Under the pieces are notes generated by a model. That model was given only the letters and a program-made list of their open reading frames with translations, had not been told where the DNA came from and made no database searches. Of a DNA stretch of 43,797 nucleotides, positions 1 through 43,797 are shown piece after piece. This DNA comes from a virus. The first letter of the stretch is position 1. Every line of letters begins with the position of its first letter. The stretch is from positions 1 to 43,797 of the IMG/VR virus record IMGVR_UViG_3300008450_007695; one strand, 5' to 3'. Position numbers and translations under genes: made by a program.

Positions 1-393
1 TTAATCATCGATAGAATCAAAGCTATTGATGCATTTATAGAAGCAGGGTACGATGTACATGTTAACTTTAGTCCTGTAGTAGTATATCCTGGTTATTTAG
101 AAGACTATGCTGAATTGTTTGAAATGTTAGAGCATTATGTAGATTATAAGGATCAAGTAAAAGCTGAAGTAATTTTCTTGACTCATAATAAATCTAAGCA
201 TATTTACAATCTTATAAATAATGTACCAGGTGAAGATTTGTTATGGACTCCTAACAACCAAGAGACTAAAAATTCACAGTACGGCGGAGAGAATATTAGA
301 TATCAATTAGCTCTTAAAGCTAAATATATCCAAGATTTTAAAACTTTACATGATTCTATAATCCCTTGGAATACAATTCGTTACATTTTTTAA
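1..393 (+). CDS. Spore photoproduct lyase family radical SAM protein, 3' part
   Basis: The reading frame is open from base 1 and gives 130 residues to the stop, so the gene begins outside the window. The visible part matches the conserved C-terminal half of SPL-family radical SAM proteins: a HVNFSPV strand, then EVIFLTHN, a PGEDLLW segment, QETKNSQYGGENIRY, and a final IPWNTIRYIF. Known members use a 4Fe-4S cluster and S-adenosylmethionine to split thymine photoproducts in DNA. The cluster cysteines (CxxxCxxC) lie N-terminal and cannot be seen here. It sits at the head of phage replication genes, so a DNA repair role is a reasonable inference. Another radical SAM role cannot be excluded. Family assignment is fairly sure; substrate is unknown. 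Confidence 0.82.
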   Translation, partial: LIIDRIKAIDAFIEAGYDVHVNFSPVVVYPGYLEDYAELFEMLEHYVDYKDQVKAEVIFLTHNKSKHIYNLINNVPGEDLLWTPNNQETKNSQYGGENIRYQLALKAKYIQDFKTLHDSIIPWNTIRYIF

Positions 394-402
394 ACTATCT
401 TT

Positions 403-588
403 ATGCAGAAATTTAAACTAATTTTTATAGGCACAATGTTAGGCATAATAGTAAGCATTTTTGTTGACAAAGCTAATTATAGACCTATTGTAGAAAAATA
501 TACTATTAGTATTACTCAAGATTGGGAAAAAACATGTAACCCACGTGAGCGTGCTTATTACGAACATTTAATTAGAACTAAGCCATGA
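403..588 (+). CDS. Small N-terminally anchored membrane protein
   Basis: A 61-residue protein starting 9 nt after the SPL-like gene. Residues about 5-22 (KLIFIGTMLGIIVSIFV) form one hydrophobic helix after a short basic start, which suggests an N-in single-span anchor or an uncleaved signal. The remaining 39 residues are polar and would lie outside the inner membrane. No family is recognised. Its stop overlaps the start of the next small gene (ATGA), so the two are probably translated together. Confidence 0.6.
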   Translation: MQKFKLIFIGTMLGIIVSIFVDKANYRPIVEKYTISITQDWEKTCNPRERAYYEHLIRTKP

Positions 589-683
589 TTAAAGAATTAG
601 AATTCTGGCTTAAATACATCATAGTTATTGTACTAATTGTGTACATACTTAAACAACTATCATGTTATGAGTTTCTCTATTAA
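585..683 (+). CDS. Very small single-span membrane peptide
   Basis: A 32-residue reading frame (start MIKELEFW) whose ATG overlaps the stop of the previous gene as ATGA. Residues about 9-23 (LKYIIVIVLIVYILK) are a strongly hydrophobic helix bounded by lysines. The tight coupling to another small membrane protein supports it being real. The function is unknown; a two-component lysis or superinfection-exclusion role is possible but nothing specific shows it. Confidence 0.45.
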   Translation: MIKELEFWLKYIIVIVLIVYILKQLSCYEFLY

Positions 684-701
684 CTAAACAACAAGAACAA
701 T
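684..701 (+). repeat. 18-nt leader repeat, copy 1
   Basis: The sequence CTAAACAACAAGAACAAT occurs here directly after the 585-683 stop codon, 20 nt before the ATG at 722, and exactly again at 16036-16053, where its last two bases are the first two of an ATG. It is A-rich and unpaired, which resembles Bacteroidota translation leaders. It may be a shared 5' UTR element. Confidence 0.6.
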
Positions 702-721
702 AAACCCCTAAATTTCTAAAT

Positions 722-916
722 ATGACAAAGTACAAAGTAGTGCAAGTAGATGAGAATGTATTCGCTATTAAAAAGCGTGTATTATTTTTCTTTTGGTCTT
801 ATGTAACAGTGCCTAACTATCCTCGTATAGTATGGACTTCTAGCTCTTACAGAGGCGCAAAAGCATACCACACTTTATTGGTTAATAAAGTGCAAAACAA
901 AAAGAAAACTAAATAG
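722..916 (+). CDS. Small basic protein, unknown function
   Basis: A 64-residue protein with a beta-rich look (YKVVQVDENVFAIKKRV, then FFFWSYVTV) and a lysine-rich tail. No family is recognised. It resembles the 55-residue product at 18838-19005 in length and pattern: a FAI-KK core, an aromatic strand, then a helix with an alanine/tyrosine motif and a VNKV or QVSK end. The two may be distant paralogues. It is preceded by an A-rich leader that holds one copy of the 18-nt repeat. A candidate control region for the replication operon follows it. Confidence 0.55.
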   Translation: MTKYKVVQVDENVFAIKKRVLFFFWSYVTVPNYPRIVWTSSSYRGAKAYHTLLVNKVQNKKKTK

Positions 917-930
917 TCAAGTCTCTTGAC
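916..930. promoter_or_regulatory. Perfect 6-bp inverted repeat at the stop codon
   Basis: GTCAAG TCT CTTGAC begins at the last base of the preceding stop codon. As RNA it is a 6-bp hairpin with a 3-nt loop; it lacks a U-tract. It abuts the candidate promoter that follows and could be an operator or a weak processing/termination site. Confidence 0.35.
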
Positions 931-932
931 AG

Positions 933-963
933 TTGCATAATTATTGTAAATTATTTATATTTA
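933..963 (+). promoter_or_regulatory. Candidate Bacteroidota-type promoter for the replication operon
   Basis: TTG (933-935), a 20-nt spacer and TATATTTA (956-963) fit the Bacteroidota sigma consensus (TTTG near -33, TAnnTTTG near -7). The same layout, TTG-N20-TATCTTTA, occurs at 6517-6547. A TTGACA at 926-931 would also suit a classical -35 box but has only a weak partner. The polymerase ATG is at 1030, giving a leader of roughly 60 nt. Confidence 0.5.
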
Positions 964-965
964 CA
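945..965. promoter_or_regulatory. Inverted repeat over the -7 box, possible operator
   Basis: TGTAAAT TATTTAT ATTTACA is a perfect 7-bp inverted repeat with a 7-nt centre. It covers the candidate -7 element at 956-963, a usual place for a repressor site. No repressor is identified. The small winged-helix-like protein at 16827-17036 is the only obvious DNA-binding candidate in the window. Confidence 0.35.
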
Positions 966-1029
966 GTTAGCTTTTAGTTTTCCCGTACAACAATAATTTA
1001 CTGATTATCAACTTAATAAGTTTTTACTT

Positions 1030-3039
1030 ATGATTTATTTAGTTACTAACCAGCAGAGTATGTTTACCTCTGCTGGTTATTCTTTGGCGACTGTCGAAGA
1101 CTCAATAAAATACCTCAAAACACTAGACATTATCGGTTTCGATACCGAGACTATGGGCTTAGACCCTTACACTAAACCTTTGCTGTCTATGCAGCTAGGT
1201 GATGAGCAAAAACAGTATGTAGTAGACTGCACGACTGTAGATCCCAAAGTGTACAAAGAATTGCTTGAAAGCAAGGTTTTGATCATGCACAATGCAAAGT
1301 TTGACTTGAGATATCTATTTCACCATGGAATTGTGCCTACTAAAATCTTTGATACTTTTCTTATCGAGAGAATCTTAACTACTGGCATAGATACTGTTAG
1401 AAGATCGCTTGATGCAGTGGTGTATAGATATTGCAAAATAGAACTTGATAAAACTGTACGTGGCCATATTCATCGTGAAGGCTTGTCTACAAGAGTTATT
1501 AAATATGCAGCTGATGACGTTAAATATCTTCACCAAGTGATGAGAAAACAACAAGTAGCATTGCAAGAGAATAACTTGACACGTGCTGCTAGTCTTGACA
1601 ACGAGTTTGTTGTGGTACTAGCATACATCGAGTATTGTGGCTTCTATATGAATCCACAAGACTGGGCTAAAAAATGCGAAGAAGACAAGAAAGATCTTGA
1701 AGCTGTTAAGAAGAAGCTAGATGATTTTATCTTGGCTAATCCTGAGCAATATGCTGATTATATAGACAATCAGCTAGATTTATTTGCTGCAGGTGTATCT
1801 ACTAAAATCAATTGGTCATCTTCTAAACAAGTAATAAGCTTTATGCAATCGCTAGGCGTCGAGACTCTTACTAAAGACAAGGAGACAGGCTTGTTTAAAC
1901 ACTCTGTTGACAAGAAAGTCTTGGGTCCTCAGAAGAAGAAACACCCTATTATTCCTACGTACATTGAGTACACTGAGCATCAAAAAGTTGTGAGTACTTA
2001 TGGAGACAACTGGTTTAGTTACATAAACCCTGTCACCAAAAGAATACATAGCAATTTTACTCAGATTATGAATACGGGCAGACTGTCCAGTGGTCAAAAA
2101 GCTAACAAAAAGACTAACATACCACAGGCACCTAATATGCAAAACATACCAAGTGATTCTAGAACTCGTAGTTGTTTTCAATCTCAAGAAGGTAATGTAC
2201 TAATAGTAAGTGATTATAGTGGTCAGGAGCAGATTGTACTTGCCAATAAAAGCTTAGACAATGACTTGTTGTATTTCTATTCACAAGGCCTTGGTGATAT
2301 GCATAGTTTCGTAGCATCAAAGATTTTTCCTGAATTATCAGGATTGTCGCTAGATGAAATTAAAAACAATCACAAAGACAAGAGACAAATTGCTAAAGGT
2401 GCAGGCTTTGCTATTAATTACGGCGGCACAGGAATTACTATATCTCAAAACTTAAACATCTCTATGGAAGAAGGCGAGAAAGTATATCAAGAATACTTTA
2501 AAGCATTTCCTGGCTTAGCTAACTATTTTAAGCAAGAGAAACAACGAGCGTTGAGTTTGGGTTATATAGAATTTAATCCTATTAGTCGTCGTAAATGTTT
2601 TATTCCTTTTTGGGAAGATTACAAGAGATTACATGATGAAATCTATAATACTACAGGATTCTGGGATGACTACAAATACCACAAACAAGAAGAAACTGAA
2701 GAGTTTCGACAGTTTTACAAGCCTAAAGTGCGTGAGTATTTTATGAAAAAAGGTGATATTGAACGCATGTCATTGAATTATCCTATTCAAGGCTCTAGTG
2801 CCGACATTACTAAACTTGCAGGTGTATACTTTTTTAGGTATTTACTTGAAAAAAGTTTAGTATTCAAAGTTTTAATGCCTAATGTAGTACATGACGAGTG
2901 GATTGTAGAATCTCCAAAAGAACTTGCAGAAGAAATAAAAAACAAATTACAAGAATGCATGGAAGATGCAGGTAAAGTATTTTGTAAAGTTGTTAAACTA
3001 AAAGCTGACCCTGTTGTAACAACACACTGGCAGCATTAA
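1030..3039 (+). CDS. polA: Family A DNA polymerase with 3'-5' exonuclease
   Basis: A 669-residue replicative polymerase. The N-terminal DnaQ-like 3'-5' exonuclease shows Exo I (D38-T-E40), Exo II (N88 to D92 in HNAKFD) and Exo III (Y159 to D163). The polymerase domain shows motif A (D395, in SDYSGQE), motif B (R452, K456, F460, Y464, matching E. coli Pol I R754/K758/F762/Y766) and motif C (H621-D622-E623). The canonical motif A DYSQIE is altered to DYSGQE. There is no 5'-3' exonuclease domain, as is usual for phage replicases. It heads the replication operon after a candidate promoter. Crassvirales are known to carry either a family A or a family B polymerase; this is the A type. Confidence 0.97.
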   Translation: MIYLVTNQQSMFTSAGYSLATVEDSIKYLKTLDIIGFDTETMGLDPYTKPLLSMQLGDEQKQYVVDCTTVDPKVYKELLESKVLIMHNAKFDLRYLFHHGIVPTKIFDTFLIERILTTGIDTVRRSLDAVVYRYCKIELDKTVRGHIHREGLSTRVIKYAADDVKYLHQVMRKQQVALQENNLTRAASLDNEFVVVLAYIEYCGFYMNPQDWAKKCEEDKKDLEAVKKKLDDFILANPEQYADYIDNQLDLFAAGVSTKINWSSSKQVISFMQSLGVETLTKDKETGLFKHSVDKKVLGPQKKKHPIIPTYIEYTEHQKVVSTYGDNWFSYINPVTKRIHSNFTQIMNTGRLSSGQKANKKTNIPQAPNMQNIPSDSRTRSCFQSQEGNVLIVSDYSGQEQIVLANKSLDNDLLYFYSQGLGDMHSFVASKIFPELSGLSLDEIKNNHKDKRQIAKGAGFAINYGGTGITISQNLNISMEEGEKVYQEYFKAFPGLANYFKQEKQRALSLGYIEFNPISRRKCFIPFWEDYKRLHDEIYNTTGFWDDYKYHKQEETEEFRQFYKPKVREYFMKKGDIERMSLNYPIQGSSADITKLAGVYFFRYLLEKSLVFKVLMPNVVHDEWIVESPKELAEEIKNKLQECMEDAGKVFCKVVKLKADPVVTTHWQH

Positions 3040-3049
3040 ATCTTACATT

Positions 3050-4195
3050 ATGAGGGAAAAAATACAAACAGCAGCAACTGATGCCATCATTGCTAATAAA
3101 TTTAAAGGCATCATTGAAGTAGCGCCTCGTGTAGGTAAAAGCAAAATAGTAATCGATGCTCTCAATACTGTAGAAGCTAACCTGAAAGTACTTATTACTG
3201 CACCTAGAAAAGAAATATTTGAGAGTTGGAAGAAAGAGTTTGAAATTTGGGGTTTAAGAGAAAATATTTCTATTGATTTCTTGTGGAGTAATAGTTTAAA
3301 GAAGAACAAAACCGCATACAATCTAATTATATGTGATGAGGTTCATGCTTACAATCTAAATGTCCTTAGTTTGCTTACACTAGAGCAAGCTAAGGGCACT
3401 AGGATATTAAGCATTACAGGTACGCTAGATGGAAATACTGAGTATTTGTTAGAGACTATGTTAAAGCAAGAAGTGTTATACACCTACACTGTTGCTGAAG
3501 CTATCGAAGATCAAATTGTAGCTGACTATGAAATCATATGTGTAGGCTGTAATTTAGATAGCACACTGAGCTATGTACAAGCAGGTAATATTGAGAAACC
3601 TTTTACTCAAACAGAGTTAGCAGCTTATACTTATTGGAACGATGCATATCAAAAAGCTAAATCTAGACAGCAGTGGAGTTCTTTAAGATTTTTGATGTCT
3701 AAGCGTTTAGATGTAATTTATAATTCTAAGACTAAACTGGAAGCAACTAAGAAAATCTTATCTTTGCAAGACAGAGCAATTTCTTTTTCTGGGCGCCAAG
3801 AAATAGCCGATCAACTAGGAGATGAATCTTTCCACAGTAAAGCTGATAAAACTGCATTAGATCGCTTTAAAGCAGGCAAAATTAACAAATTGAGCGTAGT
3901 TTCTATGGTCTCAATGGGTGTTACTATTCCTGATTTAAAAGTAGCAGTATTTAATCAACTTAAAAGTGAAGAAAATCTTGCTATTCAACAAGCTATGAGA
4001 GTAATGAATATGGAAGGAGGCAAAAAAGCCACTATCTATATTGTGTATTTGAAGGGCACTCAAGATGAAGTATGGATGCTATCTGCACTACAAGGATTTG
4101 ATCCTAATAAAATCAAAAAAATAGACTTAAAAGATTTACCAGATGGAAATAGTATTAAACCTAAAAGAGTTAACAAAAAAAAGTCTGTGTCCTGA
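3050..4195 (+). CDS. SF2 DNA/RNA helicase
   Basis: A 381-residue superfamily 2 helicase. Motif I is APRVGKSK (25-32), motif II is the DEVH box D96-E-V-H99, and motif III is SITGT. In the C-terminal RecA-like domain, motif V lies at SMVSMGVTIPDL and motif VI at QQAMRVM, where the usual QxxGRxxR is degenerate. It begins 10 nt after the polymerase gene and is probably co-transcribed. Many phages carry such a compact helicase near the polymerase for replication-fork or recombination work (UvsW-like). The exact role is not shown by the sequence. Confidence 0.88.
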   Translation: MREKIQTAATDAIIANKFKGIIEVAPRVGKSKIVIDALNTVEANLKVLITAPRKEIFESWKKEFEIWGLRENISIDFLWSNSLKKNKTAYNLIICDEVHAYNLNVLSLLTLEQAKGTRILSITGTLDGNTEYLLETMLKQEVLYTYTVAEAIEDQIVADYEIICVGCNLDSTLSYVQAGNIEKPFTQTELAAYTYWNDAYQKAKSRQQWSSLRFLMSKRLDVIYNSKTKLEATKKILSLQDRAISFSGRQEIADQLGDESFHSKADKTALDRFKAGKINKLSVVSMVSMGVTIPDLKVAVFNQLKSEENLAIQQAMRVMNMEGGKKATIYIVYLKGTQDEVWMLSALQGFDPNKIKKIDLKDLPDGNSIKPKRVNKKKSVS

Positions 4196-4703
4196 TGAGT
4201 ATGTATTGTTGTATTTGATGTATCACAAAGATTTTGATACGATTCTGACTTTATACGGAGCAAAACATGCTTTAAAACTAAGAGACGGATTAAAAGGTTC
4301 TGGATATATACTAGACGCTTCAGGAAAGTTTACAGAAACTAAGCTTAGTAACAAACATGTAGAAAAACTCTTGCATATAAGATCTGACAAAGTAAATTTT
4401 TGGGAGTTTTATAACTGCTACCCTGTCAAGGTTGGATCTCGCATTCTTCGTAGTGCGGGACCAACCTCTCAGGTAGCAATAAAACATGAAAAAAAATACT
4501 TGACTCGTATTAAAACACAAGAGCAACACCAGCATGCAGTTGCATGTATACAAGCTTATGTAGCTAAAGTAATCCAAACAGGTAAACAGCAATATCTGCC
4601 TAATATGGAGACTGTAATGAATAATTCATTATGGGAACAGTGGGAAGAATTTATACAACCGTTTGGAGCTGAAGGACAAGACTGGAATTCTCAAGTAATT
4701 TAA
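4143..4703 (+). CDS. Conserved-looking phage protein of unknown function
   Basis: A 186-residue protein whose first ATG overlaps the helicase gene by 53 nt. That start is preferred because the stretch CPDEYVLLYLMYHK straight after the overlap looks like a conserved helical beginning and no ATG or GTG lies between. A start at 4218 would remove it. The protein is mainly helical and basic in the middle (KHEKKYLTRIKTQEQ). No family is recognised. Its position between two helicases suggests a replication accessory role. A very stable hairpin lies inside the coding sequence at 4416-4478. Confidence 0.65.
   Translation: MEIVLNLKELTKKSLCPDEYVLLYLMYHKDFDTILTLYGAKHALKLRDGLKGSGYILDASGKFTETKLSNKHVEKLLHIRSDKVNFWEFYNCYPVKVGSRILRSAGPTSQVAIKHEKKYLTRIKTQEQHQHAVACIQAYVAKVIQTGKQQYLPNMETVMNNSLWEQWEEFIQPFGAEGQDWNSQVI
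4416..4478 (+). other. Long 22-bp RNA/DNA hairpin inside a coding gene
   Basis: Pairing from outside in: TGCTACC with GGTAGCA (7 bp), a bulged C, TG with CA, an internal loop TCAA/TCT, GGTTGG with CCAACC (6 bp), a bulged A, and TCTCGCA with TGCGGGA (7 bp, one G-U), closing a 10-nt loop. It is much more GC-rich than its surroundings. The ends look like a tRNA acceptor stem, but at 63 nt with no T-arm it is not a tRNA. It could be an mRNA structure, a cruciform origin or an inserted hairpin element. Confidence 0.7.
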
Positions 4704-4708
4704 TAAAC

Positions 4709-4897
4709 ATGAATATAACAATAGACTTAGAAGAAGCAATACTTACATTGGCTAAAGAAAAGGCTCTTTATAATTTTACAGATAACTCATTAAGTTATGA
4801 AGAAGCTTTGCTAACAGACATAGGCCCGCAATTAGTAGAAGCAGTTATAATGTACAGCAGATACTACAGGCGAATATTAACGTCCTTAAAAAAATAA
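4709..4897 (+). CDS. Small acidic protein, unknown function
   Basis: A 62-residue acidic, helical protein (MNITIDLEEAILTLAKEK at the start). It lies 5 nt after the preceding gene and 4 nt before the DnaB-like helicase. No motif or family is recognised. The spacing supports translation as part of the replication operon; a helicase-loader or regulatory role would be a guess. Confidence 0.6.
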   Translation: MNITIDLEEAILTLAKEKALYNFTDNSLSYEEALLTDIGPQLVEAVIMYSRYYRRILTSLKK

Positions 4898-4901
4898 TCA
4901 A

Positions 4902-5975
4902 ATGGCTAAAATCAAATATTGGGATAGGCTAAAAGAAAGTATTGAACGTGGTAAACACGGTTTAAATACAGGCATACCTTTCCAAGGCTTTACTACTTTA
5001 AGTAATCAGATAAAGAATATTCAACAAGGTCGTTATGATTTAATTTTTGCAGGTACTAGTGTCGGTAAAACAGCGTTTGTAAATTCTACTTATGTGTATG
5101 GTGCTATTGAGTTTCTACAAAATAATCCTGGTTATATCCATGATATTGAGATTATTTATTATTCTCTAGAGATTCCACCTGAACATCAAATTGCTAAACA
5201 TATTGCTAGTTTGATATGGAGAAATCACGGAGTACTAACATCGGTAGACGAGATACTTTCTAGAGGTAATTTACTTATTCGTCCTGAAGTCGAAGCATTG
5301 ATAGATTTATATCAATCACAGATGGAAGAGATACAGGATAAGTATTTGTATTTTAGAAGTTCGTTGAATCCTGATTTTTTGTACAAAGACTTGATTACTT
5401 ATGCTGAAAGTCGTGGGAAAGTAGTAAAGAGTCCTGAAGGTTTGATAGTTGATTATGTGCCTAACAATCCAGGCTTAATTACTCTAGTAGTAATAGACCA
5501 TATTGGTCTTATAGGCTATAATAACTACAAAGACCTCAAGGAAGCTATCGACAAAGCATCAAGAACTTTAGTGTTCTTCAGAAACATGTTTAACTTCAGC
5601 CCTGTAGTAATCTCGCAAATTAACCGTAGCTCTGAGCAAATGGATCGTAGAGAAAATGACAGTTGGATGCCTATGTTGAGTGATATCAAAAACACTGGTA
5701 ACGTAGCAGAAGACTGCAACACAGCTATTGGCATTGCTAGTCCGTTTTATTACGGCGTAGACAAGTGTTTGGGTTACGACATCACCAAGTACAAAAACCG
5801 TTACAGGCTTGCCAAAATCTGCAAGAACCGTGACGGCGACGTAAATCTTTTGGCTAGCTTCCTGTTTATAGGCGAGTTTGGCGGTTATTATCAACTACCA
5901 AAAGCTGAAGATATGATGGGTAAGCCAGAAGAACTACGTAAAATCGATGATTATTATCGTTCCTTAAACTTTTAA
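4902..5975 (+). CDS. dnaB: DnaB-like replicative helicase (RecA-fold domain)
   Basis: A 357-residue RecA-fold ATPase of the DnaB/Gp4 class. Walker A is AGTSVGKT (50-57). The YYSLEIP segment matches the conserved region after motif I (yfSLEM in DnaB). Walker B is the strand LITLVVIDH, and ISQINR matches the DnaB motif 3 (lsQlnR). The DnaB N-terminal helical domain is absent, so the protein is shorter than bacterial DnaB (about 450-470 residues), as in several phage helicases. It would unwind DNA as a ring ahead of the polymerase at 1030. The primase is separate, at 8531. The downstream gene starts 2 nt after its stop. Confidence 0.88.
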   Translation: MAKIKYWDRLKESIERGKHGLNTGIPFQGFTTLSNQIKNIQQGRYDLIFAGTSVGKTAFVNSTYVYGAIEFLQNNPGYIHDIEIIYYSLEIPPEHQIAKHIASLIWRNHGVLTSVDEILSRGNLLIRPEVEALIDLYQSQMEEIQDKYLYFRSSLNPDFLYKDLITYAESRGKVVKSPEGLIVDYVPNNPGLITLVVIDHIGLIGYNNYKDLKEAIDKASRTLVFFRNMFNFSPVVISQINRSSEQMDRRENDSWMPMLSDIKNTGNVAEDCNTAIGIASPFYYGVDKCLGYDITKYKNRYRLAKICKNRDGDVNLLASFLFIGEFGGYYQLPKAEDMMGKPEELRKIDDYYRSLNF

Positions 5976-5977
5976 CT

Positions 5978-6271
5978 ATGATAGTAGAAAAATATGAGTG
6001 GGTTAAGAAACAACTCACAGATTTCCCTGCGCTAAGAGATAGTAACGAGCGATTGTATTATCGATACTTACTAGCAATGGGTTATGATGTAGACACTAAA
6101 ACTGCTAAGGAATTCTTAAAAGATATGGAAGCTAGAAGCATACCGTACTTAGATTCTGTAAGCAGAGCTAGTCGTAAGGTACAAGAAGAACATCCACACT
6201 TACGTGGAGAACTATACAACAAACGCAAAGTAAAACAAGAGCAAGTAAAAGAAGAAATTCAAAGTATGTAA
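5978..6271 (+). CDS. Small basic phage protein, possible helicase accessory
   Basis: A 97-residue helical protein starting 2 nt after the DnaB-like gene. A segment near residues 60-80 (SVSRASRKVQEEHPHLRG) resembles a short conserved element I associate with small phage proteins encoded near replication genes. The C-terminus is strongly charged (KRKVKQEQVKEE). No biochemical role is known to me. Its coupling to the helicase suggests a role in replication. Confidence 0.6.
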   Translation: MIVEKYEWVKKQLTDFPALRDSNERLYYRYLLAMGYDVDTKTAKEFLKDMEARSIPYLDSVSRASRKVQEEHPHLRGELYNKRKVKQEQVKEEIQSM

Positions 6272-6272
6272 T

Positions 6273-6524
6273 ATGCAACTAACTTTTAAAGACTGGGGTA
6301 AGCCCCATGGAATCGCAGGCAGCATTAAATCAAACGATCCTGAAAAATCAAAAGAAGAAGCAAAAAGAATTCTATTTTATCAAGAAGAACTAACTCCGCA
6401 AGGAGGAAGATTCGAGCTTTTTAGAGAACCACAGCACACAGATGAAGATGTCAATAGAGCCAAAAGTTGGCTAAGACATAACCTTGATGTAGTAAGCATT
6501 AAAGTGGTTAAAGCCCTTGTATAA
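6273..6524 (+). CDS. Small protein, unknown function
   Basis: An 83-residue protein starting one base after the previous stop, so almost surely in the same transcript. It begins with a beta-like FKDWGKPHGIAGS segment and ends with a short hydrophobic VVSIKVVKALV strand. No family recognised. It is the last gene before an internal candidate promoter at 6517-6547, which overlaps its final codons. Confidence 0.6.
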   Translation: MQLTFKDWGKPHGIAGSIKSNDPEKSKEEAKRILFYQEELTPQGGRFELFREPQHTDEDVNRAKSWLRHNLDVVSIKVVKALV

Positions 6525-6547
6525 TCTAGATTTTTTGCGTATCTTTA
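6517..6547 (+). promoter_or_regulatory. Candidate internal Bacteroidota-type promoter
   Basis: TTG (6517-6519), a 20-nt spacer and TATCTTTA (6540-6547) repeat the geometry of the 933-963 site. A perfect 10-bp palindrome AATCTAGATT (6523-6532) sits in the spacer and could bind a regulator. TAATCTA recurs at 6553-6559. The next gene starts at 6575, and the following genes look highly expressed by codon use. Confidence 0.55.
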
Positions 6548-6574
6548 TTAAGTAATCTAATCAAAAATTTATTT

Positions 6575-7249
6575 ATGGCACAACTAGTGTTCCTGGTAGG
6601 AAAATCAGGTATGGGAAAGTCGACTTCTCTAAGAAATCTTAATCCCGATGAGACTGTAATCATTAATACAGACCAAAAAGCCTTGCCGTTTAAGAACTTT
6701 TCTGCTAAGTATAGCGAGGAAAAAAGAAACTATCGCAAGACTTCAGACATTAACATCGTTATCAGCACTCTACAAAAGGTAAACACCTTACCTAATGTAA
6801 AGACTGTAGTAATTGACACATGGTCAAGAATTATGACTGATACGGTAATGTCACAAAGTTTCCGTGCAGAGAAAGGCTTCGACAAATGGTCGAAGATGGC
6901 TGCGGCTCAGTATGATCTAATCAACACTGTGAATGATGTGATGAGAGATGATATCATTGTGTATCTAATTGCTCACCCAGAAACTCACTATGATGATTCA
7001 GGATTCTCTTCTGAGCGTATTGGTGTACAAGGCAAAATGCTAGAGCGTTTTGTTCCTGAGTCGTTTAGTACTATTGTACTTTACTCAGAGATTGTTAAAA
7101 CACCTGGACAACCAAATCGACACGTGTTCCGCACAGTGTCATCAGGTAATGATACCTGTAAAACTCCACTAGAAATGTTCGAAGAAGACCTTATCGACAA
7201 TGATCTAGTAGATGTAAACAATAAAATTCGTGAATATTATTCAATTTAA
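6575..7249 (+). CDS. Sak4-like RecA-fold ATPase (recombination)
   Basis: A 224-residue P-loop protein. Walker A is GKSGMGKST (9-17), and Walker B is the strand KTVVIDTWSR. The layout (a short RecA core, an INTDQKALPF strand after motif I, and a late IAHPET segment in the place of motif 3) fits the phage 'nucleotide-binding protein'/Sak4 family. Known Sak4 proteins are ssDNA-annealing ATPases that work with an SSB and a nuclease. Here the probable SSB lies directly downstream and a PD-(D/E)XK nuclease at 13614, which supports a recombination module. Transcription probably starts at the promoter at 6517-6547. Confidence 0.78.
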   Translation: MAQLVFLVGKSGMGKSTSLRNLNPDETVIINTDQKALPFKNFSAKYSEEKRNYRKTSDINIVISTLQKVNTLPNVKTVVIDTWSRIMTDTVMSQSFRAEKGFDKWSKMAAAQYDLINTVNDVMRDDIIVYLIAHPETHYDDSGFSSERIGVQGKMLERFVPESFSTIVLYSEIVKTPGQPNRHVFRTVSSGNDTCKTPLEMFEEDLIDNDLVDVNNKIREYYSI

Positions 7250-7276
7250 TCCTTAATCCTTAATCCTTAAAACCTT
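7248..7276 (+). repeat. Heptanucleotide tandem repeat in a leader
   Basis: AATCCTT is repeated three times in tandem (7248-7254, 7255-7261, 7262-7268), followed by a degenerate AAAACCTT (7269-7276), filling the gap between two genes and ending 4 nt before an ATG. It may be a translation leader element or a replication-slippage product. Confidence 0.6.
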
Positions 7277-7280
7277 AAAA

Positions 7281-7832
7281 ATGGAGAATTTAATTTGGGA
7301 CGGCGTTCCCGCACAACGCACAAGAAAATCAGAGAAGTATGATTTCGCAGTAGTAACTATGTCAGCAATCGATAAGCCAGGTGCTGGTCGTAAGTTTACT
7401 TTTAACAAAGCAGCACAAAGTGTATTAGGAATCAACGGAGAAGACCGTGTTTCTTTTGGCTTTAGTACTGATCGTACAATTATTGCTGTTCGTAAAGCAG
7501 CAGGTGATGCAGGTTTGAAACTTACTAAAACTTGTACTCTTAGCGACAAGCGTACTTATGACTTCATCGCTAAAATCTTGGATCTTGACATTACTCAAGA
7601 AACTGATTTAGAGATTGTAGCAGCTAATGGTTTGCTTACTTTAAATCGCATTACAGCAACTGAAGCAGCTGCTCCTTACCAAGAAGAAGAGTATATCTCT
7701 GCTCCTGCAGTAGAACCAGTAGTAGAAGAAGCTGAAGAAAGCTTTGAGCTTGCAGGTGAAGTAGAAGAAGAAGAAGAGGTATTTGAAGTACCTGCTACTG
7801 AGTCTGAAGAATCAACTGAAGACGTTTGGTAA
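7281..7832 (+). CDS. Abundant-type acidic-tailed protein, probably nucleic-acid associated
   Basis: A 183-residue protein with a folded beta/alpha N-terminal part (to about residue 128) and a long acidic tail rich in Glu (about residues 130-183) that ends EDVW. A segment KFTFNKAAQSVLGI in the core resembles phage proteins I have seen but cannot name. An acidic tail with a hydrophobic tip is the design of SSB proteins, which use it to recruit partners. The neighbour at 7882 ends in the same style (DNDNW). Arginine codons are mostly CGT/CGC, unlike most genes nearby, which suggests high expression. A ssDNA-binding or replication scaffold role is inferred, not shown. Confidence 0.6.
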   Translation: MENLIWDGVPAQRTRKSEKYDFAVVTMSAIDKPGAGRKFTFNKAAQSVLGINGEDRVSFGFSTDRTIIAVRKAAGDAGLKLTKTCTLSDKRTYDFIAKILDLDITQETDLEIVAANGLLTLNRITATEAAAPYQEEEYISAPAVEPVVEEAEESFELAGEVEEEEEVFEVPATESEESTEDVW

Positions 7833-7881
7833 TTCACAACTAACTAATTTTTAATTTTTTTACCCTTAATTTTTAACAACA

Positions 7882-8475
7882 ATGATTAATTTAAATGACA
7901 CGTCGTTTGACGCAAAAGAAGGTTCAGTAATTTTTAACAACGGTAACGCAGGTGTAGCAGAGAATGTTACTATGTCCGTAGTAAAACGTAAGCCAGAAGA
8001 CAAAGAAAACTCTCCTGAGTATAAACTTGTGTTTACTGACGAAAACGGCGGTGCTTGTAATTCTTCTTTTTGGTATGTAGAGAAAGCAACTGCATATGCT
8101 AGTGTAGAAGATCAAATCAAGAAACAAGGTACTGTGTTGAAACACGTTATTCACTCTATCTACGGTGGTAACTATCAGCTTCCTTCTTTCAACTCTGCTA
8201 AAGAGATGTTAGATGGCTGTATGAAAATTATCCGTGATGGTCTTGCTAGCGCAGGTAAATTCCGTGTGTTTGCTAACTATGGTTCTACACAGTCTGTAAA
8301 GAATTATATCCAACCGCGTTCTTGGGTTCCATTTGTAGAGAACATGAGTGTTCCTGCAGCTGAGACTCGTTTGAAAGCTGGTAACATCGATGCAATGCAG
8401 CGTATTGAGCGTGACAGCGTAACTGTTAACTCTACACCGTCTGCGGATTCTATTATCGACAACGATAATTGGTAA
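7882..8475 (+). CDS. Probable single-stranded DNA-binding protein
   Basis: A 197-residue protein with beta-rich N-terminal segments (GSVIFNNGNAG, VTMSVVKRK, YKLVFTDENGG), a central helix and a disordered tail ending IIDNDNW. The design (small beta fold plus acidic tip), the place between the Sak4-like ATPase and the primase, and nearly exclusive CGT arginine codons (high expression) fit the SSB expected in a crAss-like replication block. The OB fold is not proven by eye. A strong terminator follows 18 nt after the stop, limiting read-through into the primase. The other candidate for this role is the 7281 product. Confidence 0.55.
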   Translation: MINLNDTSFDAKEGSVIFNNGNAGVAENVTMSVVKRKPEDKENSPEYKLVFTDENGGACNSSFWYVEKATAYASVEDQIKKQGTVLKHVIHSIYGGNYQLPSFNSAKEMLDGCMKIIRDGLASAGKFRVFANYGSTQSVKNYIQPRSWVPFVENMSVPAAETRLKAGNIDAMQRIERDSVTVNSTPSADSIIDNDNW

Positions 8476-8492
8476 AAATCCCTTAATTTTAC

Positions 8493-8526
8493 AGAGCGGG
8501 CTCAACAACGGGCCCGCTCTTTTATT
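8493..8526 (+). terminator. Rho-independent terminator after the SSB-like gene
   Basis: A perfect 9-bp stem AGAGCGGGC/GCCCGCTCT (8493-8501 with 8512-8520), a 10-nt loop and a following T-rich run (TCTTTTATTTATT). It lies between the SSB-like stop and the primase ATG at 8531, so the primase has almost no leader of its own and probably depends on read-through. Confidence 0.9.
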
Positions 8527-8530
8527 TATT

Positions 8531-9529
8531 ATGGGCGAGATCAATCTAAATTCTATTGCATTTAACAATCTGATTACCAGGGAAGATTTGTTTAGTCTTG
8601 TACCACAAGAAAGTATCTACAGTTTCTATTTAAATGAAGATATTAGCTCTTTAGGAGTGTATCATAGTCCTCTTCGTGAGGATAATATACCGTCTTTTGC
8701 ACTGTATTTTCATAAAATTAATAGAGATATCTTAATGTTTAAAGATTTTGCTACTAATGACACAGGTGATGTGGTTGTATTAGTAATGAAAATGTTTGGC
8801 TTAGGATATAAAGATGCTATTCACAAGATAGCATTTGATATGAAGCTTAGTACTTTTAATGTAGATTCGACAAAGCAAGTATTCTCAGGCATTACTAGAT
8901 TAGTAGAAAAAACAAGAGTAGACTTAGGGATTAAAACTAGACCCTGGATGGTTAAAGATCGTGATTATTGGTCCCAATTTGGGATACATAAAGTTACTCT
9001 TGAGAAATTTAATGTGTTTCCTATTAGTCATATTTTCTACAACGACACTGCTGTAAAAGCAAGTGATTTAGCATATGCTTATGTAGAGACTAAAGATGGC
9101 AGAACAAGTTATAAAATTTATCAGCCTTTAGAAACTAAGATTAAGAAATGGATTAACAATGCTGACTACAGCGTTCATCAAGGTTACACACAACTTGCTA
9201 AACATGGCGAGTTACTTGTTATTACTAAATCTCTTAAAGATGTAATGAGTATTCACGATTGTATAGGTGTATCTGCGATAGGTCTACAATCTGAATCTGT
9301 TACAATGAAAGACTCGGTGATGGACGAGTATAAATCTAGGTTTGAAAAAGTAGTATGTATTTTTGATAATGATGCTGCAGGTGTAAAACTTTCAGAAAGT
9401 TTTACTGAAAAGTATCATATACCGCACTATTTTATGCCAAAGATTAACGGCGTCAAAGATTTTAGTGATCTAGTAAAAGCCAAAGGAAAGGATTTCGCAA
9501 TAGAATATTTCAACAACTTAAAAATTTAG
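8531..9529 (+). CDS. DnaG-like primase (altered Toprim and zinc region)
   Basis: A 332-residue primase. The N-terminal region (about 40-110) follows the DnaG zinc-domain pattern: YHSPLREDNIPSFAL where DnaG has CPFHxxxTPSF, and DFATNDTGDVVVLV where it has CFGCGxGGDVFSF. The zinc cysteines are missing. The C-terminal Toprim domain keeps FDNDAAG (D279, D281) and a D before the helix (ITKSLKDVM), but the catalytic Glu of EGxxD is Lys. Zinc-free primases of this kind occur in other phages. It would prime replication with the DnaB-like helicase at 4902. The nearly adjacent upstream terminator suggests a low expression level. Confidence 0.8.
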   Translation: MGEINLNSIAFNNLITREDLFSLVPQESIYSFYLNEDISSLGVYHSPLREDNIPSFALYFHKINRDILMFKDFATNDTGDVVVLVMKMFGLGYKDAIHKIAFDMKLSTFNVDSTKQVFSGITRLVEKTRVDLGIKTRPWMVKDRDYWSQFGIHKVTLEKFNVFPISHIFYNDTAVKASDLAYAYVETKDGRTSYKIYQPLETKIKKWINNADYSVHQGYTQLAKHGELLVITKSLKDVMSIHDCIGVSAIGLQSESVTMKDSVMDEYKSRFEKVVCIFDNDAAGVKLSESFTEKYHIPHYFMPKINGVKDFSDLVKAKGKDFAIEYFNNLKI

Positions 9530-9531
9530 CT

Positions 9532-10716
9532 ATGACTAAAGCAGAATCGCTTAGTAAAGTTAGTAAAGAATTGATGTTGAAGGAGCCGTTTTACGGCTTT
9601 TTCCTTTTAATGCTAAACAAAGTATGGGACTCTAAACGTGTACCAACTGCATGTGTAAGCAAAAACAACATCAATTACCAACTTACTATTAATCCTGAGT
9701 TTTGGGAAAGTCTTGTAGACAAACACCAAATGGGATTACTTAAACACGAGCTCTTGCATATTGCATTTAACCATCTTACTAGTACGTTCCCGTTTAGTGA
9801 TAAGAAGCTGGCTAATATTGCATTTGACTTAGAGATTAATCAATTTATTGACCCAACATGGTTACCTGAAGGAGGCTTAACACTAGATACTTATCCAGAG
9901 TTAAACTTAGAAGCTAAACAGGGTAGTAGATATTATTATTCTAAGTTGCTTGCAGCAAAGCAAGAGAAAGATAAGAATGGCACATCAGGTTGTCCTAATT
10001 TTGACAAACATTGTGATCAAATGGATCAAGGAGAAGATCCTGCAAACCATAATACTTGGGAAGAATTTGAGGATTTACCAGAAGCAGAAAGAAAGCTTAT
10101 TGAAAAGCAAGTACAACGTATACTCGGCGAAGTAAAAGAGCAAACAGAAAAGCGCCAAGGAAATGTTCCTGGTGAGATGGTAAGCAAGATTCTTATCGAA
10201 GTAATTGAGAAAGCCAAATTTAATTGGCGTGAGTATGTTCGTAGATTTGCTGGCAACAGTACTAAAATCTATACTAAAAAAGTACGACGCAAAGAGAATA
10301 GAAGGTTTTCTGATAATCCTGGATTAAAGATCAAAATGCGTCAACACATGTTGTTGGCTATTGATACATCAGGATCTGTAAGTGACGCAGAGCTAAAAGA
10401 ATTTATGAATGAGATATTTCATATTTACAAGCAAGGCGTAGACGTCACTATTGTACAATGTGATACGCAAATCACAAGCATTAAACCTTATAAAGGTACT
10501 TTAGATTTAGAAGTAGGTGGAAGAGGAGGAACAGATTTTGATCCTGTATTAGAATACTTCAATGAAAATCTTAAAAAATATACTAGCCTAGTATATTTTA
10601 CCGACGGCGAATGCAGTACTGACGTTAAGCCGCGTGGACCCATTTTATGGGTGTTATCAGAAAGGTCGTATGACAACGAAAACCTTCCTGGAAAAGTAAT
10701 CAAGTTAGAACTTTAA
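9532..10716 (+). CDS. Metallopeptidase-like/VWA domain protein (DUF2201 type)
   Basis: A 394-residue two-domain protein. The N-terminal 'putative metallopeptidase' domain has H72-E-L-L-H76-x4-H81, a zincin-type HExxHxxxxH motif. The middle is charged and likely flexible (residues about 140-200). The C-terminal von Willebrand factor A domain has the MIDAS D278-T-S280-G-S282 and a late TDGE. Such proteins are usually paired with a MoxR-type AAA+ ATPase, and one follows 10 nt downstream (10727). Known MoxR-VWA pairs remodel or insert metal cofactors into target enzymes. The phage target is unknown. A terminator-like hairpin lies early in the coding sequence (9584-9602). Confidence 0.85.
   Translation: MTKAESLSKVSKELMLKEPFYGFFLLMLNKVWDSKRVPTACVSKNNINYQLTINPEFWESLVDKHQMGLLKHELLHIAFNHLTSTFPFSDKKLANIAFDLEINQFIDPTWLPEGGLTLDTYPELNLEAKQGSRYYYSKLLAAKQEKDKNGTSGCPNFDKHCDQMDQGEDPANHNTWEEFEDLPEAERKLIEKQVQRILGEVKEQTEKRQGNVPGEMVSKILIEVIEKAKFNWREYVRRFAGNSTKIYTKKVRRKENRRFSDNPGLKIKMRQHMLLAIDTSGSVSDAELKEFMNEIFHIYKQGVDVTIVQCDTQITSIKPYKGTLDLEVGGRGGTDFDPVLEYFNENLKKYTSLVYFTDGECSTDVKPRGPILWVLSERSYDNENLPGKVIKLEL
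9584..9602 (+). terminator. Terminator-like hairpin inside the start of the VWA gene
   Basis: AGCCG TTTTA CGGCT (9584-9598) followed by TTTT forms a short stem-loop with a T-run about 50 nt after the ATG. The stem is only 5 bp, so it may be chance or a weak attenuator. Confidence 0.3.
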
Positions 10717-10726
10717 AAATTAACAC

Positions 10727-11896
10727 ATGAATCAAGTAAAATTAAATGTTGAAGAGTTAAAAGGCTTTATTAAGCATATGATTGTAAACAATCAAACTAT
10801 ACAAGCACAAGGTAAAGTACCTGTTGCAGTTAACATTGAAGGTGATGCGGGTCTCGGTAAAACTTCTGCTATTATGCAATTAGGTCAAGAGATTGGTAAA
10901 CAGGTAGTAAAACTAAACTTAGCACAGCTAGAAGAGTTAGGTGACCTTGTTGGTTTTCCTGTAAAAGAATATCAAGTAAAAAATGCAGAAGGTAAAACTT
11001 TATGGATTACTGAGCAAGAAATTGAAATGGCAGGTACTAAAGGTTATCGTGTTGTAGACAAGAGAATGTCTCATGCTGCTCCTGAATGGATCCAAGGTAA
11101 AGGCGAGGGCGGTATTTTGATTTTAGATGATTATACTCGTGCTGACCAACGTTTTACTCAAGCAACTATGGAATTGCTAGATCGCCAAGAGTATGTGTCT
11201 TGGAAGCTTCCTAAAGATTGGCACATTATCTTAACTACTAATCCAGATAACGGCGATTATAATGTTACTAGCTTGGATGTTGCGCAAAAGACTCGTTTCA
11301 TTTCTGTAGAGCTTAAATTTGATGTAGAGGTATGGGCTAAGTGGGCAGAGACTGCAGGTATTGATGGTCGTTGTATTAACTTTTTGTTGATGCACCCTGA
11401 AAGTATCACGCAGAGAATCAATCCTCGTTCTGTGACTACATTCTTTAATGCTATTACATCTATTGAAGACTTTGATAGCAACTTGCCTTTGATTCAAATG
11501 ATCGGCGAGGGCTCAGTAGGGCCAGAGTTTGCTGGTTTGTTTACTATGTTTATTAATAACAAGTTAGATAGAATTATCAGCCCTAAAGATATCTTAGAGA
11601 AAGATACTCAGTATGTGTTGAATACTCTTACGCATGTTATTGGCAAAGATGATGAATATCGTGCTGACATTGCTAGTGTATTAGCTACTCGTCTAGTAAA
11701 TTATTCATTGAACTTTAGCACTAAGCATTCTGTACCACAAGAAATGGTAGACAGATTGGTAGTACTAAGCACAGAATCTAATGTGTTTACAGAGGATTTA
11801 AAGTATCGCTTAGTTAAGGATATTATCAACGGCAACAAAGTGAAGTTTGCTAAATTAATTATGAACCAAGAAGTCATGAAAATGGCTATAAACTAA
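10727..11896 (+). CDS. MoxR-type AAA+ ATPase
   Basis: A 389-residue AAA+ protein. Walker A is GDAGLGKT (39-46), Walker B is GGILILDDYTRA, sensor 1 is the ILTTNP segment (TTNPDNGDYNV), and an arginine-rich stretch (QKTRFISVEL) follows where MoxR proteins carry 'mlDRF'. The MoxR/NorQ/CbbQ group acts with VWA-domain partners, here the protein just upstream. The pair probably forms one chaperone-like machine. The following gene (11902) begins 5 nt after the stop and may encode a third component or the target. Family assignment is strong; the biological role in the phage is open. Confidence 0.85.
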   Translation: MNQVKLNVEELKGFIKHMIVNNQTIQAQGKVPVAVNIEGDAGLGKTSAIMQLGQEIGKQVVKLNLAQLEELGDLVGFPVKEYQVKNAEGKTLWITEQEIEMAGTKGYRVVDKRMSHAAPEWIQGKGEGGILILDDYTRADQRFTQATMELLDRQEYVSWKLPKDWHIILTTNPDNGDYNVTSLDVAQKTRFISVELKFDVEVWAKWAETAGIDGRCINFLLMHPESITQRINPRSVTTFFNAITSIEDFDSNLPLIQMIGEGSVGPEFAGLFTMFINNKLDRIISPKDILEKDTQYVLNTLTHVIGKDDEYRADIASVLATRLVNYSLNFSTKHSVPQEMVDRLVVLSTESNVFTEDLKYRLVKDIINGNKVKFAKLIMNQEVMKMAIN

Positions 11897-11901
11897 GAAT
11901 C

Positions 11902-13113
11902 ATGAGCAATAAAATATTTTATAAGTCTTTGTATATTACCAATTTAGAGACGGATTATAAAGGCGACATTTTATCTATAGATATTGAGCCTATTGGTGTA
12001 GTACATGAAAATGCTATGAAGTCCATTCCTTACACTACTTATACACAAGTACCGTATGAAAAGTATTTTCTAATGCCAGGTACAGTAGTGCCTAGGGTTA
12101 AGCTACAAAATTTATCTGTAGATGCAGGAATTAAGATAGTACGCTCACCTGAAGATGCTGATAAAGTATTTATCGGCAAAAACAGTTTTAGTAAAATGTC
12201 CAAATCTGGACATGCATATGCTGTTGAAAAAGCTTTAGTCGAGGCTTATGTCAATGCTACAAATTTAACTACAGACGGTTACATTATTGATAGATTAAAG
12301 ATAGCATTGCTTAATGCTGAACACGATTATTTAGCTATGGATTACAATGCTAAAAATTTTTTCATTGGTAATGTAACTAATAAGCAACAAGTACTACTTC
12401 GCAATCTTCACGATAAGTCACCTAATAGACTAAGATCTAGCAATTTTAGCTATGAGCATCATCTTATTGAAAGTGAATATTGTGAAATGTTGGATAAAGC
12501 TTTAAATAGTTCTACGCTACAGCTTTGCAACGAACAAGATTTATTAGAAAATCTAAATGGCGATGATGCTTTAGTAATTACTCAAACAGAATTTAATCAG
12601 TTGTCTGAAATGTTTAAGAGTTCTGATAAAGATAATCACGTACTTGCTATGGAGATTATGGCGAATTCTAATTATCCGCAAAGTATCTTTTACTTACTAA
12701 GATTGTTTAAAGATTTTTCTGATAAAATGGCTAATCAAAAGTCTAGAAATCATGTTAATTTTAAAAGTTTAGTAAGTTATTTATCTATAGGCAGTGCAAC
12801 TTATAATTGGGATTTGATAGCTAACAAAATGCTAGAAATTATTAAAGATAAAGGTTTGTTAACTCTACAAATGATTGAAGAAACTTTTGTTGCATATGAA
12901 TATGAGATACGACAGTACTCTGTTCAAGAAGTATCAGTGATTCAGATTAAATCTTATACTTTACATCCTGATTACGCAGCATTTCTTAACGTAAATTATG
13001 TAAATACTGTTAAAAAAGATTTCATTCCTGTAGAAACAGTAGAGGTTCCTGAAGAGCCTCAAGTATTATCCGACGTAGTACCTGATAAAACAGCAACTAT
13101 TAGTTGGAATTAA
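11902..13113 (+). CDS. Conserved-looking protein next to the MoxR-VWA pair, unknown function
   Basis: A 403-residue soluble protein with no recognised motif. The N-terminal third looks beta-rich (DYKGDILSIDIEPIGVV), the middle is helical (YAVEKALVEAYVNATN) and the last 35 residues form an acidic, proline-containing tail (VETVEVPEEPQVL) ending TISWN. That tail recalls the acidic ends with a tryptophan seen at 7281 and 7882. It follows the AAA+ gene by 5 nt, so it may be a partner or substrate of the MoxR-VWA machine. That link rests on gene order only. Confidence 0.6.
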   Translation: MSNKIFYKSLYITNLETDYKGDILSIDIEPIGVVHENAMKSIPYTTYTQVPYEKYFLMPGTVVPRVKLQNLSVDAGIKIVRSPEDADKVFIGKNSFSKMSKSGHAYAVEKALVEAYVNATNLTTDGYIIDRLKIALLNAEHDYLAMDYNAKNFFIGNVTNKQQVLLRNLHDKSPNRLRSSNFSYEHHLIESEYCEMLDKALNSSTLQLCNEQDLLENLNGDDALVITQTEFNQLSEMFKSSDKDNHVLAMEIMANSNYPQSIFYLLRLFKDFSDKMANQKSRNHVNFKSLVSYLSIGSATYNWDLIANKMLEIIKDKGLLTLQMIEETFVAYEYEIRQYSVQEVSVIQIKSYTLHPDYAAFLNVNYVNTVKKDFIPVETVEVPEEPQVLSDVVPDKTATISWN

Positions 13114-13122
13114 ATTAGAGAT

Positions 13123-13617
13123 ATGGTAAGCGGAATTAAATTAGAATTTCCAGAGTTTATCACGCATATTCCTCAGAATAAAAAACTATGGGTCAAAATT
13201 GGTTATAATAAGATTCATGCAAGTGCACATTTTTCCACGCGGGCGGCTTTAGTAGCCGCCATGCATGGATATATTGAAAAGCATATTCCACCAAATCTTA
13301 CTATCCAAGGACCTGTAGAAACTAAATTGATTGTATATGCGCCTATAAATTTTGGCAGCGTAAAAATGGTACTCAGCAGACAAACAGGTAAAAGACAAAT
13401 TACTTGGAAACCTCCATTGGCTACATATAAGCCAAACTGGGATATTGGAAATCTGGCTTTAGTGTGGTTAAAATCATTAGACGATGTGTTGATTAAAAAG
13501 GGAATACTACCCGACGATACTATTGAGTACATACAACGCACAAGTTATGAATTTAGACCTGTAAAAGATTTCAAAGACAGAAAATTAGTATACGAACTAA
13601 AAACAATTAAACGATGA
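13123..13617 (+). CDS. RusA-like Holliday junction resolvase
   Basis: A 164-residue protein. The C-terminal half shows the RusA layout: a strand with KPPLATYKPNWDIGNLALVWLK (D107, N110), then LDDVL (D120, D121), a loop, and GILPDDTIEY (D131, D132). RusA enzymes use three clustered aspartates and a lysine to cut four-way DNA junctions symmetrically. The family's PDxDN is here spaced as WDIGN, so the match is moderate. It overlaps the PD-(D/E)XK nuclease gene by 4 nt (ATGA), in line with a recombination/repair pair. An in-frame GC-rich hairpin (GGCGGC/GCCGCC, 13242-13260) lies inside the gene just before Met47. Confidence 0.65.
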   Translation: MVSGIKLEFPEFITHIPQNKKLWVKIGYNKIHASAHFSTRAALVAAMHGYIEKHIPPNLTIQGPVETKLIVYAPINFGSVKMVLSRQTGKRQITWKPPLATYKPNWDIGNLALVWLKSLDDVLIKKGILPDDTIEYIQRTSYEFRPVKDFKDRKLVYELKTIKR

Positions 13618-14633
13618 GCGTGGATTATAGAGACATTCCCGCATTAAATCAAAGTTCCTTAAAGAAAATATTGACCCATCCTCAAGACTACCTCAATGCG
13701 ATCAAACGCAATGAGGAGTCTAAAGAGGATCATTTTATCTTTGGCACACTAGTAGATTTAATGTTGACAGGAACAAAAGAAGAATTCGATAACAAGTTTT
13801 ATGTTATCAAACAAGACATTAGTGTCACTGATGCAGTAAAAACTATTGTAGATGGTGTTATAGAAGAAATACGCAACCTTGGTGTAGATTTATCATTGTG
13901 GACTAATGAGCGTGATGTAATTCTAAAGCATGTGAAATATCAAAACTACCAGGGTAACTGGAAAGATGATACCAGAATCGATGCTATTATCAAAGCTGCT
14001 CAAGGATATGTAAAATTATTGGAAACTGCAGGTAACCGCACAATGATTACAGACATTACGTATTCTAAAGCAGTAAACGCTGTAGCAGGATTACGTTCTG
14101 ATAAGTTTACTCAAGAGTTTTCAATGCCTGCAAAGAAATATCCTAAACATATTCAAGTAATTGATAAATTTATTGTAAGTTTTAAACATAGAGACTTTAA
14201 CATTAAAGGAGAATTAGACAGAGTTATCATTAATCATCAAACTCAAAAGATTAAACCTCTTGATTTTAAGACTACAAGTAAACCAATTATGAACTTTATG
14301 AGTGAGTTTTGGAAATTAAGGTATGATTTTCAAGCAGCAACATACTCTTTAGGACTGGTATCCCATCCAGAAATCAAAGAGTTGCTTGAAAAAGGTTATA
14401 CTATGGAGCCGTTTAGATTTATAGTAGCTCACTCCGAGTCTATTACTGCTCCTATGGTATTTACAGTGCCAATGAAAGTAATTACTATTGGTACCTATGG
14501 TGGCGAAACTTCAGTAAGATATTATGAAGGCCTTGAACAGGCTTTACAACGTTACGAATTTGCTACAACTAACAATCTTTGGGACCATCCTAAAGAATAT
14601 TATGAAAAAGGATCGATTGATATAGAGCTATGA
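13614..14633 (+). CDS. PD-(D/E)XK exonuclease (RecE/Cas4-like)
   Basis: A 339-residue nuclease. It opens with NQSSLKKILTHPQDYL, the usual 'S.l..l..cP..f' start of RecE/YqaJ-like nucleases, then HFIFGTLVDLML. The catalytic core is GELDRV (E200, D202) followed 15 residues later by D217-F-K219 in PLDFKTTSK, then a QAATYSLGL helix with the conserved Gln and Tyr. This arrangement is typical of the PDDEXK exonuclease family of phages, which resects DNA ends for annealing. With the Sak4-like ATPase and the SSB it would complete a recombination system. It overlaps both neighbours by 4 nt. Confidence 0.85.
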   Translation: MSVDYRDIPALNQSSLKKILTHPQDYLNAIKRNEESKEDHFIFGTLVDLMLTGTKEEFDNKFYVIKQDISVTDAVKTIVDGVIEEIRNLGVDLSLWTNERDVILKHVKYQNYQGNWKDDTRIDAIIKAAQGYVKLLETAGNRTMITDITYSKAVNAVAGLRSDKFTQEFSMPAKKYPKHIQVIDKFIVSFKHRDFNIKGELDRVIINHQTQKIKPLDFKTTSKPIMNFMSEFWKLRYDFQAATYSLGLVSHPEIKELLEKGYTMEPFRFIVAHSESITAPMVFTVPMKVITIGTYGGETSVRYYEGLEQALQRYEFATTNNLWDHPKEYYEKGSIDIEL

Positions 14634-15247
14634 CGACAATGAAATTCACAAAAACCGCAACTTTTCTTTTCCCATTAACGACCATTCCTAAAAGTTTGTT
14701 CGAATGTAACATCAGAGATGTATTTGGGAGAACTAAGTTTACTACAAGATTTGTTAATGCTTTTTCTTCTAGTACTTGTATTAACAAGTATCAAGGAGAA
14801 TTAGGCTTAATATTTATTGTAACTAAACAATATCAAGATGTGGGTTTTGAGGCTTTCTATACAACGATAACTTCTTTCCCTAATTACGTAGATGATTATG
14901 ATGATTCAGGATATTTAGTATTTATTTTTAAAATACTTGAAGAGCATCAAAAAGATTATGAATTAATACTTAACGGGAAATATTCTAAAATTTCTCAACA
15001 AAGTAAAAAATTAATCCTAGGAAACAACTTTTTTACAGGAAAAGCCTTTACTTTGCCATTAATCTTAAACAAATCTGAAGCATTAAAAACAAGTTGGGAA
15101 GATCGGCTTAGTACTCCAACGTCTCCTGCATTTTTAGGTGACCAAGAAGTTTGGCCAATAATTGACTCAGTAGAAGAAGTCTTGACACCTGCTGTAATGA
15201 AAAACATTGCAGTAACATCAAAATTAACACCATCGGGGGAGTTTTAA
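14630..15247 (+). CDS. Protein of unknown function closing the replication operon
   Basis: A 205-residue protein coupled to the exonuclease gene through an ATGA overlap. It is beta-rich at first (TATFLFPLTT, LGLIFIVTKQYQDVGFEAFYTTI), has an acidic turn (VDDYDDSGY) and ends with a helical, less ordered part. No family is recognised. Its stop codon lies inside the loop of a 7-bp GC hairpin (15235-15255), so the gene is the last of this transcript. Confidence 0.6.
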   Translation: MTTMKFTKTATFLFPLTTIPKSLFECNIRDVFGRTKFTTRFVNAFSSSTCINKYQGELGLIFIVTKQYQDVGFEAFYTTITSFPNYVDDYDDSGYLVFIFKILEEHQKDYELILNGKYSKISQQSKKLILGNNFFTGKAFTLPLILNKSEALKTSWEDRLSTPTSPAFLGDQEVWPIIDSVEEVLTPAVMKNIAVTSKLTPSGEF

Positions 15248-15255
15248 GCTCCCCC
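15235..15255 (+). terminator. GC hairpin spanning a stop codon
   Basis: GGGGGAG (15235-15241) pairs with CTCCCCC (15249-15255) around a 7-nt loop that contains the stop codon of the upstream gene. There is no good T-run after it, so it may protect the mRNA 3' end rather than terminate alone. Confidence 0.5.
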
Positions 15256-15289
15256 TATATGGGCTTCTACAATCTTTTATAAAGATGTT

Positions 15290-15354
15290 AGAGAGGGAGG
15301 ATTTAAATTGTTAAACTAAGATTTCAAATTAAATCAGGAGCCTCCCTCTCTTTT
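15290..15354 (+). terminator. Long bipartite hairpin with T-run
   Basis: AGAGAGGGAGG (15290-15300) pairs perfectly with CCTCCCTCTCT (15341-15351), followed by TTT. Inside it, ATTTAAATTG (15301-15310) pairs with CAAATTAAAT (15325-15334) with one mismatch, leaving CAGGAG bulged on the 3' side. The outer stem and T-run fit a terminator; the inner stem makes it unusually long. Confidence 0.7.
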
Positions 15355-15383
15355 ATGTATATAAAACGCTATTTTCTATACAT
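15355..15383. promoter_or_regulatory. Inverted repeat, possible operator
   Basis: ATGTATA (15355-15361) and TATACAT (15377-15383) pair perfectly; AAAA/TTTT extend the stem after one mismatch, closing a 5-nt loop CGCTA. It is AT-rich and lies about 40 nt before the next gene, so it is more likely an operator or processing site than a terminator. No clear promoter was found between it and 15424. Confidence 0.35.
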
Positions 15384-15423
15384 GAGCTTGTTAATATGTA
15401 TAAAAACTTAAAAAACATTAACT

Positions 15424-15537
15424 ATGAACTGGAGACAAAGAGAAAAAGAGAAATACTCTTATTATGTTACTGGTGTAACATTATCAGTAATCTTAATTGG
15501 GCTAATTAGTCTTATTATTAATAACTTATTTTTTTAA
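15424..15537 (+). CDS. Very small single-span membrane peptide
   Basis: A 37-residue reading frame beginning MNWRQREKEK, then one hydrophobic helix (about 16-33, TGVTLSVILIGLISLII) and a short FF-ending tail. The positively charged start predicts N-in topology. It is the first gene after the three-hairpin gap, 13 nt before the next gene. Function unknown. Confidence 0.5.
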   Translation: MNWRQREKEKYSYYVTGVTLSVILIGLISLIINNLFF

Positions 15538-15550
15538 ACAAAAAACAATA

Positions 15551-15748
15551 ATGGAAAAAACATTAGCAGAAACAATAAAAATTAACACAGCACAACCTAC
15601 ATGGAAGATCGTGTTTAAATCTGATGGAAAAGAAAGTTTAATTGATTTTCCTAATGAAGATTGGCATATTATAGCTAAAGTACTACATGAAATTCTTCTA
15701 TCACATGGTGTTAAAAGTGTATTAACTGTACAAAATAAAATAGAATGA
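15551..15748 (+). CDS. Small protein, unknown function
   Basis: A 65-residue protein with a beta strand (TWKIVFKSDGKESLIDFP) and a final amphipathic helix. No family is recognised. Its stop overlaps the next start (ATGA), so it is co-translated with the membrane protein that follows. Confidence 0.55.
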   Translation: MEKTLAETIKINTAQPTWKIVFKSDGKESLIDFPNEDWHIIAKVLHEILLSHGVKSVLTVQNKIE

Positions 15749-15996
15749 TACTATCAATAACAGCGCTTATAGCAAGTATACTAGCATTAGTTTATCAGGT
15801 ATATACTAATCGTGAAGAAAACAAACGATGGGATGAATATTTTGAAAATCAGAAAAAACAAAGACAAAAGGAAGCCCCTATAAAGATGATGTCAGATGAT
15901 GCTGAAGACAACCTATATCAAGAAGGTGAAATGATAATTGAACATAAAGGAGATAGGGAAACATATATAACTTTTAAACAAAATGATAAAGAATAA
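15745..15996 (+). CDS. Small membrane-anchored protein with charged tail
   Basis: An 83-residue protein. Residues 1-20 are a hydrophobic helix (ILSITALIASILALVYQVY), followed by a highly charged stretch (NREENKRWDEYFENQKKQRQKE) that is probably helical, then an acidic region. The anchor-plus-charged-helix form resembles phage accessory or spanin-like proteins, but there is no lipobox, so no such role is claimed. It overlaps the previous gene by 4 nt. Confidence 0.55.
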   Translation: MILSITALIASILALVYQVYTNREENKRWDEYFENQKKQRQKEAPIKMMSDDAEDNLYQEGEMIIEHKGDRETYITFKQNDKE

Positions 15997-16035
15997 GGGG
16001 TAATTTTTACCACATAACTAAACACGAAATGTAAC

Positions 16036-16053
16036 CTAAACAACAAGAACAAT
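16036..16053 (+). repeat. 18-nt leader repeat, copy 2
   Basis: An exact second copy of the 18-nt A-rich sequence at 684-701. Here it runs directly into the ATG at 16052. A small hairpin GGTAA TTT TTACC precedes it at 15999-16011. The two loci are 15 kb apart, and both copies lie in the leader of a small gene. Confidence 0.6.
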
Positions 16054-16441
16054 GAAGCAATTAGTTTATAATTCTGTTACATGCCTTGAGTGTAATGAAA
16101 CAATAGTAAGTTATCATAGACATGATTATGTAACATGTTCTTGTCCAAATGAAGCAATGGTTGATGGAGGTACAGCTTATCTTAGATATGGTGCAAAAAA
16201 CATGAGCAAAATCAAAATCTTTGCAGTATACACAGATGATGATTTTGAACTTGTTAGAAAGTATGCTACTAGAGGCAGTAGAGGTAAAGATGGAAAAGAT
16301 CCATTATCTTGGATTGCAATATGCGATATGGATGATGATCACTTAGAAGCTGTACTTGATTATGGTGGTGCAGATTGGCACCTTGATTTGATTCGCAAAG
16401 AGATTAAATATAGAGAGCATGAACGAAGTAGTAAAGTTTAA
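16052..16441 (+). CDS. Small zinc-binding-type protein, unknown function
   Basis: A 129-residue protein. The N-terminus has a likely zinc site: C11-x2-C14 and C29-x-C31, with histidines at 22 and 24 between them, followed by a VDGGTAYLRYG turn. This N-terminal part resembles a small zinc-ribbon family widespread in phages and bacteria whose role is unknown to me. The C-terminal part is acidic and helical (DMDDDHLEAVLDYGG). Its end overlaps the next gene by 23 nt in another frame. Translation probably uses the A-rich 18-nt leader repeat just upstream. Confidence 0.65.
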   Translation: MKQLVYNSVTCLECNETIVSYHRHDYVTCSCPNEAMVDGGTAYLRYGAKNMSKIKIFAVYTDDDFELVRKYATRGSRGKDGKDPLSWIAICDMDDDHLEAVLDYGGADWHLDLIRKEIKYREHERSSKV

Positions 16442-16781
16442 AGAGAGACTCAAAAAGATTGGCTATGAGATTGAATTAGAGGGTAACGCCCCTTGGATAT
16501 ACCTCAAGTCAGTTAATGGAAACAAGGTAAAAAAAGTGGATTGGATAAACGCAAACCACGGGTATACTTTTGCTTGGTTTCCTAAAACAAATGATGATGA
16601 CTTTACACTTAATTGGATCGACATGAAGTTAACTTTTAAGTTAATCAGGAAGTACGGTAAGCCAATACACAAATACAACAATGGTAATGGCGCAACGCTA
16701 TGCCATGACTGCGGAGTAATTATATCTGAGGGATTAACTAAAGATATGAAGTGTGAAAAATGTCTAATATTTTATCCATAA
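16419..16781 (+). CDS. Small protein with C-terminal zinc ribbon
   Basis: A 120-residue protein. The first 80 residues form a small alpha/beta domain (FAWFPKTNDDDFTLNWID). The C-terminus holds a clear zinc ribbon, C95-x2-C98 and C112-x2-C115, with a 13-residue spacer. The start used overlaps the upstream gene by 23 nt; no later ATG preserves the N-terminal strand. Function unknown; nucleic-acid or protein binding is the usual role of such ribbons. Confidence 0.6.
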   Translation: MNEVVKFKERLKKIGYEIELEGNAPWIYLKSVNGNKVKKVDWINANHGYTFAWFPKTNDDDFTLNWIDMKLTFKLIRKYGKPIHKYNNGNGATLCHDCGVIISEGLTKDMKCEKCLIFYP

Positions 16782-16826
16782 TCGGGTGAAAACCAATTAA
16801 GTATGGTGAAAAACACATAATTTAAT

Positions 16827-17036
16827 ATGAATCAGAAGAAATTTGAAAAGCTATACGAACCTAAGCAAAAAAAGATATTACTTCTAATACCTTTCTTACA
16901 AGAAAAGCCAAGACCTTTAATGTCAATTGCCAACTTGTTAAGCGTTCATCCTAAGTGGGCATCCTCTTACATTAGGGACTTACGTAAATTAGAAGTAGAA
17001 GTAAAGAAAGACGAATATAAAAAATACTACATATGA
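16827..17036 (+). CDS. Small winged-helix-like DNA-binding protein
   Basis: A 69-residue basic protein with a helix-turn-helix look: helix KKILLLIPFLQ, a turn, helix MSIANLLSV, turn HPKW, recognition-type helix ASSYIRDLRKL, then a short wing VEVKKDEYKKYYI. This is the usual form of a tiny winged-helix regulator. It is the only clear regulator candidate in the window and might act on the inverted repeats near the promoters. Two imperfect copies of GGTGAAAA precede it (16785-16792 and 16805-16812). It overlaps the next gene by 4 nt. Confidence 0.6.
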   Translation: MNQKKFEKLYEPKQKKILLLIPFLQEKPRPLMSIANLLSVHPKWASSYIRDLRKLEVEVKKDEYKKYYI

Positions 17037-17266
17037 AAGCAACACTACACTTTGAACACGAGGAGCAAGATGAATTGATGGATGCCATCAATGGTTTTAA
17101 ATGGAGACTTATAGTTTGGGAGCTTGACCAAGACCTACGAGGTATAGTCAAGCACGGATACATCGGCAACCGAGAGGCTACTGACGCAGAGATTGCAATG
17201 GCTGACTACTGCCGAACAAAACTTAGACGATTAGTTAGTGATGATGGATTAAATTTAGAAGCATGA
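17033..17266 (+). CDS. Small acidic phage protein, unknown function
   Basis: A 77-residue protein with a beta start (ATLHFEH) followed by helices (ELMDAINGFKWRLIVWELDQDLRG). The 'W-x-L-x-V/I-W-E-L-D' stretch resembles short phage proteins I have seen near nucleotide-metabolism genes, with no known role. It is coupled to both neighbours by 4-nt overlaps. Confidence 0.6.
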   Translation: MKATLHFEHEEQDELMDAINGFKWRLIVWELDQDLRGIVKHGYIGNREATDAEIAMADYCRTKLRRLVSDDGLNLEA

Positions 17267-17370
17267 AAAATAAAAACAGAGATATTCAAGAACTAAGTGC
17301 TTATGGTACTATGATAATAGTAAGTATACTGGCTATTATTTTAATTTTTGCATTTATTTTTAGATTCTAA
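17263..17370 (+). CDS. Very small single-span membrane peptide
   Basis: A 35-residue reading frame starting MKNKNRDIQE, with a hydrophobic helix at about 15-33 (TMIIVSILAIILIFAFIF). Its ATG overlaps the upstream stop (ATGA) and its stop shares a base with the next ATG (TAATG), so its place in the operon is exact. It resembles in form the peptides at 585 and 15424. Confidence 0.5.
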   Translation: MKNKNRDIQELSAYGTMIIVSILAIILIFAFIFRF

Positions 17371-18056
17371 TGCAACGAAATAAAGCTTATTGGGTAGATA
17401 AATTAGGTGAAGATTGGACAATAGCCCTAAAAGATATCTTAAAAAGTCCGTACATGGAAAGACTTTTAAACTTTTTGGCAATGGAAGCAGCTTTTAAGAG
17501 CATATATCCTAGCAGCAAAGATGTTTTTAAGCATTTTAAAGAAGTTAGTCTTGCAGATGTGAGATTAATAATCAGTTACACGGAACCAGGAATAGATTCA
17601 AGTATCTTTCCTATGGACCGCAGTGATGAGTATATAGACTCTTATCATCATGCTAATTACATGAAAATTTCTGAATGTATAAGTCGTGAGTACCCAGACA
17701 ACGGTGTGTTTACTTTTGATCATTTTCCCGAAGAGTGGATAAGCCAGGGAGTATTATTGCTTCCAAGGGCTTTTACTGTTCCTACACAACAAGCTGGTGC
17801 ACATCTGGTGCAGTGGCGTAGATTTTACGAGGCAGTTTTACAAGCAGTAGTTAGGGAAAAGCCAGGAGTAATCTGGTTTTTGTGGGGAGATGAAGCTAAG
17901 AAATATTCCAATAGTCTACCTAATCAACATGTCTACAGCTGGGAGTGTCCTAGCAAAGCTGTTAAAGAAAACAGAGATTGGCATTGTCCAAATTTTAAAC
18001 AAGCAAATAAACTTATAAGTAAATTAAATGGAGATAATTTTCAAATTACCTGGTAG
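17370..18056 (+). CDS. Uracil-DNA glycosylase homologue with changed catalytic residues
   Basis: A 228-residue protein with the family 1 UDG framework: SPYMERLLNFLAMEAAFKSIYPSSKDVFKHFKEVSLADVRLII, WISQGVLLLPRAFTV with a following H, WRRFYEAVLQAV, and IWFLWGDEAK. In E. coli Ung the water-activating loop is GQDPYH; here it is Y70-T-E72-P73-G, so the catalytic Asp is Glu. The HPSPLS loop is E192-C193-P194-S195-K, so the catalytic His is lost. It may be a uracil-binding protein, a glycosylase of other specificity, or inactive. UDG-family genes are reported in crAss-like phages. Overlaps the next gene by 29 nt. Confidence 0.78.
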   Translation: MQRNKAYWVDKLGEDWTIALKDILKSPYMERLLNFLAMEAAFKSIYPSSKDVFKHFKEVSLADVRLIISYTEPGIDSSIFPMDRSDEYIDSYHHANYMKISECISREYPDNGVFTFDHFPEEWISQGVLLLPRAFTVPTQQAGAHLVQWRRFYEAVLQAVVREKPGVIWFLWGDEAKKYSNSLPNQHVYSWECPSKAVKENRDWHCPNFKQANKLISKLNGDNFQITW

Positions 18057-18423
18057 GTTTAATAGTCCTAGATGTAAATCAGAGTTTACTCAAGATGATT
18101 TAGATGGTATTTATGACGATTTTATCGCAGGTATGATTCAAGTAGATTTATATCAAAAGCATGCTATTAATAGATCAATTTTAGAATATTTAGTAACTAA
18201 TTATTATATTAAAGGTTCTAGTGCATTTGCAGCAGCTTATACTAAATTTACTATAGGAATTTTAGGACATAAAGATTCTGCCTATTTTACAGAAAAAGAA
18301 ATGTTAAATCCCAAAGAATATACTTGGGAAAGTTTATCAAAAAAAGAAAGATTATTTTATGAAAAATACACAAGAAAACTCGAAAGAGAGCGATACTACA
18401 CTAGATATCGTAGCAATGGTTAA
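18028..18423 (+). CDS. Protein of unknown function
   Basis: A 131-residue protein starting inside the end of the UDG-like gene (29 nt overlap). It is mainly helical, with a central segment SILEYLVTNYYIKGSSAFAAAYTKFTIGIL and a basic C-terminus (KLERERYYTRYR). No family is recognised. The last 65 nt overlap the pyrophosphohydrolase gene if that gene uses its first ATG. Confidence 0.55.
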   Translation: MEIIFKLPGRFNSPRCKSEFTQDDLDGIYDDFIAGMIQVDLYQKHAINRSILEYLVTNYYIKGSSAFAAAYTKFTIGILGHKDSAYFTEKEMLNPKEYTWESLSKKERLFYEKYTRKLERERYYTRYRSNG

Positions 18424-18835
18424 AGATTGGAGTTCTGTATTTGGTGCGCCAATAAAAGAAACAGAAGGATTTCCTGATGTAGATCGAATGAGATTAGCAA
18501 TGGATCTTATTGATGAAGAGTTTATGGAGACTGTACAAGCTATTGATCATAAAAACTTTGTAGAAGTTAAAGACGGCTTAGGTGATTTATTGTGGGTAGT
18601 AGTACGTGCTATGATGGAATTCGGAGTAGATCCAGAAACTACTATTAGAGAAATTTATCGATCTAATATGTCAAAAGCAGATTATACTGAAAAAGATGCA
18701 TTAAAGACAAGAGATAAATATAAAGAACAAGGTATTGATACTTACATGCGCATTCGCAAAGATATTTATATAACTTATAATGCAGAAACTGGTAAAATAC
18801 TAAAAAGTCATAACTTTATAGCACCAAAGCTTTAA
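18359..18835 (+). CDS. MazG/PRA-PH-like NTP pyrophosphohydrolase
   Basis: A 158-residue all-alpha pyrophosphohydrolase. Metal-binding residues follow the family pattern: E53-E54-x2-E57 in DLIDEEFMETVQAI, then D72-x3-D76 in VKDGLGDLLWVVV, and a late SNMSKAD. Such enzymes hydrolyse non-canonical or regulatory nucleoside triphosphates to monophosphates. In phages they are thought to clean the dNTP pool or lower alarmone levels. The first ATG overlaps the upstream gene by 65 nt. An ATG at 18416 (Met20) would leave an 8-nt overlap and still keep the whole domain, so either start is possible. The last 30 residues are an extension with no clear role. Confidence 0.85.
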   Translation: MKNTQENSKESDTTLDIVAMVKDWSSVFGAPIKETEGFPDVDRMRLAMDLIDEEFMETVQAIDHKNFVEVKDGLGDLLWVVVRAMMEFGVDPETTIREIYRSNMSKADYTEKDALKTRDKYKEQGIDTYMRIRKDIYITYNAETGKILKSHNFIAPKL

Positions 18836-18837
18836 TA

Positions 18838-19005
18838 ATGTATAAAATAATACCCATTAAACGATATTACTATACTAAATTTGCAATAGCAAAGAAAGTA
18901 AAATTTCGTGTATGGGTATTTATACTAAACCATGAAGATATGGTTTTTACATTAAGTACTGTCAAAGCAGCAGAAGTCTACATTAATCAAGTTAGTAAAT
19001 TATAA
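18838..19005 (+). CDS. Small basic protein, possible paralogue of the 722-916 product
   Basis: A 55-residue protein starting 2 nt after the previous stop and ending 4 nt before the next ATG. It is basic, with a FAIAKKVKF strand, a VWVFIL strand and a final helix (STVKAAEVYINQVSK). The pattern follows that of the protein at 722-916. Function unknown. Confidence 0.5.
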   Translation: MYKIIPIKRYYYTKFAIAKKVKFRVWVFILNHEDMVFTLSTVKAAEVYINQVSKL

Positions 19006-19009
19006 TTTT

Positions 19010-19318
19010 ATGAAGATCGGACAACAAGTTATTTGTATAGACGATAGTATTAAAACTGGAGAACTTTTTAATGTAGGACAGCATTACCAAAATTGGATTA
19101 AAAAAGGAGTAAAATACACTATAAGAGCTATATTAGATAATCAAGATATTGTAACAGGTATATTATTAGAAGAAGTTGTAAATACTCCTATTTATATTAA
19201 GTTAATTGATAAAACACAGGAACCTGCATTTAGACTTGATAGGTTTCGAGAATTACAAGAACCTGATAAATTAGAAGTATTATGTATAGAAGAAGAATTA
19301 TTACGTCTAGAGTTATGA
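19010..19318 (+). CDS. Small beta-rich phage protein, unknown function
   Basis: A 102-residue protein beginning MKIGQQVICIDDS, then KKGVKYTIRAIL, GILLEEVVN and FRLDRFREL. This order matches a small family of SH3-like proteins common in phages of many hosts (start 'G..V.CID', centre 'G..YTVR.I', end 'F...RF..L'). No role is established. It is coupled to the next gene by ATGA. Confidence 0.6.
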   Translation: MKIGQQVICIDDSIKTGELFNVGQHYQNWIKKGVKYTIRAILDNQDIVTGILLEEVVNTPIYIKLIDKTQEPAFRLDRFRELQEPDKLEVLCIEEELLRLEL

Positions 19319-19602
19319 CGCAACAAGATTTTATTTATCAAGCTGCAAGATTTTTTTTGCATGATGAATTTTATGATATACCAACACAATTAGAAATTTT
19401 AATTAACAGTGATCGTGTATATGATATTCCTTATATAGAATATGCAGAAGTATATAGAACTATGCATAAAGCTGATTTGCTAACAGAGATAGGACACTTA
19501 GCAGGATTGTTAAAAGTTGCTTATACAGAAGGGCAAAAAAATAGAAAATATGAAAGAACAAGAATTTCAAGAAGTACTTCAACAGAGGTTGAAGAAGATT
19601 GA
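19315..19602 (+). CDS. Small helical protein, unknown function
   Basis: A 95-residue acidic-then-basic protein. The start at 19315 is chosen because it forms an ATGA overlap with the upstream gene. An ATG at 19282 would add 11 arginine-rich residues read from inside that gene. Content is helical with many tyrosines (YDIPYIEYAEVYRT). No family recognised. Its end overlaps the following gene by about 50 nt. Confidence 0.55.
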   Translation: MTQQDFIYQAARFFLHDEFYDIPTQLEILINSDRVYDIPYIEYAEVYRTMHKADLLTEIGHLAGLLKVAYTEGQKNRKYERTRISRSTSTEVEED

Positions 19603-19882
19603 GGAAACTCTCGGCAATAAAGCCAAAGAATATGCTGCAGAAGGAGATAAATTACATAATTTTAATGTAGGCGCTAGAATTACTGGTCAAATACGAGAAA
19701 AAGTACTTTGGGGTTTTGCCCTTAAACACTACATATCTTTTATGGATATCCTTGACAACATGGAATTAGGTAAACTTCCTAGTGAAGCGATGGTAGATGA
19801 AAAAATTGGAGATTTAATAAACTATCTAGTCCTTGTTGAAGCTAGTATTAAAGACAAACTAAATGGAGAACTTCCCTACTGA
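19550..19882 (+). CDS. Nmad1/DUF1599-like nucleotide-modification-associated protein
   Basis: A 110-residue helical protein from the ATG at 19550; the upstream in-frame ATG at 19517 adds 11 residues of less typical sequence. The features LGNKAKEYAAEGDKLHNF, then KVLWGFALKHYISFMDI, and EKIGDLINYLVLVEASI fit the family called nucleotide modification associated domain 1 (DUF1599-like), related in fold to MazG-type helices. The conserved acids and histidines are kept. It may act on modified nucleotides together with the MazG-like protein at 18359. Assignment is by pattern, not search. Confidence 0.65.
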   Translation: MKEQEFQEVLQQRLKKIEETLGNKAKEYAAEGDKLHNFNVGARITGQIREKVLWGFALKHYISFMDILDNMELGKLPSEAMVDEKIGDLINYLVLVEASIKDKLNGELPY

Positions 19883-20243
19883 TGACGCTATAAAGTACAT
19901 TACAATGCTTACTGCTTTTCAAGTAGTATTAAATTGTCAATTAGATTTAGAAGGAAGTGTGTATTTATCTGGTAAGTCTAAACAGAAAGTGCGTGAAGCT
20001 ATTAACATGTTAAATCTTGAACACTCAAAAAATCATAGAGCTATTTGGAATATAGACTCACAAAAAGCAGCGAGTTTAATGTTAGGTTTAGAAATATTAG
20101 CTAAAGAAATTTCTGAAAGTAATGGAGTTATTTTATCTGTAATAACAGAATTAAAAAGAGCCAAATTTGATTTAAGTAGAATTAAAGTAGTAGAAGTAAG
20201 TGATGAAGAACTGGAAGAATTGGAAAATCGTAAAGCTGATTAA
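19863..20243 (+). CDS. Helical protein of unknown function
   Basis: A 126-residue, mostly helical protein overlapping its upstream neighbour by 20 nt. Segments such as SGKSKQKVREAINMLNLEH look like an RNA- or protein-binding helix pair. The C-terminus is acidic (EVSDEELEELENRK). No family recognised. The next small gene begins inside its 3' end. Confidence 0.55.
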   Translation: MENFPTDDAIKYITMLTAFQVVLNCQLDLEGSVYLSGKSKQKVREAINMLNLEHSKNHRAIWNIDSQKAASLMLGLEILAKEISESNGVILSVITELKRAKFDLSRIKVVEVSDEELEELENRKAD

Positions 20244-20349
20244 AATATTAACTTGTCAGCATAAATTGTGGGGAGTAAAAGTAGGAGAAGATTATTTAAA
20301 TTATACATGTTTACATTGTGGCATAACAAAACAAAAAAAGCGGACTTAG
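20203..20349 (+). CDS. 48-residue zinc-ribbon-like protein
   Basis: A short frame inside and beyond the previous gene's 3' end (41 nt overlap). It encodes a lysine-rich start (MKNWKNWK) and a likely zinc site C18-x-H20 ... C36-x2-C39 (CLHCG), followed by a basic tail. Such tiny ribbons are common in phage genomes. The stop lies in the loop of the bidirectional terminator, which suggests it is the true last gene of the plus-strand operon. Confidence 0.6.
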   Translation: MKNWKNWKIVKLIKILTCQHKLWGVKVGEDYLNYTCLHCGITKQKKRT

Positions 20350-20361
20350 TGCCGCTTTTTT
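20334..20361. terminator. Bidirectional terminator between convergent operons
   Basis: AAAAAAGCGG (20334-20343) pairs with CCGCTTTTTT (20352-20361) over an 8-nt loop. A-run and T-run flanks make it work on both strands. It lies between the last plus-strand gene (ending 20349) and the end of the minus-strand block (20396). Confidence 0.9.
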
Positions 20362-20395
20362 ATTTATAAACAGTACATTCTAAAAAATTTGCCGT

Positions 20396-23300
20396 CTACT
20401 TGTCAAAAATTGTACTACCTGAACGATAAATTCTAATAGCTTGTGCAGGTCCAGGAATTAATTCTCCTGCATGCACTGCCCATTTAGAATCTCCTTTAAA
20501 AGGACCTGAACGAAATTCGTCATTTTCTTTATCATCATCAAAATTCTTTTTAATGTCTGATACTAATTCATAAGAATCTTGTACTAAACTAGCCATAGGA
20601 ATAGCTGTTTTAGTTAATTTTTCAAATTCTAATGGGTTAGTGTAAAAACCTATATCTGTACGTAAACGAATAGTTTGGTTTAATAAAAAGTTAGTCATCA
20701 TTTGATCTTCGTCGTCATCGTCAATAGCAGCTTTTAACAATAATGCTACTCCCATAAGGCCTAACATAATATGAAGTTCCATCATATTTTTTCGCATATT
20801 AGCAGCATCAACTTCTCCAAACTTAGTATCATACCCAGGTTTCATAAACATTAGTTTTCTTGCTAATTGTTTGAGAGAGTATAATGTATCTTCAACTGCA
20901 GAATATTGGGTTTGCATGCCTCCTATTTTTCCAGCAATAATACCTATACCTGCACCAATAGCAGTACCGATTCCTGGTAGCATCATGGTACCAATGCCTA
21001 TACCTGCAGTAGTAAGTTGGCCTAATGTATAACTACGATATCTACCTTTGCGAATGTATGGAGTATCCATACCATAGCTTAACATATCGTCTACTTTTTC
21101 GCCTTCAAATCTGTTGGCAAATCCTTCAAACATCCATGTTCTAAATTGGCTTAACGCACGTCCTGCCGCAGTTGATTTGACTTTTAGTTGATTATTATAA
21201 TCACCGTGAGTCATTTCACTAATGCGCTTAATTTTTTGAATTACTTTAGGAATATCAGCATCTGTAGTATAGCCGTCTTTTAACTTTGCATTTTGACCCA
21301 TAGCTTCCCAAAGACTGACTTCATTGCCTTCAGGATCTTTAGCTTTCATGTCCATTAATACAGCAATCATAATTGGTGCTTGGTTCAAGTATTCAGAACG
21401 TTGTTGAATAGTATAAGGGCCGAAGCGTTTAAGTTTAGAAAGGCTAGACTTTTGTGAATTATCGTAAAGTTCGTTAGCTGAAGTTTGTAGAATATCCCAA
21501 TCATCCATTAAACTTCTAATCTTAGTAGCAGCTCCATTAGGATCATTAAATAAGATATCAGCAGACATATTTCTTCCAATAGAATTTAAAGTAAGCATGT
21601 ATGCTTTACGAAGATTAGCACTATTAATTAATCGACCATCTGCACCTTCTATTAAGTTAGATATTAAGCCAAAACCGATGTTAGAAAAACCACTTGTTAA
21701 GTTCCATCCTAATCCTTTTAAAGTGCTAAATTTTAAAGCAGTATCTACAACACCACTAGCAGTGCGGTAGCCTCCTAATGCATCAATCTGTGCTTGTAAG
21801 AAAGTTTTTTCGTCTTCATCTTCTTCTTCAGCGAGTAGTTTTTCTAACTCTTTTTTACGAAGTTCTTCTTCTTTAGTGTAAAGCTTAGTTTTAGTAACAC
21901 CTTCTACTTTACGAGTACCAGTGCCATAAAAAGTTTTAAGAAAGAAATCTAAACTATCGTTTAGATTTTTAAGGCCTTCTTTTGTTACAGGAACTTGTTT
22001 CCCATTAATAGTTTTAGTCTGTACTTGTCCCGCACGGTTGGTTTGTAATTCTTTACGTTCTCTAAATGCCTGTTCTACTAGTTTAATCTGGGGCTCAATA
22101 TTAGTTTTATGTTTATATGCTAAAATATTAAGAGCATACGCTTTAAGCACTTTACTAATATCCCAAGATTTATCCTTAGAGAGCATATCTCTAGCTTCTT
22201 CTTTAAATTTTTTACGATCTTCAGCTGTTGGGGGATTACCAGTTTGTTGTCTAAATGCAATACTTTTCTCACGTACTAGCTCATTAACTCTAGAATCAGT
22301 ATCTTGAATATACTGTATCTGCACACTTTGTTCGATATCACCTGTAAGTGGGTCGATATCAGAAGTAATGCTAGTAGCAAAGTCAGTAGTAGTCTGTAGT
22401 TGTTTGAACTTATCCCATAAAGGAGTTATTCCTACCATCATCCCTTTTTCAGAAAATAGGTCTAATAGAGTTTTTTCTAGCGTAGGAAGTACTCCCACCC
22501 CCATAATACGTTTTTTCTGTGGAGGGAGTAAGTAATTTAAGCTTTTAAGAGTATCTCTAATATAATTATGATAAGCTAGTAAATCTTCATCTGCTTCAAT
22601 CTTATCAAAGTTTTTATCGTACCATCCTGTTTCTTTGCCGTCAGCAAATCTTCTAGGTACTTGAATAATATATTCTCTAAGACCGTGTACAGCGTAGTAA
22701 CTATTATCTGGTTTAATACGTAAAGAAGGATCTTCTTGCATATCCATCATTGCGTAAGGAGAATTTTCTCTTAACCATTCTTTAAACTTAACATCTTTCT
22801 CATCTTGAGACCAATTAGCATTATTTTGAATACTGTCATAAACTACAGTACGTTCTTGTTGGAACTTTTCAATTTTATTTTTAGCACGATCGATAAATAA
22901 ATTATATCCTTTTTCGCCAAGTTGCTTTTTTAAATCAGCAATATGAGCCGCTTTTTGCTCTTCTGTGAAAGTCTTATAATTATACACAAACTCTTCAGGA
23001 ACTAGTGTATCTTCAGGTAAACTATCTGGAAACAAAATACGAGGATCAAACATAATAGTGTTTGCTCTGTTCCAGTCAAAGAAATTTTTAATTAAAGCTG
23101 AATCTTTTTTAGTTTTTCCTGTATTTTTATCTCGACGATTAAATGCTTGATCAATTAACTCATTACGTTTTTTATAAAACTCATCAGAAAATCTATCTAC
23201 TAAACGACCTGTTTCTAAACCTCCTGCAGTGCGCTGTTTTAAGATATCATAGCTATTACCTGACTTTTTAAGAAACTTAGTAGTTAGCTCATCTAGTTTT

Positions 23301-24403
23301 TTAAAGATATCATTTGCTTCTTGTTGTGCTAGAATATTAGCACGTTCAACTGCACTAAATGCAGAGCTCAACATTGGATCTCCTAAACGAGAAAGATTAA
23401 GAGTTTCTATAGAAAGTTTATTAGCATCAATAAGATGCTTATAAATTTCATCTTGTGTAAGATTTCTTCCTGAATACTCTTGCACAAAAGCAGTAACCTG
23501 CTGACGTGCTAGAGCTGTTAATCTTGCTTGTAAATCAGCTGCTTTAGCGGCACGTCCTCTAAACTCTTCACGAATAGCAGGAGTATCAAATTCATACTGA
23601 TCAAGAATAATATGCTCATCTGCAGGTGTCGAAAAATCACCAGCTTTAATCCATAAATTAACAATACGCTGTGCATAAGTCAAATCATCCGCACTAACAG
23701 CAGGATTTTTAAGCAACTCTTCTACTTCTTTTAACTGTACATCACCGAATTGTAGTACTTCTTCAAATCCTTCAATACCTTGAGAACGCACTATACGTCC
23801 TTCTGCTTCATCAATTTCTTGTTTAAGTTCTATGATATTACCCGTGATGGTTTTCTTTTTATCTGCAGTATCTGCTTTTTTAAGTAAATCTTTTTGTCGA
23901 ATAAACTCTGATTGTAGTTTTTTAATTCGAACTTTTTCAGAAGATTCTATTTGATAAGGTGCAGAAGGGATAATATCTGAACTTTCAAATAAATCTAGCT
24001 GTCTTACTTGTTCTATGATAGATGCATTTGGATATGTGTTAACTAAATTTTCTACTGCCATCGGTTCTTGACGACGTAGATCTCTTAGTTGTTGCTGAGC
24101 TTTGTTTACTGGTAAGTAATTATACTTCATTTCTATCTTGAAAGTATTACCCCAAGCACGTGTAGCCTCAAAACTATGAGATGTATTATTACGTTGGTTG
24201 TAATTTCTTAGCTTACTTGCTAATCCTGCAGTGTTTTCTAGTGTTGGTTGGAAGCCTACAGCTTTTTTTATCTCTGTTGTAGGCTTTACATCTGGCATTT
24301 GAAAATTATTAAAAGCAAAAGCTTTGTGGGCAAGGTCTTCTCCCACTTGTTTTACTAACATTTTCCATTCTTTACTGTTCTTATTGGGACAAGCTATAGC
24401 CAT
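20396..24403 (-). CDS. Giant virion cargo/ejection protein with membrane-active segments
   Basis: A 1335-residue protein, last in the minus-strand block, 6 nt after the RNA polymerase gene. The start reads MAIACPNKNSKEWKMLVKQ. The first ~880 residues are helical and highly charged with coiled-coil stretches (EEEDEDEK, KKKELEKLL-type). Three hydrophobic stretches follow: about 895-920 (GLGWNLTSGFSNIGFGLISNLI), 1125-1160 (a Gly/Ile-rich AGIGIGTMMLPGIGTAIGAG type hairpin) and 1207-1228 (MLGLMGVALLLKAAI). This is typical of internal proteins that leave the capsid with the DNA and enter the host envelope. I assign it to the crAss-type cargo group by position and features. No enzyme motif was found. 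Confidence 0.65.
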   Translation of the reverse strand: MAIACPNKNSKEWKMLVKQVGEDLAHKAFAFNNFQMPDVKPTTEIKKAVGFQPTLENTAGLASKLRNYNQRNNTSHSFEATRAWGNTFKIEMKYNYLPVNKAQQQLRDLRRQEPMAVENLVNTYPNASIIEQVRQLDLFESSDIIPSAPYQIESSEKVRIKKLQSEFIRQKDLLKKADTADKKKTITGNIIELKQEIDEAEGRIVRSQGIEGFEEVLQFGDVQLKEVEELLKNPAVSADDLTYAQRIVNLWIKAGDFSTPADEHIILDQYEFDTPAIREEFRGRAAKAADLQARLTALARQQVTAFVQEYSGRNLTQDEIYKHLIDANKLSIETLNLSRLGDPMLSSAFSAVERANILAQQEANDIFKKLDELTTKFLKKSGNSYDILKQRTAGGLETGRLVDRFSDEFYKKRNELIDQAFNRRDKNTGKTKKDSALIKNFFDWNRANTIMFDPRILFPDSLPEDTLVPEEFVYNYKTFTEEQKAAHIADLKKQLGEKGYNLFIDRAKNKIEKFQQERTVVYDSIQNNANWSQDEKDVKFKEWLRENSPYAMMDMQEDPSLRIKPDNSYYAVHGLREYIIQVPRRFADGKETGWYDKNFDKIEADEDLLAYHNYIRDTLKSLNYLLPPQKKRIMGVGVLPTLEKTLLDLFSEKGMMVGITPLWDKFKQLQTTTDFATSITSDIDPLTGDIEQSVQIQYIQDTDSRVNELVREKSIAFRQQTGNPPTAEDRKKFKEEARDMLSKDKSWDISKVLKAYALNILAYKHKTNIEPQIKLVEQAFRERKELQTNRAGQVQTKTINGKQVPVTKEGLKNLNDSLDFFLKTFYGTGTRKVEGVTKTKLYTKEEELRKKELEKLLAEEEDEDEKTFLQAQIDALGGYRTASGVVDTALKFSTLKGLGWNLTSGFSNIGFGLISNLIEGADGRLINSANLRKAYMLTLNSIGRNMSADILFNDPNGAATKIRSLMDDWDILQTSANELYDNSQKSSLSKLKRFGPYTIQQRSEYLNQAPIMIAVLMDMKAKDPEGNEVSLWEAMGQNAKLKDGYTTDADIPKVIQKIKRISEMTHGDYNNQLKVKSTAAGRALSQFRTWMFEGFANRFEGEKVDDMLSYGMDTPYIRKGRYRSYTLGQLTTAGIGIGTMMLPGIGTAIGAGIGIIAGKIGGMQTQYSAVEDTLYSLKQLARKLMFMKPGYDTKFGEVDAANMRKNMMELHIMLGLMGVALLLKAAIDDDDEDQMMTNFLLNQTIRLRTDIGFYTNPLEFEKLTKTAIPMASLVQDSYELVSDIKKNFDDDKENDEFRSGPFKGDSKWAVHAGELIPGPAQAIRIYRSGSTIFDK

Positions 24404-24409
24404 TATAAA

Positions 24410-27400
24410 TTATTTACCACAAATTAACAAATATTTTTCATACATATCTTCATCCATTTCTCTTGTTGCAAGGAATTCATCAGAGAAAGCACGATTAAAT
24501 GCTTCCCAATCATCAGGTGAAGGTGTGAATGTATCTTTTTCTTGGAAACCAGAAGGTAGAGACTTTTTCTTAACAGCTGGAGATATTTTACTTGTATCTA
24601 GTTTTGGTGTTTGTGTAGAAGGTTCTGTAGTAGTATCAAATCCTGTTAGAGTTGCTTTTATTCCTGGAGCAGGCGCAAAAAATACATCGTCTTGTAGTGA
24701 TTTTCTTTGTGTAGAATCGATCAAATCAATAGTTTCTTTAACTGCAGAAGCTAAAGCTGTACCTGCTTTAATATCTATACCTAAAGAATTTAAGAGTTGT
24801 AACAACAAATCTTTGAGTTTATCCATCATAGACTTGTCTTCTACTTTTACTTTATTTAACCATGCCTGGAATCCTTGGTCAGTAAGCGCCATAGTAACAA
24901 ACTCTGTAAGTTTGATAGCACCGTAGTATTTACTTAAACCTTTATCTGTAGTAAAAGGAGTTCTTGTAGCAGGGTCTGCTTTTGCCCAAGTATTAAATTT
25001 TTCTATAAATTCATTTAACTCATTACGATTTCCTTGAGTTTCTAAATAATTAATATAACTTAACTGTAAAGCTTTTAGGTTATCAATAATCTTTACTTGT
25101 TCAGCAGTAAGTTTATCCATTCTACCTGCCTGATAATCTCTAATCGCCTCTCCTGTAAAAGTATGAATTAGTTCATGTGCTACAGTATTAGCAAGATCGT
25201 TAACTGTTTTATGATTTTGATGATTTAAATTTATAAACAAAGTCTTAGTTGCATATTCATATCTGCCTCGAACACCAGCTTCTTTTACAAACTCAAATTT
25301 AAATCCTTCTGGAAATATTAAACTATGAAGTTTTTCTAAAAGTAATTTGTTAGTAGTACTAACAGTAGGATCGGATAGTAGTCTATCAACTAGGTCATCA
25401 AATGCTCGTTTACCTGACATGTTTGTATCTACACCTAGTTGATTAGGTGGAGTTTGTTGTACAGGATTGTTTACAATATTAGGATCAAATGTCTTAGTAG
25501 GTTTAACAAGAACACCTTGGATTGTGGTACCTGGAGCAACTACGCTTGGTTTGTTGTCTTTAATCTTAGGTTGATAAACAGGAACAACTACAGCATTCTG
25601 TGAGTTATACTGTGTAAAACCATAAGTACCTTGTAGTACAGGAATACGGTTGTATTTACGAGTAGATTCATCAAACTCGTATAATGCGTACTTAGATTTA
25701 TTATTCTTATTATCATCTCTGATAGTTAAGAAATGCGTCTGTGTCTCAGTCATATCTCCAGATACAGGATCTACAACACTTACAAAATTTCTTTCTAATG
25801 CTTCTTTATCTAACTCAAATGATTCTGGAACTGTACTTACTTTACCTTTTAAGTCGCCAAGAGATATTGTTTTAGCAAGGTTTGGATTATTTTGAATGTA
25901 TTGACGAGTAAAACTACTAGGCATGCTATAAATAGGGTTGCCTAAATCGTCAACTATTCCACCAAAAGTACGTTCAAAATCAAAAGGAATTCCTTGCAGA
26001 TAGTTGCCAAACCCTAAAGTTTTTAAGTATCCAATAGGAATATAGCGCATGTATTGTTTAGAACCTTGTATACCGCCTTCTAAGAAGGCCGCTGTAATAA
26101 GATCTTGTGCAAGAAGTCTAGTAGTATAATCAATACCGTTAAAGTTTCCTAGAGGAACGTTTTTAGAAAGCAAATATGCAAAGCCTGCATAAATGCTGCG
26201 CTCGTCAAAATTAGCAGCATTACTAGACTCAAAGTTAATTCTTGAAACATCTCCATTACTGTTAAAGTTAAACGTAAGTTTATTTAAGAATTGATTGTTT
26301 TGATACCAAGGTTGAGTAGATAACTCTTGTAGTATAGTAGCAAGACTTTTGTTTTCACCTTCTTTATCGATAAATAATCTTGCTCTTTCTTCATCTGGAT
26401 TGCCTAAAAATAAACTACTTCCTTCATTAGAATAAAAGTAAGATTTAATATCTTGGAAAATTTCTGTTTGTACATCGGATAACTTAGTGCTGCTAGCAAT
26501 TACTTTATCTCCACTAGGAATATGTTTAAGAACTTCTTTAAATATTGTTTGAAATCCGTCTGTATTATACGGAAAATATGGAGCGTAAATATTATTAGCA
26601 AACATAGTTCCGTATTTAGAAGCATATCCACTAATAGTTGTTGGTACAAACTCTTTATTTTCTATTGTACCTAGTAGACTATTTGCATTAAATACATTAG
26701 ATAAAGGAAGGTTTTCAATCTGAGTTACTTTAGTATTAGTTTCTAACAAAGATTTGGGAATGCCTTTAGATGCAGTATTAATAGCTGATTGTATTTTCTT
26801 AATTTCTTCACCTATTCCATCAAGTTTTAAAAACTTATTTAAAATCATTAACTGTCCTATATTATAGTCAGTTGATTTAGTAGGATTAAATTTAGTCTCT
26901 TTTAGGTTTTCTAAAAGTTGTTCTCCAGACATGTCACCTAATTTTTCATAGGCTAACATTTGACTTTCAGAAGCTTCTGTTAATTTATTTTCAGGGTCGT
27001 ATTTTTTACGAAGCTCCTGCATCAATTCTGCTTGGAAGTTAGCATTATATTTACTAGTAGTAGATCGATTAGCTTTTATTCGATCTAAGTACTCCCAAAT
27101 GATGTCTTGAGTAATAAGCCCTGCTATATCTGTTTCTTCAAACCCAAACATTACCATAGCACGTATTGCGCCAAAAGTATCTGAGTTAATATTTAGTTTA
27201 TCAAGAATCTGCTCTTTTTCGTTATCTACTGCAGTAGACTGTAGTGCTCGAATAATTGCTGATTTAAATTTAAGAGACTCTTTTTCTTCTTTAGTAAGCT
27301 CACGTTTTTCTGCTTTAGCTCTATTAATAAGAGCTTGAGATTTAAGAGTATATGGATTAGACATATCTCCTTTAGAAACAAACTCTCCAAATGTTGCTAC

Positions 27401-28939
27401 AGGCATATTAGCTTCTGCTAACTCTTGTGCAGTAGGAATACGTGGATTCATTGGTGTACCAAATAATTCTACATACGCTTCGTCATTAAGATTTTGATAA
27501 ACTAAATCTTTGCCTTGTGCATTAGCATTAAAAGTAGAATCAAGAGAAAATGATCCTACACCATCTTTACCTGCTGTTGCATTAATGTATTTAGTACGTT
27601 GATAAATATCAGAAAGAATAGTAACAGGTGTAGGGTTTACACCCTTCTCGGAACGTATTTTATTTACTTCTGCAGCTAGACCTGTAAATTCTCCAGAACC
27701 ATCAAGTGCAATAATACTAGCAATCACTTCAGGGTTAGTACTAGTCATTACATCTAAATGGATATCTAAGATCTTATTCTGTTTAGCTGCTACATAAGAA
27801 CGATTTAAGATCGATAAGCGATCTATTAATGTTTCGATTTGACCAGGCTCTAGAAATTTTTTATCCAAACTTCTTGTGATAATTTCATTAGCTTGCGACG
27901 CCAAAGTAGAATCAATATCATCTTTTTCTTCATTACTGTCTATAGTATTCTTAATGTAATCTCTTAGTATTTTATTTTCTTCTTTTGAAAGCTTTAATCT
28001 TTCTTGTATATCGTTTAAAGTTTCTTTAGCAATCTTAATTTGCGCTTCTATTTTTTTAGGATCAGATAGAAAGTTAGTATATAGCTTGCCATTTTGATAA
28101 AAATGATTGTACATGTATGTGTACAATTTATCAACGTCAAAGTCGGACCCCATTTGTTTAGTAAAATCTCTAGGCGCTAAGACTAAATCCCCCATTGCTT
28201 CTGGTAAAAATCCTACTATTTCTACAGCAGCCATAGAGTTACGGCTTTGAGTAGGAATACGGAATCCAAATAGTTGAAGTAGTTTTTCAGGAACTTTAGT
28301 AGTGTCTAATAAACCATCTTTTGTTAAAAATTCCTCTATGTTCAAGATTTCTCCACGCTCATTGCGAAACTTAAATGGAATCATAATTTGAGCAGGTAAC
28401 ATTTTACCTGTTGCAGGATCTACACGCAAAGGTTGTAACCCTTTAGTAGCATCAAATTTATTTGTGAATACGATATCAGAATTCTTTAAATCTCCTGCTG
28501 CAGCATCACCTTCTTTAATTTTAATCCCTTCTTCAGAGCCGAGTACATAAGAATTACCCGTAAACTTTTGTTTAACTACTTTATTACTAACGAGTGACGT
28601 AAGTAAACTTTCAAATTTATCTGCATAAGGAGATGCCCACAAAGGAATTTTAAAGTTTTGTTTGTCTTCTGTTAATTCTAAAGCAGACAACATGTTAGGC
28701 GCATATCCTTGGCGAGTTTTGATTTCTTGAGCAAGAATCTCAGCAAGTTTAACTGCGGGAATTGTAGTTCTTTCTATGATTTTTTTGTCAGCAACTTTAA
28801 CTTTAGAGCTATCTTTTTTAAATCCTGGAAGACTCAGCTTACCGTTAGCAACTAAAGTATCTAAAAGGCCTTCATTTAAAAGTGCCTTAAATTCATTTTC
28901 AGAGACCCAACGACCCCCTACAAAGTACTGACAAGCCAT
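24410..28939 (-). CDS. Virion RNA polymerase, beta-prime-like part, with C-terminal zincin domain
   Basis: A 1509-residue protein. Residues 266-270 (D-F-D-V-D, in MGSDFDVDKLY) match the metal-binding DxDxD loop of the beta-prime double-psi barrel (cellular DFDGD). About 40 residues earlier R227-I-P-T-Q231 matches the RAPTLH segment of beta-prime, and FTGNSYVLGS (126-135) matches its YSGRSV strand. This order identifies the two-barrel RNA polymerase known from crAss-like phage phi14:2. The C-terminal region has H1255-E-L-I-H1259 and a likely third ligand E1346 (LTEFVTMAL), a gluzincin-type protease. Such an enzyme would enter with the DNA and transcribe early genes. The beta-like half is probably in the 2702-residue protein upstream. 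Starts 5 nt after the ferritin gene. Confidence 0.85.
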   Translation of the reverse strand: MACQYFVGGRWVSENEFKALLNEGLLDTLVANGKLSLPGFKKDSSKVKVADKKIIERTTIPAVKLAEILAQEIKTRQGYAPNMLSALELTEDKQNFKIPLWASPYADKFESLLTSLVSNKVVKQKFTGNSYVLGSEEGIKIKEGDAAAGDLKNSDIVFTNKFDATKGLQPLRVDPATGKMLPAQIMIPFKFRNERGEILNIEEFLTKDGLLDTTKVPEKLLQLFGFRIPTQSRNSMAAVEIVGFLPEAMGDLVLAPRDFTKQMGSDFDVDKLYTYMYNHFYQNGKLYTNFLSDPKKIEAQIKIAKETLNDIQERLKLSKEENKILRDYIKNTIDSNEEKDDIDSTLASQANEIITRSLDKKFLEPGQIETLIDRLSILNRSYVAAKQNKILDIHLDVMTSTNPEVIASIIALDGSGEFTGLAAEVNKIRSEKGVNPTPVTILSDIYQRTKYINATAGKDGVGSFSLDSTFNANAQGKDLVYQNLNDEAYVELFGTPMNPRIPTAQELAEANMPVATFGEFVSKGDMSNPYTLKSQALINRAKAEKRELTKEEKESLKFKSAIIRALQSTAVDNEKEQILDKLNINSDTFGAIRAMVMFGFEETDIAGLITQDIIWEYLDRIKANRSTTSKYNANFQAELMQELRKKYDPENKLTEASESQMLAYEKLGDMSGEQLLENLKETKFNPTKSTDYNIGQLMILNKFLKLDGIGEEIKKIQSAINTASKGIPKSLLETNTKVTQIENLPLSNVFNANSLLGTIENKEFVPTTISGYASKYGTMFANNIYAPYFPYNTDGFQTIFKEVLKHIPSGDKVIASSTKLSDVQTEIFQDIKSYFYSNEGSSLFLGNPDEERARLFIDKEGENKSLATILQELSTQPWYQNNQFLNKLTFNFNSNGDVSRINFESSNAANFDERSIYAGFAYLLSKNVPLGNFNGIDYTTRLLAQDLITAAFLEGGIQGSKQYMRYIPIGYLKTLGFGNYLQGIPFDFERTFGGIVDDLGNPIYSMPSSFTRQYIQNNPNLAKTISLGDLKGKVSTVPESFELDKEALERNFVSVVDPVSGDMTETQTHFLTIRDDNKNNKSKYALYEFDESTRKYNRIPVLQGTYGFTQYNSQNAVVVPVYQPKIKDNKPSVVAPGTTIQGVLVKPTKTFDPNIVNNPVQQTPPNQLGVDTNMSGKRAFDDLVDRLLSDPTVSTTNKLLLEKLHSLIFPEGFKFEFVKEAGVRGRYEYATKTLFINLNHQNHKTVNDLANTVAHELIHTFTGEAIRDYQAGRMDKLTAEQVKIIDNLKALQLSYINYLETQGNRNELNEFIEKFNTWAKADPATRTPFTTDKGLSKYYGAIKLTEFVTMALTDQGFQAWLNKVKVEDKSMMDKLKDLLLQLLNSLGIDIKAGTALASAVKETIDLIDSTQRKSLQDDVFFAPAPGIKATLTGFDTTTEPSTQTPKLDTSKISPAVKKKSLPSGFQEKDTFTPSPDDWEAFNRAFSDEFLATREMDEDMYEKYLLICGK

Positions 28940-28944
28940 AGCAA

Positions 28945-29421
28945 TTATTTATTAAGTAGTTCTTGATCGAACAACAACATGTTATCAGTAAGCGCTAAAC
29001 GAGCAAGTAAATCCATGTACTCACCTACTGCTCCTACTTGATGAGTAGTAAAGTCTTGTAGTAACAATCTTACTTTCAGAGAAAGATCCATTTTGCAAGC
29101 AGATTCTTCGTATGCCATAAGCAAATCACGCTCCATTTCGTATGCCATCTCTAAAGCACCTTTAACATCTGTGCAATCACACTTCACAGCATCTAAAGCA
29201 TCAGTAGAAAGTTCTCCGCCTAAATCGTTGCAGAACTTTTCGATTTTATTATAATGATCTCGTTCTCCTAAAGACTCTTCAGTAAATAATTTTTCAGCGC
29301 CAAAGTAACCATTAGTCTTCATACGATTTGCTAAATGCAAATACGTATGAGAAGCAGTAAGCTCTAGACGGCCAAATTTATTGAGTTCTTTTTGTTCAAT
29401 ATCGGTAAGTAGCTTTTCCAT
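28945..29421 (-). CDS. Ferritin (bacterial FtnA-like), phage-encoded
   Basis: A 158-residue four-helix protein. Ferroxidase ligands are all in place with FtnA spacing: E20 (RLELTAS), Y27, E53 and H56 (GERDH), E97 (YEMERD), Q128 (THQVGAV). E. coli FtnA has E17, Y24, E50, H53, E94, Q127. The end MLLFDQELLNK matches the FtnA E-helix (LYFIDKEL), which lines the 24-mer fourfold axis; Dps lacks it. Cysteines C64, C81, C83, C109 are unusual. Its ATG overlaps the stop of the 2702-residue gene (TAATG), and the polymerase gene starts 5 nt after its stop, so it is co-translated with virion proteins. Predicted role: oxidise Fe(II) and store iron, in the virion or in early infection. I know of no described crAss-phage case. 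Confidence 0.9.
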   Translation of the reverse strand: MEKLLTDIEQKELNKFGRLELTASHTYLHLANRMKTNGYFGAEKLFTEESLGERDHYNKIEKFCNDLGGELSTDALDAVKCDCTDVKGALEMAYEMERDLLMAYEESACKMDLSLKVRLLLQDFTTHQVGAVGEYMDLLARLALTDNMLLFDQELLNK

Positions 29422-32400
29422 TAATCACAATTTTTAAACTGGTCATTCTCGTCGAAGAAGTAATTAATCTTAGAGTCTACTAAGCCTTCAACGATTTTAT
29501 CAAAGTTTTGATTTATAAAGTTAATTCTTTCTAGGTTATCAGCACCTATTTCATCTTCAAATTCTTGTAAAGCAGTCTGTTTCTTAATCGGCGATTTGAT
29601 TTTAGAGATAGCATCCATCTTTTCTGCTATCTTCTCAACCATTTCTGGATCGGCTTCTACTTCATTAAATTGTTCTAGAACATTGTCTTCAGTAATTTCT
29701 TCGTAAAGACCTAAACGTTTAGCAAGTTTTTTCTGATTGTACTCAAATAAATCTTGATAAGCACTGTTATATTCTTTAACTAGGTCTTTACCTGTTTTGT
29801 CTTTAGTTACTTGAACATCTAACAAGTCTACAAATAGTAATGCTCGTTCTTGGGTACCTACGTTGATTTCAGCTTTTTCTCGTTTATACGGTACATCTTG
29901 CTGAATTCTAAAGTTGCTACGATCTAGTACTAAAGTGTTTTCAGGTTTAACTTCAAAGTTATCTACAACATTGCCGTTGTCATCAAAAGTCTTAATTTCA
30001 CTAGCAACAGCACCTACTTTATTAGCAGTACCAAAAGATGCTCTAATAAATTTAGGTTGTCCTCCTGCAGTGATATCTTTAGATACACTTTCTTCGTACT
30101 TTTCTAATCCTTGTCGGATTTTGTCTATTTGTAAGCCTGCAGTAAACTGTGGAATAAGTGGAAAACTCGAAGATTTAATGTATACACGGCGGTCTGCATT
30201 GTCTTCTACACTTGTCATGTTACCCACATACACAGGTTTCATAGGCTGCATTACTAGTCCTAGTTCTTCATATGTAAGTTTTGTGTTGTTATTTATAACA
30301 CCTGCAGATTGCTGAGTTAGCTTCTTGTTAATAGTATTGTATTGGAAATCAGTAAGACGTCCTAATTGGTTTAATACATATAAGTGTTCTTTCCAAGTAG
30401 TGTATTCCTGAGCATCTGATCCTTCTATCTCTCCATAACCTTTTTTGCCGTCACTGTAATCTTTGTTAATCTTTTCAAAAAATTCTTTTTGTACAGAATC
30501 TTTAAGGTTATTACTTTTAAGTTTTTTATCTTGTAAGAATACTTGTAAGTATTTATTGTTAGCACTATCTGCCAACTCTAATCCTGGTGCAATATCTCCA
30601 GCAAGACGTTTACCCATATTGATAAAAGTTGCTGATAGATTTTCTAAAGTAGTGTTACCATCTTTAAACTTAGCATATAATGCAGGGTCTCCAGTAAACA
30701 ACTTCATCATTTCGCTGTTAGCAATAAGAGAGTTAAATACATAATCTGTAGCAGCAAAACGTACTCTAGCAGCTTCTCCTACACCTTTAGCAATGTTGGA
30801 CATGTAAGCAGAGTCTAAGAAAGTATACTTGTCAGTTACACGTCCTTTAGCGTCTTTTATAGTTTGTCCAATTCCAAGATTGTTCCAGTCTTCTAGCTTT
30901 TTATCTACAAGAGTGTTAAGAGTTTCTTGTAAGTAGTCGTATACAGCTTGTTTAACTTCTGGGTTAACTACAGCATCATTTCCTGAACGAACAAGGTCTC
31001 TGTAGTTTTGCATAGTGCCGTTTACTTCTACTATTAGATCGTTTAATGCTGGGAAGAAATAAAAATATTCAGGTTCGTATCCTGCAATATCTGACTTGCC
31101 TTCTAACACTGCGGCACGGATTCTGTTAATCTCTGGCTGTACTGTTGCTTGGTAAAGACTTTCTAAGTTAGCATCAGTAACACCTCCTGGCGTCACAACT
31201 ACTTGTTGGGCTAAAGCATTGACTACTAACATCGTAGTCTTATCCGACATTGTAGGATAGAAATAAGAAACTTTTCTGTAGGTCTTACCGTCAGCAACTT
31301 GTTTGCTTCCGTTAAAGAACATACCTAGTTTTACTAACTCATGTTCGTCGACAGTAAGTTTGTTTAGCTTACGGTCTTCTTGTGACTTAGTATACTGACG
31401 TTTAAGTGCTTCAAGAGATAGATAGTCTATACCTAAAGAACTTCTCATTAAATCTCCTGTTTCTCCATCTTGAGTAAGCGCTGCCAACCATAAGCTATCT
31501 CTTGTAAATGAGATTTTTTTAAGCTTGTCAATTAAGTCTTGATTAATAAACTTTTTATTATCACTGTCGTAACTAGTAAGATCGCGCATGCGATTTACTA
31601 GATAATTATTGTTACCGTAAGAATAAATAGTCTTAGTACCTGCACGGAAAGAATTACTAAAATTACTAGCAGTATTAATTGCTTCTAATTTAGATAATGC
31701 TTTGATTGCAGAATCTTTTAACAGTGACTTATCAGCTATTTTATCGGGGTTATTAGCAATAGCTTTAAGTTCTTCTTTTAGTACTTTTACTAACCCAGAA
31801 CTAGTATTAAAGAGTGCTTCCCAAGATTTACGGCCAGAATTGTTGTATTTACCAGCACGTAAATCTTTATAAGTAGCATCAGACAGTACAATACCAAAAT
31901 TACCTAACCATTTAGCTAATTCTTCATTTGTTACGTCTTTAGGATTTTTTTCCCATTCAGAAGCAATAGTTACTATATCATCTACTACTTCCTTATTGTA
32001 TATATAATCACCTGCTTCGTTAACTAAAATAAGATTATTACCTGGTTTTAAAAGATTGCTACCCCAATAATCTCTGAGGCGCTCTTCCATAGCACTAGAA
32101 TTACTTGACCAACGTTGTAGAGAATAATTACCATATTGATCTTTATTCCACATAATAAACTTCATACCGATATGATGTTTAGCCATATCTGATACAAACT
32201 CATTTTTAATTCTTTCTGGAGAATTTTCTATGTTGTCAATAACAGTTTGTAACCATGGGAATGCTTCAGTATATAATCCTAAAGTATCTAACATTATATC
32301 TAAGTCGGCAGGTTTATTTGCCAATAACATATGGAGAGTGTCGTAAACTTGATCAAAAGGAATGATTTCTGGGAAACCTAATTCATTAGTCATTACGGCA

Positions 32401-35400
32401 CCGTTAGCATCACGTGCTTCAACAAATGCAAAGAACTTACGTAAATCGGCACTTGCTGTAGCTTTTGAGTTAATAGTAAACGCCCAGTCGTCTGAGTAAA
32501 TTGTCTTTTCTAGACCTACTGTTTCTTCACTTTCATCGAGGTCCATACTTTCGTCTACTCGTCCTGTAGAAAGTACACTCATGTATTGGTTTACTAAACT
32601 TTGTAGTTTAGGAAATTGATCGACAATTTTATCTAGTACTGCAGCTTTTTTAGGAAAACCATTGTTTCTATAAAAATCTGCTAGTTGTTTTAAAGATTCT
32701 TTATGTTCTTCAAATACAGGAAGAGTTTCTAAAGTTTTCTTGCCACCAACTTCTTTAAGAGCTAAGGCTCTTTTCATGATGTCTGCAGCAATATAAGATT
32801 GCAAAGATTCTTGAGTACGTGGGCTAACGCCTTCTAATAGTAGTTCCCTAGCTTCAGCAACAATAGTTTCTACTTGATCGGGCTCAATAGTAGCCAAAGC
32901 ATCATCAAAAGTATCTTCTGAAATATCAGTGCTGTCTTTAGTATTACCATCTACTTTAATAGTTAATCCATTAGGTAAAGTAATACTGCCTGTGTTTTGT
33001 GTTGAACGGGCTTTATATAATTCTAATGCTTTGTTAAAACTGTCTACAGCATTTTGCTTAGACTCAAAGCCGTTAGCTACAGCATCTTCGTCTGTCTTTA
33101 AAAAAGTACCGTCTCCTAAATTTTGAATATATCCTTCTAAAGTTTTAACAATAGACTCAGGAGCTACTGACTCTAACATCTGAGAGATAATCTGCTCGGC
33201 ATTTTCAGTAACAGTATCTGCAACAGGTGGTGTAGTAGTAGCTGTAGGTTGTGTAGCAACAGGCTGTTCTAAAGCAGCTAGTTCTGCATCATATTTAGCA
33301 TTTATATCTTGTAACTCTTTTTCTAATTCTTTAATTGATTTAGTCTTACCTGTAAAGTCTTGTGCATAATATTTTTTTAAAGCATTCTTCCTTTTTCTTT
33401 CTATATTAGCTTTTTGAGCTTCTATATCAGTAGATGGTGCAGCAGGTTGACTTGCTGGCGGAGCACTTGGCGGTGTAGCTGTAGAAGCAACAGGCGCAGG
33501 CTTAGGCAATTGATTAGCATTAAGCTTTTGTGTCTGTAGTTTACCAGCAAACTTAGTATCAAAAAGAATAGTTGGCTGAATAGTATAAACCCATTTAGGC
33601 TTATCTTCTGTGCCAATGTTAGCAGAGATTACGTTACTCTTAGTAGAACGTTTAATTTGATCTAAGTAACTTAGAGTCTCTGTTTCTCCTTCTCTATTTA
33701 AAACTATTACAGTAGGAGTGTTTTCTTGTAGAGCTTCAATTCTTACGTTACTTACCATTTGTGCTAACACATTAGTAAGCTTTGTAAGATTTTCTGCATT
33801 TAATCTTTTACCAAAATTTGATCCTTCAAAGTTTCTAGAGATTACTACGCCATATCGTTGGACTTCACTACCATCTTGTTGGACGTATTTGTTCATCATA
33901 ATGCCTGGACGGCCGAATTCTATACCTGTTTTAGTAATAGACAGTAACGGCGTAGTAGAAGGTAGAGCACTATTAGTACCGCCTTGCATTAATAAATTCT
34001 CAATAGATTGCCCTTTAGCAGGAAAAATATAAGTAAATTGATTAACATAGTTAGCTAACCCTACTGAGTCTGTGATATCGTGACCTGTAGCATCAGCAAT
34101 AGCTTTAACTACAGGATTGTTAATATCTCCAGTAAGATGTGCTTCAACCGCTAATACAATAGAGTTAACAACCTCAGCTGCTAACTTAGTACGCTCTAAA
34201 GGAATAGCTAAAAATTTATCAGGACCTACTTTAACTATAGCATAAGGACGACCTGCTTGAGTATCTTCTTTATTTATGATTACTCCTTTTTTGCCTAGTA
34301 GATTTTCTTTAGAGTTTGCAAATTTATATTCACCGTCTTTACCTACAGCAATAATTAACTTATCATCAGGCATTGCTTCTGTAAGAGGTAAAGACTTTCC
34401 GTCTGCAGTTTTAAACAAACGACCAAAACTTTTATAATCTACTTTAGATTTAACAGTTCCTTTTTCTACAATAGATTTACGGATTAAGTAATTTTTTTGT
34501 CGGTCTTCAGCAATTGCTTCTTGTGTATTGTCTAAGTTTTCCGCCTTGTACCAAGAGTTATCGTGTACGTAAAATACAGTTTCTCCTGACTCAAGAGTAA
34601 CTTTAATAGGAACTTCAGCAATATACTCTGGCAATTGGTTTAATGGAATGTTACGATTTTCAGCAATCTGACGTAACTCTGCTAAACGTAATGGCCATGC
34701 TATTGTCTCACGAGTATTACTTTTAGGATCGTATTTCTCTCCTTCATACTCAGTATCTATAGTCATAATTAGTTTAGTACCTGGCTGCAATGCATCAGGG
34801 TCTAGTACTAATTGATTATCTTCGAGTTGATCAGTAAACTCTTCACGATTTACAGTAAGTATTTCTGCAGTTTGATTAAAATCTCTTGATAAAAATGCTG
34901 CACGATTATGTCCTTCTGCAGCTCTATCGTAGCTATAAATTAAATTACCATTGACGTCTTGGCCTATTAAATAAGTCTTGTCGTTTTGATTAAGAGATTC
35001 TGCAGCATTAGTAGTGCGCTTAGAAGCTTGGTCTGCTTCATTTTTTGGGTCAGGTAATCCATCAGGAAGCTCTGTTTCAGTGTCTTTGTTGTTCTGATCG
35101 TTAGCATCTTTTGTTTCTTGTTCTTCAGTTTCATTACCTTGTTGAAATTGATCAAGTGGATTCTTAGGAGGAGCAGTAGGATTCTTTAAGCGCTCTAAAT
35201 GATCAGAATACTCCATGCGAAGTTGATCTTTTTTATTTTGACTTATTTCTGCATCATCTATTGCTTTTTGGATTTCATCATAGTTTGCATCTGTAGAAGC
35301 ATTAATTTTAGAACGCAACTGTTGCATTGTAAGTTCGACTTGCTTTCTTTTTGCAGCTGCCGCATTACTTTGTTTGATAGTATCAATCTTTGCTTCTGCA

Positions 35401-37529
35401 AGTTGTCTAAACTGCTCATCGTCAGTTTGATCCATTAATTTTTCTACATCAGGAATAGTTTGTGCGTTAACTAATTCAGCATTAAGAGTTTTAAGTAATT
35501 CTTTTTTAGCTTGTTTAGCTTCATATTCTTGTTGATATTTTCTACTAGTAAGTGTAGTAAACTCTTCTTGATTGCTTTCTATTAATTTATTTAATAGCTC
35601 TTCCTGCCCTTGATAACCTTCATACTGCTCGTATTCAGGAGTATTTTTGACTTCTTTTAAAAACTTGTTGTAAGTTTTTTGGTTCTCTTTAGTATCTCCT
35701 TGATTATTTTCAATATCGCTAAGTACATAGTTAAGAGGAACTTCTTTCTTTTTTGGAGTACGTTTTACCTCAACACCTTCTACTTTATCAATCTGATCGT
35801 ACTCTTCCGTAAACTTATACTTCTGAGCAATGTCACGCACTTTTTGTGCGTAAGCAACTTGAGCATTCTTAGTAAGAGTACCTGTTGTATTTGCTTGACG
35901 GTCTAATCTTTGTTTGGCTGCACGGTTATAAAAAATCTCATCGGCGTTTTTATACTCTTCAAAGTTATTATAGACTTCTTCTAATTCTTTTAAATTTTCT
36001 AAAGCTTTTTTAGCATTAGCTAAATATTCAGGACCTACTTCTGCAGGATCCTTAGCCATTTCTTCTTTAAGTTGCTCTTCTAAGATATCTGTAGTACCAG
36101 ATTGAAAAGCTTTTAATGCAGTGTTTTCAAAAAGTTTTTCTCGAATCTCTTGCACTTTAGCATCATCTCCACGATTTGCAGCATCAAACAATTCTTGTTC
36201 AAATTGCATGCGCTCGTTGATATTCATTAAAGCATCAGTAACTTTAACTCCGTTTTGTTTAAGTTCTTCAATTACTTTTTGCTGTCTCTGATATTGCTGA
36301 CGAAGATTTTCGTTATAACTAATTTTGTTACCATTTTCATCAAGAGTAGCACCTGGGCCATATTTACTAGACCTTAAAGCTGAAGTAATAGCAGTTTGTC
36401 CTGCTCCACCTATAGCTCCTAAAAAAGCAGCTTCTAAGCCTTCCATAGTACTAATAGCTTCAAAACCTTTTTTCATGTAATCCTTCTCACCACGTCCTTT
36501 AGCTTCTCCAGCTTTTTGCGCGACAAGGTTAACAGTTTCTTCTAAAGCTTCTTGCCCTGCTTCTAATCCTACTTTACCTAAAGTAGCTCCTAATGTAGGA
36601 GCAATAAGAAGGTTACGGGTAGATTTCATTGGGGTCAAGAATGCTTTTGCAGATGTAAGATTTAGAAGAATATTAGCACGGTTAATATTCATTGTAGTTG
36701 CAGCAGCTCTTGCAGCATCTTCTTTTGCTTCTGTGTCACTCTTACCTTTAGCTCTAGAATTTTGGTAAGTATTTTTATAAACCTGGGTAGCTTCAATAAC
36801 AGCTTCTGCTTGGTTCATCATAGTAGCTGCACCAACTTGGCCTACTACACCTCCTACAGTTTTAGCATTTTTTGCCCCCATTACAGTCGCTGCTAAACCA
36901 CGAGCTAATGCTTTACCTCCTAATGATGCTAACTTACCTGCTCCCATACCTGTAGCAGCAAATGCAGTAATAGATTCTACAAGACCTTCGCCTCGTGTCA
37001 TCCACCATGCAAAGTCTCCAAGTTGCATTGAACCACTAGGATTTTCTTCATAAATAGGTAAAGCTTCACTAGATTTTTCTTTAATACTATCTGCCCAATT
37101 AACAATAGAATTAGTTGCTGCTTCTTCTGCACTAAAATACCCAGGAAGATCTAACATAGCTGCAGCTCCTCCAATAATTTGAGGCACTATATTTACAGCA
37201 AGTCTACCTATTGCATTTCCTGCTTGTTCCCAATTAGATTGGTTTTCTGCTCTTAAAGTATTAAGAAAATCTGTATCAAACTGTCCTCCACGTAATGTAT
37301 TACGATCTATGTAGTCTTCATATGCATCATAAAAATCTGGAGAATCAATGTTGTACATTGCATCTACTCCACTGTACCCTGCTATCCTGCCTCCAGCTTC
37401 TTCTTGTGCTTTTTCGTAATCAGGAAGAACTCCTGATTTAATAGCTTCATTTTTACTTTGTTGTATTAAACTATCAAGTTTTGAAGTATCTGGAAGTTTA
37501 TTAATAGGAGGCGTTGTATTTTTAGGCAT
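29421..37529 (-). CDS. 2702-residue virion protein: ejection module plus probable RNA polymerase beta-like half
   Basis: The largest gene of the window. The N-terminus has Ala/Gly-rich hydrophobic patches at about 100-130, 185-240, 300-325 and 365-385 (for example GLVESITAFAATGMGAGKL), typical of ejected phage proteins that cross membranes. Residues about 430-830 are coiled-coil rich. Two Pro/Ala/Thr linkers near 1343-1370 and 1418-1440 separate domains. The last ~350 residues hold YIKSSSFPLIPQ (K2452), GTANKVGAVA (K2504), NFRIQQDVPY and NVGTQERALL. I read these as the beta-like double-psi-barrel half that precedes the beta-prime half in the phi14:2 polymerase; this is inference. The stop overlaps the ferritin start. 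The gene is preceded by the largest gap of the block (36 nt) with a palindrome. Confidence 0.7.
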   Translation of the reverse strand: MPKNTTPPINKLPDTSKLDSLIQQSKNEAIKSGVLPDYEKAQEEAGGRIAGYSGVDAMYNIDSPDFYDAYEDYIDRNTLRGGQFDTDFLNTLRAENQSNWEQAGNAIGRLAVNIVPQIIGGAAAMLDLPGYFSAEEAATNSIVNWADSIKEKSSEALPIYEENPSGSMQLGDFAWWMTRGEGLVESITAFAATGMGAGKLASLGGKALARGLAATVMGAKNAKTVGGVVGQVGAATMMNQAEAVIEATQVYKNTYQNSRAKGKSDTEAKEDAARAAATTMNINRANILLNLTSAKAFLTPMKSTRNLLIAPTLGATLGKVGLEAGQEALEETVNLVAQKAGEAKGRGEKDYMKKGFEAISTMEGLEAAFLGAIGGAGQTAITSALRSSKYGPGATLDENGNKISYNENLRQQYQRQQKVIEELKQNGVKVTDALMNINERMQFEQELFDAANRGDDAKVQEIREKLFENTALKAFQSGTTDILEEQLKEEMAKDPAEVGPEYLANAKKALENLKELEEVYNNFEEYKNADEIFYNRAAKQRLDRQANTTGTLTKNAQVAYAQKVRDIAQKYKFTEEYDQIDKVEGVEVKRTPKKKEVPLNYVLSDIENNQGDTKENQKTYNKFLKEVKNTPEYEQYEGYQGQEELLNKLIESNQEEFTTLTSRKYQQEYEAKQAKKELLKTLNAELVNAQTIPDVEKLMDQTDDEQFRQLAEAKIDTIKQSNAAAAKRKQVELTMQQLRSKINASTDANYDEIQKAIDDAEISQNKKDQLRMEYSDHLERLKNPTAPPKNPLDQFQQGNETEEQETKDANDQNNKDTETELPDGLPDPKNEADQASKRTTNAAESLNQNDKTYLIGQDVNGNLIYSYDRAAEGHNRAAFLSRDFNQTAEILTVNREEFTDQLEDNQLVLDPDALQPGTKLIMTIDTEYEGEKYDPKSNTRETIAWPLRLAELRQIAENRNIPLNQLPEYIAEVPIKVTLESGETVFYVHDNSWYKAENLDNTQEAIAEDRQKNYLIRKSIVEKGTVKSKVDYKSFGRLFKTADGKSLPLTEAMPDDKLIIAVGKDGEYKFANSKENLLGKKGVIINKEDTQAGRPYAIVKVGPDKFLAIPLERTKLAAEVVNSIVLAVEAHLTGDINNPVVKAIADATGHDITDSVGLANYVNQFTYIFPAKGQSIENLLMQGGTNSALPSTTPLLSITKTGIEFGRPGIMMNKYVQQDGSEVQRYGVVISRNFEGSNFGKRLNAENLTKLTNVLAQMVSNVRIEALQENTPTVIVLNREGETETLSYLDQIKRSTKSNVISANIGTEDKPKWVYTIQPTILFDTKFAGKLQTQKLNANQLPKPAPVASTATPPSAPPASQPAAPSTDIEAQKANIERKRKNALKKYYAQDFTGKTKSIKELEKELQDINAKYDAELAALEQPVATQPTATTTPPVADTVTENAEQIISQMLESVAPESIVKTLEGYIQNLGDGTFLKTDEDAVANGFESKQNAVDSFNKALELYKARSTQNTGSITLPNGLTIKVDGNTKDSTDISEDTFDDALATIEPDQVETIVAEARELLLEGVSPRTQESLQSYIAADIMKRALALKEVGGKKTLETLPVFEEHKESLKQLADFYRNNGFPKKAAVLDKIVDQFPKLQSLVNQYMSVLSTGRVDESMDLDESEETVGLEKTIYSDDWAFTINSKATASADLRKFFAFVEARDANGAVMTNELGFPEIIPFDQVYDTLHMLLANKPADLDIMLDTLGLYTEAFPWLQTVIDNIENSPERIKNEFVSDMAKHHIGMKFIMWNKDQYGNYSLQRWSSNSSAMEERLRDYWGSNLLKPGNNLILVNEAGDYIYNKEVVDDIVTIASEWEKNPKDVTNEELAKWLGNFGIVLSDATYKDLRAGKYNNSGRKSWEALFNTSSGLVKVLKEELKAIANNPDKIADKSLLKDSAIKALSKLEAINTASNFSNSFRAGTKTIYSYGNNNYLVNRMRDLTSYDSDNKKFINQDLIDKLKKISFTRDSLWLAALTQDGETGDLMRSSLGIDYLSLEALKRQYTKSQEDRKLNKLTVDEHELVKLGMFFNGSKQVADGKTYRKVSYFYPTMSDKTTMLVVNALAQQVVVTPGGVTDANLESLYQATVQPEINRIRAAVLEGKSDIAGYEPEYFYFFPALNDLIVEVNGTMQNYRDLVRSGNDAVVNPEVKQAVYDYLQETLNTLVDKKLEDWNNLGIGQTIKDAKGRVTDKYTFLDSAYMSNIAKGVGEAARVRFAATDYVFNSLIANSEMMKLFTGDPALYAKFKDGNTTLENLSATFINMGKRLAGDIAPGLELADSANNKYLQVFLQDKKLKSNNLKDSVQKEFFEKINKDYSDGKKGYGEIEGSDAQEYTTWKEHLYVLNQLGRLTDFQYNTINKKLTQQSAGVINNNTKLTYEELGLVMQPMKPVYVGNMTSVEDNADRRVYIKSSSFPLIPQFTAGLQIDKIRQGLEKYEESVSKDITAGGQPKFIRASFGTANKVGAVASEIKTFDDNGNVVDNFEVKPENTLVLDRSNFRIQQDVPYKREKAEINVGTQERALLFVDLLDVQVTKDKTGKDLVKEYNSAYQDLFEYNQKKLAKRLGLYEEITEDNVLEQFNEVEADPEMVEKIAEKMDAISKIKSPIKKQTALQEFEDEIGADNLERINFINQNFDKIVEGLVDSKINYFFDENDQFKNCD

Positions 37530-37536
37530 AGCAAAA

Positions 37537-37552
37537 ACTTTTATGTAAAAGT
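37537..37552. promoter_or_regulatory. Perfect palindrome upstream of the 2702-residue gene
   Basis: ACTTTTA TG TAAAAGT lies 8 nt before the minus-strand ATG (37529). Read on the minus strand, TACTTTTA resembles a -7 box, but no TTG is found 20 nt upstream. It may be an operator, a weak promoter part or an mRNA structure near the start codon. Confidence 0.35.
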
Positions 37553-37565
37553 AAGAATTTTGTGA

Positions 37566-40145
37566 TTACTTTAAGTACCTCTGTTCTGCAATCTGTACCT
37601 TTAAACCGTTTATATCACTAGACTTTAATCCAGTATCAACTTTTCCTGCAGGACTAATAACATAAGCTTTATAAATAGGATCGACGTTATTGCCTACATA
37701 TTCTTTAACTAATCTAATATTTACACCTGTTTCTCCTGTTGGAATAGTTTCTAGTACTGCAGTTCTATTAGTATTATTTACTTCAGCTGCTTCAGCACTT
37801 TGTCTTGTTACGCTACTACTAGTCATTAAATTATAAAGACCTACTGCAGTTGTTTGAAATGTTTGATTTGCCAATGGATCAGAATCTTTTAGTTGATAGT
37901 TCATTTGAGCAGTTCTACGTAAAATTTTCTCAAATAATGCTTCTTGTCCAGGTTTAGCCATTACTTCAACAGTATTAGAGCGTGTGTCCCCATCTTCATC
38001 TTTATAAGTATAAGGTATCTCCATAAATACTACATTACCACGCATACCAATTTTAGGAGTTTTACCTTCTGCTAATTTAGTACCTCCTGCCATTCTTCCT
38101 TCTTCATCAAATCCTGGAACATTTGCCCAACCTCTTCCTGTTAAAGGAGCAAATCTAGTTAGTTCACTAGCATTTAATAATTCTTGTCCTAGTGCAGCAT
38201 CTACAACTTTATCTCCTACAATACGGGAACCCATTTCATTTCCTGAGAAATTTTCTTTATATGCTTTATCTTTAGCTAAGTTAATTGTACCACCTAATTC
38301 TTTAGAACCTGCTCTCGAAAAATCAAACCCGTTTTCTACAGCTTCTGTTAGACTTTTAAAGCCATAAGCTTTTGCAATATTATTAGCTGACAGCCTGTAT
38401 TCTGCAGGCATGTAAGTTTCTTTAGCTGAACGAGAAGGAGTATATTCTACTACTCCACTTTCAATTAATTTTTCTACTGTTGTTCCCCAACTTTTTGCTA
38501 ACTTTTCTACAGTACCTACATCAGTTAAAGTTTTTTCTTTTCCTAATGTTTGTATTTCTTCTTTAAATCCTTTTAATGAAGTAACACTGCCAGCAATTTG
38601 TTTAATTTGATCGTCAGCATCTCTAAAACGATTATAGTTTTCTTGCATTCCTTCGAGAGTTGTGCCTACCATTTGAGCAGTTTTAGTATTGCTTAACTCA
38701 TTAAATACAGATGCAGAAGTACTTTGTTTAATGCCAGTAGCTAATCCTGCATTATATAATTTTCTGTGGAAATCAGTAGCATCTTTAGATTGTTGGAAGA
38801 TAGCAAAAATTTGTTGCTGACGTGCAACAGCCATTGCTGGGTTAGCTTCCATATTTTTACGCAATTCAGAACCTTTAGCTCCCATTGAAAGAGCTCTCAT
38901 ATTTCCTCCAGCGATATTATTAATTTTTGTAATATTTGGTACTAAGCTTTTAGTTGCTAAATATCTATTTTGTTCTAAGTCTACACTTACTAATTCTTTA
39001 GTAGTAGGAGTAGTTCTACCTACTGTACCTTCTAATGTAAAATCTTTTCCTGAACCTGATCCACTAGTTGGTATTGCTTGGAAAGAATAATCAGTGCTTA
39101 TATTATTTACTTTAAAAATTTGACCTAACTCAGCAGCATCATATTGATTAGCCATGTAATCTCTTGTATATAAAGCTTGAATAATATCTGGATTAGGGTT
39201 ATTCTTTTGGTCTAATAAAAGCTGTTTAGTTTCTAATAGTTTTTGGTATTCTTCTGTATCAGTTTTTTTATCTGCTTCAGCTTTTTTAATTAATCTTTCA
39301 TTAGCTGATAAATTTTTATCAATTAAATTATTTGCTAAGTTGTAGAAAGAAGCGCCTTCATCTTTAGCATATAAATAATCTTTAAAGTTATAAGCAGCAT
39401 TTTCTTGAAGCCATGGCTTAAATCTATCAAGACTCATCATATAAGCTTCTACTGCTTGATCTATTTCTTCAGGTTTTAATTGCTCAAAAGAACTTTTAAC
39501 AAATTGAGCTTTTTGAGAAGTAGGTTCAATGCCTAAAGTTCTTAAAGCTCCATCCCATTCTTTAGCTTTCATTGCACTAGCGACTTTATATTTAGTATCG
39601 TCAAAGTCTTTTTGCATATCTGTGATTCTTCCTACTTTACCAGTAATAGGATTATAAGTTCCTGTAGGATTTTCTGCATCTCTTTTATAAGCAGTACCTC
39701 CTACATTTTCAAATTTTCGAAGCTCGTCGGTTCTCCATTGCAAATATTGCTGCTTAGTAATATCTCCTTTTGCTACACGAGCAACTTCTTCTTTATCCCG
39801 TTCTGTAAAAGTTTTATAATTTGTTTCTAGTGCAATACGTTCTGGATCTTCTAACCATAATCTATTAAGCTGTTTAAGTTTACTAGCAGCTTGTGTATAG
39901 TTTTTACTTTCCATTAAGTTAGTTACTAACTCATCTCGTTTAGTTCTATATAATTGTTCTAAAGCTTTTGCCTTTTCCTTTTCATAAGGAAATTCTAATG
40001 ACGTTGCTTTAACATCAGCTTCTTCAATAGCAGCTTTTGTTAAGTCATATTTTTCCTGCATTTTCATTAATGGCTCTGCAAATGCCATTAAATTTAAAGG
40101 CTTATATTGAAATTGAGTAGGAGTACTATACGGAGTAATTGCCAT
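37566..40145 (-). CDS. Virion cargo-type protein, 859 residues
   Basis: A helical, highly charged protein starting MAITPYSTPTQFQYKPLNL, a beginning I associate with crAss-like virion proteins encoded beside the RNA polymerase. The first ~120 residues are long amphipathic helices (KMQEKYDLTKAAIEEADVKA, KEKAKALEQLYRTKRDEL). Later parts mix helices with a beta-rich C-terminus (VVFMEIPYTYKDEDGD). There is no signal peptide, membrane helix or enzyme motif. It lies 2 nt after the upstream gene and is surely co-transcribed. The likely role is as capsid or tail-lumen cargo that leaves with the DNA. Assignment is by context and style. Confidence 0.65.
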   Translation of the reverse strand: MAITPYSTPTQFQYKPLNLMAFAEPLMKMQEKYDLTKAAIEEADVKATSLEFPYEKEKAKALEQLYRTKRDELVTNLMESKNYTQAASKLKQLNRLWLEDPERIALETNYKTFTERDKEEVARVAKGDITKQQYLQWRTDELRKFENVGGTAYKRDAENPTGTYNPITGKVGRITDMQKDFDDTKYKVASAMKAKEWDGALRTLGIEPTSQKAQFVKSSFEQLKPEEIDQAVEAYMMSLDRFKPWLQENAAYNFKDYLYAKDEGASFYNLANNLIDKNLSANERLIKKAEADKKTDTEEYQKLLETKQLLLDQKNNPNPDIIQALYTRDYMANQYDAAELGQIFKVNNISTDYSFQAIPTSGSGSGKDFTLEGTVGRTTPTTKELVSVDLEQNRYLATKSLVPNITKINNIAGGNMRALSMGAKGSELRKNMEANPAMAVARQQQIFAIFQQSKDATDFHRKLYNAGLATGIKQSTSASVFNELSNTKTAQMVGTTLEGMQENYNRFRDADDQIKQIAGSVTSLKGFKEEIQTLGKEKTLTDVGTVEKLAKSWGTTVEKLIESGVVEYTPSRSAKETYMPAEYRLSANNIAKAYGFKSLTEAVENGFDFSRAGSKELGGTINLAKDKAYKENFSGNEMGSRIVGDKVVDAALGQELLNASELTRFAPLTGRGWANVPGFDEEGRMAGGTKLAEGKTPKIGMRGNVVFMEIPYTYKDEDGDTRSNTVEVMAKPGQEALFEKILRRTAQMNYQLKDSDPLANQTFQTTAVGLYNLMTSSSVTRQSAEAAEVNNTNRTAVLETIPTGETGVNIRLVKEYVGNNVDPIYKAYVISPAGKVDTGLKSSDINGLKVQIAEQRYLK

Positions 40146-40147
40146 GA

Positions 40148-43100
40148 TTATGAATTTTTACCTTTATTTGCTCTACGTGCTGCAGCTGCTGCATTTAGTT
40201 TATCTGCAATACTTATATATCTAAAATTACCTGCATAGTCAGGAGCTATTGTTTGCAAATATTTTTCTTGTAAATCTGTGCTAGATAATCCTTGAGCAAT
40301 TTCACTAGCTTGTGTTAAACCTGCAGCTAACATATTTTGTCTAGCAGATAAAGCTTGATCATTATACTGTTGAATAGCTAAATCTTGTGTCATATTATTA
40401 GACTCTACTTGAGCATTAAATTTATCTGCTTCCATTTTTTGAGCCTTGTCAAAGTTTTCTTTTTGTGCATAAATATCACGAATAGCTTGTTGACGCATAT
40501 TAGCCATGTTGCCTAATGTAGCTAAGTAACTTCCTGCACCAGGTGCTGCATTTTTAGCAGCTTGCATTGCAGTACCATAAGCACTGCGGACTGCTGCTAA
40601 TTGCGGATCTACGTTCATTTCATAAGGAGAAATTTTAGCACGAGACTGATAGTCGCTAACATCTAATTGATTTACTTTACCAAAAAGACCACGACCAATA
40701 TTATAAAGTGCAGGTAATGCAGAAACTCCCGCTAAAATAGGATTTTGTTCTATAGATTCTAAACCTGTTTTTTTATCCATTTTAGTGAGCATTTTTCGTA
40801 ATTCAGATGCCCACTCATCATCACTCATTCCTTCAGGTTTTACTAGACCATTACTTGCAGCAGCATTCATAATAGCTTCGTCTTCTTGTGCAAGTTTTTC
40901 TACTTCTAATAAATCAGTATCATCTCCTTCTTCAGCAACAACTTCAGTAGTAGATACATCAATAGGGTTACTTAAACTAGCATAATGTTCTTCTAAAGCT
41001 GCTTTTGCCATTTCAATATCTTGACTGTCAAACTTTCCATCTCCATCTGCATCAGCTCCTTCTGGCATAAAACTTTGAAGGATTATAGGATTATTTAATG
41101 CTTCCTCAATTGTAAGACTAACGGGAACTCCTTGAATATTAAATGTAGCTTTTGGTCCAGTAATAGGATCTAAAGAACTTCCTTCTGCAAACTGATTAGT
41201 AAACATACCAGTAGTAGGTGCTCCTAAATAGCCTCCCTGTGCCATGAAATTTCCTGCGACATTCATCGCTTTAGTAATAAATGGGTTTTGAGGAGCGTTC
41301 ATTAATTTAGCAGCAGCTTTACTTCCTTCAAGAGCTCCTTCTGGGATTACTTTTTTATCTGGAGAACCACCAAAGAATGTACCGTACATTGAACCTAATT
41401 GTCCTACACCTTGTGCTACTTTATCTGTTTTTTCTCCTGTACCTGGCAAAGCAGCAACTCCGCTAGCTAAACCTTCTACACCTTCACTAATAGCTGATTT
41501 AGTAGTAGCACCACCCGTTAGTACTGCAGAACCAAGAGCACCTGCTGCATTACCAAAACCTCTTGCAGCATCTAGACGACCTGCCTGACGTTCATCAACA
41601 TCTCCTATTTGAGATAGTTTTTCGTATCCTTTGTCTGTAAGATTGTCAGTAGTACCAAAAGTAGCTGCATCTAGTACACCTTCTCCGATACCATAAAGCG
41701 CAGAACCGATACCACGTAGGGCCATCATGCCTCCACCTGCACCGTACATATGACCGCCCATGTTATACATCTTACCCCCCATGCTCATTATACCTTGTTG
41801 TTGCATTTGTTGCATCATTGCTGGGTCTATTTCTTGTGGCATTCCTGCTGGAGGAGCCATTTGTTGTTGCTGCTGCATTGCCATCTCGTCTGCCATTGCT
41901 TGTTGGTCCGCCATAGCTGCTTGATCTACTATTTGTAAATCAGGATACTTAGATTGCATTTCTGCAACAGCTGCTTGTTTTTCAGACTCTTTTTGCTGCT
42001 CTTGCGCTTGCATTAAGTTTTCTAAATCACGTTGAATAGCAACTTGTTCAATAGTATCATTTTCACGACGAGAATTTGGACGATTTAATTTCTTAGAAAT
42101 ATCAGCAAATGTTTTTCCTATATCTCCTTTAGGCAAATCGTATAGAGTAGCAGTTTCTTTAGATACTTTAATCTCATCTGAAAAAATATAATCTGCTGCA
42201 TTAAGTTTAGTTTCACCTTGTTCTACAAGATTTAATTTACCATCTTGTGCAAATCCTTGTGGAATGCCTCCTAGCGGATTTATTTCATGGGAACCTCCTT
42301 CATTAAATTCAGTAAGTTGTCCGCCATCAGCAAACGCTCGACCTCCCATGGAGTACATATGGCCTCCCATAGCATGTTTAACATTATGTGCTTTACCACC
42401 AATACTAACCTTTTGGTTACCTGGTGTTCTTTCAAATTCTCCTGTAGCATGTCCATATGCTAACCATGCTTTGTATGCGGCTGGTGATTTAAAGTTCATA
42501 GCGCCTCCTTGTTTAAAATTATTTTCTCCCAATCCTTCTGGATCGTTAGGGTCATATATAATAGGTTCTACATTAGAACCTGATTTTGTTGATGGTACAT
42601 AAATATCTTCTGCGTTTTTATTCCAACGTTTATCTATTGGGCTAGCATTTACTTTAGGACCAAAATCTCCATAAGGATCTCCTCCTTGTATTTGTAAATT
42701 TTCTTCGCCGCCTTTATCTGCTCTTCCTAAGAATGAAGTAAGAGGCGACATATTAATGTCTGGCATATTAATATGAGGAGTCTCTATTTGTTGTAAGGGA
42801 AATCTAATTCCTACTTCACCCGAAACATGAGGGCGAAACATAGTTCCTAATGTTTTATCCATAGGTCCCGCACCTGTAGTATTAGTACTATTATTGCTGT
42901 TTTGATTAGGATCATAGTTAGGGTCTTGTCCTATAGTATTAGAAATATTAGCAGCATTTTTAGATGCAGCCCCAAACCCACCTGTTAAAGCAGCTTTACC
43001 ATAAAAAGACATAGGAAAATCCTTAAATGCTTTAGGTCTATATTCTCCTTCAGCACGAATTCCCCAACCAAGTTTTGCTCCTTTTGTTGAATTTAAAGTA

Positions 43101-43797
43101 AAACCTGTATAAGGTTCGATAATGCCTGATGGTCTACCTGCTTTTACTAAACCATTTCGATAAGGATTTCCAAAAGGAAATACACTTCCTACTTCTCCAT
43201 GCAATCCTAAACCTGTTGACGGAGCATACTCTCCACCAAATTCAATACGTGGCATAGCGCTTTCAAAAATAGCGCCGCCTCCAACTTCTTGTCCTCCTTT
43301 AACAACTTTACCTTGCCAACCTATTTTACCTCCTGCTATAATATTTTGAGCATTAGGAGCTCCTCCGAGTAAAGCATCTTTGTTATTAGTAATATTTGTG
43401 ATACTATTCTGATAAGCCTGTTCTTCAGGACTTAATGTAGTATTAAATGGTATACTTGGATTATACTGTTGCCCTGCATAGGCACTAGCATAAAATCCTG
43501 GAGCCTTTTTGCCTAAACCAGAATCTGTCTCAATACCTGCAATATAACCAGGCTTAAAGTTTCCTACTAATGCATTAGTATAAAAGGGACTAGCATAAAC
43601 ATTAGCTGTTGGATTTTTCTTATAAAATTTTTCCATAAGATCCTCAATAGGACCCCCTTCAGCGTAAGTTTGAATATTAGAAGCTTTAAAACTACTCATC
43701 TTACCACCATGACTCATTTGATTTTTAATCTTTTTTTCTTGTGCTAACATTTCTTTTGTAGGTTTCTTTCCAGAACCTGCATTAGCACGAATATTAT
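40148..43797 (-). CDS. Gly/Met-repeat virion protein with beta-barrel-like region and EF-hand loop (5' end outside window)
   Basis: From the first in-window ATG (43750) the protein has 1200 residues, but the frame stays open to the window edge (residues NIRANAGSGKKPTKE before that Met), so the start is outside. Numbering here begins at that Met. Features: beta-strand-rich region 138-320 (GWGIRAEGEYRP, FYGKAALTGGFGA, RPHVSGEVGIRFPL); repeats MGGHMYSMGG and MGGKMYNMGGHMYGAGGG near 460 and 660; a conserved-looking NPLGGIPQGFAQDGKLNLVEQGE stretch (491-513); Gln/Met-rich linker 585-655; an EF-hand-type loop D900-x-D902-x-D904-G with D908 and D911; and a C-terminal coiled coil. The repeat and NPLGGIPQG elements are familiar from crAss-like virion proteins. 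Likely a cargo or ejection protein. Confidence 0.7.
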   Translation of the reverse strand, partial: NIRANAGSGKKPTKEMLAQEKKIKNQMSHGGKMSSFKASNIQTYAEGGPIEDLMEKFYKKNPTANVYASPFYTNALVGNFKPGYIAGIETDSGLGKKAPGFYASAYAGQQYNPSIPFNTTLSPEEQAYQNSITNITNNKDALLGGAPNAQNIIAGGKIGWQGKVVKGGQEVGGGAIFESAMPRIEFGGEYAPSTGLGLHGEVGSVFPFGNPYRNGLVKAGRPSGIIEPYTGFTLNSTKGAKLGWGIRAEGEYRPKAFKDFPMSFYGKAALTGGFGAASKNAANISNTIGQDPNYDPNQNSNNSTNTTGAGPMDKTLGTMFRPHVSGEVGIRFPLQQIETPHINMPDINMSPLTSFLGRADKGGEENLQIQGGDPYGDFGPKVNASPIDKRWNKNAEDIYVPSTKSGSNVEPIIYDPNDPEGLGENNFKQGGAMNFKSPAAYKAWLAYGHATGEFERTPGNQKVSIGGKAHNVKHAMGGHMYSMGGRAFADGGQLTEFNEGGSHEINPLGGIPQGFAQDGKLNLVEQGETKLNAADYIFSDEIKVSKETATLYDLPKGDIGKTFADISKKLNRPNSRRENDTIEQVAIQRDLENLMQAQEQQKESEKQAAVAEMQSKYPDLQIVDQAAMADQQAMADEMAMQQQQQMAPPAGMPQEIDPAMMQQMQQQGIMSMGGKMYNMGGHMYGAGGGMMALRGIGSALYGIGEGVLDAATFGTTDNLTDKGYEKLSQIGDVDERQAGRLDAARGFGNAAGALGSAVLTGGATTKSAISEGVEGLASGVAALPGTGEKTDKVAQGVGQLGSMYGTFFGGSPDKKVIPEGALEGSKAAAKLMNAPQNPFITKAMNVAGNFMAQGGYLGAPTTGMFTNQFAEGSSLDPITGPKATFNIQGVPVSLTIEEALNNPIILQSFMPEGADADGDGKFDSQDIEMAKAALEEHYASLSNPIDVSTTEVVAEEGDDTDLLEVEKLAQEDEAIMNAAASNGLVKPEGMSDDEWASELRKMLTKMDKKTGLESIEQNPILAGVSALPALYNIGRGLFGKVNQLDVSDYQSRAKISPYEMNVDPQLAAVRSAYGTAMQAAKNAAPGAGSYLATLGNMANMRQQAIRDIYAQKENFDKAQKMEADKFNAQVESNNMTQDLAIQQYNDQALSARQNMLAAGLTQASEIAQGLSSTDLQEKYLQTIAPDYAGNFRYISIADKLNAAAAARRANKGKNS
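41018..41053 (-). other. EF-hand/dockerin-type calcium-binding loop (within the 40148-43797 gene)
   Basis: Codons for residues 900-911 encode DADGDGKFDSQD: acids at loop positions 1, 3, 5, 9 and 12, Gly at 6, Phe at 8, followed by a helix (IEMAKAALEEHY). This meets the EF-hand pattern except that position 12 is Asp, as in many dockerin-type loops. Confidence 0.65.

Follow-up and report, generated by a model that had tools for sequence, protein, structure and literature searches.

The ferritin gene and its setting

The window, by which we mean the whole 43.8-kb virus record analysed here (43,797 nucleotides, possibly a fragment), carries on its minus strand a gene for a 158-aa protein at 28945..29421. 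The list of open reading frames confirms these coordinates, which a first-pass annotation had given, and supplies the strand, which it had not. The gene belongs to a minus-strand block that runs from a homologue of Crassvirus cargo protein 1 (40148..43750; PF25725, E 6.2e-30) through the cysteine-free cargo-operon protein X of 859 aa (37566..40145) and the giant protein A of 2702 aa (29421..37529), to the ferritin, the giant protein B of 1509 aa (24410..28939) and the cargo protein C of 1335 aa (20396..24403), by gene order the counterpart of phi14:2 gp65. The first pass also reported an overlap of the ferritin start with the upstream stop codon (TAATG) and a gap of 5 nt before the following ATG; both are in the sequence. 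PF25725 was matched in the window and in 27 of the 36 related records searched. A search with phrog_11589, the crAss-type major capsid protein (MCP), gave no match in the 43.8-kb window record; it gave matches in 11 of the 22 searched records bearing a window-type ferritin, the remainder being mostly short contigs. Between 28400 and 30200 two promoter-like sites were found against 5.1 expected by chance, by a scan whose consensus may not suit the host; one such site (29503-29474, 9/12 match) lies just upstream of the ferritin on the ferritin strand. A consensus scan of the same interval for terminator-like sites, open to the same reservation, found none.

Is the product a ferritin? Pfam returns Ferritin, PF00210, at E 3.4e-12 and 46.9 bits against a cut-off of 24.5, with a weaker match to rubrerythrin. 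The identification made from the letters is thereby borne out, and placement outside the ferritin-like superfamily was not seen. In NCBIfam a rubrerythrin match alone was obtained, below threshold, and the PHROGs profiles gave no match at E 0.001. The 57 PDB sequences found by phmmer at E ≤ 0.001 are all ferritins or ferritin constructs. An AlphaFold2 model from a 16-row alignment (pLDDT 93.8) has five helices, and superimposes on the E. coli and Vibrio ferritins at TM 0.90-0.93 (Foldseek) and on the Vibrio ferritin with a Z of 22.9 across residues 2-157 (VIA-align). The C-terminal MLLFDQEL segment, previously likened to the E-helix of 24-mer ferritins, is predicted as the fifth helix, residues 147-156. 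Dps proteins lack an E-helix and form 12-mers, and the E-helix of the model sets the window protein apart from them.

The gene is under purifying selection. In six of seven pairs with dS below 0.85 the ferritin dN/dS is 0.03-0.10, the seventh being 0.22, and over 68 pairs with dS 0.02-1.5 the median is 0.17. Scans of IMG/VR found 24 other contigs with a whole window-type ferritin and one with only the end of the gene, cut by the end of the contig, 56-100% identical to that of the window; INPHARED gave no match to the window ferritin at E ≤ 0.01. An artefactual or chance reading frame is ruled out by the profile match, the fold, these other copies and the dN/dS values.

A polymerase gene in two pieces

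What lies on either side of the ferritin? The last ~1050 aa of A align by hhalign with residues 223-1193 of phi14:2 gp66 (prob 98.7; A also matches phrog_16227) and correspond to the N-terminal part of a virion RNA polymerase; the start of B aligns with residues 1172-1373 (prob 97.7), and B holds the catalytic part (phrog_16227, E 4.7e-68). Searched against the PDB, a profile of B's start found 6vr4, a DNA-dependent RNA polymerase, that of phi14:2 (1323-1490, E 9.9e-15). The DFDxDK motif is present, B having DFDVDK at residues 266-271 (28127..28144, minus strand) aligned to GSDFDIDK of 6vr4. The end of A alone returned nothing from the PDB profile search at E ≤ 1. When five uninterrupted relatives and the window were combined in one profile, the match to gp66 reached prob 100. 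The two flanking frames are thus contiguous on gp66, in agreement with the first-pass description of two halves of a virion RNA polymerase, which places the ferritin within that chain, at about residue 1180 of gp66.

The same arrangement is found in relatives. Among 25 records (the window and the 24 with a whole gene), 15 have the ferritin between A and B, and we call these group I; in the other ten, group II, the ferritin precedes an ORF whose start matches the first ~50 aa of B.

Three loci without ferritin (L049, L053 and L055) show what the site looks like when empty. In each a single ORF of 4375-4866 aa spans A and B, and residue 2608 of A is followed by residue 51-55 of B within 0-5 residues. 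The insert defined by these alignments is a unit of ~928 bp (28778..29705, minus strand) with three parts: a C-tail, comprising the last 94 codons of A and its stop (29421..29705) and ending in FKNCD, which holds the only cysteine of A; the ferritin; and an N-tag, the first 54 codons of B (MACQYF...EGLLDTL; 28778..28939), whose first 45 residues are 31-56% identical between groups I and II. In FpV4 gp32 and L056 a similar uninterrupted gene is present and the junction is less exact. The MCPs of two phages with the empty site are 83-86% (G001, which holds L049) and 74-77% (G002, which holds L053) identical to those of ten ferritin-bearing phages. The ferritin gene thus interrupts the coding sequence of an enzyme whose gene is undivided in relatives. 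Pfam finds no endonuclease in the inserted gene, only ferritin and rubrerythrin.

Tail and tag also occur without the ferritin. The near-identical loci L062-L065 and locus L069 have a cysteine-ended tail and a tag with no ferritin between them; a search of four of the five contigs (G009-G012) with PF00210 found no match. The ferritin is therefore not needed for such a junction, and the idea that tail and tag serve solely to dock the ferritin was dropped. A similar junction occurs in Leptolyngbya phage Lbo-JY46, by a weak tblastn match (E 0.02). An AlphaFold2 model of the polymerase N-tag was poor (pLDDT 51) and was left out.

An 11-codon ORF (ML.KI..FDK.) stands at the ferritin's place between tail and tag in L062 and L069, at about 8960-9003. 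It is possibly a remnant of a deleted ferritin; the overlap with the stop codon already accounts for its ML, and FDK alone is too little for a scar.

Two operon types and their exchange

How does the unit differ between the two groups? In eight of the ten group II records the ORF that begins with the tag continues in frame into B-like polymerase sequence together with the part that precedes it; the records L025 and L033 end earlier, A-like sequence being seen in L025 only. As far as seen, the polymerase that follows the tag in group II would thus be unsplit. The protein upstream of the group II ferritin differs from A: it has about 1290-1666 aa where complete, and it too is cysteine-ended. Its tail resembles that of A weakly, with 33% identity over 95 aa for G017 against G023 and a median of 25% over the last 60 residues, so that a common origin of the tails is uncertain; those of L025, L030, L032 and L033 look unlike A's. 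The identity of 9% between groups over the 150 residues after the tag does not measure divergence, these being different parts of the polymerase by position. Of 20 loci measured (L029 was left out), 14 have a ferritin start that overlaps the stop codon upstream; in the other six it lies 9-12 nt behind that stop. L041 (3-8501) has two ORFs, of 1743 and 1087 aa, in place of a single counterpart of A.

The ferritins do not sort with these arrangements. Compared pairwise, they have a median identity of 68% inside group I and 72% inside group II, and of 71% across the two groups, for nine of the 15 group I and eight of the ten group II records, and a tree in which group II forms one clade is rejected (p-AU 2.4e-11; trees exclude L017 and L018, whose ferritin is the same as the window's, and the partial L060/L232). 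The MCPs, by contrast with the cargo genes, are 82-99% identical in all 25 cross pairs of five group I and five group II records. In G017 against G023 the compared flanking genes are 81-100% and the ferritins 83% identical; the cargo proteins are 23-46% identical in matched pieces, 68% in one N-terminal piece, or show no match, and the matched polymerase parts are 23-29% identical. From the capsid and flank identity, the divergent cargo and the ferritin tree we conclude that the ferritin and the cargo block have been reassorted relative to one another. The G017 and G023 loci (L120-L125) themselves, with capsid proteins 99% identical and cargo operons quite different, look like a wholesale exchange of the ejection/polymerase module. 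PF00210 found no match in ten related records (G001-G006, G009-G012), several of which are fragments.

The ferritin comes with a junction, apparently movable, that provides a tail and stop for the upstream protein and a start and N-terminal tag for the downstream one. In group I the unit lies within the polymerase gene and makes two chains of it; in group II ferritin and tag stand before that gene. Movement was likely from a junction of the group II type into the group I polymerase gene, and the tail probably moved along with the ferritin.

Could the ferritin be chiefly a passenger at a recombination joint, the unit being kept because its conserved middle and ends allow cargo operons to recombine and because its removal would damage a split polymerase? 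The high identity of the ferritin inside a cargo block that has been exchanged is what such a history would leave, and tail and tag do give ends to both polymerase parts. But a passenger should not be under purifying selection with invariant metal ligands (see below), and the ferritin-free junctions described above have the tag and cysteine-ended tail without it. We regard this explanation as very improbable.

Ferritins in the virion modules of other phages

A wide scan with seven divergent phage ferritins as queries found at least 119 uncultured viral loci, the best 80 of which were classified. In 72 of these best 80 the ferritin lies among virion (head or cargo) genes, a figure that is not an independent frequency, since the queries themselves came from virion modules and near-copies were counted. 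A portal protein and/or MCP is at most three genes away in 13 of the best 80; in 49 the module contains an MCP and a structural protein adjoins the ferritin, a class for which phrog_29507 was tested in L094 and the rest were assigned by blastp or size; in seven a head maturation protease follows the ferritin (phrog_1028 in L160, L163 and L179, the other four by resemblance); and three (L159, L166 and L182) lie between large virion ORFs. The remaining eight of the best 80 are outside recognisable virion modules or unclear, L147 adjoining a UvsX-like gene. Individual loci are instructive. In G007 and L093 the ferritin lies between portal and MCP, and in L096 it is flanked by a polymerase-like giant protein and the giant protein that follows. 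In L080 and L082, which belong to a different phage group, a ferritin 29-30% identical to that of the window precedes a protein starting MACKYFY. A protein ending DKNCP is the immediate upstream neighbour of the ferritin in L080; in L082 it lies 558 nt farther upstream.

In a tree without cellular ferritins, the tag-flanked ferritins have a branch of their own, separate from the scan ferritins (best 80 of 119). Two scans of genome contigs confirmed no cellular relative, and the tree therefore has no bacterial outgroup. INPHARED matches to the other phage ferritins comprise four records titled Bacteriophage sp. and two from Staphylococcus phages; the ferritin of L089 had none. In one INPHARED record (L097) the ORFs look bacterial, and the remaining INPHARED matches were given no weight. 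The profile phrog_16594, of unknown function, matches the ferritins of L087 and L089.

Three BFVD proteins named prohead protease (A0A6J7WPK9, A0A6J7XDU5 and A0A6J7WIS1) match the ferritin model in part and weakly (Foldseek E 0.02-0.06), which suggests a ferritin/Dps-like domain fused to a capsid protease in these predicted structures.

Do these ferritins keep a working iron site? E20, Y27, E53, H56, E97 and Q128 of the window protein share alignment columns with the ferroxidase ligands of E. coli K-12 FtnA, with like spacing, as the first-pass annotation had it. All six are kept in 104 of 105 phage ferritins (82 different sequences, many of them near-copies): 23 of 23 in the tree set, both distant tag-flanked ones and 79 of 80 from the scan (best 80 of 119). 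The 25 tag-flanked ferritins, among which loss of the ligands was looked for, all retain them. A feature missed earlier is that the glutamates of the third iron site of FtnA, site C (E49, E126, E129 and E130), are replaced in the alignment by G52, H127, G130 and A131. The position equivalent to 130 is Ala in 25 of 25 tag-flanked ferritins and Glu in all 80 scan ferritins (best 80 of 119); the human H chain also has Ala there. With the FtnA site C missing, formation of the iron core may differ. Judged from its residues, the window protein should be a ferroxidase-competent ferritin subunit without site C.

Terminal cysteines of the giant proteins

The giant cargo and polymerase proteins A, B and C are almost devoid of cysteine apart from one that is at most a few residues from each inner end. 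The only cysteine of A is residue 2701 of its 2702, B has cysteines at residues 3 and 1507 of 1509, and C has a single one at residue 5. There are none in the two proteins upstream of A, and 0-8 in each of ten early proteins encoded in the window. The same plan is seen in phi14:2 gp67, gp66 and gp65 and in crAss001 gp47, gp50 and gp49, with one extra internal cysteine in gp50. Internal cysteines also occur in FpV4 gp33, in L053 and L082 and in some chains of the gut phages crAss002, cr116_1 and cr8_1, one cr8_1 chain having 14. For crAss002 gp33 (NC_055828) the annotated start may be too early, since a motif like other cargo starts, MSCTPSNP, is at residue 33.

Over 27 contigs the ORFs of at least 700 aa contain 70 terminal and 22 other cysteines among 135,424 residues. 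At 47 junctions between large ORFs, from 33 hand-chosen loci, cysteine is found on both sides in 19, on neither in 28 and on one side only in none; many of these loci are related, so that the counts are not independent. The protein upstream of the ferritin is cysteine-ended in 21 of 23 cases (L096 and L166 being the others), and the one downstream is cysteine-started in 24 of 24. The window ferritin, unlike its neighbours, has no terminal cysteines.

What might the cysteines do? Our guess from their placement is that the giant cargo chains could be joined head-to-tail by a disulfide or metal link. Disulfides are described in tail and portal-vertex proteins, not in cargo, in excerpts of PMC10172136. 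The avoidance of cysteine except where chains meet makes physical linkage of the ejected cargo proteins of crAss-like phages testable.

Role of the ferritin

The favoured reading, held with a little more confidence than doubt, is that a ferroxidase-competent ferritin is made late in infection and sequesters iron where virions assemble. The product would be a non-heme ferritin subunit of the H/FtnA type, most likely assembling into an iron-storing cage, and would oxidise Fe(II) at its intact diiron centre. Translated late, together with the chains of the virion-carried RNA polymerase, it would remove reactive iron at the time and place of virion assembly, and replicated DNA and the thiol-ended cargo proteins may thereby be protected from Fenton chemistry. 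Family, fold, ligands, selection, the anatomy of the unit, the empty site and the two positions come directly from the analysis; cage assembly, late timing, iron sequestration and the protective purpose we infer. A strict need for the ferritin is argued against by G001 and G011, whose MCPs are 83-93% identical and which lack a PF00210 match, although either record may be incomplete.

Might the ferritin instead be a component of the virion, its subunits or cages packaged with the cargo proteins to keep iron off the packaged DNA outside the cell or to be delivered to the next host? The placement of the best 80 of 119 loci, mostly by portal or MCP (13), a structural gene (49), a head protease (7) or large virion ORFs (3), is what one would expect of a virion protein, and the partial, weak likeness of the BFVD prohead proteases to the ferritin model (E 0.02-0.06) points the same way. 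Room is available: the capsid cargo zone of crAss001, about 1.1e7 cubic angstroms in excerpts of PMC10172136, would by our estimate accommodate several 12-nm cages. But an assembled 12-nm cage is too wide for the tail constrictions, under 50 angstroms in the same excerpts, so that whole cages could stay in the capsid and would not be ejected intact. No packaging signal was identified, the ferritin lacks the terminal cysteines of its neighbours, and its location fits plain late expression equally well; virion modules being late operons, neighbourhood does not separate 'late' from 'packaged'. On balance we think packaging less likely than not.

The first-pass reading, of a ferritin packaged or made with the ejection proteins, thus stands in part, as regards a selected, ferroxidase-competent-looking ferritin between two polymerase parts in a virion cargo operon, and the 72 of the best 80 of 119 loci add weight to it. 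Its further suggestions, of packaging, DNA protection, a supply of iron or iron loaded on the virion, stay conjectural, and for the link to the 'Ferrojan horse' idea no sequence feature in favour was seen in this analysis.

A wider proposal joins these threads: ferritin would recur in many uncultured tailed phages as a component of the virion or of its assembly, carried in capsids as an iron cage. In crAss-like phages it would ride in a movable junction, and the cysteine-ended tail and the tag of that junction would link the two polymerase halves head-to-tail again for ejection. As a whole we consider it distinctly doubtful. Should the ferritin act in or around virions, iron control would be part of phage particle assembly or survival, a step in the ecology of viruses and iron.

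Comparison with known systems

Ferritins, bacterioferritins and Dps proteins of phages are already in print and in protein records; the protein family is known and the genomic arrangement is new. With E. coli FtnA and eukaryotic H-ferritin the window protein shares the fold with its E-helix and the six ferroxidase ligands and their spacing. It differs from FtnA in having 17% identity, in the replacement of the site C carboxylates and in being encoded by a phage within a virion operon. Among BFVD entries, A0A8D9C9X5 ('putative bacterial non-heme ferritin', uncultured marine phage) and A0A8S5Q7U4 ('ferritin heavy chain', Siphoviridae sp.) have the fold of the window model, at TM 0.84-0.89 for the two.

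Ferritin-superfamily genes in other phages have been read in terms of oxidative stress: Dps and Mn-catalase in 'Gratiaviridae' and a Dps-like protein in Lactobacillus phages, in the portions available of PMC8008677 and PMC6669764. The Lactobacillus gene, in that same material, is close to replication and repair genes, unlike that of the window. Bacterioferritin genes are known from reports on 'Flandersviridae' and a Bathyarchaeia virus (PMC11780533, PMC10904782), and a ferritin from one on freshwater phages (PMC6802176), with no virion link given in the text available from these three sources. The freshwater gene is listed there among oxidative-stress genes, as it would be if phage ferritins were auxiliary metabolic genes for survival of the host under oxidative stress or grazing, with no link to the virion. 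Nothing would require a gene of that kind to be placed between the parts of a virion enzyme, and ferritins recur in virion blocks; for the window we hold this explanation to be improbable. In the literature consulted, beyond which lie supplements and most subscription papers, nothing was found that joins ferritin with Crassvirales cargo genes or phage head modules.

The operon itself has known counterparts. In phi14:2 the row from gp69 to gp65 is comparable and includes the homologous polymerase chain, and the crAss001 cargo operon, gp45-gp50, has a similar gene order; no ferritin is annotated in either. The phi14:2 genes gp69-gp65 are annotated from virion mass spectrometry in the record, and homologues of the cargo proteins were found by this method in virions of both phages (record annotation; excerpts of PMC10172136). 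Group I departs from both in that its polymerase is split within the chain.

A precedent for the split is mobE inside nrdA of phage Aeh1, where, in the accessible part of PMC2988022, a free-standing gene likewise divides a phage enzyme gene into two cooperating chains and mobE follows nrdA with a UAAUGA stop/start overlap, comparable with the overlap in the window. The window differs in that the inserted gene encodes a ferritin and not a homing endonuclease, and in that its downstream tag is also found at another junction. The unit is thus an example of a working gene within a giant polymerase gene, one that comes with ready-made ends for both fragments.
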